DNA from: Kutzneria viridogrisea
Lineage (GTDB): Bacteria > Actinomycetota > Actinomycetes > Mycobacteriales > Pseudonocardiaceae
Length of the DNA stretch: 64,000 bases
Direction: 5' to 3'
NCBI GenBank assembly: GCA_014138725.1
Contig: JACJID010000003.1
Coordinates: 868,001-932,000 of the forward strand
The first letter of the stretch is position 1. Every line of letters starts with the position of its first letter. Of this stretch, positions 1-64,000 are shown piece after piece. The notes under the pieces are model-generated. The model did not search any database. It was not told the DNA's origin and saw only the letters and a list, made by a program, of their open reading frames with translations. A program made the position numbers and the translations under genes.

Positions 1-366
1 CCGTCCCGCCGAGGGCGGACGCACCTGGGCCGCCAGCGAGAAGCGGTGCTCGCCGGGGCCGATCGTGAGCTGGACCGTGCGGGCCGGGTCGGTGGTTCCC
101 AGTGACAGCACCAGGTTCCCGGCCGAGTAGTGGGATGAGCGGACGTTGGTGACCGTGCCGCCGTCGAAGTCGATGGCGGGCGAGGCGGTGCGCAGCACGA
201 CCTGTCCCCCGTGCCGCACGGTGAGCCGGAACGGGGCGCGGTCGATGTCGAGCCGGTAGCCGGAACGGTCCACCGACAGCCCGGACGCCGCCGCGACCGG
301 TGCCAGGCCGAGACAGCTGGCGACTGCGGTCGCCAGCGCGACCGCGAGCGAAATGGTTCGACCCAT
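1..366 (-). CDS. Secreted glycoside hydrolase, probably GH31 family (N-terminal part, cut by window edge)
   Basis: Only the first 122 codons are inside the window. They begin with a Sec-type signal peptide (hydrophobic stretch from about residue 5, ending near an A-A-A-S site) and continue with a beta-rich segment containing GYRLDIDRAPFRLTV and a following VLRT. That pattern is typical of the N-terminal galactose-mutarotase-like domain of GH31 alpha-glucosidases and alpha-xylosidases. The catalytic barrel lies beyond position 1, so family assignment rests on this domain alone. An in-frame ATG lies 12 bases upstream (378), but a good -35/-10 pair places the transcript start at the 366 ATG, suggesting a leaderless mRNA. 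Confidence 0.6.
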   Translation of the reverse strand, partial: MGRTISLAVALATAVASCLGLAPVAAASGLSVDRSGYRLDIDRAPFRLTVRHGGQVVLRTASPAIDFDGGTVTNVRSSHYSAGNLVLSLGTTDPARTVQLTIGPGEHRFSLAAQVRPPSAGR

Positions 367-402
367 GGTTGACACCATGCGGCGGCCCACTGGGACCGTC
401 AA
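367..402 (-). promoter_or_regulatory. Candidate leaderless promoter of the GH31-like gene
   Basis: Read on the minus strand, TTGACG (402-397) is followed after 17 bases by CATGGT (379-374). Seven bases later comes the ATG at 366. A housekeeping-sigma promoter so placed would start transcription at or next to the start codon. The -10 box is only a partial match to TANNNT. Confidence 0.35.
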
Positions 403-625
403 GCAATCTTGTTGTGTGGCAAGAAAAATCGGCCACCGGCACCGGACACGCCGATTGCCTGGTCATTCGCCGTCCGGCCGTCAGGGTGCCGTCACCGGTT
501 GGCCGAACGCCACTCCACCACTGGTCGACAAACCCCAGCCCACTGGTCTGGACCGCCCTCCGAGTTCCCCTCACCTGGCACGAAAGGGGCAATTCCGCTG
601 CCCGTTCTTCCCGGGAAACACGAAG

Positions 626-701
626 GCGGGCTGATGCGGTCCCTGCCACCGCACCAGCCCGCCCGGTCAGGTAACCGGTGCGGTCCCTGCCACCGCGCCG
701 G
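626..701 (-). terminator. Duplicated hairpin after the subtilisin inhibitor gene
   Basis: Two hairpins share the same 18-base core TGCGGTCCCTGCCACCGC, at 635-652 and 679-696. The first stem is longer (GCGGGCTG with CAGCCCGC, 626-662). The second is flanked by CCGG on both sides (675-701). They lie downstream of the inhibitor gene and are probably its terminator. There is no clear U tract, as is usual in high-GC actinomycetes. The rest of the 367-731 gap shows nothing further. Confidence 0.5.
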
Positions 702-731
702 CACCTGGTCTGTGGGGACCCGGTCCCGTCC

Positions 732-1139
732 TCAGAACTCGAAGACGGACTTGGTCCTGGAGTGCAGAGCGCACTCGTTGCCGTAAGTCTGACTGAAGCT
801 GACGAGCACTCCTCGCCAGTATCCGCTCTCGGAGACGGTCACCGGCTTGTAGATCATCGAACACAGCCGGTAGTCCACCGGAAGTGCCCGGAAGTCTCCC
901 CCCACGGCCGACAGCTGCGAACAGGAGTCGACTGCGAACGGGTGGTCTCCGCCGATGGGATCGCACCGTAGCACGCTGGCGTTACGCACCGGTGAGATCT
1001 CCGTGCCATCACTGATCGTCAGCACCAGCATCGACTGCGGTGCGCCGAGCGGGACGGCGGGGGCGGCTGCTGCGACTGCGGGTACGGCCGTGGTGACGGC
1101 CGCCGCCACAAGACAGACGAGGAGCGGGGTGCGCCTCAT
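732..1139 (-). CDS. Subtilisin inhibitor-like protein (SSI family)
   Basis: This is a 135-residue secreted protein. An Ala-rich signal peptide covers about residues 1-27. The mature part carries hallmark SSI segments: LRCDPIGGDHP, a second Cys in the SCSQLS segment, VGGDF, CSMIYKPVTV, GYWRG and TYGNEC ending in VFEF. The four cysteines fit the two SSI disulfides. SSI proteins are secreted tight-binding inhibitors of subtilisin- and trypsin-like serine proteases. A strong AGGAGGA ribosome site precedes the ATG. An S8 subtilase at 38.0-39.8 kb is a possible target, but nothing links the two directly. Confidence 0.9.
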   Translation of the reverse strand: MRRTPLLVCLVAAAVTTAVPAVAAAAPAVPLGAPQSMLVLTISDGTEISPVRNASVLRCDPIGGDHPFAVDSCSQLSAVGGDFRALPVDYRLCSMIYKPVTVSESGYWRGVLVSFSQTYGNECALHSRTKSVFEF

Positions 1140-1421
1140 CTCGCATCCTCCTGGAGAGTTGCCGTTCGGAACCGCGGATCTCGCGTTCCACAGGGTCTAC
1201 GTCTGGGCCCCACGTGAACTCACCACTTCTCACTCGTTTGGCCGAGCAAGCACCCACAGCGACCAGCGGTAACGTGATGTATCTAACGGTCATCAGCCGG
1301 TGACAGCAAACGTTGTAACACCGTAGACACAGACTGGACCGAGTGTGGTCTGCCTCGGCCGGACGTTTTCCGGCCCCATGTCGATGAGACGACAACTTCT
1401 TCCTCAGTCGAGAGGACTGCA

Positions 1422-1937
1422 ATGCAGCCACAGCGCCCGGACCGGGTTCCCGAGGTCCCGGTCCGCTTCTGGGAGGAGTGCGCGAAGTTCCGCCCCCAAC
1501 TGGTCGGGATCGCCTCCCGCCACTCCGGGGGACCGAGTCAGGCCGAGGACATCGTGCACGACGCACTGGTGCGCGCGGCCGGGTTCTCGGAACTGGACCT
1601 CGACCGCCTGCACCCCTTCCTGGTCACGGTGGTGAAGCGGCTGTGCGCGGACGAGGCCCGCCGCAACTCCACCGCGAACCGGGCCTACGCGAACCCGAAG
1701 CTGCATCCCGAACCCGCCGTCGATCCCGCCGAACGAACCTGCGACCGCGCCGAGGCGGACTGGGTCGCGTCCAAGCTGCCCAGGTTGACCGAGTACGAGC
1801 GGTCCCTGGTCTCGCTGGTGGCCAAGGGCTACCCGCACAACGACATCGCCAGGATCCTGGGCACCACGCCGAGGGCCACCCAGACCGCCATCTGCCGGGT
1901 CCGCGGCAAGATCAAGTCCTGGCGCCGGGGCGAGTAG
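1422..1937 (+). CDS. ECF-type RNA polymerase sigma factor
   Basis: The protein has 171 residues. Region 2 (about 20-85) includes a SQAEDIVHDALVRA segment and LHPFLVTVVKRLCADEARR. Region 4 (about 110-168) has LTEYERSLVSLVAKGYPHNDIARILG followed by a recognition helix with TQTAICRVRGKIK. Length and two-domain layout fit an extracytoplasmic-function sigma factor. A GAGAGGA site six bases before the ATG supports this start. No anti-sigma factor lies next to it. It converges with a secreted-protein gene through a shared terminator. Spacer 1140-1421 must hold the divergent promoters of this gene and the inhibitor gene; no clear consensus was assigned. Confidence 0.85.
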   Translation: MQPQRPDRVPEVPVRFWEECAKFRPQLVGIASRHSGGPSQAEDIVHDALVRAAGFSELDLDRLHPFLVTVVKRLCADEARRNSTANRAYANPKLHPEPAVDPAERTCDRAEADWVASKLPRLTEYERSLVSLVAKGYPHNDIARILGTTPRATQTAICRVRGKIKSWRRGE

Positions 1938-1958
1938 CCCGCCAAGCACCGAAGAGAA

Positions 1959-1988
1959 ACGGGCCGCACCAGTGCTGGTGCGGCCCGT
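1959..1988. terminator. Bidirectional hairpin between convergent sigma and secreted-protein genes
   Basis: A perfect inverted repeat of 14 bases per arm (ACGGGCCGCACCAG / CTGGTGCGGCCCGT) with a two-base centre sits between the 3' ends of two convergent genes. It is well placed to stop transcription from both sides. Confidence 0.75.
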
Positions 1989-2014
1989 CCTGTCGTGCGG
2001 GGTGGTGCGGGTGA

Positions 2015-2731
2015 TCAGTACCCGCCGGTGCCACCGCCGCCGTTCCCACCGCCCCCGGCGGGCGGGGTGGCGGCCGGGGTGGTCGGCGGCACGGTCGGCG
2101 CGGGCGGCGGGGTGGACGGCACGCAGGTCAGGTTCTTCTTGCCGTCCGGGGAGATGACCCACCAGGTCCCGCCAACGCCCTGGCCGGTCCACTTGCCCGG
2201 CTGCGGGTCGTTGGAGAACTTGTAGAGCGGCCAGCCCGCGATGGTCACCTGCATGGAGCCGTCCGGGCGGGCGACGGTGCCCACCAGTGCCGGGTCGACG
2301 CCCGCGATCTGCGGGGTGCCCTGGGTCAGCACGGGCGGCCAGATCTGGGCGCACTTGTCCACGCAGTTGGACTTGGGCGGGTTCGCGGTGTCCTTGTCGA
2401 AGCGGTACAGGACGAACCCGTCCTTGTCGGTGACGACCGAGCCCATCTTCGGGATGGTCGTCGCGGACAGCACCGCGGGCCCCGCGCCACCGGCGGGCGC
2501 CGGTGCGGCGGTGCTGGGCTCGGCGCTGGCCGAGGTCGGAGCGGGGGCGCTGGACGACGCGGAACCGGGGTCACCGAGCTGGACGGTGACCGGGGACTGC
2601 GCCGCCGCCGGCGTGACCGCGCCGGAGTTGTTCTGGCTGGCACCGAGTTCCTGGATGCCCAGCCAGGTCAGCGCGGTCACGGCGGTCAGGCCGCTGGCGA
2701 TACCGATCGCGATTCGACGGCCTCGTGTCAC
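2015..2731 (-). CDS. Membrane-anchored secreted protein with PF03640-type (lipoprotein_15) repeats
   Basis: The protein has 238 residues. A single N-terminal hydrophobic helix (about 7-26) is followed by a low-complexity Ala/Ser/Pro linker to about residue 90. Next comes a domain with two related repeats: DGFVLYRFDKDT...NCVDKCAQIWPPVL and GWPLYKFSNDPQPGKWTGQG...VISPDGKK. These match the secreted repeat family of unknown function often called COG4315 or lipoprotein_15. There is no lipobox Cys at the helix end, so it is probably held by the helix or released. The C-terminus is Pro/Gly-rich. GTG start is preceded by AGGGAGG. The neighbouring ECF sigma may control it, by position only. Confidence 0.8.
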   Translation of the reverse strand: MTRGRRIAIGIASGLTAVTALTWLGIQELGASQNNSGAVTPAAAQSPVTVQLGDPGSASSSAPAPTSASAEPSTAAPAPAGGAGPAVLSATTIPKMGSVVTDKDGFVLYRFDKDTANPPKSNCVDKCAQIWPPVLTQGTPQIAGVDPALVGTVARPDGSMQVTIAGWPLYKFSNDPQPGKWTGQGVGGTWWVISPDGKKNLTCVPSTPPPAPTVPPTTPAATPPAGGGGNGGGGTGGY

Positions 2732-2969
2732 TGGTTGCCTCCCTTGTTGCGACTGAGGTGCTACCTAGCGATACGAGCGATTCCGGGGGTGGGTTCAAAA
2801 CGAGTTCGGGGCCGCTGCCCGCGCCCGGCTGTGACCGGCGCGACACGCCTGGTCAAGACTCCCAGTTTGCTTTGAGGTTGTGTCCAGGCTGCTCGCACAC
2901 AGCCCGGCCATACCTGGAGGTGGCCCGGAAGGCGGGCCGGTCAACCTCACTGGGGTCAGGTGGTCGGAC

Positions 2970-4229
2970 ATGGCTGGTGCGACCGTGGCACGGGGACGCG
3001 AACAGGTCCCCGATCCGCGATGGGCGGTCGGCAGGACCGCGACAGTGGACATCGTCGTCCCCGTCTACAACGAGGAGCGTTCGCTGCCGGGGTGCATCCG
3101 GGTGCTGCACGCCTATCTCACGGAGCACTTCCCGTTCGAGTGGACGATCACGGTGGTGGACAACGCCAGCACCGACTCCACCATGGCGGTGGCGACGGAG
3201 CTGGCCGAGCACACCGACGGGGTCCGGGTGCTGCACCTGGACCGCAAGGGCCGGGGCCTGGCCCTGCGCACCGGCTGGGGCTGGAGCGACGCCGACGTGG
3301 TGGTCTACATGGACGTGGACCTGTCCACCGGGCTGGACGCCCTGCTGCCGCTGGTGGCCCCGCTGGTCAACGGCCACTCGGACGTGGCGATCGGCTCCCG
3401 GCTGGCGGCTGGTTCGCGGACCGTGCGCGGGCCCAAGCGGGAGTTCATCTCCCGCTGCTACAACGCGATGATCCGGTTCACCCACGGGGCCCGGTTCTCC
3501 GACGCGCAGTGCGGGTTCAAGGCCGTGCGCACCGACGTGATCCGGCCGCTGCTGCCGCACATCGCCGACGACTCCTGGTTCTTCGACACCGAACTGCTGC
3601 TGCTGGCCGAGCACAACGGCCTGCGCGTGCACGAGGTGCCGGTGGACTGGGTGGAGGACGTGGACACCCGGGTCAAAGTGGTCAAAACGGCCTCCGAGGA
3701 CATCCGCGGGCTGATCCGGGTGGCCAGGGCCAAGGCGACCGGCGCGGCCACCGTGCCCGGACTGCCGCGCAGGCCCGACCCGCGCCCCGCGCACCCGGAC
3801 GCCGTGGTGGGCACGCCCAACAGCGGGCTGCTGTGGCAGCTGATCTCCTTCGGCCTGATCGGGCTGGCCTCCACCGCGGCCAACCTGCTGCTGTACGCGC
3901 TGATGCGCACCTGGTGGCCCGTGCTGGTGGCCAACTTCGTCGCGCTGACCGTCACCACCCTGCTCAACACCGAGGCGAACCGCCGGTTCACCTTCACCCG
4001 CGCCCGGGGCTCCACCGGCCGGGTGCACCTGCAGGGACTCATCGTCTTCGCCCTGTACTACGCGTTCACCTCGGGCGCGTTGCTGGCGTTGGCCTCGTTC
4101 GACCCCAAGGCGTCCAAGGCGCTGGAACTGATCGTGCTGCTGACCGCCTCACTGGTCGGCACCGCGGCCCGGTTCGTGCTGCTGCGGACCTGGGTCTTCA
4201 AGAGCACCACCACGGAGGAACGCGCATGA
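2970..4229 (+). CDS. GT2 glycosyltransferase fused to a GtrA-like membrane domain
   Basis: The protein has 419 residues from the ATG at 2970, chosen over an upstream GTG (2880) because AGGTGG precedes it and homology begins soon after. Residues about 25-260 form a dolichol-phosphate-mannose-synthase-like GT-A fold with VDIVVPVYNEE, a VVDNAST segment, and a metal-binding DVDLS. Residues about 285-415 hold four predicted membrane helices with GtrA features (SFGLIGLASTAANLLLYAL, LLNTEANRRFTF). It probably transfers a sugar to polyprenyl phosphate at the cytoplasmic face and helps flip it. It overlaps the next gene by four bases (ATGA), a GT39-type transferase expected to use the lipid-linked sugar. 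Confidence 0.88.
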   Translation: MAGATVARGREQVPDPRWAVGRTATVDIVVPVYNEERSLPGCIRVLHAYLTEHFPFEWTITVVDNASTDSTMAVATELAEHTDGVRVLHLDRKGRGLALRTGWGWSDADVVVYMDVDLSTGLDALLPLVAPLVNGHSDVAIGSRLAAGSRTVRGPKREFISRCYNAMIRFTHGARFSDAQCGFKAVRTDVIRPLLPHIADDSWFFDTELLLLAEHNGLRVHEVPVDWVEDVDTRVKVVKTASEDIRGLIRVARAKATGAATVPGLPRRPDPRPAHPDAVVGTPNSGLLWQLISFGLIGLASTAANLLLYALMRTWWPVLVANFVALTVTTLLNTEANRRFTFTRARGSTGRVHLQGLIVFALYYAFTSGALLALASFDPKASKALELIVLLTASLVGTAARFVLLRTWVFKSTTTEERA

Positions 4230-6391
4230 CCACGGCCGCTGAGGCGACCGCACCGGCCCAGGCACCGGACGTACCGGACACCGAGACGCCCCGGCGCCGG
4301 TGGCAGCCCTGGGCGCTCGCACTGATCGTGCTGGGCTCGGCGGCCCTGTACGCCTGGAACATCACCGGCACGGGCTGGGGCAACACCTTCTACACCGCCG
4401 CCGTCAAGTCGATGTCGGAGAGCCTGACCAACTTCGTGTTCGGCTCCTTCGACCCGGCGGGCGTGGTCACCGTGGACAAGCCGCCGATGGCCCTGTGGCC
4501 GCAGGTGGTCTCGGTGTGGGTCTTCGGCTGGCACAGCTGGGCCGTGCTGCTGCCCCAGGTGGTGGAGGGCGCCGCCGCGGTGTTCCTGCTGCACCGCACC
4601 GTGCGCTACTGGGCGGGCGAGAACGTGGCCCTGGTGGCCGCGCTGGTGCTGGCCATCACCCCGATCACCGTGGCGATCAACCGGGACAACAACCCGGACA
4701 CCATGCTGACCCTGCTGTGCGTGGCGGCGGCCTACGCCTTCACCCGCTCCGTGCAGCCGGGCGCCAGTTCCCGCAGCGCCACCAAGTGGCTGTTGCAGGC
4801 GGCGTTCTGGGTGGGCTGCGGCTTCCTGACCAAGAGCCTGGCCGCGTGGATGATCGTGCCCGCGCTGGCGGTGGGCTACCTGTTCGGCCGCGAGGCCTCC
4901 TGGGGCAGGCGGATCGGCGACCTGTTCGCGGCGGCGGGCGTACTGCTGGTCAGCTCGTTCTGGTGGGTGGCGCTGACCGTGCTCTGGCCCGATCCCAAGC
5001 CGTACGTGGGCGGCAGCACCGACGGCAGCGAGCTGACCCTGATCTTCGGCTACAACGGGCTCGGCCGGGTGTTCGGCGAGAACATCGGGCGGGGCGGGGC
5101 CGGTGGCGGCAACGCGATGGCCCGCGCGCCGGAGGCGATCGGCCAGGGCGGCCCCGGTGGTCCGGGTGGCGGCGGGTTCGCCGCCGACAACGGCATCGGC
5201 CGCATGTTCGGCGAGCAGGTCGGCGGTCAGATCAGCTGGCTGCTGCCGCTGTGCCTGCTGGTGCTGGTCGTGGTCGCCGTGACCGGGGTGCTCACCCGGC
5301 GCCGCAAGCTGCCCGCCGACCACCTGGCCCGCGCGGGCTGGCTCATGTGGGGCACCTGGCTGGTCGTGCTGTGCGCGGTGTTCAGCGTGCAGGAGGGCAT
5401 CTTCCACCCGTACTACACCACCCAGCTGGCGCCCGCGATCGGTGCGCTGGCCGGGGCCGGGCTGGCCCTGCTGTGGCGGCGCTACCGGGACACCGACACG
5501 GGGTGGAGCTGGGTGCTCCTGCCACTGGCCGTCGCGCTCACCGCGGCCTGGGCCTGGGTGCTGGTCTCCCGCGACCTGGACTGGAACGGCTGGCTGCGCT
5601 ACGCCGTGGCCGGGGTCGCGGTGCTGGCCGTGGTCGGGCTGGTGATCGCCCGGCTGACCAGGCAGCAGCGTGCCGACGGTGCGCGCACGGCCGCCGTGCT
5701 GGGCCTGGTCACGGTGCTGCTGGCGCCCGGGGTGTGGTCGGCGGCCACGGCCGGTGCCAGCACGGGCGGCGGCGGGGCGATGGCCAGCGCGGGACCGCCC
5801 GGCGGCGGGTTCGGCGGGTTCGGCGGGGGGCGTGGACGGGGCGGCCAGCGCGGTGAACCGCAGGGCCTGCAACTGCCCAACGGCCAGGAGATCGGCCCGG
5901 AGCAGTTGCAGGAACTGGCAAGCCGGTTCGGCGGCGGGGGCGAGCAGGTGGCGCTGACCGCCGAGGAGCAGAAGATCCTCAACTACGTCACCACGAACTC
6001 CGGGGAAGCCAAGATCGTGATGGCGGTGGAGGGCGGCTCGATGGGCTCCTCGCGCTACATCATCAACAGCAACGCCACGATCATCGGCATGGGCGGCTTC
6101 ATGGGCAGCGACCCCGCGCCCAGTGTGCGGCAGCTCACCGACTGGAAGGCACAGGGTGCCATCGCCTTCGTGCTCACCTCGGCCAAGGGCGAGTCCGGGC
6201 GCGGCGGCCGTGGTGGGTTCGGCGGCGGCCAGGTGGGCCAGGAGCGCACCGAGTGGGTGCAGAACAACTGCAAGGAGGTGGCACCGAGCACCTACGGGGG
6301 CAGTGCCGCTTCGTCCACTCAGGACCGACAGGGCGGCCCGGGCAATCCCTTCGGCGGTGGGCAGACCCTGTACGACTGCCGCAACAGGTGA
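4226..6391 (+). CDS. GT39-family (PMT/ArnT-like) polyprenyl-sugar-dependent glycosyltransferase, polytopic membrane protein
   Basis: The protein has 721 residues with about a dozen membrane helices. Its first loop includes GWGNTFYTAAVKSM and a FDPAGVVTVDKPP segment, which carries the acidic residues expected for GT-C catalysis. NRDNNPDTM and GFLTKSLAAW are also family hallmarks. A Gly-rich periplasmic loop (about 285-330) and a Gly/Gln-rich C-terminal soluble region (about 515-721) are common in actinobacterial members. It likely moves a sugar from polyprenyl phosphate to an exported acceptor. GGAGG lies eight bases upstream of the ATG. It is translationally coupled to the GT2-GtrA gene. Confidence 0.88.
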   Translation: MTTAAEATAPAQAPDVPDTETPRRRWQPWALALIVLGSAALYAWNITGTGWGNTFYTAAVKSMSESLTNFVFGSFDPAGVVTVDKPPMALWPQVVSVWVFGWHSWAVLLPQVVEGAAAVFLLHRTVRYWAGENVALVAALVLAITPITVAINRDNNPDTMLTLLCVAAAYAFTRSVQPGASSRSATKWLLQAAFWVGCGFLTKSLAAWMIVPALAVGYLFGREASWGRRIGDLFAAAGVLLVSSFWWVALTVLWPDPKPYVGGSTDGSELTLIFGYNGLGRVFGENIGRGGAGGGNAMARAPEAIGQGGPGGPGGGGFAADNGIGRMFGEQVGGQISWLLPLCLLVLVVVAVTGVLTRRRKLPADHLARAGWLMWGTWLVVLCAVFSVQEGIFHPYYTTQLAPAIGALAGAGLALLWRRYRDTDTGWSWVLLPLAVALTAAWAWVLVSRDLDWNGWLRYAVAGVAVLAVVGLVIARLTRQQRADGARTAAVLGLVTVLLAPGVWSAATAGASTGGGGAMASAGPPGGGFGGFGGGRGRGGQRGEPQGLQLPNGQEIGPEQLQELASRFGGGGEQVALTAEEQKILNYVTTNSGEAKIVMAVEGGSMGSSRYIINSNATIIGMGGFMGSDPAPSVRQLTDWKAQGAIAFVLTSAKGESGRGGRGGFGGGQVGQERTEWVQNNCKEVAPSTYGGSAASSTQDRQGGPGNPFGGGQTLYDCRNR

Positions 6392-6424
6392 CTGGTTCTC
6401 AGCTTTCTCCCAGTCACTTCACAG
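6392..6424 (+). promoter_or_regulatory. Three 11-bp direct repeats, probable response-regulator operator
   Basis: Directly after the upstream stop codon, CAG recurs at exactly 11-base steps (6400, 6411, 6422). Each is preceded by a related T/C-rich half: ctggTTCTCAG, ctTTCTCCCAG, tcacTTCACAG. OmpR/PhoP-family regulators bind tandem 11-bp direct repeats, and the next gene encodes one. A TTGACA hexamer follows at 6426. Autoregulation is inferred. Confidence 0.5.
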
Positions 6425-6446
6425 GTTGACAGCGCATGCTGGTGGG

Positions 6447-7175
6447 GTGGACACGCAGCACCCCGCCCCACCAGCAACCGTGCTGGTGGTCGACGACGAG
6501 CCGAACATCCTGGAGCTGTTGTCGGCCGCCCTGCGGCTGAGCGGCTTCCAGGTGCACGCGGCCGACTGCGGGGTGGCCGCGCTGAGCACGGCGGCCCAGG
6601 TCCGCCCGGACATCGTGGTGCTGGACGTGATGCTGCCCGACTACGACGGGTTCAGCCTGGCGCGGATGCTGCGCACCAGCCACGAGCGGCTGCCGGTGCT
6701 GTTCCTGACCGCCCGCGATTCGGTGGAGGACCGCATCGCCGGGCTGACCGCTGGCGGGGACGACTACGTCACCAAGCCGTTCAGCCTGGAGGAGGTCGTG
6801 CTGCGGCTGCGCGCGATCCTGCGCCGCACCCACCAGTACGAGCAGCCCGACCAGGACACCAGCAGGCTGCGCTACAGCGACCTGGAGCTGGACGAGGACG
6901 CGCACGAGGTGCGCAGGGCCGGGCGCGAGGTGCGGCTGTCGCCCACCGAGTTCAACCTGCTGCGCTACCTGCTGGTCAACGCCGAGAAGGTGGTCAGCAA
7001 GACGCAGATCCTGGACCGGGTCTGGAACTACGACTTCGGCGGGGACTCGCGCATCGTCGAGTCCTACATCAGCTACCTGCGGCGCAAGGTGGACGCCACC
7101 GACCCGCCGCTGATCCACACCATCCGGGGCGTGGGCTACACGCTGCGGGTGCCGCGCGCGGACGGCGGCGGCTGA
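6447..7175 (+). CDS. OmpR/PhoB-family response regulator
   Basis: The protein has 242 residues. A receiver domain (about 10-125) shows the acidic pair D16-D17, the phospho-acceptor D60 in VVLDVMLPDYDG, and the conserved Lys in DDYVTKPF. A winged-helix DNA-binding domain (about 140-235) has LSPTEFNLLRYLL, VWNYDF and the C-terminal IHTIRGVGYTLR. The GTG at 6447 is the only in-frame start near the start of homology. It is followed with a one-base overlap by its sensor kinase. Adjacency to the glycosyltransferase pair is a common actinomycete arrangement and suggests control of surface glycosylation or envelope stress. Confidence 0.92.
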   Translation: MDTQHPAPPATVLVVDDEPNILELLSAALRLSGFQVHAADCGVAALSTAAQVRPDIVVLDVMLPDYDGFSLARMLRTSHERLPVLFLTARDSVEDRIAGLTAGGDDYVTKPFSLEEVVLRLRAILRRTHQYEQPDQDTSRLRYSDLELDEDAHEVRRAGREVRLSPTEFNLLRYLLVNAEKVVSKTQILDRVWNYDFGGDSRIVESYISYLRRKVDATDPPLIHTIRGVGYTLRVPRADGGG

Positions 7176-8656
7176 TGGTGCGCCGGCCGTGGACCCTGCG
7201 CACCCGGCTGCTGCTGGCACTGCTGGGCTTCACCGCGGTCGGGCTGGTGCTGTTCGGCGCGCTGAGCGTGGTGCTGCTGGACCGCACGCTGATCAGCCGG
7301 GTGGACGACCAGCTACGGGACACCGCCAGGAAGGTCACCATCGCCGACCGGCCACCGCCGCGCCCCGGCACGCTCCCGGCCACTGATCCCCGGCTGCCCA
7401 CCGACTTCCGGCTGTACTTCTTCGACGCCTATGGCGACTACCAGGCCGGGCTCGGGCAGATCCGCGGTGAGGCCGCGATGCCGAAGCTGCCCAAGATGGA
7501 CCTGGCCTCGGTGCGCGCCGAGCCGGCCGGGCCGAGCACCGTGCGGGACATGTCCGCGGACGGCCCGAACTGGCGGCTGCTCGTGGTCGCCCAGCAGCCC
7601 AACCAGTTCCAGCGTGAGGGGGGCACGGCGGCCATCGCGGTGTCCCTGTCGGCCACCGAGCTGACCGTGGGCAACCTGGCCCTGATCGAGATCATCTGCG
7701 GCTCGGTGCTGCTCGCCCTGCTCGGTTTCACCGCGACCGTGGTGGTGCGGCTGGGGCTGCGCCCGCTGACCAAGATCGAGCAGACCGCGCAGGCCATCGC
7801 CGACGGCGAGCTGGACCGGCGGGTGGCCGACACCGACCGGCGCACCGAGACCGGGCGGCTGGGCGCGGCGCTGAACGTGATGCTGACCAGGATCTCCGCG
7901 GCCCTGCGCGAGGGCGAACAGTCCGAGCGGCGGCTGCGGCGGTTCGTCGCCGACGCCTCGCACGAACTGCGCACCCCGCTGACCTCCATCCGCGGCTTCG
8001 CCGAGCTGTACCGCAGGGGTGGCGCCACGCAGCCCGCCGACGTGGACCGGCTGATGTCGCGCATCGAGAGCGAGTCGGTGCGGATGGGCCTGCTCGTGGA
8101 GGACCTGCTGCTGCTGGCCCGGCTGGACCAGGAGCGGTCCCTGGACCTGACCGAGGTGGACCTGCTGGTGGTCGCCAACGACGTGGTGCACGACGCCAAG
8201 GCCGCGAGCCCGGACCGGCGGATCGTGCTGGAGGCGCCGAACGGGCCGGTGCGGGTGGTCGGCGACGAGCACCGGCTGCGCCAGGTCGTGCTGAACCTGG
8301 TGGCCAACGCCGTCACACACACCCCCGCCGAGGCGCCGATCCGCGTGTCGGTGCGGCAGGAGCGGGCCCGCCCGCGCGAGGACGCGCTGGCCGTCGCCGG
8401 TGGCGCGCTGCCAAGGACCTCCCGGTTCGCCGTGCTCGAGGTGGTCGACGAGGGCCCCGGCATCCCCGCCGACCAGGCCGCGCTGGTGTTCGACCGGTTC
8501 TACCGCGCCGACCAGGCCCGCTCGCGCACCAACGGGGGCTCGGGCCTGGGGCTGGCGATCACCGCCGCGATCCTGGAGGCCCACTCCGGCCGCATCGAGC
8601 TGACCAGCACCCCCGGCGGCGGCACCAGCTTCCGCGTCCTCCTCGCCCCCGCCTGA
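7175..8656 (+). CDS. Sensor histidine kinase
   Basis: The protein has 493 residues. Two membrane helices (about 12-32 and 168-190) enclose an extracellular sensor region. A HAMP linker follows (about 190-245). The HisKA domain contains the phospho-acceptor H263 in DASHELRTPL. The ATPase domain has the N box around LNLVANAVTH, the G1 box DEGPGIP and the G2 box GGSGLGLAI. The ATG overlaps the stop of the response regulator (TGATG), so the two are co-translated. The signal sensed cannot be read from the sequence. Confidence 0.93.
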   Translation: MVRRPWTLRTRLLLALLGFTAVGLVLFGALSVVLLDRTLISRVDDQLRDTARKVTIADRPPPRPGTLPATDPRLPTDFRLYFFDAYGDYQAGLGQIRGEAAMPKLPKMDLASVRAEPAGPSTVRDMSADGPNWRLLVVAQQPNQFQREGGTAAIAVSLSATELTVGNLALIEIICGSVLLALLGFTATVVVRLGLRPLTKIEQTAQAIADGELDRRVADTDRRTETGRLGAALNVMLTRISAALREGEQSERRLRRFVADASHELRTPLTSIRGFAELYRRGGATQPADVDRLMSRIESESVRMGLLVEDLLLLARLDQERSLDLTEVDLLVVANDVVHDAKAASPDRRIVLEAPNGPVRVVGDEHRLRQVVLNLVANAVTHTPAEAPIRVSVRQERARPREDALAVAGGALPRTSRFAVLEVVDEGPGIPADQAALVFDRFYRADQARSRTNGGSGLGLAITAAILEAHSGRIELTSTPGGGTSFRVLLAPA

Positions 8657-8667
8657 AGCCGGGGGCG

Positions 8668-8845
8668 CGAGTCCCCGCGAGTCCCGCTCGGGGGTGGGCG
8701 AGTCCCGGCCTGGGGTGGGCGAGTCCCGGCCAGGCGCGCGCGAATCCCACCCGGACACCGGCGAGTCCCGGCCAGGCGCGCGCGAATCCCACCCGGACAC
8801 CGGCGAGTCCCGGTCTAGGGTGGGCAAGTCCCGGCCGGACACCGC
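8668..8845 (+). repeat. 21-bp GAGTCCCG repeat array 1
   Basis: GCGAGTCCCGGCC-type units recur every 21 bases from 8679 to 8826 (eight units, two with GAATCCC and one with AAGTCCC). One extra copy lies at 8669 and a stray one at 8902. The array starts 10 bases after the stop of the histidine kinase and reads in the direction of that gene. Since 21 is a multiple of three it creates open frames such as GESRPGA/RESHPDT; these are not credible genes. It forms part of the 8657-9084 spacer, which otherwise holds the hairpin repeats listed next and the lacI promoter. Confidence 0.8.
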
Positions 8846-8849
8846 CACG

Positions 8850-9042
8850 AAGGTGCCCTTTGCGACGACCAACGCCTCGAACGGCACCTTCATGACACCG
8901 GCGAGTCCCGCCCGGACACTGCGCCGCGAAGGTGGCTTTCACCGCACTGGACGCAGCGAAAGGACCCTTCACTGCGAACTCCCCCACCCAACCACACCAC
9001 CAAGGTGCCCTTCGCGACGACCAACGCCCCGAACGGCACTTT
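8850..9042. repeat. Three related ~41-bp imperfect hairpin repeats
   Basis: Copy 1 (8850-8890) begins AAGGTGCCCTTTGCGACGAC and ends GGCACCTT, so its ends are inverted repeats. Copy 2 (9002-9042) is nearly identical. Copy 3 (8929-8970) is diverged but keeps the AAGG...CCTT ends. They look like a dispersed intergenic palindromic element. Apparent open frames through them (KVPF...NGTF motifs) are by-products. Confidence 0.6.
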
Positions 9043-9062
9043 CAGGACACCCGCGCCGCCCC

Positions 9063-9076
9063 AGAAATCGATTACC
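9063..9076. promoter_or_regulatory. LacI-type operator upstream of the lacI-family gene
   Basis: AGAAATCGATTACC matches 12 of 14 positions of the perfect palindrome GGTAATCGATTACC found before the divergent-end GH172 gene. It lies 9-22 bases before the GTG start, a usual place for autorepression. The central CG dyad is typical for LacI-family operators. Confidence 0.65.
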
Positions 9077-9084
9077 ATCGGTTG

Positions 9085-10059
9085 GTGGCGACCATCAGTG
9101 ATGTGGCGGCACTGGCCGGGGTGTCCACGGCAACGGTGTCCCGCGTGCTCAACGGCAAGTCTACTGTGGACACCGAGCTGGTCAGCCGGGTCCGCGAGGC
9201 GGCCCGCGCGCTGGACTATCGGCCGAACACGGTGGCGCGCAACCTGCGCAGGCGGGACAGCTCGGTGCTCTCGCTGGTGATCTCCGACGTGGAGAACCCG
9301 TTCTTCACCGCGGTCGCGCGCGGGGTCGAGGACACGGCACGGGCAGCGGGCTACTCAGTGCTGCTGGGCAACTCCGACGAGGACCCGGACAAGGAGCGCG
9401 CCTACCTGGAGCTGGCGGGCCAGGCGCAGACGGCCGGGGTGGTGCTGTCCCCGACCGGCCCGGGCACGGCGCTGCCCGAGGGCACGCCGCCCGTCGTGGC
9501 GGTGGACCGGCCACTGCCGGGTGGGCGGCACGACGCGGTGCTGGTGGACACGAGGTCGGCGGCGCGGCTGGCGACTCAGCACCTGCTCGACCAGGGCTAC
9601 CAACGGGTGGCCTGCCTGACCGGTCCGCCGGGGGTGCACACCGCCGAGGACCGGCTGGCCGGGTACCGCGAGGCGCTGGCGGGCCGACCCGAACTGGTGC
9701 GCCGCAGCGAGTTCAAGGCGGCGGGCGCCCGGCAGGCCAGCGAGCTGCTCTTCGGCGAGCGGGACCGGCCGGACGCGGTACTGGTCGCGAACAGCGCGAT
9801 GGCCATCGGCCTGCTGGGAACCCTTGCCCAGCAAGGACTTCGCATCGGCAAGGACATCGGCGTGGTGTCCTTCGACGACGTGCCGTGGGCGAGCTTGGTG
9901 CACCCGGCGCTGACGGTCGTACGCCAGCCCGCGCACGAGATCGGCCGCAGGGCGGCGGGTCTGCTGCTGGACCGGATCGGCTCCGTGCGGGGCGAGGCGC
10001 ACACCGTTGTGCTGGCGGCGGAACTGGTCGTGCGGGGCAGCTCAACCCGTGAGGTGTGA
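9085..10059 (+). CDS. LacI-family transcriptional regulator
   Basis: The protein has 324 residues. The N-terminal helix-turn-helix reads ATISDVAALAGVSTATVSRV, followed by the hinge helix region RPNTVARNLRR. The periplasmic-binding-protein-like effector domain (about 60-320) includes LVISDVENPFF and GVVSFDDVPWASL. The GTG at 9085 is chosen because the HTH follows at once; a longer upstream frame runs through repeat DNA and is not credible. Its 3' end overlaps that of the convergent GH172 gene by 18 bases. Shared operators (9063 and 12525) suggest it represses itself and that glycosidase. Confidence 0.9.
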   Translation: MATISDVAALAGVSTATVSRVLNGKSTVDTELVSRVREAARALDYRPNTVARNLRRRDSSVLSLVISDVENPFFTAVARGVEDTARAAGYSVLLGNSDEDPDKERAYLELAGQAQTAGVVLSPTGPGTALPEGTPPVVAVDRPLPGGRHDAVLVDTRSAARLATQHLLDQGYQRVACLTGPPGVHTAEDRLAGYREALAGRPELVRRSEFKAAGARQASELLFGERDRPDAVLVANSAMAIGLLGTLAQQGLRIGKDIGVVSFDDVPWASLVHPALTVVRQPAHEIGRRAAGLLLDRIGSVRGEAHTVVLAAELVVRGSSTREV

Positions 10060-12501
10060 ACGGATCCGGTAGCTGGCCGCCGACCAGGCAGGCGCGCCGC
10101 CGACCGGCACGATCCGCACGGTGACGGCACTCTTGCCGGAGGTCAGCGCGGCGGGCAGTTCGAAGTTGTCGTCCAGCCAACGCGAGTGCTGGTTGGCCAG
10201 GGCCTGCGACCAGGTCCCCGCGAGCTGACCGTCCACATAGACCTGTGCACGCTGTCCGCCAAGGTTCTGGTCACTGACCCGCTCCAGGCGCACGCCCGAG
10301 TTGGTCGGCGAAACCTTGGCGCGGAAGGAGATCGCGCCGGTGGAAGCCGTCACTCCGTGGCTGACCTGCGTCCCCGACTGCCTACCCTCGTACGTCGACC
10401 GCAACGTCGTGCGCGTCTCGCCAGCCGCCTGGTAGCCGTGTGCGGCACGGCTCGTGTCCTCGGCGAGGTCGACCGCGTCGCTCGCGGCCAGGCCCGAGTC
10501 GGACCGGCCGTACCAGTAGGCCGTGGAGCCGTAGTCGGCCGGGGTCTGGTTGACCGGCCCGTGCTCGATGTCGAAGGTCAGGCCGCTGCTGAAGGACAGC
10601 GCGTCGTCGATCATCAACCGGTACGCCCCGGTGCAGTCGTGGGCGCAGCCGTCCTCGCCCACCTCGTATGCGGGTGCACCCGCCAGCGGCATCGAGTAGG
10701 TGCCGTTGAGGAAGTACCAGCCGGACTCGTAGAAGTCCTCGGTGCCGGTGCCGCTCATCGTGGGCGAGACAGCACCATCCACATAGGACCGTTCGTCGCC
10801 TTCGAGGTACTCGCGGCTGATCGGGTCCACGGTCTGGCCGCGCATCGTGTGCGTCACGCCGTAGAACACGCCCTGCCCCGTGGTGTCGACGAGGTTCCAG
10901 TCCTTGCCCTGCACGACAGGGCCGCTGTGCGAGGTCGTGGAGAAGTAGGCGAGGTTGCCGCCTGCGCCAAGACCCTTCGCCACGGCCGGATCGGCGGCCG
11001 AGGTGACCTCCACGGTCGCCCCGGTGATCGGCGCACCGGCGGCGTTGACCAGCTGCACGGTCGCGCTCCGGGCGTAGGGCATGGGCCACCAGGCGGTGTA
11101 CCAGCCGCCGTCCCCTGCGTCGATCGAGGACATCAGCGTGCGCGTGTCGTACTCGCCCAGTCCGGAGCCGAAGAACTCGCCGACCGGAGAGTCCACTGTG
11201 GAGCGTCCGTCGAAGGACAGTCGCAGCCGGGCCCCGGCCAGCAGCGCGTCGGAGGCGGCGACCTGTGCGGCGCTCACCGGGTAGCGGTAGATGTTCGACC
11301 CGGACCAGCTCTGCCCCGTGATGGCGTAGCCGTGGGCCAGTTCCTCGCCGGGGTGGGCCGGGCCGAGATCGAGCACGTCGGTGCGGACCAGGTCATCGCC
11401 GACCCGGCTGCGCACGTCGTAGCGGAACTCGGTGAAGTCCACATCGGATGCGATGGGCTGGTTGCTGATGTGCAGAAACGACTTTCCCTTGGTCAGCGCG
11501 GCGGGAATGTCGATGCTCTGGTCCGCCCAGGTGCCGCCGGGCGCCGGGGCAGCGCCCTGCCAGGTGCCTGCCGGTTTGCCGTCCACGAGCAGGTTCGCCT
11601 GCTGGTTCCCGGTCTTCGGATCGAGCCGCCGGGTCAGCCGCACGCCCTGGTTGGCCGGGTCCACCCGCACGGTGAAGGAACTGCCGCCTTGCTTGAAGGC
11701 ACGCCCGTCGTCGTCGACTCGCGGGGCGCGGGCCACCTGCGGCAGTTTGACCCGCAGCTGGGTGATCTGGCCGGATCCGGTCAGCTGGGCGAAGTCCCGC
11801 ACCGCACCAGCGGGCACGTCAGCGGTCTTCGTGACGGTCCTCGCCCCGGGCGCGACGGGTTTCGGGTCGGCGACGCCGAAGCGGCGCAGGCGGTCGACCA
11901 CGTCCTGCGCCTTGTCGGCGGGGTCGAAGGTGCGCACGCCCTCGGCATCGGCGAACTCGCGGTAGGTCACGTGGTAGAAGTTCGGGTTGTTCTGCACCGT
12001 GACCCGCATGGACTCGCGGTAGGGCATCGGCACCTTGACGACCACCCCGCCCTGGGTGTCCTGCGCGTTGGCGACCAGCGGCCACACGAAGGGCGCGCCG
12101 AGAGCACCGTTGGTGAGATCGGTCAGCTTCGCGGACAGCACGGTGCGTCCGTCCAATTCGACCTTGATCCAGCCGGTGGCCGAGACGTCGCCGAAGTCCT
12201 GGGTGAACCACATCGAGGCGATCTCGCCGGGGCCGCTGCGCTCGGCGATGACGCAGCCCTCGGTGCTCTTGCGCAGGCAGGAGTAGGTGCCCTCGAAGCC
12301 GTCCTCGTTGGCCCCGGCCCGGTCGAAGCTGGAGAACTGCCTGGCCTGACTGCCCGGCCGCAGCTGGGCGAGCGCGTCGACCTGGCGGTACAGGTCCCAG
12401 CCGATCGGTCCCTTGGCGGCCGGTTTCGGCGCCGCGGCAACGGGTGTGACCGGCACCAACAGTGCCGCCGCCACCAGGGTTCCCAACGCGGTCCAGCGCA
12501 T
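10042..12501 (-). CDS. Secreted DUF2961 / GH172-family glycoside hydrolase
   Basis: The protein has 819 residues with a signal peptide (about 1-24, AAA end). The DUF2961 catalytic region shows FSSFDRAGANEDGFEG, FTQDFGDVSATGWIKVELDG, GAPFVWPL, MPYRESMRVTVQN and GTGTEDFYESGWYF, all features of GH172 (alpha-fructofuranosidase / arabinofuranosidase and difructose-anhydride-forming enzymes). Two similar beta-sandwich segments with LLVDGKPAGTW and VYVDGQLAGTW suggest internal or C-terminal accessory domains. It exceeds the usual core length. GGGGGAG precedes the ATG at 12501; the longer open frame upstream is repeat DNA. A perfect palindromic operator sits 24 bases upstream. The substrate is unknown. 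Confidence 0.85.
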   Translation of the reverse strand: MRWTALGTLVAAALLVPVTPVAAAPKPAAKGPIGWDLYRQVDALAQLRPGSQARQFSSFDRAGANEDGFEGTYSCLRKSTEGCVIAERSGPGEIASMWFTQDFGDVSATGWIKVELDGRTVLSAKLTDLTNGALGAPFVWPLVANAQDTQGGVVVKVPMPYRESMRVTVQNNPNFYHVTYREFADAEGVRTFDPADKAQDVVDRLRRFGVADPKPVAPGARTVTKTADVPAGAVRDFAQLTGSGQITQLRVKLPQVARAPRVDDDGRAFKQGGSSFTVRVDPANQGVRLTRRLDPKTGNQQANLLVDGKPAGTWQGAAPAPGGTWADQSIDIPAALTKGKSFLHISNQPIASDVDFTEFRYDVRSRVGDDLVRTDVLDLGPAHPGEELAHGYAITGQSWSGSNIYRYPVSAAQVAASDALLAGARLRLSFDGRSTVDSPVGEFFGSGLGEYDTRTLMSSIDAGDGGWYTAWWPMPYARSATVQLVNAAGAPITGATVEVTSAADPAVAKGLGAGGNLAYFSTTSHSGPVVQGKDWNLVDTTGQGVFYGVTHTMRGQTVDPISREYLEGDERSYVDGAVSPTMSGTGTEDFYESGWYFLNGTYSMPLAGAPAYEVGEDGCAHDCTGAYRLMIDDALSFSSGLTFDIEHGPVNQTPADYGSTAYWYGRSDSGLAASDAVDLAEDTSRAAHGYQAAGETRTTLRSTYEGRQSGTQVSHGVTASTGAISFRAKVSPTNSGVRLERVSDQNLGGQRAQVYVDGQLAGTWSQALANQHSRWLDDNFELPAALTSGKSAVTVRIVPVGGAPAWSAASYRIRSHLTG

Positions 12502-12524
12502 CGACACCAGCTCCCCCAGATCCA

Positions 12525-12538
12525 GGTAATCGATTACC
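12525..12538. promoter_or_regulatory. Perfect LacI-type operator of the GH172 gene
   Basis: GGTAATCGATTACC is a perfect 14-bp palindrome located 24-37 bases upstream of the GH172 start codon. The same core (AATCGATTACC) occurs in front of the convergent lacI gene, making these two sites a likely regulon. From here to the repeat array at 12616 nothing else was seen. Confidence 0.75.
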
Positions 12539-12615
12539 GCCAACGTAGGGCGCCCGTGTCGGGGTGTCAACGCGGGCGCCCGAGTTCTGGTGATGTCATG
12601 GCATGGCCCGGCAGG

Positions 12616-12897
12616 GCGGGACTCGGGTGCGTCTGGGCGGGACTCGCAGGCAGGTAGGCGGGACTCGCGGTCAGGTGGACGGGACTCGGGCACGCCACGG
12701 CGGGACTCACGTGCACCAAGGCGGGACTCGCCAGCAGGTGAACGGGACTCGCCCACGCCAGGACGGGACTCGCAGGCAACTGGGCGGGACTCGCGCGCGC
12801 CAAGGCGGGACTCGCCAACAGGTAGGCGGGACTCGCCCACGCCAGAACGGGACTCGCCAGCAGCTGGGCGGGACTCGCCGGGGGCTGGGCGGGACTC
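12616..12897 (-). repeat. 21-bp GAGTCCCG repeat array 2
   Basis: Fourteen GGGACTC cores recur at exact 21-base steps from 12618 to 12891 (plus-strand reading); on the minus strand the unit reads GCGAGTCCCGCC. The variable part alternates between a few flavours such as caggcaggtagg and cacgccagga. The stop codon TGA of the upstream YceI-domain gene lies inside the first unit (ggcTGAGTCCCGCC). Orientation relative to the upstream gene is the same as in array 1. A long open frame through it arises only from the period of 21. Confidence 0.85.
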
Positions 12898-13720
12898 AGC
12901 CGGCGGTGGGCAGTGTGTCGCCTTGCACGGCTTGGATGTCGATCTCCACCCGCAGGGTCGTGCCGATGGCGTTGATGCCCGCCTGGAGCACCTGGTTGTA
13001 GGTGATGGAGAAGTCGTCGCGGTGCAGTTCGGTCACGGCGTGGAACGCGGCGCGCACCCCACCCCAGGCGTCCGGGCCAGTGCCCAGGTAGGTCAGGTCC
13101 AGCTGCACCGGCCTGGTGACCCCGTTGAGGGTCAACTCCCCGTCCAGCGCCCAGCGTTCCTCGCTGACCTGGGCCAGACCCGTGCTGCGGTAGGAGATCG
13201 TGTCGTTGCTGGACACGTCCAGGAAGTCCTTGGACCGCAGGTGGTCGTCGCGCATCTTGTTGCCGGTGTCGATGCTCGCGGCCTGGATCACCGCGCTCAC
13301 CGAGGAGCGCTCCACCGGCTGGGCCACCTGGATCTGCCCGGCGAACTCGTCGAACCGGCCGCGCACGCTGGACATGCCCAGGTGCCGGGCGGCGAAGCTG
13401 ACCGAGGAGTGCATCGGGTCGATGGTCCACACCCCCGGCGGCGGCAGCTGCACCCCGCCGACCCGGCTGAGCGTGATCGTGCCCAGCGGGGCCGTGCCGC
13501 CCGCGGTCACCAGCGCGGTGCGGGCCACCGGCGCGTAGCCCGCGGCGGTCAGGATCGCGGTGTAGGTCCCGGCGGGCAGCGGGTCGGTGGCCACCGCCCC
13601 GTCCTGGTCGGCGCCGGAGCGGGCGACCTGGTTGCCGCTCAGGTCGGTGACCGTGAGCACCGCGTGCTGCACCGCCCAGCCGTCGCTGGTCCGCACCAGC
13701 GCGTGCACACCTTGGCTCAT
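12896..13720 (-). CDS. Carboxypeptidase-regulatory-like domain fused to a YceI-like domain
   Basis: The protein has 274 residues from the ATG at 13720 (GAGGAG eight bases upstream; a GTG three bases earlier is less likely). Residues about 1-90 form a beta-sandwich with DGAVATDPLPAGTYTAILTAAGY, a carboxypeptidase-regulatory/SpaA-like repeat. Residues about 97-272 are a YceI-like lipocalin barrel: WTIDPMHSSVSFAARHLGMS, VRGRFDEFAGQI, DVSSNDTISYRST and GVTRPVQLDL. YceI proteins bind polyisoprenoid or other lipidic ligands. There is no signal peptide, so it is probably cytoplasmic. It is last in a four-gene operon whose other members share the beta-sandwich. Confidence 0.87.
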   Translation of the reverse strand: MSQGVHALVRTSDGWAVQHAVLTVTDLSGNQVARSGADQDGAVATDPLPAGTYTAILTAAGYAPVARTALVTAGGTAPLGTITLSRVGGVQLPPPGVWTIDPMHSSVSFAARHLGMSSVRGRFDEFAGQIQVAQPVERSSVSAVIQAASIDTGNKMRDDHLRSKDFLDVSSNDTISYRSTGLAQVSEERWALDGELTLNGVTRPVQLDLTYLGTGPDAWGGVRAAFHAVTELHRDDFSITYNQVLQAGINAIGTTLRVEIDIQAVQGDTLPTAG

Positions 13721-13730
13721 CACGAACTCC

Positions 13731-14480
13731 TCAGTAGTTCAGCTCTACGTCGTGCCGGTTGTGGTTGCCCGCGCCCACCCGCAGCGCGCTCGCCGCGGGC
13801 GGGTACCCGCTGGCGATCACCGTGTAGTCCCCCTCGGGCACGTCCTCGAACACGTAGTCCCCGTCGGCGCCGGTCGTGGTCGCCGCGAGTACCGCACCCT
13901 CGGCGTCCACCAGGGTGATCCGGGCCTGCGCCACCGGCTCCCCGTGCACGCCCGCCCGCACCACACCGCGGATCCGCCCGCCACCGGCCAGTTCCACGTC
14001 CTGGCTGACCCGGCCGGTCTCCGGCACGCGCACGGCCAGCGCCACCGGCCGGAACGAGGCCGCGCTGACCGCGAGCGTGTACGCCCCGGCGAGCAGCTCC
14101 TCGAACACGTAGCCGCCGTCCGGGCCGGTGATGCGTGAGCCGACCACCTCGCCACGCGTGTCGGCCAGGGTCACCGCCGCGCCGGAGATCGGTCGCCCGC
14201 CGGAGATCCGCACCACACCGGCGAGTCCGCTGGTGCCGGTCAGCACGACGTCCACTTCGGACACGTCCTCACCGACGAGCACGGTGTTGGCCAGCGGCTG
14301 GTGGGCCTGGGCGGTGACGATCAGCACGTGGCTGCCCGGCGCGGGCACGTCCAGGTGGTACGTACCGTCCACTTCGGACACCGCACGGCCGACCTGCCTG
14401 CCCGACACGTCGATCAGGGTCAGCGCGGCCGCACCGATCAGTGCGCCGTCCGCGCCCCGGACGCGTCCACGGATGATCAT
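13731..14480 (-). CDS. Stand-alone triple carboxypeptidase-regulatory-like domain protein
   Basis: The protein has 249 residues and is built from three tandem beta-sandwich repeats of about 80 residues. Each shows a G-x-V/I entry strand and a D-G-x-Y-x-(L/F) turn before a P/LxGxYT strand: SEVDGTYHLDVPAPGSH, GPDGGYVFEELLAGAY and GADGDYVFEDVPEGDYT. There is no signal peptide, membrane helix, LPxTG motif or catalytic domain. Such folds usually mediate protein or ligand binding on surfaces, so a cytoplasmic stand-alone form is unusual. The start overlaps the MarR stop (ATGA) and ends 10 bases before the YceI gene. Confidence 0.8.
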   Translation of the reverse strand: MIIRGRVRGADGALIGAAALTLIDVSGRQVGRAVSEVDGTYHLDVPAPGSHVLIVTAQAHQPLANTVLVGEDVSEVDVVLTGTSGLAGVVRISGGRPISGAAVTLADTRGEVVGSRITGPDGGYVFEELLAGAYTLAVSAASFRPVALAVRVPETGRVSQDVELAGGGRIRGVVRAGVHGEPVAQARITLVDAEGAVLAATTTGADGDYVFEDVPEGDYTVIASGYPPAASALRVGAGNHNRHDVELNY

Positions 14481-14941
14481 GGCTGTGCCTCCTCACGCAG
14501 CTGGCTGGGTTTGCCCTGGGCGAAATCCTCGAGCACGGCCAGCGCGTGCACGAGGGATGCCACCTGCTCGGGTGAAAGATCGCGGATGCGCTCGGCGAGG
14601 TAGCCGGTGCGCTGGTCGCGCACGCGCGCCAGCAGCGACTCCCCCGCCTCGCTCAGCTCCACGTTGCTCACCCGCTGGTCGGCCGGGTCCGGGCTGCGGG
14701 TGAGCAGCCCGTGCACGGCCAGCCAGTCCACCAGCCGGGACATGGTGGGGGCCGCGATGCCCACCCGCTCGGCCAGGTCCCCGATGCGCGACCTGCCGTG
14801 CTCGCCCAGCGTGGCCAGGGTGACCAGCCTGGTCGGGGTCAGTTCGTCGGGACCGGCCAGTACCCGCAGCCGGTGCGAGATCCCGTTGACCGCCAGCAGC
14901 AGCCTGCCCGCGAGCTGGTCGGTGCACGCCTCGTTGCGCAT
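14477..14941 (-). CDS. MarR-family transcriptional regulator
   Basis: The protein has 154 residues. The winged HTH has LTPTRLVTLATLGEHG, IGDLAERVGIAAPTMSRLVDWL and the wing LLTRSPDPADQRVSNVELSEAG, with helical dimerisation ends. Regulators of this family often control an adjacent exporter and respond to small phenolic or hydrophobic ligands. It lies 11 bases after the MFS exporter and overlaps the next gene by four, so the operon probably autoregulates. No clear inverted repeat was found in the 17428-17535 promoter region. Confidence 0.88.
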   Translation of the reverse strand: MRNEACTDQLAGRLLLAVNGISHRLRVLAGPDELTPTRLVTLATLGEHGRSRIGDLAERVGIAAPTMSRLVDWLAVHGLLTRSPDPADQRVSNVELSEAGESLLARVRDQRTGYLAERIRDLSPEQVASLVHALAVLEDFAQGKPSQLREEAQP

Positions 14942-14952
14942 CGCGGCACCCG

Positions 14953-17427
14953 CTAGCCGAAGACCACGTCGGCGGTGATCTCCTCGCCCGCCCTGGCCGT
15001 GACCCGCACGGCCACCGGCTCCTGCACGCTGGTGACCACCGTGTAGTCCCCGCTGGGCAGCCCGCCGAGCCGGTAGCTGCCGTCCGGGCCGGTCACCGCG
15101 GTGGCCACCACCTTGCCGTTGCCGTCCAGCGCCGTGACGGTCGCCCCGGCCAGTGCCGCCGCCGACCCGGTGACCACGCCGTGCACCACCGCCACCGGCG
15201 GCAGCTCGACGTCCACAGTGGACCGACCGGCCGCGGGCAGTGCCACCGGCTCGTGGTCGGCCGCGCTGGCGGTGATCACCAGCTGGCCCTCGGGCAGTTC
15301 CTCGAAGCGGAACACCCCGCTGGGCCCGGTCACGGCCTGGCCGAGGATGCGTCCCTCGGTGTCGCTGACCAGCACCGTGGCCAGGTCCAGCCCGCGACCG
15401 TCCACACCGGACCGGATGAGCCCGGTGATCACGGCGGTGCCGACCAGCTCGAAGTCCTGCACCGCGGGCACGCTCTCGCGCAGGGTCACCGCGCTGGCCT
15501 CCGGCCGGAAGCCCGGGGCGGTGACGATCACGGTGTAGCCACCGGGCCGCAGCCCGACCAGCTCGTAGCCGCCGTCCCCGCCGACCAGGACCCGGTCGAC
15601 CTGGCTGCCGTCCGGGCCGGTCACCGTGACCACGCCGCCGGGGATGCCCGAACCGCCACGGGTCCGCACCACCCCGCCCAGCGCGATCTCGCCCGAGGGC
15701 TCGACCAGTTCGGTCGGGCCGCCACCGGCCTCGGCGGCCACGGCGGCCAGTTCCGAGCCCAGCGACTCCACCGGGGCGGTGCTGCGCTTGCCCACGACCC
15801 AGGAGGCGATGGCGGCGACCACGCAGGCCACCACGGCGAACCAGAACACGATCTGCAACCCGCTCTGGAAGGGCTGGGAGATCAGGCTGGGGAAGAAGCT
15901 GCGCCCGGTGAGGAACTCGGCCTTGTCGGCGGGCAGCGTGTGCAGCACCGGGCCGAGCAGTTCCTGGATCGGGTTGTAGCCGAGGAAGGCGGCGAACAGC
16001 ACGCCGACCGCGGGCAGCGAGGCCACCTGGTGGGCGGCCTGCGCGGGCACCCCGTTGGCGATCAGGCCCTGGTCCATCACCGAGGGCAGGGTGCTGGAGA
16101 GCCCGGCGATGATCAGGCTGAAGAAGATGCCGATGGACAGCACCATGGCCGCGTTCTGGAAGGTAGCGGTCATGCCCGCACCGACACCGCGGGCGTTGCC
16201 GGGCAGGCTGTTCATCACGTCGGCGCGGTTGGGCGAGGAGAACAGGCCCATGCCAAGGCCGTTGACGAGCAGCACGATCGCGAAGACCCAGTAGTCGAAG
16301 TCCACCGGGAGCATGATCAGGAACACGAAGCTCAGCGCGGTCAGCAGCATGCCGCCGGTGGTGAAGGCGCGGGCGCCCCACTTGTCGGACAGCACCCCGG
16401 ACAGCGGGGCCGAGGCCAGGAAGCCCACGGTCAGCGGCAGCATGTAGATGCCCGCCCACAGCGGGGTGGACTCGAAGCTGTAGCCGTGCTGCGGCAGCCA
16501 GATGCCCTGCAACCAGATGATCAGCACGAACTGGAGCCCGCCGCGGCCCAGCGAGGCGAGCAGGTTGGCCAGGTTGCCCGCGGAGAACGCCCGGATCTTG
16601 AACAGGTGCAGGTCGAACAGCGGGTTGGCGACCTTGACCTCGATGACGGCGAAGGCCGCCAGCACCAGCACGCCACCGATCAGCGTGCCGTAGACCCAGG
16701 GGTTGCCCCAGCCCATGCTGGAGTCGCCGTAGGGCTGGATGCCGTAGGTGATGGCCACCAGCACGGCGATCAGGCCGACCGCGAAGGTCAGGTTGCCCCA
16801 CCAGTCCATCTTGGCCTTGTTGCGCACGCCGGTGTCGTGCAGCTTGAGGTAGGCCCAGATCGTGCCGAACACGCCGAAGGGCGCGGACACGATGAACACC
16901 AGGTGCCAGTCGACCGGGGCGAGCACGCCGCCCAGGATCAGGCCAAGGAAGGACCCGGCGATCGCGGCCACGGCGTTGATGCCCAGCGCGGTGCCGCGCT
17001 GGTTGACCGGGAACGCGTCGGTGAGGATCGCGCTGGAGTTGGCCATCAGCATGGCGCCGCCGACGCCCTGCACGACCCGCCAGCCGATCAGCCACAGCGC
17101 GGCCGGTGGGCCGTCGAACCAGGTGATCGAGAGCAGTACGGAGGACAGCGCGAAGATCGCGAAGCCCATGTTGTACATGCGGACGCGGCCGTACATGTCG
17201 CCCAGTCGCCCGAAGCTGACCACCAGCACGGCCGTGACGACGAGGAAGCCCATCATCATCCACAGCAGGTAGCTGGTGTTGTCCGGGGCGAGCGGGTTGA
17301 TGCCGATGCCCTTGAAGATGTCGGGCAGTGCGATGAGCACGATCGACGAGTTGATCGTGGCCATCAGCATGCCCAGGGTGGTGTTGGACAGCGCGATCCA
17401 CTTGTAGCGCGGGCCGAGCTCGGCCAC
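14953..17427 (-). CDS. MFS (DHA2-type, 14-TM) transporter fused to three carboxypeptidase-regulatory-like domains
   Basis: The protein has 824 residues. The start is GTG 17427, with GAGGAGGGG just upstream; an earlier GTG at 17442 lies in that ribosome site. Residues about 8-545 form a 14-helix major facilitator with motif A-like [14 protein letters not shown], motif C-like [14 protein letters not shown] and acidic D residues in helix 1 neighbourhood, as in drug/proton antiporters. A linker leads to three soluble beta-sandwich repeats (about 575-824) with [29 protein letters not shown] and [17 protein letters not shown]. Such soluble repeats on an MFS C-terminus are rare. They would face the cytoplasm if the terminus is inside. 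Confidence 0.87.
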
Positions 17428-17535
17428 GGGACCCCTCCTCACCGGCGCGCGGAATTTGCTTGACCTACGCTAATCGATTTCGTTGCTTCCTACAACTATC
17501 AGTTTGGACAGGATCGGAGTTGCTAACTTCAGCGC

Positions 17536-19503
17536 GTGATCCGTCGGGGACTGACCGTGGCCGCCACCCTCGTTTTCCTGGGCAGCACGGTCGCCGCCGC
17601 CACCGACGGCACCGATGAGAGCGCCCTCACACAGCCAGGTCCGCCGGTGGAGGTGCTGTCCTCGCGGCCCGAGTTCGTCACCGGCGGGGACGCGTTGGTG
17701 CGGGTACGCGTGCCCGAGGGTGCCCGCCCCGAGCAGGTGCGCGTGGCCGTCAACGGCCTCGACCAGACCCGCGCCTTCCACACCGGGCCCGACGGTCGCG
17801 CGCTGACCGGACTGGTCACCGGCCTGCACCTGGGCGAGAACAACCTCGTCGCCGCGCTGCCCGGCACCAGGCCGGTGCACCTCACGCTGTACGACCGCAG
17901 CACCGACGGCCCCCTGTTCGCCGGACCGAAGGAGCAGCCCTTCGCCTGCGAGACAACGGGTTTCCGCACTGCGGGCGGTCAACTGCTGGGCCGGGCCACC
18001 GGGCCGTCCTGCACCGTGCCCACCCGGGTCGAACACCTCACGCGCAAGCGGGTGCCGCACCGGATCCGGGTGGAGACCGGGGTGCTGGACCGCGGCATCT
18101 ACGAGATCGCGATGCCCGAGGGCGCCTGGAACCACCGGCTGGTCTACACCTTCGGCGGCGGCTGCCCCGGCGGCTGGTACACCCAGGGCCGGGCCACCGC
18201 GGGCGTGCTGGACGAGGTGATGCTGCGCCGGGGCTACGCCATCGCCTCCTCCACGCTCAACGTGTTCGGCACCAACTGCGACGACCTGCTCGCCAGCGAG
18301 GTCATGGCCATGGTCAAGGAGCGGTTCGTCGAGGAGTTCGGCCCCCCGCTGTTCACCATCGGCTGGGGCTGCTCCGGCGGCTCGTACCAGGCGCACCAGA
18401 TCGCCGACAACTACCCGGGCCTGCTCGACGGCATCGCCGTGGCGTGCAGCTTCCCCGACCTGGTCTCCGGCAGCACCCAGGTGCTCACCGACGCGGCGCT
18501 GCTGGACCACTACTTCGCAAAGTCCACACTGGACAGTGCGCAGCGCAGGGCCGTGTCCGGCTTCGGCGTGACCGCCACGAGCCCGCTGCTGGCCAACCAG
18601 GCACGCCGGATCGACCCGCGCGCCTTCTGCCCGGCCACCCTGCACACGGCGGCCCGCTGCGACATCTACGACCACGCCGTCAACGTGTACGGGCGGGATC
18701 CGCGCACCGGGGCCGCCCGCAGGCCGCTGGACAACACCGGGGTGCAGTACGGCCTGGCCGCGCTGAACTCCAGGAAGATCAGCTTCGCGCAGTTCCTGGA
18801 CCTCAACGCGCGCATCGGCGGGTTCGACGCCGAGGGCGGGTTCAGCCCGGCCCGCTCGGTGGCCGACCGGGACTCGGTGAGCCTGGCCTACCGCACCGGC
18901 CGGGTGCTCAGCGGCGGTGGCGGGCTCGGCTCGATCCCGGTCGTGGACTACCGCTCGTACACCGACGACCTGCCCGGCGGGGACATGCACCTGAGCCTGC
19001 ACACCGCGGCCACCCGCGCGCGGCTGGTCGCCGCCAACGGGGACGCCGACAACCAGGTGGTGCTGGCGGAGAACGGATCGCACGGCGGTTTCCTGACCGC
19101 CAACCCGGTCGTCGCCGACCTGCTGGCACAACTGGACGCCTGGCTCACCGCCATCGCCAGGGACCCCACCGGCCCCGCTCACCAGCGCGTGGTGCGCAAC
19201 CGGCCGACCGGGTTGGCCGACGCCTGCTGGACCCCGGACGCCGCCCACCAGAAGGTGCTGGACCCGGGACGCTGCGCGGCCCTGTACCCGGTGTGGCCCG
19301 GGCCGCGCCGGGTCGCGGGCGGTCCCGTCGCGGGGGACGTGCTCAAGTGCGCGCTGCACCCGGTGACGGCCGCCGACTACCGCGTGCCGGTGGACCTTGC
19401 CGCGCTGGCCGGGGTCTTCCCGGACGGGGTGTGCGACTGGTCCCGGCCCGGGGTGGGCCAGCAGCCGCTGTCCGGCACCTGGCTGTCCTTCGGCGGGCAG
19501 TAG
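17536..19503 (+). CDS. Secreted DUF6351-like protein (alpha/beta-hydrolase-like)
   Basis: The protein has 655 residues with an N-terminal signal peptide (about 1-22). It begins with a beta-rich segment (EVLSSRPEFVTGGDALVRV), followed by a large domain with YTFGGGCPGGWY and TIGWGCSGGSYQAHQIADNYPGLLDGI. GCSGGS resembles a nucleophile elbow (GxSxG-like). HLSLHTAATRARL and ENGSHGGFL may supply other catalytic residues. The pattern fits the DUF6351 family of actinobacterial secreted hydrolase-like proteins; no substrate is known. GTG start at 17536. It is divergent from the MFS fusion gene. Confidence 0.75.
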   Translation: MIRRGLTVAATLVFLGSTVAAATDGTDESALTQPGPPVEVLSSRPEFVTGGDALVRVRVPEGARPEQVRVAVNGLDQTRAFHTGPDGRALTGLVTGLHLGENNLVAALPGTRPVHLTLYDRSTDGPLFAGPKEQPFACETTGFRTAGGQLLGRATGPSCTVPTRVEHLTRKRVPHRIRVETGVLDRGIYEIAMPEGAWNHRLVYTFGGGCPGGWYTQGRATAGVLDEVMLRRGYAIASSTLNVFGTNCDDLLASEVMAMVKERFVEEFGPPLFTIGWGCSGGSYQAHQIADNYPGLLDGIAVACSFPDLVSGSTQVLTDAALLDHYFAKSTLDSAQRRAVSGFGVTATSPLLANQARRIDPRAFCPATLHTAARCDIYDHAVNVYGRDPRTGAARRPLDNTGVQYGLAALNSRKISFAQFLDLNARIGGFDAEGGFSPARSVADRDSVSLAYRTGRVLSGGGGLGSIPVVDYRSYTDDLPGGDMHLSLHTAATRARLVAANGDADNQVVLAENGSHGGFLTANPVVADLLAQLDAWLTAIARDPTGPAHQRVVRNRPTGLADACWTPDAAHQKVLDPGRCAALYPVWPGPRRVAGGPVAGDVLKCALHPVTAADYRVPVDLAALAGVFPDGVCDWSRPGVGQQPLSGTWLSFGGQ

Positions 19504-19535
19504 TTCACCAACTAGGCGTAGTCACGCGTAAATCG

Positions 19536-19564
19536 TTGACGAAGGCGCTTCGCGGGGCTACACC
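19536..19564 (+). promoter_or_regulatory. Probable leaderless promoter of the amidase gene
   Basis: TTGACG (19536-19541) and TACACC (19559-19564) are separated by 17 bases. The second ATG of the amidase (19571) lies seven bases after the -10 box, where transcription should begin. There is no Shine-Dalgarno sequence, consistent with a leaderless mRNA. Confidence 0.6.
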
Positions 19565-19570
19565 AGGATG

Positions 19571-20146
19571 ATGAGCACCCCTGCACGCATCACCCGGCGT
19601 TCGGCACTGCTCGCCGGTATCGGTCTGGCCACCGTGGCCGCCGTCCCGTCCTGGGCGGCCACCGTCGACTACCCCGCGGCGCACTGGATCCCTGCCAGCG
19701 CCAAGAACTACACCGCCGCCAACCGCCCCAGCGGCTACCCGGTCAACCTGGTGGTCATCCACGTGACCCAGGAGACCTACCCCGACACGGTCCGCCTGTT
19801 CCAGGACCCCAAGCACGCCGCGGCGGCGCACTACGTGGTGCGCTCCGCCGACGGCTACCTCGCGCAGATGGTGCGCGAGCACGACATCGCCTGGCACGCG
19901 GGCAACTGGGACTACAACACCCGCAGCATCGGCATCGAACACGAGGGCTGGGTGGACAAGCCCGAGTACTTCACCGACGCGCTCTACAAGTCCTCCGCGG
20001 CACTGACCCGGTCGATCTGCGACCGGTACCGGATCCCCAAGGACCGCAAGCACATCATCGGTCACGTCGAGGTGCCCGGCAGCACGCACACCGATCCGGG
20101 CCCGTACTGGGACTGGACCAGGTACATGCGCCTGGTGACCGGCTGA
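19571..20146 (+). CDS. Secreted N-acetylmuramoyl-L-alanine amidase (amidase_2 family)
   Basis: The protein has 191 residues with a Tat-like signal (RRSALLAGIG, cleavage after about residue 28). The amidase_2/PGRP-like zinc fold shows VVIHVTQETY (first His), DIAWHAGNW, SIGIEHEG and GHVEVPGSTHTDPGPYWDW (second His and acidic/His catalytic part). It cleaves the bond between muramic acid and L-Ala in peptidoglycan. Start chosen at 19571 rather than the adjacent ATG (19568) from promoter spacing. It converges with the membrane operon, with no spacer. Confidence 0.9.
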   Translation: MSTPARITRRSALLAGIGLATVAAVPSWAATVDYPAAHWIPASAKNYTAANRPSGYPVNLVVIHVTQETYPDTVRLFQDPKHAAAAHYVVRSADGYLAQMVREHDIAWHAGNWDYNTRSIGIEHEGWVDKPEYFTDALYKSSAALTRSICDRYRIPKDRKHIIGHVEVPGSTHTDPGPYWDWTRYMRLVTG

Positions 20147-20698
20147 TCACCAGGCCCAGGTGCCCTGTAGGCGGCCGGGCCGTGCCCGCCGCCACACCAG
20201 GAACACGGCCCCGGCGACGGCCAGCAGCGGCAGCCCGCCGATCACCCAGCTCACCGCGATCGGCGGGCCGGGTGCGGTGAGCACCGTGAGGTTCAGCTTG
20301 CCCTCGCCGGGGCCCTTCGGGCCGTCCAGGTGGAAGGTGAAGGTCCAGTTGCCCTCGCCCTTGAGCGAGAACACGTCCAGGCCCCAGGAGTCCAGCTTGC
20401 GCGGGTGCCGTGACAGCGGCTTGCCGCGCACGGCCGCACCGCCGTCCTGGTTGATCACCAGGGTGCCGGTCTTGTCCGCGATGCCGCCGTCCGGGTCGAA
20501 GGTGAAGTCCAGGGAGCGCAGGGACCGCAGCGGCCAGTCGCCGAACCCGACCGCCACCTGGTACGGCCCCACCTGGACCTGTTCGGTGTGCACGATGACC
20601 ACCGGGGCGTAGGTCGGCTCCTCGGCCGCCAGCGCGGGCGTGGCGGACAGCCCGACCAGGCCCAGAACCAGTGCCAGCGCGGCAAGAGCCCGCGTCAT
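20147..20698 (-). CDS. Secreted single-span membrane protein, last gene of a putative metal-handling operon
   Basis: The protein has 183 residues. Signal peptide about 1-24, a beta-rich extracellular domain (HTEQVQVGPYQVAVGFGDWPLRS and an NWTFTFHLDG strand), then a membrane helix near 148-168 and a short basic cytoplasmic tail. The topology resembles FixH/YtkA- or CopC-associated accessory proteins, but no family motif is conclusive. The ATG overlaps the stop of the upstream membrane-protein gene (ATGA), so it is translationally coupled. Function unknown. Confidence 0.7.
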   Translation of the reverse strand: MTRALAALALVLGLVGLSATPALAAEEPTYAPVVIVHTEQVQVGPYQVAVGFGDWPLRSLRSLDFTFDPDGGIADKTGTLVINQDGGAAVRGKPLSRHPRKLDSWGLDVFSLKGEGNWTFTFHLDGPKGPGEGKLNLTVLTAPGPPIAVSWVIGGLPLLAVAGAVFLVWRRARPGRLQGTWAW

Positions 20699-21768
20699 GC
20701 CGTGATCTCCTCGGTACTCGACTGGTCGATCAGCGTGGCCGCCATCCAGCCCAGCCAGGCCGCGACCGCGCCCACCACCGCACCCGCGAGGCCGGTGGTC
20801 AGACCGGAGCCCGGCGGGGAGGTCATCGCCAGCAGGACGCCGCCCAGCGCGCCGGCCAGCGGCACGGCCCACCGCGGCGAGCCGCCGAACCTCCTGGCCA
20901 GCAACAGGGTTGCCTCCACCAGCACCGCGGACCCGATGAGCAGCAAGGGCATCAGCGCGGCCAACCTGCCCTGACTGCCCGCGTGGTCCCGGAGGGGCAG
21001 GCCGACCTCGGCCGCGTACCAGCGGGCGGCCCAGACACCGAACGGGTCCGAGGCCAGCTTGATCACGACCAGCACCGCGGCCGGGGCCAGCGCCCCGCCC
21101 ACCGGCCAGCGCAGCAGGCGCAGGCCCAGCAGCAGGGCGAACACGCCCAGCCCCGCGATGGTCAAGGCCATGCCGCCCACCGGCCCGACCGAGCGCGGGG
21201 CCACCGCCGCGAACAGGCAGGACCAGGCGAAGCCCACGCCCACCGTCAGCGTGATGCCGATCTTGCCGAGCAGGTGGGAGCGCGCGGCGGCGAAGGCCAC
21301 CAGCGTGCCCATCATGCTGATCTGGTCGCACAGGATCAGCCCCACGTGCGGGGGCGAGTCGATCACCGCGTCGAAGCCGTAGACCGTGTGCCACCACAGG
21401 TCCCACAGCCCGTACAGCAGGAAGGCCGCCGACCCGCAGCCCGCGATGAGGTAGCCCACCGGGGCCGCGAAGGTCCCGCGCAGCACCGCGACCGACCGGC
21501 CGCCCACCTGCCCGGTGTCCTGTGCACCCGCCCGCGTGGCCGCGGTCCGGCGCAGCACCACCACGAGGCTGGTCAGCCCGGAGATGGCCGGTGCGGTGTA
21601 GATGAACAGGTGCGGCAGGGTGAAGAAGGTGTCCGGGCCCACGTCGGCGTGCCACTGCACGTCCCAGACCAACCCGACCAGCGACACCAGGTTGCTCACC
21701 AGCAGCAGCACCGCGGGCGGCAGCCAGCTGCGCAACGCCGTGCCAGGTGGCTGTGTGGTCAACGCCAT
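20695..21768 (-). CDS. Polytopic membrane protein with duplicated WDxxWH...PH motif
   Basis: The protein has 357 residues with eight or nine predicted membrane helices. Two loop-proximal segments repeat one theme: GLVWDVQWHADVGPDTF...PHLFIY (about 32-58) and GLWDLWWHTVYGFDAV...PPHVGLI (about 120-147). The spacing of Trp, Asp and His residues suggests an internal duplication and a possible metal or haem site. AGGAGA precedes the ATG at 21768; a longer frame upstream overlaps the previous gene and was rejected. It belongs to a four-gene operon with YtkA-like and Met/His-rich exported proteins. No established family name was recognised. Confidence 0.72.
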   Translation of the reverse strand: MALTTQPPGTALRSWLPPAVLLLVSNLVSLVGLVWDVQWHADVGPDTFFTLPHLFIYTAPAISGLTSLVVVLRRTAATRAGAQDTGQVGGRSVAVLRGTFAAPVGYLIAGCGSAAFLLYGLWDLWWHTVYGFDAVIDSPPHVGLILCDQISMMGTLVAFAAARSHLLGKIGITLTVGVGFAWSCLFAAVAPRSVGPVGGMALTIAGLGVFALLLGLRLLRWPVGGALAPAAVLVVIKLASDPFGVWAARWYAAEVGLPLRDHAGSQGRLAALMPLLLIGSAVLVEATLLLARRFGGSPRWAVPLAGALGGVLLAMTSPPGSGLTTGLAGAVVGAVAAWLGWMAATLIDQSSTEEITA

Positions 21769-21776
21769 CGGGTCTC

Positions 21777-22190
21777 CTAGTTGTTCACGGACAGGGGAAA
21801 GGTGATCTGGTCTCGGTGGCCTGCCGTGGTCACCGACACGGTGAGCTCCCACTGGCCCGGCATGAGGAACAACGACCCGTCCGCGTGGAAGTGACCCGCA
21901 CCGGCGGGCCGCACCGCCAGGGGTTCCACCGCGTGCGAGTGCGCGGGCATCGCGGGCTCCACCGCCACCTGGTCCGGGTCGCCCGCCCCGGCGTGCGGGG
22001 TGATCCGCACGTCCACCGCGCGCTGCCCGGTGCGGGCCGCGTCCAGCACGACCTGCACCCCGTAGTGCGCCGAATCTCCTTGCAGGGTCACGGTGTCCTC
22101 GCTCGGTCGCCAGGTCAGCACCAGCACGGCACCGCCGACTGCCAGCACCGCCGCGACGGCGATCACCAGGATCCTGGCCCGCTGCCCCAC
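21777..22190 (-). CDS. YtkA-like membrane-anchored exported protein
   Basis: The protein has 137 residues. The N-terminal helix (about 5-25) anchors an extracellular immunoglobulin-like domain with VRITPHAGAGDPDQVAVEPAM, AHSHAV, GAGHFHADGSLFLMPGQWELTVSV. The (M)PxH...GxFxxxGxLxMPGxWxLxV pattern is that of YtkA/FixH-like domains, which occur with copper transport and oxidase assembly genes. His and Met residues could bind copper. The GTG at 22190 lies after AGGGGGAG with short spacing; a GTG eight codons downstream is possible. It starts 9 bases after the previous stop. Confidence 0.7.
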   Translation of the reverse strand: MGQRARILVIAVAAVLAVGGAVLVLTWRPSEDTVTLQGDSAHYGVQVVLDAARTGQRAVDVRITPHAGAGDPDQVAVEPAMPAHSHAVEPLAVRPAGAGHFHADGSLFLMPGQWELTVSVTTAGHRDQITFPLSVNN

Positions 22191-22198
22191 CGCTCCCC

Positions 22199-23569
22199 CT
22201 ATGCCGCAGGCACGTCCACCACGTAGGGCACTGTGCGCACCTGGTAGTCGCGTTCCACCTGCAACCATAGCCAGTAGCGGCCCGGCGCGGGGAAGGTCAA
22301 CACGAACCGCGCAGCCGGTCCGGCGCTGCGCACCGTCTCGTCCGGTTGCGCCAGGGTCGCCGTCAGCACGGCCGTCGCCATCGAGTCACGTTCGTGGACG
22401 TGTTCGAACAGCGCCCCGTCCTCGCTGGTCAGCAGCAGGTGGCCGGTCATGCCCAGCCAGGGTTGCAGGTCGTGCACCGGGCCGTGTTCGTCGCTGATCC
22501 GGAACGTCAGCGTGGCAGGGGCCCCGGCGAGGATCGGGGTGCTGCTCAGGGAGAACCTGAGCCCATCCGCAGCACGCTCGCCAAGCCCGATCGGAGTATC
22601 CACTGTGGATGCGGCGCCGCCGACCGTGAAGTGCTGGCGCAGCAACTGCTCCCCGCTGCCCGTCCTCGCGAGCTCCGCGTACGCGGTGAAGCCGCCGCCG
22701 ACGGGCAGGGTGGTCCGCACCTCGTACTGGCCCGGCCCGGTCCGCGCCGGGTGCAGGTGCGTCAGGTAGCGGTGGTCGTCCCCGATCAGCGCCAGGTGGA
22801 TCAGTGCCCCGTGGTCCACCTGGAGGTCGTCCATCGGGCGGCCCGTCGCCCCGTCGAACAGCGCCAGCCGCAACCGGAACGGCTCACCCGCGGTCGGGTG
22901 CGCCGGTTCGGTGCTCAGCGCGAGGTTGCCGTACGCCGGGGCCATCTGCATCTGCATCTGTTGTTGCTGTTGCTGTTGCGTGCCCAGTGGTGGCTGGATG
23001 CTCGGCGAGAGCAGGGCGGCTGTGATGCCCACTGCCAGTGCGACCGCCGTTGTGGCCCCCGTGACCGCCGCCCACCTGGGGCGTTTCAGCACCAGGAGGA
23101 ACGAGGCCAGCAGCAGGATGCCCGCTGTGCCAAAGCCCGTGTAGGCCGCCCACTCCCAGGGCTGCACCACGACGGGCGGCACCAGGAACGGGATCGCCGC
23201 GAACTCCCCGCCCACCTGTGCCCGCAACTCCCACGGCCCCGGCCGGTCCACCGCCAGCTGCGCGGTCCGGCTGCCCGGCTGGCCGGTGAGGTGCAGCTTG
23301 CCGCTCGTCGGCGTGCCCCCGCCGTCCACCGCGTGCGCCGTCAGGTCCAGGTCCGCCTCCGGCTGGCCCACGTGGGTCAGCACGTCCACCTGCAACGGCC
23401 CCGGCATGCCCTCCACCGGGTGGATCGTGAACGTCAACTCGTGCCCGCCCACGGACTGGACGAGCCGCACGCTCGTGCCCGCCACGCCGTCCGCGTGCGC
23501 CACGCCCGTGAGGCCCAACGCCAGCGAGATCGCCAGCAGGATCATCGTGCCCAGTCGTGCCGCCCCCAT
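22199..23569 (-). CDS. Exported/membrane protein with Gln/Met tract and two extracellular Ig-like domains
   Basis: The protein has 456 residues. Signal peptide about 1-26; an extracellular beta domain (VGGHELTFTIHPVEGMPG) to about 130; two membrane helices near 140-160 and 168-190; a QQQQQQQMQMQM tract near 205; and a second long beta-rich domain with GALIHLALIGDDHRYLTHLHP, FTAYAEL and EHVHERDSM. His-rich and Met-rich elements and the YtkA-like neighbour suggest copper binding, which is inference. The CAG-type Gln codons form a short tandem DNA tract (about 22956-22980). It opens a four-gene operon. No Shine-Dalgarno is visible. Confidence 0.7.
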   Translation of the reverse strand: MGAARLGTMILLAISLALGLTGVAHADGVAGTSVRLVQSVGGHELTFTIHPVEGMPGPLQVDVLTHVGQPEADLDLTAHAVDGGGTPTSGKLHLTGQPGSRTAQLAVDRPGPWELRAQVGGEFAAIPFLVPPVVVQPWEWAAYTGFGTAGILLLASFLLVLKRPRWAAVTGATTAVALAVGITAALLSPSIQPPLGTQQQQQQQMQMQMAPAYGNLALSTEPAHPTAGEPFRLRLALFDGATGRPMDDLQVDHGALIHLALIGDDHRYLTHLHPARTGPGQYEVRTTLPVGGGFTAYAELARTGSGEQLLRQHFTVGGAASTVDTPIGLGERAADGLRFSLSSTPILAGAPATLTFRISDEHGPVHDLQPWLGMTGHLLLTSEDGALFEHVHERDSMATAVLTATLAQPDETVRSAGPAARFVLTFPAPGRYWLWLQVERDYQVRTVPYVVDVPAA

Positions 23570-23616
23570 GCTCAGGACAGTACGCGGGAGCGGCCGGTCG
23601 GTGGATCACTGCCCGC

Positions 23617-24696
23617 TCAGGGCCGATCCGGCTCCGCGATGGCCTTCGCCCGCGTCTCGTACTCGAACCCCAGCGGCGTGATCCACCGCCGCACCCCGTC
23701 CGCGCCCCGCGCGAACCGGTACCTCCCGATCGTCTTCAGGCAATGGTGCACATCGCAGAACGGCCCCAGATTCCGCTCCTCCGTTTCACCACCCGAGGCA
23801 AAACCCCGCGCGTGATCGATCTGACATTCCTTGACCGGCCGCAGACACCCCGGCGCCTGACAGACCCGGTCCCGCACCATCACGAATTCCCGCAACGCCC
23901 TCGGTGGCCGGTACCTTTTTCGGCCGACACCGATCGGCATTCCCACCTCATCGGTGAGGACTTTTCGCCAATCGCCCTGCGCGGCGATTTCGCGGGCGGT
24001 GTTGGCCTCAACAGGCCCGACCCCGGCGACGTATCCGGGTTCCGAGGTCAGCCCCAGCAACGTCGTGGCCGACACCGTGACATCGGTCCGCACCGTCACC
24101 GGCCGCCCCGACCCCAGCAGCCGATCAACGAACACGTCGGCCTGCTTCTCACCCCAGGACCGATCGTCGTCCAGGCTCTCCGCGTCGGCGTTGATCTGAT
24201 CGAACACCTGCCGCGCCCGCACCGCGTCCAGGTGGGCGGTCAGTTCCGCCATGCCGTCGGGCATCGACCGGTATCGGACCTCGGACCGCTTCACCGCCCT
24301 GACATGCCGAATCTCAGCACCGAGCGGGTCAACCAGGCACACCAGCCGCGCGACCTCGACCTTCAACTCCTTCGAGTTCGACTCCGCAGCCCCAGCCAAC
24401 TGGGCATCCACCCGGCGGGCCTGCTCCGAGTCCAGGTTCTCGGTCAACTTCCGCACGACCTCGAACCGGTCCAGGTCCAGCAACCCGTCCCGCATCAACG
24501 CAGCGAGTTGTGGCAGTCGGCCCATCGCCGCCGCCTGCTCCTGAAGCTTCTTCGCCCGCCCGAGCGGAATGCGCAGCAACAACGCGATCTCGTGCGGATC
24601 ATCCAGTTCGGCGGCGCAGCAGAGCAGATCGAACTCGACGGACGCGAGACGTTTCCACGCCTCCAGCATCCGCTCCGCGATCTCCCTCTGCCCCAT
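23617..24696 (-). CDS. DUF222 / HNH endonuclease domain protein (13E12-repeat-like family)
   Basis: The protein has 359 residues. The N-terminal helical DUF222 region (about 1-250) includes LMRDGLLDLDRFEVVRKLTENLD. The C-terminal HNH motif (about 270-325) reads FVMVRDRVCQAPGC, CQIDHARGFASGGETEERNLGPFCDVHH, with Cys pairs that bind zinc. Such genes exist in many copies in actinobacterial genomes, often near mobile DNA; their biological role is not settled. It stands alone: the 245-base spacer upstream shows no clear element. Confidence 0.88.
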   Translation of the reverse strand: MGQREIAERMLEAWKRLASVEFDLLCCAAELDDPHEIALLLRIPLGRAKKLQEQAAAMGRLPQLAALMRDGLLDLDRFEVVRKLTENLDSEQARRVDAQLAGAAESNSKELKVEVARLVCLVDPLGAEIRHVRAVKRSEVRYRSMPDGMAELTAHLDAVRARQVFDQINADAESLDDDRSWGEKQADVFVDRLLGSGRPVTVRTDVTVSATTLLGLTSEPGYVAGVGPVEANTAREIAAQGDWRKVLTDEVGMPIGVGRKRYRPPRALREFVMVRDRVCQAPGCLRPVKECQIDHARGFASGGETEERNLGPFCDVHHCLKTIGRYRFARGADGVRRWITPLGFEYETRAKAIAEPDRP

Positions 24697-24941
24697 ACCG
24701 CCATTCTACGCCGAATCGAGCGCACGAATGAGTGAATCCCCAGGGGCGGTTTTTCCTGGGTGGCGATGGGCTTACGCTCGCCGGCGAGATCGGGGCGGCA
24801 TTCCACGCCCCGACTACCCCGATCACAGCCCACCGCCAGGGCCCCAGGACAAACCACCCCGAAACCCCGTGGCACCCCGTGCACAGCCACGAGCCCGCCG
24901 GTGCGCTCCCCAGCGGTACACCGACGGGCCCGCGAACCAGG

Positions 24942-25424
24942 TCAGACGTAGGTGATGTCCCAGTGATTGCCCTCATCGCAGTACAGGTTGCCCGCGGAGG
25001 ACTTCCACTGCGGGTAGCCGTCGCCGCGCAGTCCGATGTAGCTGAAGCTGTTCTTCACGTAGCTGTCGATGCAACTGTTGTGTGCGATGTCCACTTTGTA
25101 CCCGTTGTAGTGGCTGTAGGTACCGGACGCGTGGCCGACCTCGGTGCCGCCGGTGATGTTGATGGCGCAGCCGCTGGCCCGCTTCAGGGTGATCACCCCG
25201 CTGACGGTGCTGGAGTTGATCTGGTCGAAGGACGTGCAGTGCGGGTTGCTGCGGGTGGTGCACCCGCCGCTGGAGGACCAGGTCACCCCGGCCGCGCTGA
25301 GCTGCGAGGCGGCCTGGGACTGGGACAGCTTGGTGACCGCCGGGGCGGCCTGAGCGGTGACCGCCGTCGCGGACAGGGCGAGCGCGGCGGCGGCCAGCGA
25401 GGTGATGGCGAGTCTGCGGAACAT
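24942..25424 (-). CDS. Secreted M15/hedgehog-like D-Ala-D-Ala peptidase-type protein
   Basis: The protein has 160 residues with a signal peptide (about 1-26). The mature domain includes GCTTRSNPHCTSFDQIN, GGTEVGHASGTYSHYNGYKVDI and a C-terminal GNHWDITY. HxxGxxxD (in SHYNGYKVDI) followed by HWDI matches the zinc ligands of the M15 peptidase fold (SxHxxGxAxD...H). Six cysteines suggest disulfides. M15 enzymes trim peptidoglycan stem peptides. GAGAGG precedes the ATG. It is downstream of the SARP gene with a 48-base gap. Confidence 0.75.
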   Translation of the reverse strand: MFRRLAITSLAAAALALSATAVTAQAAPAVTKLSQSQAASQLSAAGVTWSSSGGCTTRSNPHCTSFDQINSSTVSGVITLKRASGCAINITGGTEVGHASGTYSHYNGYKVDIAHNSCIDSYVKNSFSYIGLRGDGYPQWKSSAGNLYCDEGNHWDITYV

Positions 25425-25472
25425 GGCTGTGCACCTCTCGTTGTGCAGGGGTGCGCAGTCAAACCCGGGGCC

Positions 25473-28328
25473 TTAAACGACGGCTAAACGCCCGAGCGCG
25501 TCCAGGGCCTGCGCGTGCCACACCGGGAAGCCCAGCCCGTCGAACAACCTCGCGGACTCACGCAGCGCCGCGACACCGGCCGCGGCGTCACCCAGTTCGT
25601 GCCGCACCGGCCCCAAGCCCAACAGGGCGTACGCCCTGCCACGCCGGTCGTCCAGGTCCACGAAGGTCGCCAAGCTGCCCGTCAGCAGGGTCAGCGCGCG
25701 GTACTCGTCCCCGCGCTGGCGGCTCAGCTCGCCCAGCGACCGCACGGTGTACGCCGTCGCGTGCCGGTGCCCCAGTTCCTCGAACAGGCCCAGCGACCTG
25801 GTCAGGCACTCCTCCGCGGTGGCCAAATTCCCGCACGACCGCTCCAGTTCCCCCATGCTGCGCAGCACGTGCGCCGTCCAGTGGTCGTCGTTGCCGCGCG
25901 AACTCACCCGCAACGCCGTCTCCAGCAGCTCACCCGCGCGATCGGTCTCCCCCGTGCGCCGCAACAGGTCGGCCAACTGCTTGGCCGCCTGCGCCCGGCG
26001 CCGCTCATCCCCCAGCGCCACAGCCAGGTCCAGTGCCGCGTTGAAGCAATCCTTGGCCTCAGCCAGATCCCCGCGATCAGCGTGCAGGGATCCCAACTGC
26101 CGCAGCAGGTCCACCTGTCCACAACGATCGTCCACGGCTCGCAGCATGACCAGTCCGCGCCGCAGGCTGACGTGTGCGCGCTCGATCTCGCCACGTTCCA
26201 CGTCGATGTCCGCCCGGGACGCCAGCGCGCGGCCGAGCCCCACGTGGTCGTCCAACTCCGCGAAGATCCGGCAGGCCATGTCGTAGTAGACGTGTGCGCG
26301 CCGGGCCCTGCCATGACCTTCCCAGTGCAGGTCACCCAGCCTGCGCAGGCTCACGGCCTGCGCGCGGCGATCACCGGTGACCCGCGCGGCGACCAGTCCG
26401 ATGATGTCGATCCGCCGGGAGTCGTTGCGCGGCGGGCAGACCTGCGCCAACACCGAGGCGGCATGCCACCTCCGGTACCGGTGCGCCACCTCGACCAGGC
26501 AGGGCAGTGCCGTGGACTCCATGCCCTGCAAGGAGTCCGCGCGGTCGCAGTAGGCGCCGAGCAGGCGATCGACCAGCTCCGCCCGCGCAGACGAACTGTC
26601 CTCCGCGAGGAGCCGGTCGTGGCCGAACACGCGGATCAGTTCGTGCGGGCGGTACCTCAACTGTCCCAGACGGTCCCGGCCGACCACCTGGAGCAGGCTC
26701 GCGTCCACCAAGCCGTCCAACAGCTCCGCGGTCGTACCCGCGTCCAGGTCCAGCATCGCCGCGACCGCCCACACGGGCAGATCAGCGGAGTCCAGCAACC
26801 CCAACGCCTTGAGCACACGGCGCTGCGCGGGACCGCAGTCCAGGTAGCCGACCTCCAGGGTCGCCCGGACGTCCAGGTCACCGGTGCGCAGCTCACCGAG
26901 CCTGCGGCGCTCGTCGGTGATCCGCGCCAGCAGGTCGGAGATCAACTCGTGCGGCCGGGCGGCCAGCTTGGCGCCCGCGATCCGCACCGCCAGCGGCAGG
27001 AATCCGCACAGGCGCACCAACTCCGCGGCCCGCACGGCCTCCGCCGCGACCCGTTCCGGACCGGCCACGGCGCCGAGCAGACCGAGCGCGGCCTGCTCGG
27101 ACAGCGCGTCCACCTCGAACGGGCGGGCACCCTCCAGGCCGGTGAGCCTGCCCCGCGCCGTGACGATCACCCCGCAGTCCCGGCCGCTGGGCAGCAGGGC
27201 CCGCACCTGGGCCTCGGTGACGGCGTCGTCCAGCACGACGAGCACCCTGCGGTCCAGGGTGAGCCCGCGGAACAACTGCTGGCGCTCCGGCAGCCCACCG
27301 GGAACCTCCTTGACCCCCAAGGAGATCAGGAACCGGCCCAGCACGTCCACCTGCTCGGACCCACGCAGCCGCGCGAACAGCTGGCCGTCGGGGAACCGCT
27401 CGCGCCACCGGTGCGCCGCGGCGACGGCCAGTGTCGTCTTGCCCACCCCGCCCGGTCCACACAGGACGATCGGCGCACTGCCCAACTCCGGTGAGATCCG
27501 CGCCAGCAACCCCTCGCGCCCGGTGAAGTCGGCGACCTGTGGTGGGATCTGCCCGCTGGCGGCCGAGGTCCGCACCACGGCCTTCGGCAGCTCCCAGGTG
27601 GACGGATCACCGTGCACGCGGCGCAGTTGCGGCCCGGGGTCGGCGCCGAGGTGGTCGCGGACCTCGGCGAGCACCTCGTCCGCCTCGGCGGCCCGCCCGG
27701 CGCGGTGCAGCGCCACGATGAGCGAGCCCGCGAGGGGTTCCTGCCCGGGGTCCTCGGCGAGCAGCGCACGCAGCTCGGGGATCAGCAGCTGGTGCCGTCC
27801 CAGCGCGAGATCAACCCGGACCCGACTGTCCAGTGTGGATAGACGGAGCGCGGACAGCCACTGGGCGTGCGCCGCGAGCACCGGCCCGCACTCCACGTCG
27901 GCCAGTGCCTCGCCACGCCACAGCCGCAGCGCCTGCGAGAACACCTCACGTGCGGCCTCGGGCCGTTCCTCCAGCAGCAGCTGCTGACCCCGTTGCGCGC
28001 CAAGGACGAACTCGTCCTGGTCGAACTCGCCCCCGGCCACCGACAGCAGGTAGCCCGCGCGGCCGGTGCGGATCAGCTGGGCGGGCGAGTCGACCCCGAC
28101 GCCGGGGCACAACGCCTTGCGCAGCTTGGACACGGCCACCTGCACGATGACCCGCCCGGTGCGCGGGGCGCCCTGCGGCCACAGCTCGTCGACCAGGGTG
28201 AGCACCGGGACCCAGCGGTTGGCGTTGGCCAGCAGCGCGGTCAGGACGGTGCGTGGCTGAGGCGTACTGGGTGTGACCGGCCGTCCGGCACGGGAGACCT
28301 CAAGTGGCCCGAGGATCCCGTACCGCAC
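25473..28328 (-). CDS. AfsR/SARP-type transcriptional regulator with NB-ARC and TPR domains
   Basis: The protein has 951 residues. An OmpR-like winged HTH (about 1-95, with MRYGILGPLEVSR and VSKLRKAL) is followed by a bacterial transcriptional activation domain (about 100-245). A NB-ARC ATPase comes next (Walker A CGPGGVGKTTLA near residue 290, Walker B LVVLDDAV), then winged-helix and about six C-terminal TPRs (about 680-945). AfsR-type proteins activate secondary metabolism. The GTG start lies only 9 bases after the conservon GTPase stop, in the same direction, so it may be part of that operon. Confidence 0.93.
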   Translation of the reverse strand: MRYGILGPLEVSRAGRPVTPSTPQPRTVLTALLANANRWVPVLTLVDELWPQGAPRTGRVIVQVAVSKLRKALCPGVGVDSPAQLIRTGRAGYLLSVAGGEFDQDEFVLGAQRGQQLLLEERPEAAREVFSQALRLWRGEALADVECGPVLAAHAQWLSALRLSTLDSRVRVDLALGRHQLLIPELRALLAEDPGQEPLAGSLIVALHRAGRAAEADEVLAEVRDHLGADPGPQLRRVHGDPSTWELPKAVVRTSAASGQIPPQVADFTGREGLLARISPELGSAPIVLCGPGGVGKTTLAVAAAHRWRERFPDGQLFARLRGSEQVDVLGRFLISLGVKEVPGGLPERQQLFRGLTLDRRVLVVLDDAVTEAQVRALLPSGRDCGVIVTARGRLTGLEGARPFEVDALSEQAALGLLGAVAGPERVAAEAVRAAELVRLCGFLPLAVRIAGAKLAARPHELISDLLARITDERRRLGELRTGDLDVRATLEVGYLDCGPAQRRVLKALGLLDSADLPVWAVAAMLDLDAGTTAELLDGLVDASLLQVVGRDRLGQLRYRPHELIRVFGHDRLLAEDSSSARAELVDRLLGAYCDRADSLQGMESTALPCLVEVAHRYRRWHAASVLAQVCPPRNDSRRIDIIGLVAARVTGDRRAQAVSLRRLGDLHWEGHGRARRAHVYYDMACRIFAELDDHVGLGRALASRADIDVERGEIERAHVSLRRGLVMLRAVDDRCGQVDLLRQLGSLHADRGDLAEAKDCFNAALDLAVALGDERRRAQAAKQLADLLRRTGETDRAGELLETALRVSSRGNDDHWTAHVLRSMGELERSCGNLATAEECLTRSLGLFEELGHRHATAYTVRSLGELSRQRGDEYRALTLLTGSLATFVDLDDRRGRAYALLGLGPVRHELGDAAAGVAALRESARLFDGLGFPVWHAQALDALGRLAVV

Positions 28329-28337
28329 GGCGTCCGC

Positions 28338-28952
28338 CTAGCTTCGCGCGCCGACCTGCGGCGGGGCTGTCAGGCGTTGCAGCAGCACCTGCTCGATCAC
28401 CGCGACCAGCACTTCCTTGACCGACTCGCGGTCGCGGGCATCGCAGTCGACCAGCGGGATCGACTCGTCGATGTCCAGCGCCTCGCGCACCTCCTCGAGC
28501 TCGAAGCGCTGCCCGTCGGAGAAGTGGTTGACCGCCACGATGAACGGGGTGTCCCGCTGCTCGAAGTACTCCAGCACCGGGTAGCAGTCCTCGATGCGGC
28601 TGGTGTCCACCATGATCACCGCACCGAGCGCGCCCTCGACCAGGTCGTCCCACATGAACACGAACCGGTCCTGCCCCGGGGTGCCGAACAGGTACAGGAT
28701 CAGCGTCTGGTCCAGGGTGATGCGGCCGAAGTCCAGTGCCACCGTGGTGGTCGTCTTCTCCGCGCGCTTGCCAGGGTCGTCGACCCCGACCGCGACCTCG
28801 GTCATCGCGGCCTCGGTGACCAGCGGTTCGATCTCGGAGATCGCGCCGATGAAGGTGGTCTTGCCGACGCCGAAACCGCCGCTGATGACGATCTTGACCG
28901 ACGAGGCCACCGGCTTGGGCGGTGCGGCCTGCTGTTCAGAGCGCCCGTACAA
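28338..28952 (-). CDS. Conservon Ras-like small GTPase (CvnD type)
   Basis: The protein has 204 residues from a TTG at 28952 that overlaps the end of the CvnC gene. G1 loop SGGFGVGKTTF, switch region, DxxG-like FGTPGQDRF, and VNHF in the NKxD position give the MglA/CvnD pattern. It acts as a GTP-dependent switch downstream of the CvnA-B-C membrane complex. The upstream methionine-less extension in the same frame is an overlap artefact. Confidence 0.93.
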   Translation of the reverse strand: MYGRSEQQAAPPKPVASSVKIVISGGFGVGKTTFIGAISEIEPLVTEAAMTEVAVGVDDPGKRAEKTTTTVALDFGRITLDQTLILYLFGTPGQDRFVFMWDDLVEGALGAVIMVDTSRIEDCYPVLEYFEQRDTPFIVAVNHFSDGQRFELEEVREALDIDESIPLVDCDARDRESVKEVLVAVIEQVLLQRLTAPPQVGARS

Positions 28953-29391
28953 GGTCCCTGATCCTCTCGATGACGGAGACCGGAAGCTGGTCGGCGGACG
29001 ATTCGCGCACGGCCACGTGGCCCGCGGAGACCAGGTCACCGACCAGGACCCTGACCACACCCAGCGGCACGCCCAGCGCGGCGCCGATCTCGGCGAGTGA
29101 GTGGGGTCGCTGGCACAGCTGCACCACCGTGCGCTGCTCGAACCGCAACGGGGCGGACAGCGACGCGGGGGTCGCCACCACGAGGGTCTCGATGCGCAGG
29201 TCGTCGGCCAGCGGGGTGGTGCGCCCCCCGGTCATGATGAACGGGCGCACCAGGACCTCGTCGGCGCGCGTCTCCGCGCTGCTGGCCGGCTCGGCGGGCA
29301 GGCCCGCCGGCTCGGTGCCGAACCACGAGTTGGCCTGGCTGACCGGGATCATCCTGGGGTCCGGGAGTCGGGGCGCGGTGTGGTCCCTCAT
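28936..29391 (-). CDS. Conservon DUF742 protein (CvnC type)
   Basis: The protein has 151 residues. The DUF742 winged-helix-like domain includes VRPFIMTGGRT, RIETLVVA, CQRPHSLAEIGAALGVPLGVVRVLVGDL and VRESS. CvnC proteins bind the GTPase and roadblock partners. Start overlaps the CvnB stop (ATGA). The N-terminal 45 residues are Pro/Ala-rich and probably disordered. Confidence 0.93.
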   Translation of the reverse strand: MRDHTAPRLPDPRMIPVSQANSWFGTEPAGLPAEPASSAETRADEVLVRPFIMTGGRTTPLADDLRIETLVVATPASLSAPLRFEQRTVVQLCQRPHSLAEIGAALGVPLGVVRVLVGDLVSAGHVAVRESSADQLPVSVIERIRDLVRAL

Positions 29392-29816
29392 CGGCGCAGG
29401 GACTCTCTGAGCTCGGAGATCAGCGCGGGTGTGAGCAGCGCGCCCGCCCGGTCGGCCAGCACGGCGATCTCGTAGCCCACCAGGCCGATGTCGCACCGCG
29501 AGTCGGCGATCACGCCCACGCAGCTGCCGTCGTCGATGGCCGAGACGAGCAGGAAGCCCCGCTTCATCTCGATCATGATCAGCTTGAGCCCGTCGAACTC
29601 GTAGTTGCGCGCGGCACTCTTGGCCAAGCTCGACAGCCCGGACACCAGTGCGGCCAGCCGGTCGGCGGAGGTCCGGTCCAGACCCTCCGACATCGCGATG
29701 AGCAGGCCGTCCGAGGAGACGGCGACGGCGTCGCGCACCCCGTCCGTGCCGCGCACGAAGTTGGCCAGCAGCCAGTTGAAGGTGTGCGGGTCGGCGTGCT
29801 GGAGATCGGCGGTCAC
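29388..29816 (-). CDS. Conservon roadblock/LC7 protein (CvnB type)
   Basis: The protein has 142 residues: a single roadblock fold with NWLLANFVRGTDGVRDAVAVSSDGLLIAMSEG and AARNYEFDGLKLIMIEM. Such proteins act as partners or GTPase-activating factors for the Ras-like protein. GTG start at 29816 overlaps the stop of CvnA. Confidence 0.93.
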   Translation of the reverse strand: MTADLQHADPHTFNWLLANFVRGTDGVRDAVAVSSDGLLIAMSEGLDRTSADRLAALVSGLSSLAKSAARNYEFDGLKLIMIEMKRGFLLVSAIDDGSCVGVIADSRCDIGLVGYEIAVLADRAGALLTPALISELRESLRR

Positions 29817-32413
29817 CGCTGGTCCTCCTGTGGTGCAGTGCTGTTGACGAAGGCTGGCTTGTCGGCCTTGCTCGGCAGGGGACCCCGCTCGCCGCGCTGG
29901 TGGCCCGAGCGGAAGCTGGACAGCATGCTGCGGACCTCCTCCGGCGAACGCTCCACTATGGACGGTGCGGGCGCCGAGGGCGGGCGGCTCGGCGCCGAGG
30001 GCCGTGCCTCCTCGGTACGCCGCGTGCGCTTGACCAGCCCGTTGCGGGTGCGCTCGCCTGCCGCCGAGGACCGCTGGACCGGCACCTTCTCCTCCGCGGG
30101 CGCGGGCTCGGGCGCGGCGGCGGGCGCGGGTTTGGCCGGTTCGGGTTTAGGCCGCGCGGGCTCGGACACCGTGCGCTCCTGCGTGATGCGCTGCATCCGG
30201 CTGCGCACGCCGGGCTGTGAGGACTCGATGGCGGGCACGTCGTCTCGCGGCCACTGGATCTCCTCCTCGTGTTGCGCGACAACGGGCTTCGGCGGCGCCG
30301 CGGGCACCGGCGGCTCGATCTGCGCGTGCTGTGCTGGTGCGGACAGTTCGGGCCTGGGCGGCTGCGGGCGGCGCTTGTCCTTCTCGTCCACCAGCATCTC
30401 GGCGGGCAGCAGCAGCCTGGCCACGATGCCGCTGACCGGGGACACGGTCAGCTCCACCTCGATGCCCAGGCGCTGCGCCAGGCGGCCGACCACGTAGTGG
30501 CCGAGGAAGCGGGTCGGCGCGACGATGAAGTCCTCTTCCCCGCGCAGGCGGGCGTTGGCCTTGGCCAACTGCTCCTTGGACATGCCAACGCCGTGGTCCA
30601 CCACGGCGAGCATGTAGCGCGCACCCAGCCTGCGGCCGTAGATCTCCACCTCGAGGTCGGGCGGGGAGAAGGCGAGCCCGTTCTCGATCAGCTCGGCCAG
30701 CATGTGCGCCAGCTCGCTGACCACCGAGCCCGCGATCCACGCCTCGTCCACCCTGCGCAGCGCGACCCGGCGGTAGTCCTCCACCTCGGACAGACCGGCG
30801 CGGATCACGTCGCTGAGCGAGAGCGGCTCGGCCCAGCGGCGCGGGCTGGCCTCGCCGACGAGCACCAGCAGGCTCTCCGCGTTGCGGCGCATGCGGGTGG
30901 CCAGGTGGTCCAGCTCGAACAGGTTGGACAGGGCCGAGGGGTCCAGCTCCTCCTGCTCGAACTCGCTGATGAAGCCCAGCTGCCTGCGCACCAGGTTCTG
31001 GTTGCGGCGGCCGAGGTTGGCCAGGGACTCGGAGGTGTTCCTGCGCAACAGGGCCTGCTCGGAGGCCAGCTCGAAGGCAGTGCTCTGCACGCGGTTGAGC
31101 GCGTCGGCCACGGAGGCGATCTCCAGACCGGCCTTGTCCGGGGTGCGCACCGGCTCCGGCGGGGCCGGGTCCACGTCCCCGGGGGCGTGCCAGGCGGCCA
31201 CCGCGGCGGGCAGCCTGCGCACGGCCACGTCGTTGGCCTCGTTGGACAGCGCGGCCAGCGGGCGCACGATCGAGCGCATGGCGCCGATCACCAGCAGGAA
31301 CTCGGCGGCCACGGCCAAAAGGGCGAGGACCAGGAAGCCGCCCAGCGCCCAGGCGGCCTCGCCCTGCAGGGCCACGGCCCGCTGCTGCACGTCGGCGCCG
31401 ACGGCCTGCTGGACCTTGCGCTCCTCGTCGATCACCGAGGTCATCTGCGTCCACCAGGCGACCGGGTCCACCTGCGGCTCGATCGGCCCCTTGGTGGAGG
31501 AGATCGCGATGGTCTCCGCGGCGGCGGCCTTGCTCGCGTTGTCGGTGCGCAGCGCGGCGTCCAGCAGGGCCCGCTGCTCCTGGGTGGCCTCGCGCTGGAA
31601 GGCGGTGATGCCCGCGACCTTGTTCGCCCGGATCTCGGTGAAGTGCACGTACTCGCCCGCGCCGAACCTGTCGGCGGCGAACACACCGTTGAGGAATCCT
31701 CGCTCCTGGCCGGTGGCCTCCTTGGCGTCACCGAGGGCGTACAGCGCCTGCAAACCGTGCCGCATCAGCGGGTCCTGGGCCTGGTCCAGGCCCAGCCGCA
31801 ACTGGTTCAGCCCGGTGATCACGTCGGTGTAGAACTGGAAGGTCGCGGTGCGGTCGGCCCGGTGGGCGTCCACGCCGTCACGCACCCCGTTGAGGCCGGA
31901 GAGCTTGGTCATGGCGTTGCGCACCGAGTCCGCACCGGGTGCCCCGCCGTTGGCCACGGCGTTGGTGAGGGCGAGCACCGCGTGGTCGGTGTTGGTGCGC
32001 TGGGTGGCCACGAGTTGGGCGAACCGGGTCTCACCGCCGAGCAGGCCGTTGGTCAGACCGCGTTCCCGCTGGGTCTCGTGCACCAGGTCCTGCACGGTCA
32101 GCGCCAGGGAGACCGAGCGCACCGTGTCGCCGGAGTCCAGGTAGGACCGCACCTCGCCGACGATGGTCAGGCCGAGCAGGGTCAGCACGAGCAGCAGGGA
32201 GACGAGTAGGATCCGGGCCAGTCGGCCGCGGATCGTACGGGGACTGGTCATCCGCCCCAGCAGTCCAGGCGGAGTGCGGTCGGGGTACCGAGGGTCGATG
32301 TCCCCGTCACCGCCGGGCAACGACGATCGGTGACGTGCGCTCACCACTTGCTCCTCCGCTTGCTCACCGCGCGCGACCCGACCCCGAGGGTCCGCGGTTA
32401 ATACGGCGTTCAC
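29813..32413 (-). CDS. Conservon sensor histidine-kinase-like protein with NIT domain (CvnA type)
   Basis: The protein has 866 residues. Two membrane helices (about 68-90 and 350-375) enclose an extracellular nitrate/nitrite-sensing NIT domain (LVHETQRERGLTNGLLGGE, ALYALGDAKEATGQERGFLNGVF). A HAMP-like segment is followed by an ATPase domain (ELAHMLAELIENGLAFSPP, VVDHGVGM, LGHYVVGRLAQRLG). The H-box is degenerate, as usual for CvnA. A long Pro/Ala-rich tail follows. It opens the CvnABCD-SARP unit and is divergent from nitrate assimilation genes, matching the sensor domain. Start taken at 32413; the GTG/ATG alternatives up to MTSPRTIRG (about residue 55) are possible. Confidence 0.88.
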   Translation of the reverse strand: MNAVLTADPRGRVARGEQAEEQVVSARHRSSLPGGDGDIDPRYPDRTPPGLLGRMTSPRTIRGRLARILLVSLLLVLTLLGLTIVGEVRSYLDSGDTVRSVSLALTVQDLVHETQRERGLTNGLLGGETRFAQLVATQRTNTDHAVLALTNAVANGGAPGADSVRNAMTKLSGLNGVRDGVDAHRADRTATFQFYTDVITGLNQLRLGLDQAQDPLMRHGLQALYALGDAKEATGQERGFLNGVFAADRFGAGEYVHFTEIRANKVAGITAFQREATQEQRALLDAALRTDNASKAAAAETIAISSTKGPIEPQVDPVAWWTQMTSVIDEERKVQQAVGADVQQRAVALQGEAAWALGGFLVLALLAVAAEFLLVIGAMRSIVRPLAALSNEANDVAVRRLPAAVAAWHAPGDVDPAPPEPVRTPDKAGLEIASVADALNRVQSTAFELASEQALLRRNTSESLANLGRRNQNLVRRQLGFISEFEQEELDPSALSNLFELDHLATRMRRNAESLLVLVGEASPRRWAEPLSLSDVIRAGLSEVEDYRRVALRRVDEAWIAGSVVSELAHMLAELIENGLAFSPPDLEVEIYGRRLGARYMLAVVDHGVGMSKEQLAKANARLRGEEDFIVAPTRFLGHYVVGRLAQRLGIEVELTVSPVSGIVARLLLPAEMLVDEKDKRRPQPPRPELSAPAQHAQIEPPVPAAPPKPVVAQHEEEIQWPRDDVPAIESSQPGVRSRMQRITQERTVSEPARPKPEPAKPAPAAAPEPAPAEEKVPVQRSSAAGERTRNGLVKRTRRTEEARPSAPSRPPSAPAPSIVERSPEEVRSMLSSFRSGHQRGERGPLPSKADKPAFVNSTAPQEDQR

Positions 32414-32966
32414 GCGACATTGCGAATACGCCGGTACATCCCCAGTGTGAAACCCCGGCCCTTTAGCTCCGGAACCGTTTCAGGCACGAGCAAGATTTCA
32501 CAACCGAACCACCGTGTCAATAGGACGAACGGGCTAGCGGATCCCGATCACCGTCACGATGCGTGACCTCGCAACCATCATGATCCCATCCAGCCCCAGT
32601 CGCAGGCAAAACGGCAGCTCAGCAGACCGGGCGCAAGCGCGGCGCAACATTCATAAACACTTCACCGAGTGGGACACGGTGACGAAGAGGCACGGCCAGA
32701 CGCCTTAGAAAACCTTTTCATTACCCTAGGGCAAGTACGGATTGCACGCCTCCGGGACAACTGCTAGCTTGCCCAACGTGTTCCATCCCCCGGGGACCGC
32801 ACAGCGAGCGGAATCACACCGGGAGCGGCATGGAACGGACTTATTACACGCTTTTTACGGTTCGGCGCGCGTCGGTTTCCTAGGCTGTGTAACGCAAATA
32901 GCGGCTGGAAACGATCCCCGTAACGCACCGCTCCGCGGTGCCACTGGGGAAAGTCGGAGGTGGATC
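32414..32966. other. Divergent regulatory region between conservon and nitrate assimilation genes
   Basis: This 553-base spacer is clearly more AT-rich than its flanks (runs such as AACCTTTTCATTACCC and TTATTACACGCTTTTTACGG). It contains three GTAAC/GAAAC-type words: GTAAC 32889, GAAAC 32908 and GTAAC 32920. It also has an ATTAC-n6-TTTAC pair near 32853-32868. These resemble GlnR half-sites, but spacing departs from the known 11-base phasing. An open frame from 32742 reads into the nitrate reductase, but its product lacks homology before residue 76. Confidence 0.4.
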
Positions 32967-35078
32967 ATGCCGGTACCGGCTGCCCTGACTCGCACGAGCA
33001 CCGACACGCACTGTCCCTACTGCGCACTACAGTGCGGCATGGAAGTCCGCACCGCCGAAGCGGGCGTTTCCGTGGCCCCCCGGGAATTTCCGACCAACCG
33101 TGGCGGGATGTGCCAGAAGGGCTGGACCTCGGCAACTCTGCTCACCTCGGCAGGAAGAGTGACCACCCCGCTGCTGCGCGAGCACCGGGACGCCCCGCTG
33201 CGCCCGGTGAGCTGGGACACCGCGCTGGACCACGTCGCTAGCAGGCTCGCCGAACTGCGCGAACAGCACGGGGCGGACTCGGTCGGCGTGTTCGGCGGCG
33301 GCGGCCTCACCAATGAGAAGGCCTACCAACTCGGCAAATTCGCCCGAGTGGCCCTCGGCACTTCGCAGGTGGACTACAACGGGCGCTTCTGCATGTCCTC
33401 GGCGGCGGCCGCGGGCATCAAGGCGTTCGGCATGGACCGCGGCATGCCCTTCCCCGTCAGCGACGTGGCGCAGGCCGACGCCGTGCTGCTGATCGGCGCG
33501 AACGTGGCCGAGACCATGCCGCCGTTCATGCGGCACGTGCTGCCCGCCGCGCGGTCCGGCGGCCTGATCGTGATCGACCCCCGGCGCACGCCCACCGCCG
33601 AGCAGGCCTCACTGCACCTTCAGCCCGCGCCCGGCACCGACCTGGCGCTGGCGCTGGGCATGCTGCACGCGGTGGTCGCCGACGGCCACCTGGACCACCG
33701 CTACCTCGCCGACCGGACAAGCGGCTTCGACCAGGTGTGGCGCATCGCCGCCGCCTGGTGGCCAGAACGCGTCGAGCGGGTCACCGGGGTCGCCGCGGCG
33801 GACCAGCGCGCGGCCGTTCGGCTGCTGGCCCGAGCGCGCAACGCCTACGTGCTCACCGCGCGGGGCACCGAGCAGCACGCCAGCGGGGTCGCCACCGTGT
33901 CGGCCTGGATCAACCTGTGCCTGGCGCTGGGCCTGCCCGGTCGGCCCGGTTCGGGCTACGGCTGCCTGACCGGCCAGGGCAACGGGCAGGGCGGCCGGGA
34001 GCACGGCCAGAAGGCCGACCAGCTGCCGGGCTACCGCAAGATCGACGACCCGGCGGCCCGCGCCCACGTGGCCGGGGTCTGGGGCGTGGACCCCGACTCG
34101 CTGCCGGGCCCCGGCCGCTCCGCGTACGAACTGCTCGACGCGCTGGGCACCGGGACCGGCCCCCGCGCGCTGCTCGTCTTCGGTAGCAACCTGGTCGTCT
34201 CCGCCCCGCGCGCCGGGCACGTCGCCGCCCGGTTGGACGCGCTGGAACTGTTGGTGGTGGCTGACTTCGTGCTCTCCGAGACCGCCGCCGCCGCCGACGT
34301 GGTCTTCCCGGTCACCCAGTGGGCCGAGGAGGACGGCACGATGACCAGCCTGGAGGGCCGGGTCCTGCTGCGCCAGCGCGCGCTGAGCGCACCGCATGGC
34401 GTGCGCTCGGACCTGGAGCTGTTGCAGGGCTTGGCAATCCGGCTCGGCCAGCCCGCGCAGCGGTTCCAGACCGAGGCCGAGGAGGTCTTCGAGGAACTGC
34501 GCCGCGCCTCCGCTGGCGGCATCGCCGACTACTCCGGGATCAGCTACGACCGGTTGCGCGCTGGCGAGGCGCTGCACTGGCCGGTGCCCGGGGTGGACCA
34601 CCCCGGCACGCCGCGGGCCTTCCTGGACCGCTTCGCGCACCCCGACGGCCTCGCCCGCTTCCAGCCGGTGGACCACACCGGTCCGGCCGAGCCGCCGGAC
34701 GCCGAGTTCCCGCTCTACGCCACCACCGGGCGCGTGTTGCAGCACTACCAGTCCGGGGCGCAGACCCGGCGCGTGCCGGAACTGCTCGCAGCGCAGCCCG
34801 AGGCGTTCGTCGAGGTGCACCCGGACACCGCACGCCGGGCCGGTGTCCACGATGGACAGTGGGCGGCCGTGACCTCCCGGCGGGGCCAGGTCCTCGCCCG
34901 GGTGCGCTGCCTGCCCTCGATGCGCCTGGACACCGTGTTCCTGCCGTTCCACTTCCCCGGCGCGGAGCGGGCCAACCTGATCACCAACCCCGCGCTGGAC
35001 CCCACCAGCCGGATGCCGGAGTTCAAGGTGTGCGCCGTCCGGCTCGCGCCTGCGGATGCGGAGGCATTGCCAGCATGA
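32967..35078 (+). CDS. Assimilatory nitrate reductase, molybdopterin catalytic subunit
   Basis: The protein has 703 residues. An N-terminal [4Fe-4S] motif HCPYCALQCGM with a fourth Cys in GGMCQKGW precedes the bis-MGD domain. DYNGRFCMSSAAAAG contains the Cys expected as Mo ligand in Nas-type enzymes. A C-terminal molydopterin-binding barrel (LYATTGRVLQHYQSGAQTRR, FHFPGAERANLITNPALDPTSRMPEFK) follows. It lacks a Tat signal, so it is cytoplasmic and assimilatory. The ATG at 32967 with CGGAGG upstream is preferred over the longer open frame from 32742. It overlaps its redox partner gene (ATGA). Confidence 0.92.
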   Translation: MPVPAALTRTSTDTHCPYCALQCGMEVRTAEAGVSVAPREFPTNRGGMCQKGWTSATLLTSAGRVTTPLLREHRDAPLRPVSWDTALDHVASRLAELREQHGADSVGVFGGGGLTNEKAYQLGKFARVALGTSQVDYNGRFCMSSAAAAGIKAFGMDRGMPFPVSDVAQADAVLLIGANVAETMPPFMRHVLPAARSGGLIVIDPRRTPTAEQASLHLQPAPGTDLALALGMLHAVVADGHLDHRYLADRTSGFDQVWRIAAAWWPERVERVTGVAAADQRAAVRLLARARNAYVLTARGTEQHASGVATVSAWINLCLALGLPGRPGSGYGCLTGQGNGQGGREHGQKADQLPGYRKIDDPAARAHVAGVWGVDPDSLPGPGRSAYELLDALGTGTGPRALLVFGSNLVVSAPRAGHVAARLDALELLVVADFVLSETAAAADVVFPVTQWAEEDGTMTSLEGRVLLRQRALSAPHGVRSDLELLQGLAIRLGQPAQRFQTEAEEVFEELRRASAGGIADYSGISYDRLRAGEALHWPVPGVDHPGTPRAFLDRFAHPDGLARFQPVDHTGPAEPPDAEFPLYATTGRVLQHYQSGAQTRRVPELLAAQPEAFVEVHPDTARRAGVHDGQWAAVTSRRGQVLARVRCLPSMRLDTVFLPFHFPGAERANLITNPALDPTSRMPEFKVCAVRLAPADAEALPA

Positions 35079-36568
35079 CTCCTCGGCGGGTCGCGATCAT
35101 CGGGTACGGCATGGCCGGGGCCCGCCTGGCCGACCAGATCCGGCGGCACGACCCCACCGGCAGGCAGGTCTCGGTGACCATGGTCGGTGCCGAGCCGCAC
35201 CCCGGCTACAACCGGATCCTGCTGTCCAATGTGGTCGCCGGGTCCATGGGCATCGAGGACGTGCTGCTGCACCAACGGGATTGGGCCGAGCGCAACGCGG
35301 TGGACCTGCGGCTGGGCGTGTCGGCGATCGGCCTGGACACCGGCAGCCGCCAGGTGCGGCTCACCGGCGGGTCCACTGTGGACTACGACGACCTGGTGCT
35401 GGCCACCGGCAGCACGCCGTGGATCCCTCCCGTGCAGGGCCTGCTCGACGACCGGGGCTCGCTGGCCGAGGGCGTGGTGGCGTTCCGGGACCTCAACGAC
35501 TGTCGGCAGATCCTCGACTCGGCGCCGGTGGGCACGCCCGTGGCCGTGATCGGCGGTGGCCTGCTCGGCCTGGAGGCCGCGCGCGGGCTGACCGGCCGGG
35601 GCAACCCGGTGACGGTGGTGCACCAGGTCGGCCACCTGATGGAGCGCCAGCTCGACCCGCAGGCCGGCGCCGTGCTCGCCCGCGTGCTGCGGGACACCGG
35701 CATCGAGTTCCGCCTGGGCCGCACCGCCGCGAAGTACTCGGTGGGCAAGGGACTTGAGCTGGACGACGGGTCCACTGTGGAGGCTGGACTGGTGGTCGTC
35801 TCGGCGGGCACCCGCCCAGCCAGCGAACTGGCCTCGGCCGCCGGGCTGGACGTGGAACGCGGCGTGCTGATCGACGACGAGCTGCGCACCAGCGACCCGC
35901 ACGTGCGGGCCATCGGCGACTGCGCACGCCACCCCGGCACCGTGAGCGGGCTCGTGCAGCCCGCGTGGGAGCAGGCCGCGGTGCTCGCCGACCTGCTCAC
36001 CGGGGCCGAACCGAGCTCCCGCTACCTGGGCACGCAGGTCGTGACCAGGCTGAAGACCCGTGGCATCGACCTGGCCACCATGGGCGAGGTGCACGTGGAC
36101 ACCGACTGCACCGACGCCGAGGTCGTGCGCCTGGAGGACCCGGCACGCGGTCGCTACGCCAAGATCGTGCTGCGGGACGACCTGGTCACCGGGGCGATCG
36201 TGCTCGGCTCGCCGGACGCCGCCGCCACGATCACCCAACTGCACGACCGCGGGATTCCCGCACCCACCGACCGGATGGCTCTGCTGCTGGGGCGTGCCTT
36301 GCCCAGCGGCGTCGAGTCCGCCGGCGTCGAGGCAGACCCCGCAGCGCTCCCCGCCTCGACGCTGATCTGCCGCTGCAACACCGTGGACAAGGGACGCCTG
36401 GTCACCGCCTGGCGGTCCGGGGCACGCAGCGTCGAAGACCTGGTCACCGCGACCCGCGCGAGCACGGGCTGCGGCGGATGCAAGGCCGCCGTCGGTTCCC
36501 TGTGCGAGTGGCTCACCGACCAGACCCCCACCCCCGCAGAGAACCCGAGAAGTTGGGCAGCAACCTGA
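35075..36568 (+). CDS. FAD/NAD(P)H-dependent nitrate reductase electron-transfer protein with BFD-like [2Fe-2S] domain
   Basis: The protein has 497 residues. An FAD motif (RVAIIGYGMAGARLADQI), HPGYNRILLSNVVAG (NirB-like), an NAD(P)H motif (VAVIGGGLLGLEAARGL) and the FAD-closing RAIGDCA form a pyridine nucleotide-disulfide oxidoreductase fold. The C-terminus (about 435-485) has a BFD-like iron-sulfur pattern: LICRCNTV...STGCGGCK. This layout matches NasB-type electron donors to nitrate reductase. Sirohaem domains of nitrite reductase are absent, so it is not NirB itself. It overlaps the catalytic subunit by four bases. Confidence 0.88.
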   Translation: MTPRRVAIIGYGMAGARLADQIRRHDPTGRQVSVTMVGAEPHPGYNRILLSNVVAGSMGIEDVLLHQRDWAERNAVDLRLGVSAIGLDTGSRQVRLTGGSTVDYDDLVLATGSTPWIPPVQGLLDDRGSLAEGVVAFRDLNDCRQILDSAPVGTPVAVIGGGLLGLEAARGLTGRGNPVTVVHQVGHLMERQLDPQAGAVLARVLRDTGIEFRLGRTAAKYSVGKGLELDDGSTVEAGLVVVSAGTRPASELASAAGLDVERGVLIDDELRTSDPHVRAIGDCARHPGTVSGLVQPAWEQAAVLADLLTGAEPSSRYLGTQVVTRLKTRGIDLATMGEVHVDTDCTDAEVVRLEDPARGRYAKIVLRDDLVTGAIVLGSPDAAATITQLHDRGIPAPTDRMALLLGRALPSGVESAGVEADPAALPASTLICRCNTVDKGRLVTAWRSGARSVEDLVTATRASTGCGGCKAAVGSLCEWLTDQTPTPAENPRSWAAT

Positions 36569-36569
36569 C

Positions 36570-37958
36570 ATGACCACGCAGAGTCGAGTCGACGAAGTCA
36601 CGACCCCCGACCAGGCGCGCAGCGGCCGGAGCTGGATCCAGAAGTGGGATCCCGAGGACGAGGGTTTCTGGGCGGCGACCGGCAGGCGCATCGCCACCCG
36701 CAACCTGATCTTCTCCATCTTCTCCGAGCACATCGGCTTCTCGCTCTGGTCGATCTGGAGCGTGGTGGTGCTCTCGCTGCCCTCCGCGGGCTTCACCTTC
36801 TCCGTGGACCAGCTGTTCTGGCTGACCGCGCTGCCCAACCTGGTCGGCGCCACGATGCGGCTGCCCTACACCTTCGCGGTGCCCCGCTTCGGCGGTCGCA
36901 ACTGGACGATCATCAGTTCGGTGCTGCTGCTGGTGCCCTGCGCCCTGCTGACCGTGGCCGTGACCTCCCACGCCAGCTTCGGGTTCTTCCTGCTGGCCGC
37001 GGCCACCGCCGGTCTGGGCGGCGGCAACTTCGCCTCCTCGATGACCAACATCTCCTTCTTCTACCCGGACAAGCGCAAGGGCTTCGCGCTGGGCCTCAAC
37101 GCGGCGGGCGGCAACCTCGGCGCCGCCGTGGTGCAGCTGATCATCCCCGTGGTGATCTCCCTGGGCACCGGCAAGAACCTGGCCTACGCGGGCCTGTTCT
37201 ACATGCCCTTCGCGGTGGCCGCCGCGATCTGCGCCGCCTTCTTCATGAACAACCTGTCCGAGGCCAGGTCGGACTTCCCGGCACAGGCCGCCGCGGTCAA
37301 GCGCAGCCAGACCTGGATCATGTCCTTCCTCTACATCGGCACCTTCGGCTCGTTCATCGGCTTCTCCGCCGCGCTGCCGCTGCTGATCAAGACCCAGTTC
37401 CCCACCGTGCAGGGCACCTACTTCGCCTGGCTGGGCGCGCTGGTCGGCTCGCTGGCCCGGCCGATCGGCGGCTGGCTGTCCGACCGGATCGGCGGCAGCC
37501 GCGTCACGCTGTGGAACTTCGTGGTGATGGGCCTGGCCGCCGTCGTGGTGGTCACCGGTGAGCGCACCGGCAACTTCCCCCTGTTCTTCGGCGCGTTCCT
37601 GGTGCTGTTCGTGACCACCGGGGTGGGCAACGGCTCCACGTACCGCATGATCCCGGCGATCTTCGCCGCGCAGGCCAAGCGGGAGACCGCCGAGGGCGCG
37701 GACCTCACCGAGGCGGTGCGCCGCGCCAAGCGCGAGTCGGCCGCCGCGATCGGCATCGCCTCGGCCATCGGCGCGTTCGGCGGCTTCTTCGTCACCCGGA
37801 TCATCGCCAGCTCGGTGGCCGCCACCAAGGTCGCCGACAACGCCTTCTACGGGTTCATCGCCTTCTACGCCGTGTGCTTCGCCGTGACCTGGTGGTGCTA
37901 CCTGCGCCGCAGCTTCGCCGTCACCAAGCTGCCCAGCCTGGCCACCGCCAAGGTCTGA
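36570..37958 (+). CDS. NarK/NasA-type nitrate/nitrite MFS transporter
   Basis: The protein has 462 residues with about 12 membrane helices. Nitrate-porter signatures are GLGGGNFASSMTNISFFYP and KGFALGLNAAGGNLGAAV in helix 5 and RPIGGWLSDRIGG and TTGVGNGSTYRMIP in the second half. It probably imports nitrate for the reductase encoded just upstream (one-base gap after the stop). A strong hairpin follows, ending the operon. No nirBD is present here. Confidence 0.93.
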   Translation: MTTQSRVDEVTTPDQARSGRSWIQKWDPEDEGFWAATGRRIATRNLIFSIFSEHIGFSLWSIWSVVVLSLPSAGFTFSVDQLFWLTALPNLVGATMRLPYTFAVPRFGGRNWTIISSVLLLVPCALLTVAVTSHASFGFFLLAAATAGLGGGNFASSMTNISFFYPDKRKGFALGLNAAGGNLGAAVVQLIIPVVISLGTGKNLAYAGLFYMPFAVAAAICAAFFMNNLSEARSDFPAQAAAVKRSQTWIMSFLYIGTFGSFIGFSAALPLLIKTQFPTVQGTYFAWLGALVGSLARPIGGWLSDRIGGSRVTLWNFVVMGLAAVVVVTGERTGNFPLFFGAFLVLFVTTGVGNGSTYRMIPAIFAAQAKRETAEGADLTEAVRRAKRESAAAIGIASAIGAFGGFFVTRIIASSVAATKVADNAFYGFIAFYAVCFAVTWWCYLRRSFAVTKLPSLATAKV

Positions 37959-37967
37959 GCCGCTGTC

Positions 37968-38001
37968 GGGGGCCGTGCACCCGGTGTGGTGCACGGCCCC
38001 C
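37968..38001. terminator. Bidirectional terminator between narK-type and subtilase genes
   Basis: A perfect 14-base inverted repeat (GGGGGCCGTGCACC / GGTGCACGGCCCCC) with a six-base loop lies between two convergent genes, 9 bases after one stop and 5 bases before the other. Confidence 0.8.
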
Positions 38002-38006
38002 GCTGC

Positions 38007-39806
38007 TCAGCTGACCGTCAGCGTGTAGTCCGCGCTGCCGGTCTTGCCCGCGCTGTCCGTGGCCGTCACGGTGATCTTGTACGTGCCCGCGCCGAACGGC
38101 GCCAGCACCTGCATGGTCGAGCTGCCGCCGCTGCTCACCGACTGCGGGTTGAACCAGGGCTTGAACTGCACCCCGCTCGCGTCCAGGGTCAGGCTGCCCG
38201 TGCCGCCGCTGGCTGTCACCGTGACCGACACGAAGTTGCCCGCCCGCGCACTGCCGCTGCCCGGCGAGAGCGCCACCTTCACCTCACCGGCCGGAGGTGC
38301 CGGATCGGCCACGGTGAGCGTGAGGACCGCCGTCTTCTGCGTGCCGCCCGCCGCGGTCGCCGTGATCGTCAGCCGGTAGTCCCCCTTGGCCGTGCCGGTT
38401 CCCGTCCGCACCGCCAGCTTCGCGCTCTGCCCGGTGTTGATGCTGGCCGGGTCGAAGCTCGTCTTCGCGCCCTCCGGAGCCCCCGCCACGGTCAGGTCCA
38501 CCTTCTCGGCGCCCTGGTTGCCCGCCGTGCTGCTGACCGTGGCCGTGGCCGTCTCCCCCGGCGCGACCTTGGCCGTCGCGGGGTCCACGCTGATCGCGAA
38601 CTTGCCGTCCGGCGGCTGCGGTCCGCCGATGAACCCGGTGTACAGCAACTTGTTCGGCGAGCCCGAACCCGGATTGCCCACCACCCCGCTGGTCGCGTTG
38701 TCCACCAGGGCGTCACGGACCTGCTGCGGGGTCGCGTTCGGGTTGGCCGTCAGGTACAGGACCACAGCGCCCGCCACGTGCGGGGTCGCCATCGAGGTAC
38801 CGCTCATGTTCGAGGTGCTGCCGTCCTGCAACCCCAGGGAGGTCACGTTGTCCCCAGGCGCGAACAGGTCCAGGCAACTGCCGTAGTTGGAGTAACTCGC
38901 CCGCCCGTCGCCGCTCCCGGTGGCGCCCACCGTGATCGCCTCCGGCACCCGCCCCGGGCTGACCTGGCAGCCGTCCTTGTTGTCGTTGCCCGCGGCCACC
39001 GCGTAGTTGAAGCCGGCCGCCACCGACTTCTTCAGCGCCTCGTCGCCGACACCGACCTGGTCCATGCCCAGGCTCATGTTCACCACGCCCGGCTTCACGC
39101 CGTTCTTGGTCACCCAGTCCATGGCGTCCACCGCCGCCGAGTCGGGACCGGTGTTGCCGCAGTTCACCCCGAGTGCGCGCAGCATGACCACCTTGGTCTT
39201 CTTCGCCACCCCGTAGGTCTTGCTCGCGATCGTGCCCGACACGTGGTTGCCGTGCCCGAAGCAGTCCTCGCCGTTGTGCCCGTCGTTGATGAAGTCCGCG
39301 CCCACGCTGGCCCGGCCCCCGAACTCCGGGTTGTCCTTCTTGATGCCCGAGTCGATCACGTACGCCGTCGCGCCCTCACCGCCGTTGGCGTAGCTGTACT
39401 TCTTGTCCAGCGGCAGGTTCTGCTGGTCGATCCGGTCCAGGCCCCAGGTCGGGTTGTTCTGGGTGTCCAGCGCCGTGGCCGTGCCGTCCTCGTAGACCGT
39501 GCGCACCGCGGGGTCCGCCGCCAGCCTGCGCGCCTGCTGGGCCGTCAGGTGCCTGGCCGAGAAGCCGTGGATCGTCGCCGAGTACGTCGACCGCACCTCG
39601 CCGCCGTAGCGCTGCGCCAGCGTGCTCGCCGCCGCGAATGGCTGGGCATGGGCCTGGTCCTTCAGCACCACGATGTACTGATCGCCGAAGTGCTGTTTCG
39701 CGGGCACCACGGCGCCCTCCGGCTGCGCCGCGGCGGCCGTCGCCGCCCCGGTCACCGCCAAGCCGGCCGCCAGCACCACGGCCGACAGCCTGTGCCTCCA
39801 GGTCAT
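38007..39806 (-). CDS. Secreted subtilisin-like serine protease (S8) with inhibitor_I9 propeptide
   Basis: The protein has 599 residues from the ATG at 39806 (GGAAGGA eight bases upstream). Signal peptide about 1-27; I9 propeptide (QYIVVLKDQAHAQPF...YSATIHGFSARHL); S8 domain with catalytic Asp (AYVIDSGI), His (CFGHGNHVSGT) and Ser (SGTSMATPHVAGAVVLY). After about residue 395 come two or three Ig-like tandem domains (FAISVDPATAKVAPGETATATV and VKVALSPGSGSARAGNFVSVTV) likely for substrate or surface binding. All catalytic residues are present. A possible partner of the SSI inhibitor at 0.7-1.1 kb. Confidence 0.94.
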   Translation of the reverse strand: MTWRHRLSAVVLAAGLAVTGAATAAAAQPEGAVVPAKQHFGDQYIVVLKDQAHAQPFAAASTLAQRYGGEVRSTYSATIHGFSARHLTAQQARRLAADPAVRTVYEDGTATALDTQNNPTWGLDRIDQQNLPLDKKYSYANGGEGATAYVIDSGIKKDNPEFGGRASVGADFINDGHNGEDCFGHGNHVSGTIASKTYGVAKKTKVVMLRALGVNCGNTGPDSAAVDAMDWVTKNGVKPGVVNMSLGMDQVGVGDEALKKSVAAGFNYAVAAGNDNKDGCQVSPGRVPEAITVGATGSGDGRASYSNYGSCLDLFAPGDNVTSLGLQDGSTSNMSGTSMATPHVAGAVVLYLTANPNATPQQVRDALVDNATSGVVGNPGSGSPNKLLYTGFIGGPQPPDGKFAISVDPATAKVAPGETATATVSSTAGNQGAEKVDLTVAGAPEGAKTSFDPASINTGQSAKLAVRTGTGTAKGDYRLTITATAAGGTQKTAVLTLTVADPAPPAGEVKVALSPGSGSARAGNFVSVTVTASGGTGSLTLDASGVQFKPWFNPQSVSSGGSSTMQVLAPFGAGTYKITVTATDSAGKTGSADYTLTVS

Positions 39807-39968
39807 CGTCAATCCTTCCGGCAGGGAATCACTTGGGTCCAGCCTGGAGTCGGACAATCCCGGCACACAACACGTACAGGTACGCAACTAATTGACAATT
39901 GCCCTCTACTTAACTAGAGGTCCAAAACTGTTTTTCCTTCCAGGGAAAGGAATTCGGCCCGCGATCTG

Positions 39969-42887
39969 TCACCGGCACGGCGGCTGATAGGGCAGTCCGG
40001 GGAAGTACTGGTTCCACTGGGTGGCGGACACCGTGGGGTGCGCGATCGCGCACACCGTGCCCTCCAACCGGGTGCTGTCGCTCTCCCACAGCCGCACGGT
40101 GTGGTCGTCGCTGGCGGAGGCCAGGGTCTGCCCGTCGGGGGCGAAGGCAACCGCCTCGACCGTGCCGGTGTGGCCCATCAGTACGGAGCTCGGTCTGGGG
40201 TGCCCGGGGTCACTGAGGTCCCACAGCCGCACGGTGTGGTCATTGCTGGCAGAGGCCAGGGTGTGGCCCACCGGGCTGAAGGCCACGGCGTCGACGACGT
40301 CGGTGTGGCCGGTGATCGTGGACAGCAGCGACGGGTGGCGCAGGTCGCTGACGTCCCACAACTTCACCGTGTGGTCGTCACTGCCGGTGGCCACGCTGCG
40401 GCCGTCCGGGCTGAACTCGACGGTGGCCACGAAGTCCCCGTGCCCGACCAGCGAGGACAGCTCCACCGGACGTCTCGGGGTGCTGACGTCCCACAACTTG
40501 ACGGTGTGGTCGTCACTGCTGGTCGCCAGGGTCCGGCCGTCCGGGCTGAAACGCACCGACTTGACGTTGAGCGCGTGCCCGGTCAGCGTGGCCAACTCGG
40601 TGGCGTGCGCCGGATCGCTGACGTCCCACAACCTGGCGGTGTGGTCGTAGCTGCCGGTGGCCAGCGTGCGGCCGTCCGGGCTGAACATCATCGAGAAGAC
40701 CAGGTCGCCGTGCCCGGTCAGGGTGCGGAGCAGGACGGGGTGGCGCGGGTCGCCAACCTCCCACAGCCGGACGCTGTGGTCCCGGCAGCCGGTGGCCAGC
40801 AACCGGCCGTCCCTGCTGAACGCCACCGAGGCGATCACGTCGGTCTGCCCGGCGAGGGTGGACAGCACGGTGGCTCGCTGGCGATCGCTGACCGACCACA
40901 GCTTGACCGTGTGGTCCAGGCTGCCAGTGGCCAGGACACGGCCGTCCGTGCGCCACGTCACCGAACTGACGCCCTGGGCGTGCCCGACCACCGGCACCGA
41001 CAGGGTGCTCACCAGCGCGTCGCGGGTCTTCGCGGAGGGGGCCAGCCGGTAGGCGCCCAGGCTCAGCTGCGCGGCCAGCCCCCGCTCGCCCGCGGGCAGC
41101 GCGACGGCCTCCTGGGCGACCTTCTCGGCCAGGGCGGAGTTGCGCTGCTCGGCGATGGCCTGCTCGGCCCGCACGGTGAGCACGCTGGTCGTGGTGGTCA
41201 GGCACAGCATCGCGACCAGCGCCCCGATCAGCAGGTACAGCCGCCGGGCCTGGCGGCGGACGGCCGTGCGCTCGGCGTCCCACGCCGCGACGCTGTTCTC
41301 CAGGAAGGCCCGCTCCCGCGAGGTGAGCACGGTCTCGGGGCTGGCCACCAGGTGGCGCACCAGGGCCAACCGGTTGCCGCGGTAGAGCACGTCCGGGTCC
41401 CGGTCCAGCGACTCCCACACGGCGCTGGACTCGGTGAGCTGGCGGTGCAGGCGCAGCGCAGCCCGGTCCTCCGCCAACCGCTGCCGCAGCAACGGCCAGC
41501 AGTGGATCAGCGCCTCGTGCGAGACCTCCAGCACGTCCCGGTCCGCGGTCACCAGCCGGGCCCGCACGAGCGTCTCCAGCACCGCACTGGTCTCGGGGTG
41601 GTCCAGGTCCAGCTCGGCGGCACCCAGCCTGCGCTTGCCGTCCCTCGACTCGCCCTGCCCCAACTCCACCAGCCGCAGCAGCAGGTGCAGCGCACGCTCC
41701 CGCTGGTCCGGGGACAGCTCGGCGTAGACGGCGTCAGCGGTGCGGGTGACCACACCGGCGATGCCGCCCGCGGCCGTGTACCCGGCGAGGGTCACCACGT
41801 TGCCGCGGCGCCCGCCCCAGGTCTGCGCCATCGCCTGCGAGACCAGGGGCAGCACACCGGGTCGATCGGCGGCGTCGGCGACCACCCTGGACACCAGCGC
41901 GGTCTCCACCCGGCAGCCCACCTGCCCCGCCGGCTTGCTGACGGCCAGCCGCATCTCCTCGGCGGTCATCGGCCCCACCCGCACCTGGTGCTCGCGCAGC
42001 ACCTCGGACAGCACCGGGTCCTCGGCGGCACACCGCTCGGCGAAGTCCCCGCGCAGACCGAGCACCACCCGGACCCTGCTGTTGGCCGCCCGCACCGCCT
42101 CGGACAGCAGCCGCAGGAACCGCGCGCGCTCGTCCGCGTCCTGGCAGCGGCTGAACAGCTCCTCGAACTGGTCGACCACCAGCAGCAACTCCTGCCCGGC
42201 CCGGCGGTCGGCCGCCAACTGCAGTGCGGTCAGGTGCAACGCCGTCAGGTGCAACGCCCTGGGGTCGGCCCGCAACTCGGTGAGCACCTCCCTGGGCGAG
42301 CGGTGCACCAGCGCCGCCAACTGGGTCGCGCACTCCTCCAGCGGATGCGAGCCCGGCGCCAGCACCACGACCAGGTCGCTGGGCACCCCGTCCAGCCGAG
42401 CGGCGCGCGCCCGGTGCACCAGACCTGCCCGCAGCAGTGAGGTCTTACCGGATCCAGACGGCCCGACAACGGCGACGAGCCGATTTTCTGAGACCTTCTC
42501 GCACAGGGAGTCGACAATTCCCTCTCGCCCGAAGAACAGGTCCGCGTCCTCCACCCGGAATGCGGCCGGACCGACATAGGGCGGTGTGGCGTCCGACTCC
42601 TGTTCGAGGCTGCGCTGCGCCCGGATCTCCTCGGATACCTGGTGCCAGCGCTGCTCCCAACGGGTGGGATCCCCGCCACACGCCTGAACGTAGGCCACGG
42701 TCACCGCCAGGCTCGGCAGTTTCCGCCCTCCGGCGGCGTCGGAGAGCGCCCCCGTGGAGTAGTGGGCCCGCCTGCTGAGCTCCCGATACGCCGGGTTGCC
42801 CGCGGACTTCCGGAGTTCGCGCAGGTCAGACGCGAACCTCACGATCGGGTTGTCCACTGTGCCCAGTGGTCGTTCCTTACCTGCCAT
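39969..42887 (-). CDS. XRE-STAND ATPase with seven WD40 repeats
   Basis: The protein has 972 residues from the ATG at 42887 (GGGGGAAG upstream). An N-terminal XRE-like HTH (about 10-65) includes YRELSRRAHYSTGALSDAAGG. A novel-STAND NTPase follows with FFGREGIVDSL, Walker A VVGPSGSGKTSLLRAG (about 142) and Walker B ELLLVVDQFEELF. A membrane helix (LYLLIGALVAMLCLTTTT) sits near 545-565. Seven WD40 repeats (about 650-960) each end in DHTVKLW-type strands. These sensors switch on ligand binding by ATP-driven assembly. It is divergent from the biosynthetic operon and may regulate it. The 281-base spacer 42888-43168 holds both promoters; no clear boxes were assigned. Confidence 0.9.
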   Translation of the reverse strand: MAGKERPLGTVDNPIVRFASDLRELRKSAGNPAYRELSRRAHYSTGALSDAAGGRKLPSLAVTVAYVQACGGDPTRWEQRWHQVSEEIRAQRSLEQESDATPPYVGPAAFRVEDADLFFGREGIVDSLCEKVSENRLVAVVGPSGSGKTSLLRAGLVHRARAARLDGVPSDLVVVLAPGSHPLEECATQLAALVHRSPREVLTELRADPRALHLTALHLTALQLAADRRAGQELLLVVDQFEELFSRCQDADERARFLRLLSEAVRAANSRVRVVLGLRGDFAERCAAEDPVLSEVLREHQVRVGPMTAEEMRLAVSKPAGQVGCRVETALVSRVVADAADRPGVLPLVSQAMAQTWGGRRGNVVTLAGYTAAGGIAGVVTRTADAVYAELSPDQRERALHLLLRLVELGQGESRDGKRRLGAAELDLDHPETSAVLETLVRARLVTADRDVLEVSHEALIHCWPLLRQRLAEDRAALRLHRQLTESSAVWESLDRDPDVLYRGNRLALVRHLVASPETVLTSRERAFLENSVAAWDAERTAVRRQARRLYLLIGALVAMLCLTTTTSVLTVRAEQAIAEQRNSALAEKVAQEAVALPAGERGLAAQLSLGAYRLAPSAKTRDALVSTLSVPVVGHAQGVSSVTWRTDGRVLATGSLDHTVKLWSVSDRQRATVLSTLAGQTDVIASVAFSRDGRLLATGCRDHSVRLWEVGDPRHPVLLRTLTGHGDLVFSMMFSPDGRTLATGSYDHTARLWDVSDPAHATELATLTGHALNVKSVRFSPDGRTLATSSDDHTVKLWDVSTPRRPVELSSLVGHGDFVATVEFSPDGRSVATGSDDHTVKLWDVSDLRHPSLLSTITGHTDVVDAVAFSPVGHTLASASNDHTVRLWDLSDPGHPRPSSVLMGHTGTVEAVAFAPDGQTLASASDDHTVRLWESDSTRLEGTVCAIAHPTVSATQWNQYFPGLPYQPPCR
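42229..42258 (-). repeat. 15-bp tandem duplication inside the STAND gene
   Basis: GTCAGGTGCAACGCC occurs twice in direct contact, with a partial third copy on its left side (gcggtcaggtgcaac). In the protein it gives the repeat ALHLTALHLTALQLA between Walker A and B. The in-frame length keeps the reading frame intact. Confidence 0.7.
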
Positions 42888-43168
42888 CCTGCTTCCCCCC
42901 AGTGAGCAGTGCGGTCGGTTGTTCACAGTATGTCGTTCAGCGATCGCGCACGGGTACTGAACGACCCCGATGGACTAGACCTGAGGCAGGGCAGCGGTCC
43001 ACGACACCGCCGCCTCCCGAACCTGCAGACGGCCGCCGCGAGAACTCGCGACGACGCCAACCGAGAAGTGGATCAACGGTTCATGATGTTTCCACGTGCG
43101 ACCCGGGACTGCGCCCCGCCGAGGATTTCCGACACGTTCTCCGACCTTTTCTCAGGAGCGGTGCAGAC

Positions 43169-44386
43169 GTGCTGAAGCTGCCCAAGGCGTTCTGGCTGCT
43201 CTTCCTCGGACAAACGCTCAACCGCATTGGCCTGCTGGTTCCCGCATTCCTCGTGCTGTACCTGGAGGAGGGCAGGCTCGCGGACCCGTCGAGCACTCCC
43301 GTCGTGCTCGGACTGTTCGGCGCGGGCGTGGTCTCGGCCGGTCTGGTCGGCGGCGTGATCGCCGACATCATCGGCGCCCGGCGCACCATCATGGGTGCGC
43401 AGGTGGCCTGTGTGCTGGTCTCGGTGGCGATGATCTTCTCCACCAACATCTACCTGATCGGGCTGTTCGCGCTGATCGGCGGATTCCTCTCCGCTGTGCA
43501 CCGCCCGGCGGGCGCGGGACTCGTGGCCGCGCTGGTGCCCCAGGAGAACTTCTCCCGCGCCTACAGCATGTTGCACGTGGGCTTCAACGTCGGCGCCTCA
43601 CTGGGCCCGGTGCTCTCCGGCTTCCTGCTCGCGGCGTACCCGCCGGCGCTGTTCATCGCCTGGTCGGTCTCCAGCCTGCTGTACCTGCTGCTGATGCGCG
43701 CGGTGCCCAAGGACATCGCCGTGCCGCTGCGCGGCGGGGACCAGCCCTGGACGGTGGGCCGGGCCCTGCGCGGGGTGGTGGAGCCCTTCCGCAACCCGGT
43801 GCTGTTCGCCTACCTGCTGCTGTCCTTCCTGCTCGCCTGCATCTACCTGCAGGCTGGGTCGGCGCTGCCGCTGCACATGGCCTCGGTGGGGCTCAACCCC
43901 GAGCAGATCGGCCTGGTGCTCGCGGTCAACGCCGTGCTGATGGTGGGCCTGTTGCCCTTCGTGCCCAAGCTGACCGCCCGCATGGGTGAGAGCGCGCCGA
44001 TGGCGCTGGGCAGCCTGCTGGTCGGCCTCGGCTTCGGCCTCAACGCCCTGGCCACCAACATGAGCTGGTTCGCGGTGGCCGTGGTGATCTGGACCGTCGG
44101 CGAGGTGGTCTACGTGCCGATGGCCGCGACCTTCCTGGCCCGCCGGGCCCCGGCCAGGCTCACCAGCACCTACCAGGGCTCGTTCTTCTTCGCCTGGAAC
44201 CTCGGGCTGATCGCGGGCGGCCCGCTGGGCATCGTCTCCGCGCGGGAGTTCAGCTACAGCGCGCTGTGGCTGGGCACGATGGTGCTCGGCCTGCTCGTCG
44301 CGATCGGCTTCGCGCTGCTGCCCAAGCTGCCCGGTTACTCGGTGCTGCCCGCCCAGGTGCCCGCTGAGGACACCGCTGCCGCCTGA
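43169..44386 (+). CDS. MFS exporter, first gene of the putative biosynthetic cluster
   Basis: The protein has 405 residues from GTG 43169 (AGGAG 10 bases upstream); the longer frame upstream has no membrane-protein character. About 12 helices, with motif A-like GLVGGVIADIIGARRTI and HRPAGAGLVAALVP. It resembles the 12-TM drug-efflux branch. As the first gene before ligases and tailoring enzymes it probably exports the product and gives self-resistance. It ends 66 bases before the ATP-grasp gene. Confidence 0.85.
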   Translation: MLKLPKAFWLLFLGQTLNRIGLLVPAFLVLYLEEGRLADPSSTPVVLGLFGAGVVSAGLVGGVIADIIGARRTIMGAQVACVLVSVAMIFSTNIYLIGLFALIGGFLSAVHRPAGAGLVAALVPQENFSRAYSMLHVGFNVGASLGPVLSGFLLAAYPPALFIAWSVSSLLYLLLMRAVPKDIAVPLRGGDQPWTVGRALRGVVEPFRNPVLFAYLLLSFLLACIYLQAGSALPLHMASVGLNPEQIGLVLAVNAVLMVGLLPFVPKLTARMGESAPMALGSLLVGLGFGLNALATNMSWFAVAVVIWTVGEVVYVPMAATFLARRAPARLTSTYQGSFFFAWNLGLIAGGPLGIVSAREFSYSALWLGTMVLGLLVAIGFALLPKLPGYSVLPAQVPAEDTAAA

Positions 44387-44452
44387 GGGTTCGTCCTGCC
44401 TCGGCAGCACGCAGAACACACACCTGCCCAACGCTGATCAGAAAGCAGTGCG

Positions 44453-45706
44453 ATGAAACGGATCGCCATCATTGGCAGCCGCACGGCCATGGCCAGGCAC
44501 GCCAAGGAGTTCGGCCTCGAGATCGTGCTCGTGCACAGTCCGGAGGCACCGCCGACCAGAGTCGCCCAGTACCTCGACCAGGCCATCTGCTGCCCGGTGA
44601 CCGACCCGGAAGCGGTGTACGAGGTGCTGCGCCCGTTGCACGAGGAGCGCCCGTTCAGCCGGGTCCTGGCCCCCGGTGAGGACGGGGTGCTGGCCGCGGC
44701 CGTGGCCAGCGAGCGCTTCGGCCTGGAGGGCAACAGCGTCCAGACCGTGCTGACCATCAAGAACAAGGTGCTCACCAGGAAGGTGCTCGACGAGCTGGGC
44801 ACCCCGGTGCGCAGCCGCGAGGTGGCCAGCGAGGCGGAACTGGTCGAGTTCCTCACCGAGATCGGCGACCAGGTCATCCTCAAGCCGATCGACAGCACCG
44901 GCAGCCTGGCCACGCACATCGTGCGCGACCGGCAGCAGGCCGCGACCTGCTGGGCGCTGTTCGCCCAGGAGGGGCACCACCGAGGGCTGGTCGAGGAGTA
45001 CCTGGTCGGGCCCGAGGTGACGATGGAGTCGTTCACCGTCGCGGGGCAGCACTTCCCGGTCGGGGTGGACGAGTACATCAAGAACGACACCGGCCTGGTG
45101 CCGCTGGCCTCGGTGGTGCCCGGCCGGATCTCCGCCGAGGACCGGGAGGCCATGCGCCAGCAGATGGTCGCGCTGCTCGACGCGGTGGGCCTGCGGGAGG
45201 GACCGGCGCACACCGAGTTCATCCTGACCGCCAACGGGCCGCGCATCCTGGAGACGCACAGCCGCATCGGCGGCGGCGGCATCGACGAGCTGGTGCGCAG
45301 GGCGCACGGCGTGGACCTGTCCAGGGTGCAGGTGACGGTGCCGCTGGGACTGGAGGAGTTCACCCCGCCCGACCTGGACGCGGGCCGGGGCGCGGTGATG
45401 ATCTTCTTCGCGCCCAAGCCAGGCAGGGTGACCGCCGTGTCCGGCCTGGAGGAACTGGGCGTGACCTACAGCCACACCCCGGTGGAACCGGCCTGGACCG
45501 GGCTCAAGGGCCTGGAACACATCCGGCAGGCCGAGGTCGGGGTCAACCTGTGCCTCCAGGTCGGCGACATCGCGCCGGAGGTGAACACCAACTGGGACCG
45601 GCTGATGGGCTGCGTGGTGGCCACCGGGGAGAGCGCACAGGACGCGCTGGACCGCGCGGAGCAGGTGATGGCGGCGATCAAGATCGAGACCGAGCCGGTC
45701 GGCTGA
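44453..45706 (+). CDS. ATP-grasp carboxylate-amine ligase (L-amino acid ligase-like)
   Basis: The protein has 417 residues. N-terminal Rossmann-like part (KRIAIIGSRTAMARHAKEFG), ATP-grasp core with LTIKNKVLTRKVL, VILKPIDSTGS (ATP-binding Lys), VEEYLVGPEVTMESF and the Mg-binding HTEFILTANGPRILETHSRIGG. The pattern matches the BacD / carnosine-synthase / PurT-like set that makes amide bonds through acyl phosphates. In bacterial clusters such enzymes build dipeptides. Its substrates are unknown. It sits directly upstream of a second, unrelated amide-forming enzyme (GH3 type). Confidence 0.87.
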   Translation: MKRIAIIGSRTAMARHAKEFGLEIVLVHSPEAPPTRVAQYLDQAICCPVTDPEAVYEVLRPLHEERPFSRVLAPGEDGVLAAAVASERFGLEGNSVQTVLTIKNKVLTRKVLDELGTPVRSREVASEAELVEFLTEIGDQVILKPIDSTGSLATHIVRDRQQAATCWALFAQEGHHRGLVEEYLVGPEVTMESFTVAGQHFPVGVDEYIKNDTGLVPLASVVPGRISAEDREAMRQQMVALLDAVGLREGPAHTEFILTANGPRILETHSRIGGGGIDELVRRAHGVDLSRVQVTVPLGLEEFTPPDLDAGRGAVMIFFAPKPGRVTAVSGLEELGVTYSHTPVEPAWTGLKGLEHIRQAEVGVNLCLQVGDIAPEVNTNWDRLMGCVVATGESAQDALDRAEQVMAAIKIETEPVG

Positions 45707-45745
45707 CCGGCACGACGCGGACAACCATGTGGGGGATGGAACGAC

Positions 45746-47476
45746 GTGGACGCCGAGACATCAGTGCTGTCACAACAACTGGAGCAGACCGACCGGGGGC
45801 GGGCCGAGCGGCAGCAAGCCAACTCCTCGGTGGTGTCGGACTCCTTCCTGAGCAGGGCTCGCACCGCGCTGGAGCGCCAGCGGGCGGTCTGCCGCGAACC
45901 GGGTGACCTGCCCGAGCGCGTGTTCAAGGACATCCTGGGCCAGGCCGAGGGCACCTACTTCGGCAAGAAGCACGACCTGGCCAGGGTCCGCGGCCTCAGC
46001 GACTGGAAGAAGGCGGTGCCGATCCGCTGCTACCCGGCGCTGCGGCCCTACATCGACAAACTGCTCGACGGCGACTCCAACGTGCTGACCAGGAGTGAGC
46101 CGTACGCGCTGCTGAAGACCTCCGGGTCCAGCGGCAAGCCGAAGCTGATCCCCACCACTCGGCACTGGCGCAACGCCTACCGAGGGCGTGCCCTGTACGC
46201 GCAGTGGGGTCTGTACTTCGAGCACATCGGCTTCGACCGGGCGCGGGACACCGCCGTGCTGGACCTGTCCTGGGAGCGGTCCACCTCCTCGCAGAGCGAG
46301 GGCGGCTACCCCAGCTACAGCATCTCCCAGCGCCCCGCGGCGGTCAGCAGCACCGACTGGGTTCCCAGCTGGTACGAGGAGAGCTGGTTCCAGGGCGTCG
46401 ACGGCGAGGACTACAAGAGCGGCCTGTACCGCAAGCTGCGGCTGCTGGCCGGGTCCGACGTGCGGATCATCGTGGCGCTCAACCCGTCCAAGATCGTCGG
46501 ACTGGCCGAGCAGCTGGCCGAGCGCGGCGAGGACCTGATCTCCGACATCCGCAACGGCACGCTGGCCGGGCGGGCGACGCACGTGGACCGCGACCGGGAC
46601 CTGGCCGCGCGGCTGGACCGTTCGCGGCAGGCCAACGGGGGCACGCTGCGGCTCAGGGACCTGTGGCCGAACCTGTCGCTGGTGGTGTCCTGGAACTCCG
46701 CCTCGGCAGCGCTGTACCGGCCCTGGCTGGAGGAGGTGACCCCAGGCATCCCCAAGTTGCCGTTCAGCGCCACCGGCACCGAGGGCATCGTCACGATCCC
46801 CGTGGACGAGCACATCTCGGCCGGGCCGCTGGCCATCGACCTCGGCCTGTACGAGTTCGCCCCGGTCGGGCAGCGTGAGGAGGGCACCGACCTGGAACCG
46901 GACGCGGAGACCCTGGACTACCGCGACGTCGAGGTGGGCGGCACCTACAACATCGTGATGAGCCAGGCGAACGGGCTGTACCGCTACGACCTCGGCGACC
47001 GGTACACGGTGGTCGACCGGGTCGGCGGCGTGCCCCGGCTGGAGTTCGCCGGGCGCACCGGGTTCGGCAGCTCGTTCACCGGGGAGAAGCTCACCGAGGA
47101 GGACGTGTACAACGCCGTGCGGCTCAGCCTCGGCGAGCACTGGCGCGGCCGCCCGCTGTTCAGCCTGGTCCCGGTCTGGGCCACCCCGCCCGGCTACACC
47201 CTGGCGATCGAGTGGCCGCAGGACTGCCCGCTGTCGGCGCCGGAGTTCGCCGCCGCCGTGGAGCGGCAGTTGCAGCAGCTGAACATCGAGTACGCCGAGA
47301 AGCGGCGCACCGACCGGCTCACGCCCATCACCGTGCTGCCGCTGCGGCCCGGGGCCTTCGGCGTGGTCGAGGAGCGGCGCAGGCTGGAGGGCGCCTCGCC
47401 CGCCCAGCTCAAGCACCACTGGATCCAGCGCAACGGCGATCTGCTGCGGTACCTCGGAACCGACACACAGCGTTAA
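45746..47476 (+). CDS. GH3-family acyl-adenylate/amide synthetase
   Basis: The protein has 576 residues, the usual GH3 length. ANL-type P-loop LLKTSGSSGKPKLIPTT (about 124-140), LSLVVSWNSASAALY, the acyl-binding/adenylation motif PFSATGTEGIVTIP and NGLYRYDLGDRY with the GRTGFGSSFTGEKLTEEDV hinge match the GH3 auxin-conjugating enzyme family. Plant members join amino acids to jasmonate, indole-acetate or benzoates; bacterial ones are rare and mostly uncharacterised. It likely activates a small carboxylic acid as AMP ester and passes it to an amine. GTG start after GGGGGATGGA. Confidence 0.9.
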   Translation: MDAETSVLSQQLEQTDRGRAERQQANSSVVSDSFLSRARTALERQRAVCREPGDLPERVFKDILGQAEGTYFGKKHDLARVRGLSDWKKAVPIRCYPALRPYIDKLLDGDSNVLTRSEPYALLKTSGSSGKPKLIPTTRHWRNAYRGRALYAQWGLYFEHIGFDRARDTAVLDLSWERSTSSQSEGGYPSYSISQRPAAVSSTDWVPSWYEESWFQGVDGEDYKSGLYRKLRLLAGSDVRIIVALNPSKIVGLAEQLAERGEDLISDIRNGTLAGRATHVDRDRDLAARLDRSRQANGGTLRLRDLWPNLSLVVSWNSASAALYRPWLEEVTPGIPKLPFSATGTEGIVTIPVDEHISAGPLAIDLGLYEFAPVGQREEGTDLEPDAETLDYRDVEVGGTYNIVMSQANGLYRYDLGDRYTVVDRVGGVPRLEFAGRTGFGSSFTGEKLTEEDVYNAVRLSLGEHWRGRPLFSLVPVWATPPGYTLAIEWPQDCPLSAPEFAAAVERQLQQLNIEYAEKRRTDRLTPITVLPLRPGAFGVVEERRRLEGASPAQLKHHWIQRNGDLLRYLGTDTQR

Positions 47477-47498
47477 CAGATTCCCTTGGGGGGTAAGG

Positions 47499-48368
47499 AT
47501 GTTAGCGACACAGGACGTGCACTCGGTGGCGGAACTGGCCGCCGGGGACGGCACTCCGCTGGCACTGCACAGCTGGACGGCGGCCGATCCCGCGGACGTG
47601 CGCGGGGTGCTCTTTTACGTGCACGGGATCCAGAGCCACGCGGGCTGGTTGTTCGAGACCGGTCCGGAACTGGCACGGCGCGGGGTGGCCACCTACGCCC
47701 TGGACCGGCGCGGGTCCGGGCTCAGCGGTGGCGGCCGGGGCGACCTGCCCACCGCCGAGGTGGTCGTGCAGGACTACCTGCGCGGTCTGGCCGCGGCGCG
47801 GGAACTGGCCCAGGGCCTGCCGCTGACGGTGCTGGGGCAGAGCTTCGGCGCCAGCGTGGTGGCCGCGCTCGCCGCGGGCACCGACCCCGGTGCGGACGCG
47901 ATCGTGTACTGCACCCCGGCGCTGGGCCAGCAGCGTGCGCGGCACAAGCCGGACGACCTGGTACGGCTGCGGCAGTCGCTCGGCGGGCAGCGCTCACCGA
48001 TCGCGCTGGAGGACGAGGACTACACCAGCGAGTCGCGCTACCTGGAGTTCATGGCCAACGACCGCCTGATGCTGCGGCAGGTCACCGAGCGCACCAGGGC
48101 GGCGATGGTGGGGCTGGAGGACCTCTACACCGGGCGGCGGGCGCCGGGCGGGGCCCAGGTCCACTTCGTGCGCACCGAACTCGACCCGATCATCGACCTG
48201 ACGGTGGCGGAGAAGGTGCTGATCGACCTGCACGAGACCTTCACCGCGACCACCTTCCCGATCCGGCAGCACTACGTGGAGTTCTCCTCGGTGCGGCGGG
48301 ACTACTGGGACTGGCTGGCCGAGGTCGTGCTCAGGACCGACCGGGCCCGACGGGTCCGCACCCCGTGA
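47499..48368 (+). CDS. Alpha/beta hydrolase (serine-aminopeptidase/lysophospholipase-like)
   Basis: The protein has 289 residues. Oxyanion part GVLFYVHGIQSHAGWL, RRGSGLS, nucleophile elbow VLGQSFGASV with Ser near 114, then probable acid in RTELDPIIDL and a late His in ETFTATTFPIRQHYVEF region. The lid is short. It may hydrolyse an ester/amide intermediate or act as proofreading thioesterase-like enzyme in the cluster. GGGGGGTAAGG precedes the ATG. It overlaps the next gene by four bases (GTGA). Confidence 0.85.
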   Translation: MLATQDVHSVAELAAGDGTPLALHSWTAADPADVRGVLFYVHGIQSHAGWLFETGPELARRGVATYALDRRGSGLSGGGRGDLPTAEVVVQDYLRGLAAARELAQGLPLTVLGQSFGASVVAALAAGTDPGADAIVYCTPALGQQRARHKPDDLVRLRQSLGGQRSPIALEDEDYTSESRYLEFMANDRLMLRQVTERTRAAMVGLEDLYTGRRAPGGAQVHFVRTELDPIIDLTVAEKVLIDLHETFTATTFPIRQHYVEFSSVRRDYWDWLAEVVLRTDRARRVRTP

Positions 48369-49528
48369 TCGAGCAGATCCTGGTCCGCACGGCCGAGATC
48401 CCGATGGCACGGCCGTTCGTGCACGCGGCGAAGTCGCGGCACCACACCGCTTCGGTGCTGGTGACCGTGACCGCCCGTGGGCAGCGCGGCTGGGGCGAGG
48501 GCGCACCGAGGCCCTACGTCACCGGGGAGACAGTCGCCTCGGCGGAGCAGGCGCTGCGCCGGATCAGCCCGGACTGGCTGAACCGGCTCATCGACCTCAA
48601 CGAGTTCGAGGCGGCCGTGCGCCAACTCGCCTCGCTGGACCTGAGCCGGTTGGTCGGTGGCGGGCAACCGGCACGGGCTGCCGCCACGGCGCTGGAGATC
48701 GCGCTGTTCGACCTGATCTGCCGGCTGCACGGCCGATCGGGACTGGACGGGCTGCGCAGCACCCCGCTCGGGGCACGGCTGCTGGCCCCGACCGGCTCCC
48801 CGGCTCCGGTCAGCTGCGTGCTGGACCTGGCCAAGGACCCGGCCGAGACCATCTCGGCGCTCGGTGAGCGGGCGATCAGCTCGATCCGGCACGTGAAGCT
48901 GAAGGCCACCAAGCTGCTGGACACCTGCGTGCGGCACGTGTCCGCCGTGCGGGAGCGCTTCTCGGCGGACACCACCATCTCGGTGGACGCCAACGGGGAC
49001 TGGGACCGTGCCACGGCGGTGCTGGCCGCGCGGAGGCTGGCACCGCTGCGGGTCGGCTGGCTGGAGGAGCCGGTCCGCCCCAGGGACTGGGCCGCGCTGC
49101 GGGAGGTTCGCGAGGCGGGCGGTGTTCCCGTGATGCTCGACGAGTCCTGTGTGGACACAGCGGACCTGGAGATCGCCCACGCGCTGTCGGCCGTGGACTC
49201 GGTCAACGCACGGATCAGCAAGTGCGGCGGCCTGTTCCCGACCCTGCGGCTCGTGCAGCGGGCCCGCGAACTGGGGCTGGGCGTGCAACTGGGGGTCCAG
49301 GTGGGTGAGGTCGGCCCGCTCTGGGCCGCGGGCCGGCTGCTGGCCACCGCGCTCGAGGGCCTGGCCACCGCCGAGGCCGGCAGGCAGGACGACTGGTTCC
49401 CGGTGCCGCTGACCGAACCGCCCTATGCCGTGGACCGCGAGCGGTACCTCGCCGGACCGGTCGGCGGCGTGGGGATCGGTGTGCTGCCCGGACGAGACCT
49501 GAACCAACACTGGGAGGAACTGACGTGA
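48365..49528 (+). CDS. Enolase-superfamily enzyme of the muconate-lactonising / dipeptide-epimerase subgroup
   Basis: The protein has 387 residues. The capping domain (about 1-130) carries VTVTARGQRGWGEGAPRPYVTGE. The barrel has the KxK motif HVKLKATK (about 178-180), metal ligands in SVDANGDW, VGWLEEPV and VMLDESC, and the second-side Lys in NARISKCGG. This set is expected for the MLE subgroup: cycloisomerases, N-succinylamino-acid racemases, dipeptide epimerases. With two amide ligases in the operon, epimerisation of an amino-acid or dipeptide centre is a plausible role. GTG start overlaps the hydrolase stop. Confidence 0.88.
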   Translation: MIEQILVRTAEIPMARPFVHAAKSRHHTASVLVTVTARGQRGWGEGAPRPYVTGETVASAEQALRRISPDWLNRLIDLNEFEAAVRQLASLDLSRLVGGGQPARAAATALEIALFDLICRLHGRSGLDGLRSTPLGARLLAPTGSPAPVSCVLDLAKDPAETISALGERAISSIRHVKLKATKLLDTCVRHVSAVRERFSADTTISVDANGDWDRATAVLAARRLAPLRVGWLEEPVRPRDWAALREVREAGGVPVMLDESCVDTADLEIAHALSAVDSVNARISKCGGLFPTLRLVQRARELGLGVQLGVQVGEVGPLWAAGRLLATALEGLATAEAGRQDDWFPVPLTEPPYAVDRERYLAGPVGGVGIGVLPGRDLNQHWEELT

Positions 49529-50271
49529 CGAACGGAACTGCGCTGCTCATCGGTGCGGCCGGCGGAATCCTGCGCGAGGTCGCCGCTGGGCTGGCCGAGC
49601 AGGGGCACGGGCTGGTGCTGCTGGACCGGGACGAGCAGGCGGTCAGCGCGCTGGCCGGGGAGCTGTCCGCGAAGACGAAGGTGGAGGTCGTGGTCGGGGA
49701 CATCACCGACTACGCCGCCGCGAGCGAGCAGTTGGCCGAGGTGGTCGCGAAGCACGCGCCGTCCGTCCTGGTCAACGGGGTCGGCGGGGACACCAGGGTG
49801 ATCGGCTACGCCGACCTGACCACCGAGCACTTCGACACCGCGATCACCGAGAACCTGGTCAGCACCTTCATCGCCATCAGGGCCTGCGCGCCCGCGATGA
49901 CCGAGGCGGGCTACGGGCGGATCGTGAACTTCGCCTCCGCTGGCGGCCGCACCTACAGCCACTTCAACAACGCCGCCTACGTGGCCGCCAAGGCCGCCGT
50001 CATCGGCATGACCAAGCAGATCGCCTACGAGCTGGCACCGCACGGGGTGGTGGCCAACGTGGTCGCCCACGGGCCGATCGCCACCGCCCGCGTCGCGGGC
50101 GCCTGGGAGCGGCGCGACCCCGCGCAGCGCGAGACCGTGCTGTCCAAGCTGCCGATGCGGCGCATGGGCAGTGTGCGGGAGGCGGTCGGCAGCGTGCTCT
50201 ACCTGTGCTCGGACAGCGCCGGGTACACCACCGGCTCGGTGATCGACATCAACGGCGGCCTCTACATGTGA
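49525..50271 (+). CDS. Short-chain dehydrogenase/reductase
   Basis: The protein has 248 residues. Nucleotide-binding loop ALLIGAAGGILREVA (a variant of TGxxxGIG), NGVGGD in the NNAG position, catalytic Ser/Tyr/Lys in NFASAGGR and AAYVAAKAA, and SVIDINGGLYM at the C-terminus. Classical SDR length. It may oxidise or reduce a hydroxy/keto group of the cluster's building block. GTG start overlaps the enolase-family stop codon. Confidence 0.9.
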   Translation: MTNGTALLIGAAGGILREVAAGLAEQGHGLVLLDRDEQAVSALAGELSAKTKVEVVVGDITDYAAASEQLAEVVAKHAPSVLVNGVGGDTRVIGYADLTTEHFDTAITENLVSTFIAIRACAPAMTEAGYGRIVNFASAGGRTYSHFNNAAYVAAKAAVIGMTKQIAYELAPHGVVANVVAHGPIATARVAGAWERRDPAQRETVLSKLPMRRMGSVREAVGSVLYLCSDSAGYTTGSVIDINGGLYM

Positions 50272-50306
50272 CCTTCGGGCACGCCAACAGACAGGAGGGT
50301 TCTCCC

Positions 50307-50594
50307 GTGTTCGTGGTGGAGTTGCAGTACAACGTGGACCGCGCGGGCCGCGAGCCTTCGCACCGGGCGCACGCCGAGTACCTGGCCTCGCTGACCGAGC
50401 GCGGCGTGCTGCGCGGAGCCGGTCCGCTGGTCGACGCCAACGGCGGCCTGCTCGTGTACGACGTGCCCGACCGGGCCGCGTTGCAGGAGGTGCTCGACAA
50501 CGAGCCCTACGTCCAGGCGGGACTCGTCGCGCAGACCCTGGTCCGCGAGTGGAACCCGGGCAAGGGCAGCTGGTTCACCACGGCCGTCAGCTGA
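50307..50594 (+). CDS. YciI-like small protein
   Basis: The protein has 95 residues from GTG 50307, with ACAGGAGGG eight bases upstream. Ferredoxin-like pattern with RAHAEYLASLTERGVLRGAGPLVD and a C-terminal LVREWNPGKGSW. The conserved His of YciI-like domains is in SHRAHAEYL. Members act as small dehydrochlorinase/muconolactone-isomerase-like enzymes or have unknown roles. It sits between SDR and aminotransferase genes. Confidence 0.85.
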   Translation: MFVVELQYNVDRAGREPSHRAHAEYLASLTERGVLRGAGPLVDANGGLLVYDVPDRAALQEVLDNEPYVQAGLVAQTLVREWNPGKGSWFTTAVS

Positions 50595-50624
50595 CGGCCT
50601 CCTCTGGGGGGTAGGAGAAAAACG

Positions 50625-51962
50625 ATGAGTATGTCCATTGTGGACAGCGAGGTGCGCGGCCGGGTCGAGTTCGACCTCGCCGAGCTGCACGGCGCCGTGG
50701 TCGACCCCGGCATGGACTCGATGCGGCTGCTGAGCGAGACCGCCATGGCGTTCCCGGACGCCCTGTCGTTCTCCTCGGGCGCACCGCACGACGGCAATCA
50801 CGACCTGTCCCGGCTGTCGGTCCACCTGGAGCGCTACCTGCGGCACCTGCGCGAGACCGGCGTGCCCGAGCGCCGGATCAGGCGGCTGCTGTTCCAGTAC
50901 GGGCCGGTCAACGGCTTCATCCAGGACGAGATCGCCCGCATGCTGGTGCGGGACGAGGACATCCACGTGCCCGCCGAGGCGATCATGGTGACGCACGGCG
51001 CACAGGAGGCGATGCTGATCGCGCTGCGCGGGCTGTGCACCTCGCCGGGGGACGTGCTGCTGTCGGTGTCCCCGACCTACGTGGGCATCGTGGGTGCGGC
51101 CAAGACGCTGGACATCCCGGTCAAGGCCGTGCACGAGGGCCCGCACGGGCTGGAGCCCGAGGCGGTGCGGGCGGCGGCCCGCGAGGTCCGGGCCGAGGGC
51201 GGGCGCCCGGTGGCCTGCTACCTGGTGCCGGACTTCGCCAACCCGACCGGGACCAGGCTCAGCGAGCAGGCACGGCGCGAGCTGCTCCAGGTCGCCGCCG
51301 AGGAGGGCCTGCTGCTGCTCGAGGACAACCCCTACGGGCTGTTCGCGGCCGAGGGCGACCAGCTCCCGACGCTGAAGTCCTTGGACGACAAGGGTTGTGT
51401 GCTCTACCTCGGCTCCTTCGCCAAGTCGGCCTTCCCCGGTGCCAGGATCGGCTACCTGGTGGCCGACCAGCCGGTGACCGAGGCCGACGGGCGGGTCCGC
51501 CCGCTGGCCGCCGTGCTGTCGAAGGTCAAGAGCATGATCAGCGTGGGCTCCTCCTCCATCGCCCAGGCCGTGGTCGGCGGCATCCTCGTCGAGCACGACT
51601 ACGACCTGCGCTCGGCCACCCGCGAACTGGCCAGGACCTACCTGGAGCGGTTGGCGGCGACGACCAGCAGCCTGACCGAGCACTTCCCCGCACAGCGCTA
51701 CGCCGAGCACGGCGTGCGCTGGAACACCCCGCGCGGCGGCTTCTTCCTCGTACTGGAGGTCGGGTTCACCGCCGACCTGGCCGCGATGGAGCGCTGCGCG
51801 CGCGACTACGGGGTGAGCTGGGCCCCGATGAGCATGTTCCACGTGGACGGTGGCGGGGACCGCGCGATGCGCCTTGGCTTCAGCAATCTGTCCACAGAGG
51901 ACATCCGCGAGGGCATCTCCCGGCTCGCCCGCTTCATCACCGAGACCCCGCGCACCGCGTAG
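50625..51962 (+). CDS. Fold-type I PLP aminotransferase, HpgT/DpgT-like
   Basis: The protein has 445 residues. MDSMRLLSETAMAFPDALSFSSGAPHDG, LFQYGPVNGFIQDEIARML, MVTHGAQEAMLIALRGL, LSVSPTYVGIVGAAKTLDIPV, VPDFANPTGT and the PLP Lys in YLGSFAKSAFPGARIGY. The combination is closest to transaminases such as HpgT/DpgT that make 4-hydroxy- or 3,5-dihydroxyphenylglycine from glyoxylates. It has no N-terminal GntR domain, so it is not a MocR regulator. AGGAG precedes the ATG. It likely supplies a non-proteinogenic amino acid for the ligases. Confidence 0.87.
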   Translation: MSMSIVDSEVRGRVEFDLAELHGAVVDPGMDSMRLLSETAMAFPDALSFSSGAPHDGNHDLSRLSVHLERYLRHLRETGVPERRIRRLLFQYGPVNGFIQDEIARMLVRDEDIHVPAEAIMVTHGAQEAMLIALRGLCTSPGDVLLSVSPTYVGIVGAAKTLDIPVKAVHEGPHGLEPEAVRAAAREVRAEGGRPVACYLVPDFANPTGTRLSEQARRELLQVAAEEGLLLLEDNPYGLFAAEGDQLPTLKSLDDKGCVLYLGSFAKSAFPGARIGYLVADQPVTEADGRVRPLAAVLSKVKSMISVGSSSIAQAVVGGILVEHDYDLRSATRELARTYLERLAATTSSLTEHFPAQRYAEHGVRWNTPRGGFFLVLEVGFTADLAAMERCARDYGVSWAPMSMFHVDGGGDRAMRLGFSNLSTEDIREGISRLARFITETPRTA

Positions 51963-52004
51963 GCGGTCTTCCTCCTTTCCTTTCAACTCAGTCGACAAAC
52001 AGGG

Positions 52005-52973
52005 GTGGACAAGATGGACGCACAGAGCGTCTTCACTCTCAACGACACCGAGCGGCACGAGCTGAGCGCGCTCGCCGACGTGCTCGCTGGCACCGAGCCC
52101 GGCAAGATCGACGAGGAGAGCTGGATGAGCGCGGGCCGCGACCGGTCCGCGAGCATCCCCGCGCGGCTGGCCGCCAGGGTCCGGCAGTTCCGCCACGACA
52201 GCGGTGTGGACGGCGCGCTGCTGATCCGCAACCTGCCCGTGGCCGAGGGCCTGCCGCCGACCCCGGCGGTGCTCGGCTCGGTCGAGCGCGAGGCCACCAA
52301 CCCGGCCTCGGTGATCACGCTGGTCTCCCTGCAACTCGGTGAGATCATCGCCTTCCGCAACGAGAAGTCCGGGGCGCTCGTGCAGAACGTGGTGCCGGTC
52401 CCCGGCCAGGAGGCGGCGCAGAACAACGCGGGCTCCAAGCGGCTGGGCATGCACGTGGAGAACACCTTCCATCCCAACCGCCCGGACTACGTCGCGCTGT
52501 TCTGCCTGCGCGCCGACCACGACCGCGAGGCGGAGCTGCAGATCACCTCGGTGCGCAGGGCCGTCGAGCTGGTGTCCGATGTGGACCGCAAGGTGTTGCA
52601 GCAGCCCAGGTTCGTCACCGCGCCGCCCTCCTCGTTCCCCTCGCTGGGCGGCGAGCCCGAGCCGCACGCCCTGCTGGTCGGCGACGTGGACGACCCCGAC
52701 GTGCGCGCGGACTTCATCAGCACCGTGCCGCTCGACGAGGAGGCCGCCGCGGCCAAGGACCGGCTGGAGCAGGCCTTCGCCGAGGTGGTCGAGTCGCTCA
52801 AACTGGAGCCCGGCGACCTGGCCATCGTGGACAACCGCCTCGCGCTGCACGGGCGCAGCTTCTTCAAGCCGCGCTACGACGGCCAGGACCGCTGGCTGCA
52901 CCGCACCTTCATCCAGCTCGACGGCCGCCGGTCGCGGGCCGTCCGTCAGGGCAACGGCAGTGTGCTCGACTGA
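52005..52973 (+). CDS. Fe(II)/2-oxoglutarate oxygenase, clavaminate-synthase/asparagine-oxygenase-like
   Basis: The protein has 322 residues. The facial triad appears as HxE in GMHVENTFHPNRPDYVALFCLR (about 149-151) and a distal His in NRLALHGRSFF, followed by the 2OG-binding Arg in RWLHRTFIQLDGRR. HxE in place of HxD is a mark of the VioC / AsnO / clavaminate synthase group, which beta-hydroxylates free amino acids. It probably hydroxylates an amino acid or the dipeptide product. GTG start; an in-frame ATG lies three codons later. Confidence 0.88.
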   Translation: MDKMDAQSVFTLNDTERHELSALADVLAGTEPGKIDEESWMSAGRDRSASIPARLAARVRQFRHDSGVDGALLIRNLPVAEGLPPTPAVLGSVEREATNPASVITLVSLQLGEIIAFRNEKSGALVQNVVPVPGQEAAQNNAGSKRLGMHVENTFHPNRPDYVALFCLRADHDREAELQITSVRRAVELVSDVDRKVLQQPRFVTAPPSSFPSLGGEPEPHALLVGDVDDPDVRADFISTVPLDEEAAAAKDRLEQAFAEVVESLKLEPGDLAIVDNRLALHGRSFFKPRYDGQDRWLHRTFIQLDGRRSRAVRQGNGSVLD

Positions 52974-53006
52974 CCGGTCGGGGGCGCGCCCGGTGAGGAG
53001 GGCACC

Positions 53007-53864
53007 ATGAGGACCGCCACCCTCGCCGGGCGCGCCGCCCTGGTGTGCGACGGGGTCGCGCTCGACATCGCCACCGCCAGCCGAGGCCGGTTCCCCGCCG
53101 AGCCCTGGCTGCTGTTCGACCGGTGGGAGGAGGTGCTCGCCTGGTCACGGGAGGCCGACCTCAGCCAGGCCGCACCGATCGACCCCGCCCAGTTGCAGGC
53201 GCCCTCCCCACGGCCAAGGCAGGTCTTCGCCGTGGCCAGCAACTACCGCGACCGGCCCGCTGTGGTGCCCGGTGGACCCGACCTGCCCGTCGTGTTCACC
53301 AAGTACCCGTCCAGCATCGTCGGGCCGAACGTCTCGCTGCCGCTGCCCACCGACACCGTCGACTGGGAGGTGGAGCTCGTCCTGGTCATCGGACGGCAGG
53401 TGCACGCCTTGCCCGAGGAACTCGCCTGGGACGCCGTCGCCGGGGTCACCGTCGGGCAGGACTACTCGGAGCGCACCCTGCAACTCGGCGGTGCCGCCAA
53501 GCAGTTCAGCCTCGGCAAGTCGCTGCCCAACTTCGGGCCGACCGGTCCGGTGCTGGTGACCCCCGACGAACTCGCCGACCGCGATGACCTGCACCTGTTG
53601 TGCACCATCAACGGCGAGGTCGTGCAGGAGGCCCGCACCAGCCAGATGATCTTCTCGGTCCCCGAGCTGATCGCCCGGCTGTCGGCGGTGTGCACCCTGC
53701 TGCCCGGTGACCTGATCTTCACCGGGACCCCCGGCGGCCTCGGCATGACCCGGCAGCCGCCGAGGTACCTGTCCGTGGGCGACGAGGTGGTCAGCCAGAT
53801 CGAGGGCATCGGCCAGATGCGCAACCTCTGCACCACCCCGGTCGGGGTGGCCCAGCCGGTCTGA
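53007..53864 (+). CDS. Fumarylacetoacetate hydrolase (FAH) family protein, last gene of the cluster
   Basis: The protein has 285 residues. FAH fold with VFAVASNYRDRP, FTKYPSSIVGPN, metal ligands in DWEVELVLVIG and VTVGQDYSERTLQ, the FSLGKSLPNFGPTGPVLV segment, and LLPGDLIFTGTPGGLGMTR. Family members cleave acylpyruvates, decarboxylate or isomerise beta-keto acids. It may make or break a keto-acid precursor. GAGGAGG precedes the ATG. The operon seems to end here; decayed DNA follows. Confidence 0.9.
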   Translation: MRTATLAGRAALVCDGVALDIATASRGRFPAEPWLLFDRWEEVLAWSREADLSQAAPIDPAQLQAPSPRPRQVFAVASNYRDRPAVVPGGPDLPVVFTKYPSSIVGPNVSLPLPTDTVDWEVELVLVIGRQVHALPEELAWDAVAGVTVGQDYSERTLQLGGAAKQFSLGKSLPNFGPTGPVLVTPDELADRDDLHLLCTINGEVVQEARTSQMIFSVPELIARLSAVCTLLPGDLIFTGTPGGLGMTRQPPRYLSVGDEVVSQIEGIGQMRNLCTTPVGVAQPV

Positions 53865-53949
53865 GCCCCGGCGGTCCCGTGGTGAGCACAGGTGAGGGAG
53901 CACGACGTGGTGCTCCCTCACCTGGCTTGCCGCGGCTACCGCGACGCGG

Positions 53950-54099
53950 CCACCGTTCTCGGCACTGGGCGTCCGGCAACGGGACCTCAACCGCGAGGTC
54001 GACCCGCCCCGGTCGCTCCGACAACGCCTTCTCCAGGACCTCCACCCGGTTGGTGGTGAGCACGAAGGTCACGTCGGCCTCGGAGTCCAGGCCGTCGAT
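53950..54099 (-). pseudogene. Fragment of an AAA-family ATPase
   Basis: About 50 codons read IDGLDSEADVTFVLTTNRVE and then ALSERPGRVDLAVEVPLPDA, the second region of homology and sensor part of an AAA+ ATPase. No Walker A or remaining domain is found on either side, so this is a remnant. It lies in the 53865-54238 spacer, which holds nothing else identifiable. Confidence 0.75.
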
Positions 54100-54238
54100 C
54101 GGGTTTCCCGTCGGGGTTCGGGACCCGTCCTCGGCGATCTCCGCTGGGCGCACCACGTCCTCAGCTCGCAGTCTGGGCCGTGACAGGAACGTCGAGGCCA
54201 GGCGTCCTCGCACAATCTCTGACACGCAGTCCGCGCGG

Positions 54239-54630
54239 TCAGTTCACGACCAAGGCGCGTTCGAGCGCAGCTTGGCCTGCCGGTTCCCAAGTCGGTTTGC
54301 CCCCAGGGAGACCAAGCCTGCCGTTGCGTCCGATGCTGATCAGGTGCAGGGCGCGCAGGACGGCCCAGCCGCGAGCCCGCGCGATGGTGGCCTCGTCCGC
54401 GTCCTCGTAGGTGCCGGAGAACCGGCTCGCCGTGCCCGCGGGCAGCAGGATCCAGGCCGCTGACAGGTCGGTCGCGGGATCGCCTGCGCACAGCTCGCCG
54501 AAGTCGATCACTCCGGAGAGCGTCCCCTCCCGCACGTTCGCGGGATGCAGATCGCCGTGCAGCCAAGTCGGCGATCGGCGCGTAGTCCGCCGGCTCGCCC
54601 TCAACCCAGCGCGTGATCGTCCAGATGGAC
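54239..54630 (-). pseudogene. Decayed aminoglycoside/macrolide phosphotransferase (APH family)
   Basis: The 3' part reads TWLHGDLHPANV, GVIDFGELCAGDPATDLSAAW and ARARGWAVLRALHLI, the Brenner motif, DFG-like metal site and C-terminal helix of an APH kinase. Upstream, a second frame reads WTITRWVEGEPADYAPIAD, belonging to the N-lobe of the same protein. The two pieces are joined with a frame change and a large internal deletion near 54565, and the real N-terminus is missing. The gene cannot make an active enzyme. Confidence 0.8.
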
Positions 54631-54792
54631 AGACTCACTACTGTGGACTGTGATGATCCACCAGCGCTGAACCCGATGACTGCGCAGCGATGAGTTCCTG
54701 GCCGCGCCCAAGTCTCACTGTCTGGATGGAGGCGGACCGAGGACGGAGCCGACTCCACATCATCGACACGAATCAGACAAACAGGGGACACT

Positions 54793-56022
54793 GTGAGCGG
54801 TATCAGGGTGTTGGTGGCAGGGGCGAGCATCGCGGGGCCCGCGCTGGCCCACTGGCTGCGCCGGCGGGGGGCCGAAGTCACCGTGGTGGAGCGGGCCCCT
54901 GAACTGCGTCCCGGCGGACAGGCCGTGGACGCGCGCGGGGTGACCAGAGAGGTCATCCGGCGCATGGGACTGGACGCGGCCGTGCGCGCGGCCCGCACCG
55001 AGACCGCTGGCGCGTACACCGTGGACGTGGACGGGAACGTGCTGGAGACCCACCGCGCGGACGACGACGGCGGCGACGGGTACATCGCGGAGATCGAGAT
55101 CCTGCGCGGGGACCTGTCCCGAGTGCTCCACGAGGACACCCGGGACGGTGTCGAGTACGTCTTCGGCGACCGGATCGCCGAGCTCACCCAAGACGCGCAC
55201 GGGGTCGACGTGGCCTTCGCGGGCGGCGACCGGCGGCGCTTCGACCTGGTGGTCGGGGCGGACGGGCCGCACTCGGCACTGCGAGCGATGGTCTTCGGGC
55301 CGCACGAGCGGTTCGTCCGCCGTCTCGGGCACATGATGGCCTTCTACACCGTGCCCAACGAGTTCGGGCTGGACCGCTGGCTGATCGACTACCAGGAATC
55401 CGAGTCCGGGCGCTCCGCCGGCCTGCGGCCCATCCAGGACGCCACCCGGGCGATGGCCATGTTCTCCTTCCCCGCAGCCGACCTCGACGTCGACTACCGC
55501 GACGTCGCGGCCCAGAAGCGCCTGCTGCGCGAGCAGATGGCCGGCCTGGGCTGGTTGACCCCGCGCATCCTCGCGCACCTGGACGACACCCCGGACTTCT
55601 ACCTTGACCAGGTCGCCCAGGTGGTGATGGACCGCTGGTCGAGCGGACGGGTCGGGCTGCTCGGAGACGCGGCGTTCAGCTCCTCGCCGCTGTCCGGGCA
55701 GGGCACCGGGTTGGCCCTGGTCGGCGCCTACCTGCTGGCCGGAGAGCTGGCCTCCGCCGGGTGGGACCCGGAGGCCGGGTTCGCCGGCTACGAGCGGCGG
55801 ATGCGCTCGTTCGTCGAGGCCAACCAGGAGATCGGCCGGTTGCACGCGCGCAGCCGTGACGTCCCCGGGCCGGACGCCGAGCCAAGTCCGGAGCTTGACG
55901 CCGAGTGGCTCACCGAGCTGGTCGAGCGCGCGATCAACGGCGTCGAGCTGCCCGACTACGCGGGGGTGCCGGACTCCGGGGCCCCGGCCGGACCGTCGAT
56001 CACCTCGTCGGCCATGTCGTAG
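54793..56022 (+). CDS. FAD-dependent aromatic-ring monooxygenase (PHBH/TetX-like)
   Basis: The protein has 409 residues. FAD motif IRVLVAGASIAGPALAHWLRRRG, LRPGGQAVDARG, EIEILRGDLSRVL, the DG motif LVVGADGPHSALR and the GD motif GRVGLLGDAAFSSSPLSGQGTGLAL give a complete group A flavin monooxygenase. GTG start with AGGGGACA upstream. It could hydroxylate an antibiotic or a phenolic; substrate unknown. It sits in a region rich in antibiotic-resistance remnants. Confidence 0.9.
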   Translation: MSGIRVLVAGASIAGPALAHWLRRRGAEVTVVERAPELRPGGQAVDARGVTREVIRRMGLDAAVRAARTETAGAYTVDVDGNVLETHRADDDGGDGYIAEIEILRGDLSRVLHEDTRDGVEYVFGDRIAELTQDAHGVDVAFAGGDRRRFDLVVGADGPHSALRAMVFGPHERFVRRLGHMMAFYTVPNEFGLDRWLIDYQESESGRSAGLRPIQDATRAMAMFSFPAADLDVDYRDVAAQKRLLREQMAGLGWLTPRILAHLDDTPDFYLDQVAQVVMDRWSSGRVGLLGDAAFSSSPLSGQGTGLALVGAYLLAGELASAGWDPEAGFAGYERRMRSFVEANQEIGRLHARSRDVPGPDAEPSPELDAEWLTELVERAINGVELPDYAGVPDSGAPAGPSITSSAMS

Positions 56023-56113
56023 GCCACCACCCACGGTAATTGTCCGTCCATACCGGACGCAGACGGCAGGAAGGGTGCCGACTCCCTGCCCCCTTCAACA
56101 TATAGCGCACTGG

Positions 56114-56132
56114 GGGTCTTGCGGCAAGACCC
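56114..56132. promoter_or_regulatory. Rifamycin-associated element (RAE)
   Basis: GGGTCTTGCGGCAAGACCC is a perfect 19-bp inverted repeat (9-bp arms around one G) with the CTTGCGGCAAG core known from the RAE that lies upstream of rifamycin-inactivating genes (rph, rox, rgt, helR) in actinomycetes. A TATA-like -10 region (CATATAG, near 56099) lies just before it. It precedes the remnant of a rifampicin monooxygenase gene and the intact phosphotransferase gene. The rest of 56023-56270 is empty. Confidence 0.85.
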
Positions 56133-56270
56133 GGGTTGTGTTGCAGAATCTCCGACCGAAGCCAGAACCTACGGAAATCAGGAATTCGCGGCATACGTGT
56201 GCCCGCGGGGCGTGCCACCGGACCGCGCGGCACAACTGGCCGAAAAGCAACCTCAGTGAATGGAATCCTC

Positions 56271-56473
56271 ATGATCGACGTGATCGTTGCGGGCCGATCG
56301 GCTCGATGCTGACCAGTGAGTTGCGGCTGCACGGCATGCAGGCGCTCGCGCCGGAAAAGGAGCGGAGCCGCCCGCGTATGTCCACAGCCTTGGGTGTCGA
56401 CATCAACCCAGCATCACACGCAGTGTCAAACATTCCGAGGGCTGACAACCTTCGCGCTCGCCTGGGCCGTTGA
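56271..56473 (+). pseudogene. 5' remnant of a rifampicin monooxygenase (Rox-like) gene
   Basis: The start reads MIDVIVAG and then, after a small deletion that shifts frame inside the GGGP loop, GPIGSMLTSELRLHGMQALAPEKER. That is the FAD-binding N-terminus of Rox-type monooxygenases. After about 40 codons similarity is lost and a stop follows at 56471. The remaining more than 400 codons are missing. It sits between the RAE and the phosphotransferase gene. Confidence 0.75.
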
Positions 56474-59137
<2,664 letters not shown>

Positions 59138-59309
59138 CTGTTGCCGGTCATGAGGCTGGTGACGCCGGTGGGGAGGCGATGGCAGTTGACGTGCGTTCTC
59201 ACCAACTTGCTCGGGAGTCACACCACGAGCCGACCGTCCCAGTCGGCAGGTGCGACCGGACCGTCAGTGCGCCTGCTGCCAAGCCTCTGATCAGCCAGGC
59301 CGAAAGGGG

Positions 59310-59368
59310 CTGGACGAGGCCGGGTGACCGCGCGGCAGATCGCCGACCAGCTCGGCCACGCCAAAAGG
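59310..59368 (+). pseudogene. C-terminal remnant of a tyrosine recombinase (integrase)
   Basis: LDEAG followed, after a one- or two-base frame change at 59324, by VTARQIADQLGHAKR matches the (L)TxRQIADQLGHAxPS segment with the catalytic LGH of actinobacterial phage/ICE integrases. Neither the Arg box upstream nor the Tyr downstream remains. It points toward the tRNA fragment 66 bases further, as integrase genes do at an attachment site. Confidence 0.6.
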
Positions 59369-59398
59369 TGCGGGTTTCGTGTGGTCCTGATCTTGAGG

Positions 59399-59427
59399 CG
59401 CCTGGTCAGCAGCCTGCTGACCAGGCG
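59399..59427. terminator. Strong hairpin beside the tRNA fragment
   Basis: A perfect 13-base stem (CGCCTGGTCAGCA / TGCTGACCAGGCG) with a three-base loop and TTTCTGT on the plus-strand side. It ends seven bases from the 3' end of the tRNA fragment and could have been the tRNA's terminator or that of the integrase remnant. Confidence 0.7.
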
Positions 59428-59433
59428 TTTCTG

Positions 59434-59476
59434 TAGGGCGGGTCGGGCTCGAACCGACGACCTGACAGATTATGAG
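59434..59476 (-). other. 3' half of a tRNA-Met(CAT)-like gene, probable att site remnant
   Basis: On the minus strand the sequence runs CTCATAA (anticodon loop with CAT), TCTGT (3' anticodon stem), a variable loop, GTCGG-TTCGAGC-CCGAC (perfect T arm) and CCGCCCT plus A (acceptor 3' side and discriminator). The 5' side of the anticodon stem (TTACA) does not pair with TCTGT, and no D arm or 5' acceptor follows, so the gene is cut at the anticodon loop. That is where integrases usually cross over. The variable loop is one base longer than usual, so identity is uncertain. Confidence 0.55.
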
Positions 59477-59924
59477 TGTAAAGTTTCACCCTGACGGTGT
59501 AGCGGTGCAGGCATTTCGCCTGTGATTGAGGACGAAACTGCCGCCTCAGAGGCACTGTTGACGCTAGTTCATGGACAGATCCATGGACAGGTTCGTCCAC
59601 AACGGACATCCTCTGACCAGGCTACACGAGCTGCCGCACCCCAGTGGGTCCGCGTGCTCCATTTGACGTCGCCTGACCTCTGGCGCACACCAGCCGCCCG
59701 GTCTACTGTTCACGCCGCAGCGCGGTCGGCGGCTGCACGGGGACTCCGTCGTCCGCTGGTCTAGCGCATCGACCAGATCCCAGCAGTCGACCACGACCGA
59801 TCCCACTGTGCCCGTTGCCGCAGCCGAACTCACGGCCCATCGAGGCGACGCTGCGCCCCGCACCGAACCGCTAGCCGTGGTCTGTTGACCCGAGTAGTCG
59901 GTCGACTGCGAAACGGCCTCGCTA

Positions 59925-60872
59925 CTACAGTTCGCCGGAGGAGCGGGTTTCTGGTGGTTGTTCGAGGTTTTGCTGACGCTTGCGCTGTTCGGACTTGAGG
60001 CGGTGCACTTCTTCGACGAACTCTTTGAGAGCGATCTCTTCGGTCTTGCAGTACTTATAGCGGCCAACACCAACCTCAAACGCTTCCCACTCGTGTTCGA
60101 TTGCATCTGCGGTCTGCTGCAGGTAGAAGCTGCGTTCCTTGTACTTGTAGTAGCCCATGAAGCCGCTGGCGGCACCAACCGCCAGCGACAGGCCAAGCAC
60201 GATCCAGCGGATTGGGTTGCCATCGGAGGAGAGCCCGGAGGCAGCGGTAGCGCCGAGCGATCCGACAATCAACACGCCTTGGAGGGCGTTGTTGACGTTG
60301 CGGTAACGCTTGCTGTCGGTGCGGAGATTTTCGATCTCACCATAGGCTTCGTCCTTATAAATCAGCCTTCGAGTCTTCTGATCGAACGATCCTTCAGCGA
60401 TTTGGAGTTTTCTCGCGTCACGCTTCTTCGCGATGAGTAGTTCAATTTCCCCTTCACTTTGTCGCCGCTTAAGCGGTTTACCCCTTTTGGTTTCTTTAGG
60501 GATCTCTACCTTGGGGCCGCCACCAGGGTTGCGCGCAAGCCGGACTGCGGAGATACAGAAGGCGATGGCAGCCACAAAAACTGGTGCGCCAATCGCAAAG
60601 CGCGTTGTTCCGTCGAGCCAGGGAAGCCAGAACATTACGTACAAGGCAAGAACGAGCAGTGGGCTTAAGACATATGATAGGATCGACCATCGGCGACGTC
60701 GGCGGGCGACAACAGCCCAGTGCTCGTACTCGCGGATTTCGGCGCTGAGGCCGAGCAGCTTCGCGTTGGCCTTGAGGGCAGCCTCGCGTCGTTGCTTGGC
60801 CTGATCCTTCGACGATAAGCTCGCGCGCTGCGCTGCAGTGCTTTTCTGTCCCTGCGTCCGGGGGCCTGCCAT
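59925..60872 (-). CDS. SLATT/DUF4231-type four-helix membrane protein (predicted conflict-system effector)
   Basis: The protein has 315 residues. A basic N-terminus precedes one helix pair (about 63-85 and 90-112). A charged linker (EIPKETKRGKPLKRRQSEGEI) leads to a second pair (about 198-215 and 222-245), followed by the SLATT signature KYKERSFYLQQTADAIEHEWEAFEVGVGRYK. SLATT domains are predicted pore-forming effectors found with nucleotide-signalling defence systems; here no cyclase or SLOG gene is adjacent. It follows the SepF-like gene by 28 bases in the same direction. Codon use is markedly more AT-rich than the core genes, suggesting transfer. Confidence 0.75.
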   Translation of the reverse strand: MAGPRTQGQKSTAAQRASLSSKDQAKQRREAALKANAKLLGLSAEIREYEHWAVVARRRRRWSILSYVLSPLLVLALYVMFWLPWLDGTTRFAIGAPVFVAAIAFCISAVRLARNPGGGPKVEIPKETKRGKPLKRRQSEGEIELLIAKKRDARKLQIAEGSFDQKTRRLIYKDEAYGEIENLRTDSKRYRNVNNALQGVLIVGSLGATAASGLSSDGNPIRWIVLGLSLAVGAASGFMGYYKYKERSFYLQQTADAIEHEWEAFEVGVGRYKYCKTEEIALKEFVEEVHRLKSEQRKRQQNLEQPPETRSSGEL

Positions 60873-60900
60873 CGGTGGTGTTTCCTCTCGCTACCGTCGG

Positions 60901-61401
60901 TCAGGCCGAGTGCGGGGTGACGAGCAGGACCGTGCTGGAAATTTGTTGAAGTAGGCCACGGGTGGCCAACGTGGTGGCGCTACAGAAGTCGATGAGTCGT
61001 GCAGCAAGTTCCTCATCGGCTCCGGCGAAGTCGAGGATGACCAGGCGTCCGTCGTGGAGGCTGTCTCGGATTTGCCGCGCGGCCTCGCGGTAGCTGACCG
61101 GGTTGATGCGGACTGCTTGCTGGAGGTGGACTGCCGGGTCTGGTGGTGGGCTGGCATACAGGGACGCCAACCACTCCGAGTCTTCCAGCGCTGCGGTGAG
61201 GCGCATGGTGTCCTCGGACCGTGCTCGCGGCAGGTCAGCACGCAGCGGTGTGTGTTGCGCATGGTTGGGGGTTCGCGTTGAGAAGAGCCAGGCAGCGACC
61301 AGTGCCAGAGCAATGAGCAGCAGCGGCCAGACCAGGACTTTGATGTAGTCCAGTACCAAGTTGGCTTCATCCACGAGCAGATCGTACGACCTGGCGATCA
61401 T
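60901..61401 (-). CDS. Membrane-anchored SepF-like protein
   Basis: The protein has 166 residues. One N-terminal membrane helix (about 20-41, VLVWPLLLIALALVAAWLF) and a linker lead to a C-terminal alpha/beta domain (about 85-163) with VRINPVSYREAARQI, GRLVILDFAGADEELAARLIDFCSA and a final SSTVLLVTP. This closely follows the SepF core pattern (GxxVxxxLxxxDxxxAxRxxDFxxG...lTP) that binds FtsZ in actinobacteria. Housekeeping SepF uses an amphipathic helix, not a transmembrane span. It forms a pair with the SLATT protein. No ribosome site is clear. SepF similarity is judged by eye. Confidence 0.6.
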   Translation of the reverse strand: MIARSYDLLVDEANLVLDYIKVLVWPLLLIALALVAAWLFSTRTPNHAQHTPLRADLPRARSEDTMRLTAALEDSEWLASLYASPPPDPAVHLQQAVRINPVSYREAARQIRDSLHDGRLVILDFAGADEELAARLIDFCSATTLATRGLLQQISSTVLLVTPHSA

Positions 61402-61648
61402 GCTCTATGGGCAGATCGCAAACTATCACCGATGACTTGTCACCCGATCGGCCCTTGCGTATCGACATCCCGCACACGATTGGACTGAGATGAGCACCGA
61501 TCATTTCTGGCTCAAGTATGCAGATAGGTAGCGTGCTGTACCAGTAACGACGAGACAGCGCCGCAGAGGAGCATCTGCATGACCAGGGAAAATGAACCAT
61601 GACTACGAAGTCGCCGCCAGACGAAAAGAGTTCAGCCTCTGACCAGCG

Positions 61649-62815
61649 CTAAACGAGCTGCCGCGCCAAGGTGCGCAGTCGACGGTCCTGACGAGCAGAG
61701 CCGATCCCGGCTGCGAGCTGCCCAGCAACCACCGCGTGCTGCCGAGCGGCGTCCTGCTCCCCCATCGCCAGGAGCGCGGTTGCGAGATCGACTCGCAGCG
61801 CTGCCTCAGCACGGGCGAACGAGGGGTCAAGCCGTTCGAGGGCACCTGACAGCATGGAGACCGCCTCGGCGTCACCGAAGCGAGCGAGGGCGTGCCCCCG
61901 CCAACGCGCGAGGTGCGTCGGGTCGAGAGCCACGTACGGACCGCCATCGCCGGTCGTATCGGCTGGAAGCAATGCCGCCGCGTCATCGAACGCGCGCAAG
62001 CTCGCACCTCGCTGTTTGGCAACGGCCAGCGCCTCACCGTGGGCGGCTGCAATCCAAGCTCGCAACAACCTGGGAGCTGACCGGTCAGCACGAGCGCGCG
62101 CATCGGCAAGGATCTCGACAGCCTCACTCGACTTGCCGATTTCGAGGAGGACGAACGCCTGCTCTGCTGCTGAATGCGCCTCGAACGGGACGGCGCCCGA
62201 TTCGACAGCTGCTGCCTTCGCGCGCTCGTAGTGCTGCCATGACTCGGTAGCACTACCAATGTCCAACGCTTGCCACCCGGCCAAGGTGTGCAGTTCGGAC
62301 AGCAGTCCAGCGAGCTTGCTCCGGACACCGGGCAACAGGCTGTGCGCCAGCAGGCGCGCCACCTGCTCGGCCTTCGACTTCACCTCATCGTGCGCGACGA
62401 TCGCACCCAACTGGCGATCAAGGCGGCGAACGGCATCGAGCTGCTCATTCAGCAGTGCGATTACGCCCGCGTCGACCCGTTCAGACGCACCGAGCATCCG
62501 GCGAAGCTCCTCAGCGGACTCGTCAGCGACTCCGTTCCCGCCAGGGGCAGAGAGCAGCTCGCCAATCGACGTGCTGAAGATTCGTTCGAGCAGTCGTGCA
62601 GTCGCAGGGCGCACCGAACCGAGCGGGCTGCCGTCCGGCCGTCGCCCGGCAGTGAGCCGTTGCAGATGGCGGACGCTGAGCGTGCCGGGCTCGCGGTGCT
62701 CACGCGCGAAGGTCTCGGCGAACTCAACGAACTCCTCGAACGTCTGCCGCCGTTCCCTGATCCGCTGCTCAAGCACCGTGCGCGGGGACTGAGTCGCCCC
62801 GTTCCCAAGTCCCAT
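61649..62815 (-). CDS. Helix-turn-helix regulator with TPR-like C-terminal repeats
   Basis: The protein has 388 residues. The N-terminus (about 12-80) has VLEQRIRERRQTFEEFVEFAETFAREH and TLSVRHLQRLTAGRRP, an XRE-like DNA-binding segment of a type common in Streptomyces and relatives. The rest is helical with TPR-like repeats (SATESWQHYERAKAAAVESG, AAEQAFVLLEIGKSSEAVEIL, ALRVDLATALLAMGEQDAARQ). Such proteins may sense a ligand or peptide. It is divergent from four small genes, with an 11-bp repeat operator between. The 247-base spacer downstream (61402-61648) holds only a 17-codon plus-strand frame at 61599. Confidence 0.82.
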   Translation of the reverse strand: MGLGNGATQSPRTVLEQRIRERRQTFEEFVEFAETFAREHREPGTLSVRHLQRLTAGRRPDGSPLGSVRPATARLLERIFSTSIGELLSAPGGNGVADESAEELRRMLGASERVDAGVIALLNEQLDAVRRLDRQLGAIVAHDEVKSKAEQVARLLAHSLLPGVRSKLAGLLSELHTLAGWQALDIGSATESWQHYERAKAAAVESGAVPFEAHSAAEQAFVLLEIGKSSEAVEILADARARADRSAPRLLRAWIAAAHGEALAVAKQRGASLRAFDDAAALLPADTTGDGGPYVALDPTHLARWRGHALARFGDAEAVSMLSGALERLDPSFARAEAALRVDLATALLAMGEQDAARQHAVVAGQLAAGIGSARQDRRLRTLARQLV

Positions 62816-62831
62816 CCCACCGTCCCGAAAT

Positions 62832-62894
62832 GTCGTGCTCGCGTCGTGCTCACGTCGTGTACCGAGCCGAGAGCCAACGCGAAGCTGATATCAG
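62832..62894. promoter_or_regulatory. Three 11-bp direct repeats and a palindrome in a divergent promoter
   Basis: GTCGTGCTCgc, GTCGTGCTCac and GTCGTGTACcg lie in tandem at 62832, 62843 and 62854, 17-47 bases upstream of the regulator's start on the opposite strand. CTGATATCAG, a perfect 10-bp palindrome, follows at 62885. Eleven-base phasing places repeats on one helix face, as expected for cooperative binding, perhaps by the adjacent regulator itself. Confidence 0.6.
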
Positions 62895-63034
62895 TCTCGC
62901 ACGGCCACCCCAACGTGGTCAGCAGGCTGTCCGGTGGGTTCCTCCTGTTGTTCCGCCTCCCGCCGGACCACTGCCGCTGCTGGGTCAGTTCCCCGACGCT
63001 GGCCCAGCAGCGGCCCGACTACCGGAGGGCACTG

Positions 63035-63334
63035 GTGGCTGAAGACAATGCCGCGACGGCCGTCAGGATCCGGGCATCGTGGGTGACGAGCCTCAGCGAG
63101 GATGCCGACCACGCTGTCACCGACGAAGCGATGGTCAGGGGCATGAGGACCGGCGAGTACGTCGGACTCTGCGGCACACAGTTCGTGCCTGCCGCGATGG
63201 TCGAGCCGTCCCGACCACCGTGCAGTGGTTGTGTCGCGCGCCTGCACCCACGGGCCGATTCCGGGCGGCGCTTGGCACATCGACACCGCAAGGCGAGTTG
63301 GTTGAGCCGCCTACTTCGGCGGTCTGCGTCATGA
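63035..63334 (+). CDS. Small actinobacterial hypothetical protein with Cys/His residues
   Basis: The protein has 99 residues from GTG 63035 (GGAGGG eight bases upstream). The core DADHAVTDEAMVRGMRTGEYVGLCGTQFVPAAMV...PPCSGCV resembles small proteins found repeatedly in Pseudonocardiales genomes next to HTH/TPR regulators. A CG(T)...CSGC arrangement could bind zinc. The C-terminus is Arg-rich. It overlaps the next gene by four bases (ATGA). Function unknown. Confidence 0.65.
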   Translation: MAEDNAATAVRIRASWVTSLSEDADHAVTDEAMVRGMRTGEYVGLCGTQFVPAAMVEPSRPPCSGCVARLHPRADSGRRLAHRHRKASWLSRLLRRSAS

Positions 63335-63642
63335 TCGACCCCAGCGCCATCGCCGCTCAGGTGCCAGAGCTACGTCCGTTGATCGAACAACAGGACCCGC
63401 CTTGGGCATTCTACAGGTCGGCCAATCTCGCCATGCCCATCACGGTGACGTGCGCGCGTTTCTACTTCACCAATGGAGCTTGGTACGCCGACGCGCTCCA
63501 TGTTGGGCTACGTGAAGTCGGTGCGTGCCGCACTCGGTGGCGCGGTCCCGGCTCCCTGGTGGAGCCCATGTGGACCTTCACGGGCGAACTCGCCGAGGCG
63601 GTCAACCGCGTGATGCAGCGGCCCAACGCAGAGGACCCCTGA
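63331..63642 (+). CDS. Hypothetical protein
   Basis: The protein has 103 residues. It begins MIDPSAIAAQVPELRPL and includes TCARFYFTNGAWYADALHVGLREVG and VEPMWTFTGELAEAVNRVM. No family was recognised. The start overlaps the stop of the upstream small gene, indicating translational coupling within an operon divergent from the HTH/TPR regulator. Confidence 0.6.
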   Translation: MIDPSAIAAQVPELRPLIEQQDPPWAFYRSANLAMPITVTCARFYFTNGAWYADALHVGLREVGACRTRWRGPGSLVEPMWTFTGELAEAVNRVMQRPNAEDP

Positions 63643-63689
63643 AGCGCCAAGCCGCGCGCTCCGCAGGAAGGCCGAAGCGTGGAGTCGGG

Positions 63690-63845
63690 GTGTTCCGTCC
63701 ATTCATTCACGCGATCGACGTGCGCACGCCCTCGATCGAGTTCCGAGGGCTGACGTTGTGGTTCGGCCGTTGCGGCGCGGCGGTCATCGAGGTGACCGGG
63801 CCGGTCCCACGAGGAAGGCAACCCTGTCCGATGTGTTGGAACTGA
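63690..63845 (+). CDS. Very small hypothetical protein with possible zinc-binding Cys
   Basis: The protein has 51 residues from GTG 63690 (GGAG seven bases upstream). FRPFIHAIDVRTPSIEFRGLTLWFGRCGAA and the ending PCPMCWN suggest a small zinc ribbon-like protein similar in style to the two-gene-upstream product. Start is uncertain; the open frame extends farther 5' through the previous gene. Confidence 0.45.
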   Translation: MFRPFIHAIDVRTPSIEFRGLTLWFGRCGAAVIEVTGPVPRGRQPCPMCWN

Positions 63846-63861
63846 TCATGGAGTCCGCGCA

Positions 63862-64000
63862 GTGCCAAACCATACAAGCCTGACTCGCCGATTGGCCGCG
63901 ATGCGGCGCTTCTACACAGGAGAGCCGCAGAGCGCGGTCATGCGTCCCATCATTCAGGCACGCGACACGATGGATACCGACGACCGCCGTTGGCTCCTGG
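63862..64000 (+). CDS. Hypothetical protein, 5' part (cut by window edge)
   Basis: From GTG 63862 (GGAG upstream) the frame reads VPNHTSLTRRLAAMRRFYTGE, then QSAVMRPIIQARDTMDTDDRRW, and continues past the window end. The RRFYTGE segment recalls short proteins seen with HTH/TPR regulators in actinomycetes. Same direction and spacing as the three small genes before it. The function is unknown. Confidence 0.5.
   Translation, partial: MPNHTSLTRRLAAMRRFYTGEPQSAVMRPIIQARDTMDTDDRRWLL

Follow-up and report, generated by a model that had tools for sequence, protein, structure and literature searches.

A ten-gene GH3 cluster of Kutzneria viridogrisea, probably for a small amide-linked product, resembles in part the presumed starter-acid genes of borrelidin producers

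Dapdiamide biosynthesis relies on the adenylate-forming ligase DdaG, the ATP-grasp ligase DdaF and the Fe(II)/2-oxoglutarate (Fe/2OG) enzyme DdaC, and the bacilysin pathway includes the ATP-grasp ligase BacD, the short-chain dehydrogenase/reductase (SDR) BacC, the aminotransferase BacF and the MFS protein BacE. Borrelidin-type clusters carry GH3, hydrolase, enolase, SDR and fumarylacetoacetate-hydrolase-superfamily (FAH) genes homologous to those described below; we take their products to be BorL, BorF, BorE, BorD and BorN, and assume from older work that they make the starter acid. This module presumably yields trans-cyclopentane-1,2-dicarboxylic acid. The open literature that was searched contained no account of the borrelidin starter mechanism, nor was a mechanism for a bacterial GH3 natural-product cluster found. 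GH3 enzymes are described as producing N-acyl amino acids (PMC12493201), and a GH3 gene of the rubiginone cluster is listed in one passage with its role unstated (PMC8487521). The bacterial GH3 enzyme OlsH, which acts in lyso-ornithine lipid formation (PMC12493201), shares family membership and presumably ATP-dependent amide formation with the enzyme studied here, yet the latter scores 77.2 bits on the OlsH model versus 620 bits, and the neighbouring genes differ.

The cluster lies at positions 43169-53864 of the window, that is, the whole 64,000-nucleotide stretch of DNA analysed. As originally predicted, its ten genes are co-directional (+ strand); their open reading frames run uninterrupted from start to stop, with a third-codon GC of 0.91-0.96. 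The intergenic spacings measure, in order, 66, 39, 22, -4, -4, 35, 30, 42 and 33 bases, and therefore the predicted limit of 66 bases is right; the “several” overlaps amount, however, to two of 4 bases each, between hydrolase and enolase and between enolase and SDR. Pfam agrees with the predicted family of every gene (MFS_1, LAL_C2 plus ATP-grasp, three GH3 domains, Hydrolase_4, MR_MLE_C, adh_short_C2, YCII, Aminotran_1_2, TauD and FAA_hydrolase), and the same scan bears out that the ten genes include neither PKS nor NRPS. PKS, nitrile and ThrRS genes are likewise absent from the ten genes and the nine flanking genes scanned. In an all-against-all comparison of the called genes of 29 loci, nine cluster genes had counterpart families at further GH3 loci and the flanking window genes had none; the enolase was missed by the gene caller and thus fell outside this comparison, its counterparts being found by separate searches. 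The gene set is more than a chance association, and the cluster probably directs the synthesis of a small amide-linked natural product. Its first gene (43169-44386) encodes a predicted MFS exporter of 405 amino acids (MFS_1, 128.6 bits), with counterparts at the GH3 loci L013 (60%), L009 (52%) and L014 (47%) and a copy split in two pieces at L008.

The GH3-family acyl-acid amido synthetase (45746-47476; 576 aa) contains three GH3 Pfam domains scoring 197.7, 66.2 and 55.3 bits, each against a cut-off of 23.6, and its overall fold is that of GH3 amide synthetases; it is a putative amide-forming enzyme. A GH3 tree of 36 rows was built, from which L016 (whose contig stops directly behind GH3), L053 (GH3 truncated by the contig end), L099 and L100 (identical in sequence to L021 and L022) and most of L036-L085 were omitted. 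At L053, hydrolase and enolase genes come after the truncated GH3 gene. Both of these partners accompany GH3 in 26/26 members of a supported clade (99/97), and in 2/10 rows outside it, as judged from the fetched stretches. For L102, L106 and L107, which belong to the window's family and fall outside the clade, a whole-genome search at 1e-40 found no enolase, and in all six genomes of the family whose GH3 match lay between 1e-72 and 1e-80 both partners were absent within 20 kb. Among 52 further GH3 loci (L035-L085 and L011), many of them on short contigs, L048 and L053 have both partners, L054 has the enolase only, and neither was found at the other 49. Adjacent GH3, hydrolase and enolase genes, in that order, are found at 19 of 30 loci, the window among them. 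GH3, hydrolase and enolase thus constitute a coherent module.

The alpha/beta-hydrolase of this module (47499-48368; 289 aa; Hydrolase_4, 88.8 bits) is of the serine-aminopeptidase/monoacylglycerol-lipase type. The enolase-superfamily enzyme (GTG start at 48365, end at 49528; 387 aa; MR_MLE_C, 129.6 bits) belongs to the muconate-lactonizing subgroup, and both lysines of its KxK motif, three metal ligands and a later lysine are invariant in 32/32 aligned rows, 30 of which are distinct. The conservation alignments contain two duplicated genomes (L021/L099 and L022/L100). A parallel with the menaquinone enzymes MenH, MenC and MenE was set aside as an analogy only, the enolase scoring below the cut-offs of the MenC models. 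The SDR (49525-50271; 248 aa; adh_short_C2, 151.2 bits) is 71-78% identical to copies at L008, L009, L013, L014 and L101 and 51-52% identical to those of borrelidin-type clusters. It is followed by a YciI-like small protein of about 95 aa (50307-50594; YCII, 54.1 bits), which most likely starts at the GTG at 50307, preceded by AGGAGGG. The last gene (53007-53864) encodes an FAH enzyme of 285 aa (FAA_hydrolase, 195.9 bits), with counterparts at L009 (72%), L008 (71%) and L014 (58%).

The window GH3 falls in the same supported clade of 15 rows as the borrelidin GH3 proteins. In the borrelidin-type clusters of S. griseocarneus, S. netropsis and S. rochei the hydrolase-enolase-SDR order equals that of the window, with 46-52% identity. 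In the first two, these genes lie about 43.5 kb from a GH3-LLM-ThrRS group on the same contig, and in S. griseocarneus the PKS between both parts has a dehydratase that matches the borrelidin PKS domain 6obt (399 bits, 286 residues). In S. rochei, whose FAH copy is 39% identical to that of the window over 232 residues, linkage of GH3 and enolase is not established because the genes sit on different contigs. The annotated genes of a Streptomyces plasmid read PKS-P450-aminotransferase-dehydrogenase-GH3-LLM-FAH-ThrRS; the missing borrelidin genes are not at its other end, and a search of plasmids at E 1e-15 returned no enolase of the window type. An FAH gene is present at L018 and on this plasmid, and none was found near GH3 at L020 and L023. 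The window cluster differs from borrelidin clusters in lacking PKS, nitrile genes, ThrRS and the F420/luciferase-like reductase that lies beside GH3 in the latter. No such reductase is encoded among the ten genes, and the best match in the genome (44% over 235/305 residues) is on another contig. Conversely, the aminotransferase, ATP-grasp ligase, Fe/2OG enzyme and YciI protein are extra with respect to borrelidin. A second SDR, present at L114-L116, is missing from the window cluster. As judged by homology, about half of the ten-gene cluster matches the set that borrelidin producers appear to use for their unusual carbocyclic starting acid.

Aminotransferase, ligase and hydroxylase are add-ons to this acid module. 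The ATP-grasp ligase (44453-45706; 417 aa) is of the L-amino-acid-ligase (LAL) type, with LAL_C2 at 49.7 bits (cut-off 29.4) and ATP-grasp_4 at 32 (cut-off 27); its best solved relative is the L-amino acid ligase BL00235 (3vot, E 5.8e-18), and a 65% identical copy occurs at L013. The PLP-dependent class-I aminotransferase (50625-51962; 445 aa; Aminotran_1_2, 95.3 bits) is aminoadipate-aminotransferase-like: the closest solved structures (1wst, 1x0m, 3aov, 2zc0, the 2-aminoadipate enzyme 2egy and KAT II) cover multiple-substrate, alanine-glyoxylate, 2-aminoadipate and kynurenine/aminoadipate types, with MppQ further down. AsnO is the asparagine oxygenase of the CDA antibiotic, and the Fe/2OG hydroxylase (52005-52973; 322 aa; TauD) matches the asparagine oxygenase structure 2og5 with E 2.6e-82 (280 bits), the runner-up standing at 3.6e-44. 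The two proteins share the HxE...H iron ligands and, nine residues ahead of the first iron-binding His, an Asn that we take to occupy the side-chain position of AsnO; clavaminate synthase has Glu there. Unlike AsnO, the window gene has no NRPS beside it, and its only other copy among the loci searched is at L013 (72%).

A near-complete set is found in Streptomyces UNOC14_S4 and variants in three other genomes, with one more decayed; ligase and oxidase differ between relatives. The window and L013 combine a LAL-type ligase with an Fe/2OG enzyme, and L009 and L101 a DdaF-like ligase with a luciferase-like monooxygenase, such that both types co-vary across these four loci. The co-variation is imperfect, because L014 has a DdaF-like ligase and no monooxygenase was found there.

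From the computed gene content, conservation, homology and intact catalytic residues we infer substrates, order of steps, ring formation and product class. In the pathway that we propose, at a probability of about 0.5, the cluster would consist of two parts, a borrelidin-like acid module (GH3, hydrolase, enolase, SDR and FAH, with YciI) and added amide-ligation genes. The FAH enzyme, and possibly YciI, would switch a 2-oxo diacid between its enol and keto forms, and the SDR would reduce or oxidise it. GH3 would then join one carboxyl of the diacid to an amine via an acyl-adenylate, and the enolase would remove the alpha-proton beside the remaining carboxyl of this conjugate, leading to carbocycle closure, dehydration or epimerisation, before the hydrolase cleaves the conjugate. 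In the second part, the aminotransferase would produce an amino acid from one of the pathway's 2-oxo acids, and the AsnO-like enzyme would hydroxylate asparagine in its free form, or a closely similar compound. The ATP-grasp ligase would form the final amide bond and the MFS protein would export the product. On the best reading of the sequences, the product would contain a carbocyclic or isomerised diacid-derived unit amide-joined to an amino acid, perhaps 3-hydroxyasparagine; ketomycin-, cispentacin- and amidinomycin-like products were considered and set aside.

More tentatively, GH3, hydrolase and enolase together with an FAH-superfamily partner may represent a mobile cassette that makes carbocyclic or isomerised diacids through a transient amide, around which ligases and oxidases are swapped. 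With one carboxyl masked by GH3, the conjugate would be the enolase's substrate for carbon chemistry, after which the hydrolase would release it, in settings as different as borrelidin-type PKS clusters, the dipeptide-ligase cluster of the window and several further clusters from Actinomycetota, Pseudomonadota and perhaps Gemmatimonadota. The analysis also predicts a family of small products whose gene clusters have no PKS or NRPS core, and a GH3 gene adjoining a hydrolase and an MLE-type enolase provides a search rule for further members. The tie to borrelidin starter chemistry makes both pathways easier to study, the PKS-free ten-gene cluster being a far simpler system than a PKS cluster for the joint role of GH3, enolase and FAH.

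A dapdiamide-like division of labour, as originally invoked, is only partly borne out and, as a whole, doubtful: here GH3 would join a finished acid, made by enolase, SDR, FAH and hydrolase, to an amino acid, and the ATP-grasp enzyme would add a second residue. The cluster does share with dapdiamide the combination of ATP-grasp and adenylate-forming ligases alongside an Fe/2OG enzyme. The amide-synthetase fold of GH3, the LAL type of the window ligase and the DdaF-related enzymes at L009, L014 and L101 are consistent with such a division. Yet the window ATP-grasp enzyme, a LAL_C2 protein, reaches 31.7 versus 840 bits on the DdaF model, the Fe/2OG enzyme is AsnO-like, a DAP-forming gene is absent from the ten genes, and GH3 sits with the acid module instead: at many loci, PKS clusters included, it stays together with hydrolase and enolase where no homologue of either of these two ATP-grasp types was found. 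Bacilysin biosynthesis likewise uses a small cluster with ATP-grasp, SDR, aminotransferase and MFS genes, but the window ligase scores 32.2 versus 850 bits on the BacD model, GH3, enolase and FAH are extra, and neither a BacA- nor a BacB-like family turned up in the Pfam scan of the ten genes.

It is unlikely that the cluster runs an analogue of ring-cleavage catabolism for biosynthesis, the unit being an open or lactonised diacid without a carbocycle. The enolase would then act as a cycloisomerase, YciI as a muconolactone-isomerase-like protein, the hydrolase on an enol-lactone and FAH as a decarboxylase/isomerase. In keeping with these roles, the enolase falls in the muconate-lactonizing subgroup, YciI matches the muconolactone-isomerase model weakly (21.5 bits, under the cut-off of 26.7), a CHMI-family protein is encoded in the L026 cluster with homologues at L024 and L027, and FAH is related to HpcE/HpaG enzymes (closest structure 6v77, a putative HpcE, E 2.9e-77), scoring under the HpaG model cut-offs. 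The presumed hydrolase triad has Asp and His in 30/30 rows (28 distinct) and a nucleophile that is Ser in 18/30 and Cys in 12/30; the latter is a likeness to dienelactone hydrolase, and the alternation would be a handle on the chemistry of this enzyme. Against this reading, the closest solved structures of the hydrolase are monoacylglycerol lipases (E 5e-9), a ring-cleaving dioxygenase is absent from the ten genes, and ligase, exporter and aminotransferase point to synthesis.

Still less probable is a scheme in which GH3 attaches an acyl group to the nitrogen of an amino acid, the enolase epimerises the acylated form in the manner of N-acylamino acid racemases and a D-amino acid is then set free by the hydrolase. 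The closest solved relative of the enolase is the N-succinyl-Arg/Lys racemase 2p88, the hydrolase belongs to the serine-aminopeptidase Pfam family, and N-acyl amino acids are GH3 products according to PMC12493201. In a fold comparison with the predicted enolase model (pLDDT 92.5), NSAR, chloromuconate cycloisomerase and dipeptide epimerase tie as closest, and racemase, cycloisomerase, epimerase and succinylbenzoate synthase are not separable. Dipeptide epimerases carry an Asp-x-Asp motif after the eighth strand; near this site the window enolase reads Ala-Glu-Ala-Gly, right where the alignment with 3jva stops.

That the genes form an ordinary catabolic operon and yield no secreted product, for which families common to sugar-acid and aromatic catabolism speak, is highly improbable in view of the mosaic clusters, the ligase and exporter, the borrelidin relation and the sparse distribution of the genes. 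Among 297 family genomes, the five with a strong GH3 (E <1e-100) are the five with a strong enolase (E <1e-120), the window's genome included (Fisher p 5e-11, with thresholds set post hoc, kinship ignored and three of these five genomes contributing rows to the enolase alignment). Scanning genome contigs with a single GH3 protein returned no relative, but an alignment query did retrieve relatives. Counting the window's own genome, GH3 matches occur in 5/397 genomes of the order and 3/396 of the phylum, the two others in the latter being L087 and L088.

The ten genes of the cluster all lie on the plus strand with spacings of 66 bases or less, as originally predicted; the predicted overlaps exist, yet instead of “several” there are two, of 4 bases each. 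The family of each of the ten genes is backed by Pfam, NCBIfam is concordant, and none of the genes contains inner stops. The enolase gene starts at 48365, and the YciI gene most likely at 50307. In an all-against-all comparison of the called genes of 29 loci, the nine cluster genes kept by the gene caller all have counterparts elsewhere, whereas the flanking genes of the window all lack them, and therefore the cluster boundaries are well chosen. The caller omitted the window enolase, the counterparts of which were found separately. Immediately upstream of the MFS gene and divergent from it, an nSTAND1 NTPase with WD40 repeats is encoded (39969-42926, minus strand), a possible regulator. Also present in the window are a FAD monooxygenase (54793-56022, plus strand), which is related to the tetracycline-destructase and rifampin-monooxygenase families and scores under both cut-offs (275.9 versus 550; 59.4 versus 800), and a rifamycin-inactivating phosphotransferase (56492-59137, plus strand; 1577.9 bits versus a cut-off of 999).

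GH3, hydrolase and enolase form a coherent module. Of 36 GH3 proteins placed in a maximum-likelihood tree, 26 belong to a supported clade (99/97), which splits into branches of 15 and 11. Hydrolase and enolase are both present for all 26 members, either around the GH3 gene (23) or, for three borrelidin-type members, elsewhere in the genome. The stretches around GH3 of the ten proteins outside the clade harbour both partners in two cases (L031 and L048, the latter with a weak hydrolase match), only the enolase in one (L054) and neither in seven. A FAH-superfamily protein is encoded around GH3 in 22 of the 26 clade members (FAH in 10, AraD1 in 12, some matches being weak); the corresponding stretches of loci L019, L020, L023 and L098 yielded no such protein. 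Searching 297 genomes of the family with the enolase alignment yielded five matches with E <1e-120, the next reaching only 6e-49, and these five genomes are exactly those with a GH3 match of E <1e-100 (next, 4e-80). The co-occurrence corresponds to a Fisher p of 5e-11, calculated with thresholds chosen afterwards, irrespective of kinship and with three of the five genomes represented in the enolase alignment. In Burkholderia cenocepacia NCTC13227 (L025, 13658-17702), the module lies beside a TPP enzyme, an AraD1 protein and a haem-oxygenase-like iron enzyme.

The catalytic residues of the partners are retained. All 32 enolase rows (30 distinct) have the Lys/Lys, Asp/Glu/Asp and later Lys, and all 30 hydrolase rows (28 distinct) the Asp and His. 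As hydrolase nucleophile, 18 rows have Ser and 12 have Cys, the latter comprising the 11 of the GH3 branch to which the window does not belong and L048 (L024-L030, L032-L034, L048, L101).

A Streptomyces plasmid encodes a GH3 protein approximately 50% identical to that of the window. According to the annotation, its gene has PKS, P450, aminotransferase and dehydrogenase genes to one side of it, and genes for a luciferase-like protein (LLM), FAH and threonine-tRNA ligase to the other. A largely similar arrangement, which we take to be the borrelidin cluster with BorL as its GH3, is found in three more Streptomyces genomes (L018, L020, L023). The window enolase has one strong match in each of these three (E 4e-95 to 1e-92), and in one of them an additional weak match (E 4e-13). 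The strong match is adjoined by hydrolase and SDR in the order of the window, followed by a second SDR, with identities of 48-50% (hydrolase), 51-52% (SDR) and 46-48% (enolase). This set and GH3 share a contig in both S. griseocarneus and S. netropsis, approximately 43.5 kb apart. In contrast to the borrelidin set, the window cluster lacks the luciferase-like reductase and the second SDR, and hence its unit may be less reduced than that of borrelidin, or different.

The conserved module would make a carbocyclic or isomerised diacid-derived unit through a GH3 conjugate, which the aminotransferase, AsnO-like hydroxylase, ATP-grasp ligase and MFS transporter would convert into an exported amide. 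Formation of trans-cyclopentane-1,2-dicarboxylate from an open C7 diacid requires a ring bond between the two alpha-carbons; an enolase-type enolate beside a 2-oxo group would fit such a bond. The unit made by the window cluster may likewise contain a ring. Every enzyme family of the cluster is already known, and the open-licence PMC literature searched yielded no example of a borrelidin-type module combined with a dipeptide-type ligase set.

The genome containing the window comprises 10.25 Mb. With the threshold applied, GH3 was detected in only one (G837) of the six other genomes of the genus listed, where it belongs to a different type of cluster; the window's cluster is thus sporadic among close relatives. 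The G837 GH3 stretch is the same as that of Kutzneria buriramensis (L022). No PKS was noticed among the part of the genes scanned in the latter stretch (L022/L100), which at 5540-11781 carries a borrelidin-type GH3-hydrolase-enolase-LLM-FAH set plus a methyltransferase.

Looking for the same gene set elsewhere, as suggested with the original prediction, revealed a cluster of almost the same make-up in Streptomyces sp. UNOC14_S4 (L013), with identities of 60% (MFS), 65% (ATP-grasp), 76% (GH3), 67% (hydrolase), 58% (enolase), 75% (SDR), 67% (YciI), 68% (aminotransferase) and 72% (Fe/2OG); FAH is replaced by an AraD1-type protein of the same superfamily. GH3, hydrolase, enolase, SDR, YciI, aminotransferase, FAH and MFS recur in two genomes of the window's order (L009 with L136, L008 with L137) and in a Renibacterium MAG (L014), there combined with a different, DdaF-related ATP-grasp; L009 has a luciferase-like monooxygenase in place of the Fe/2OG enzyme. 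The L008 cluster (genome G058) is decayed: at 12179-14168 the MFS is split in two and the ATP-grasp spans only 157 residues, while in the closely related L009 each occupies one frame.

The cluster of genome G889 (L101 with L123) is a mosaic: identities to the type with the DdaF-related ATP-grasp reach 60-73% for SDR, YciI, aminotransferase, ATP-grasp and monooxygenase, whereas GH3, hydrolase and enolase share just 34-39% identity with those of the window, and the GH3 sits in the other branch of the tree. The two halves of the cluster thus look exchangeable. A second ATP-grasp gene of G889 (L123, 6317-7081, minus strand; 31% identical to that of the window), approximately 3.3 kb past the monooxygenase, perhaps adds a third residue. 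Finally, the GH3 gene of G238 is a decayed, rearranged copy in two pieces (L010, 9976-11274; L012, 10541-10900) approximately 1.2 Mb apart, both with transposase-like genes, as judged by eye, nearby.
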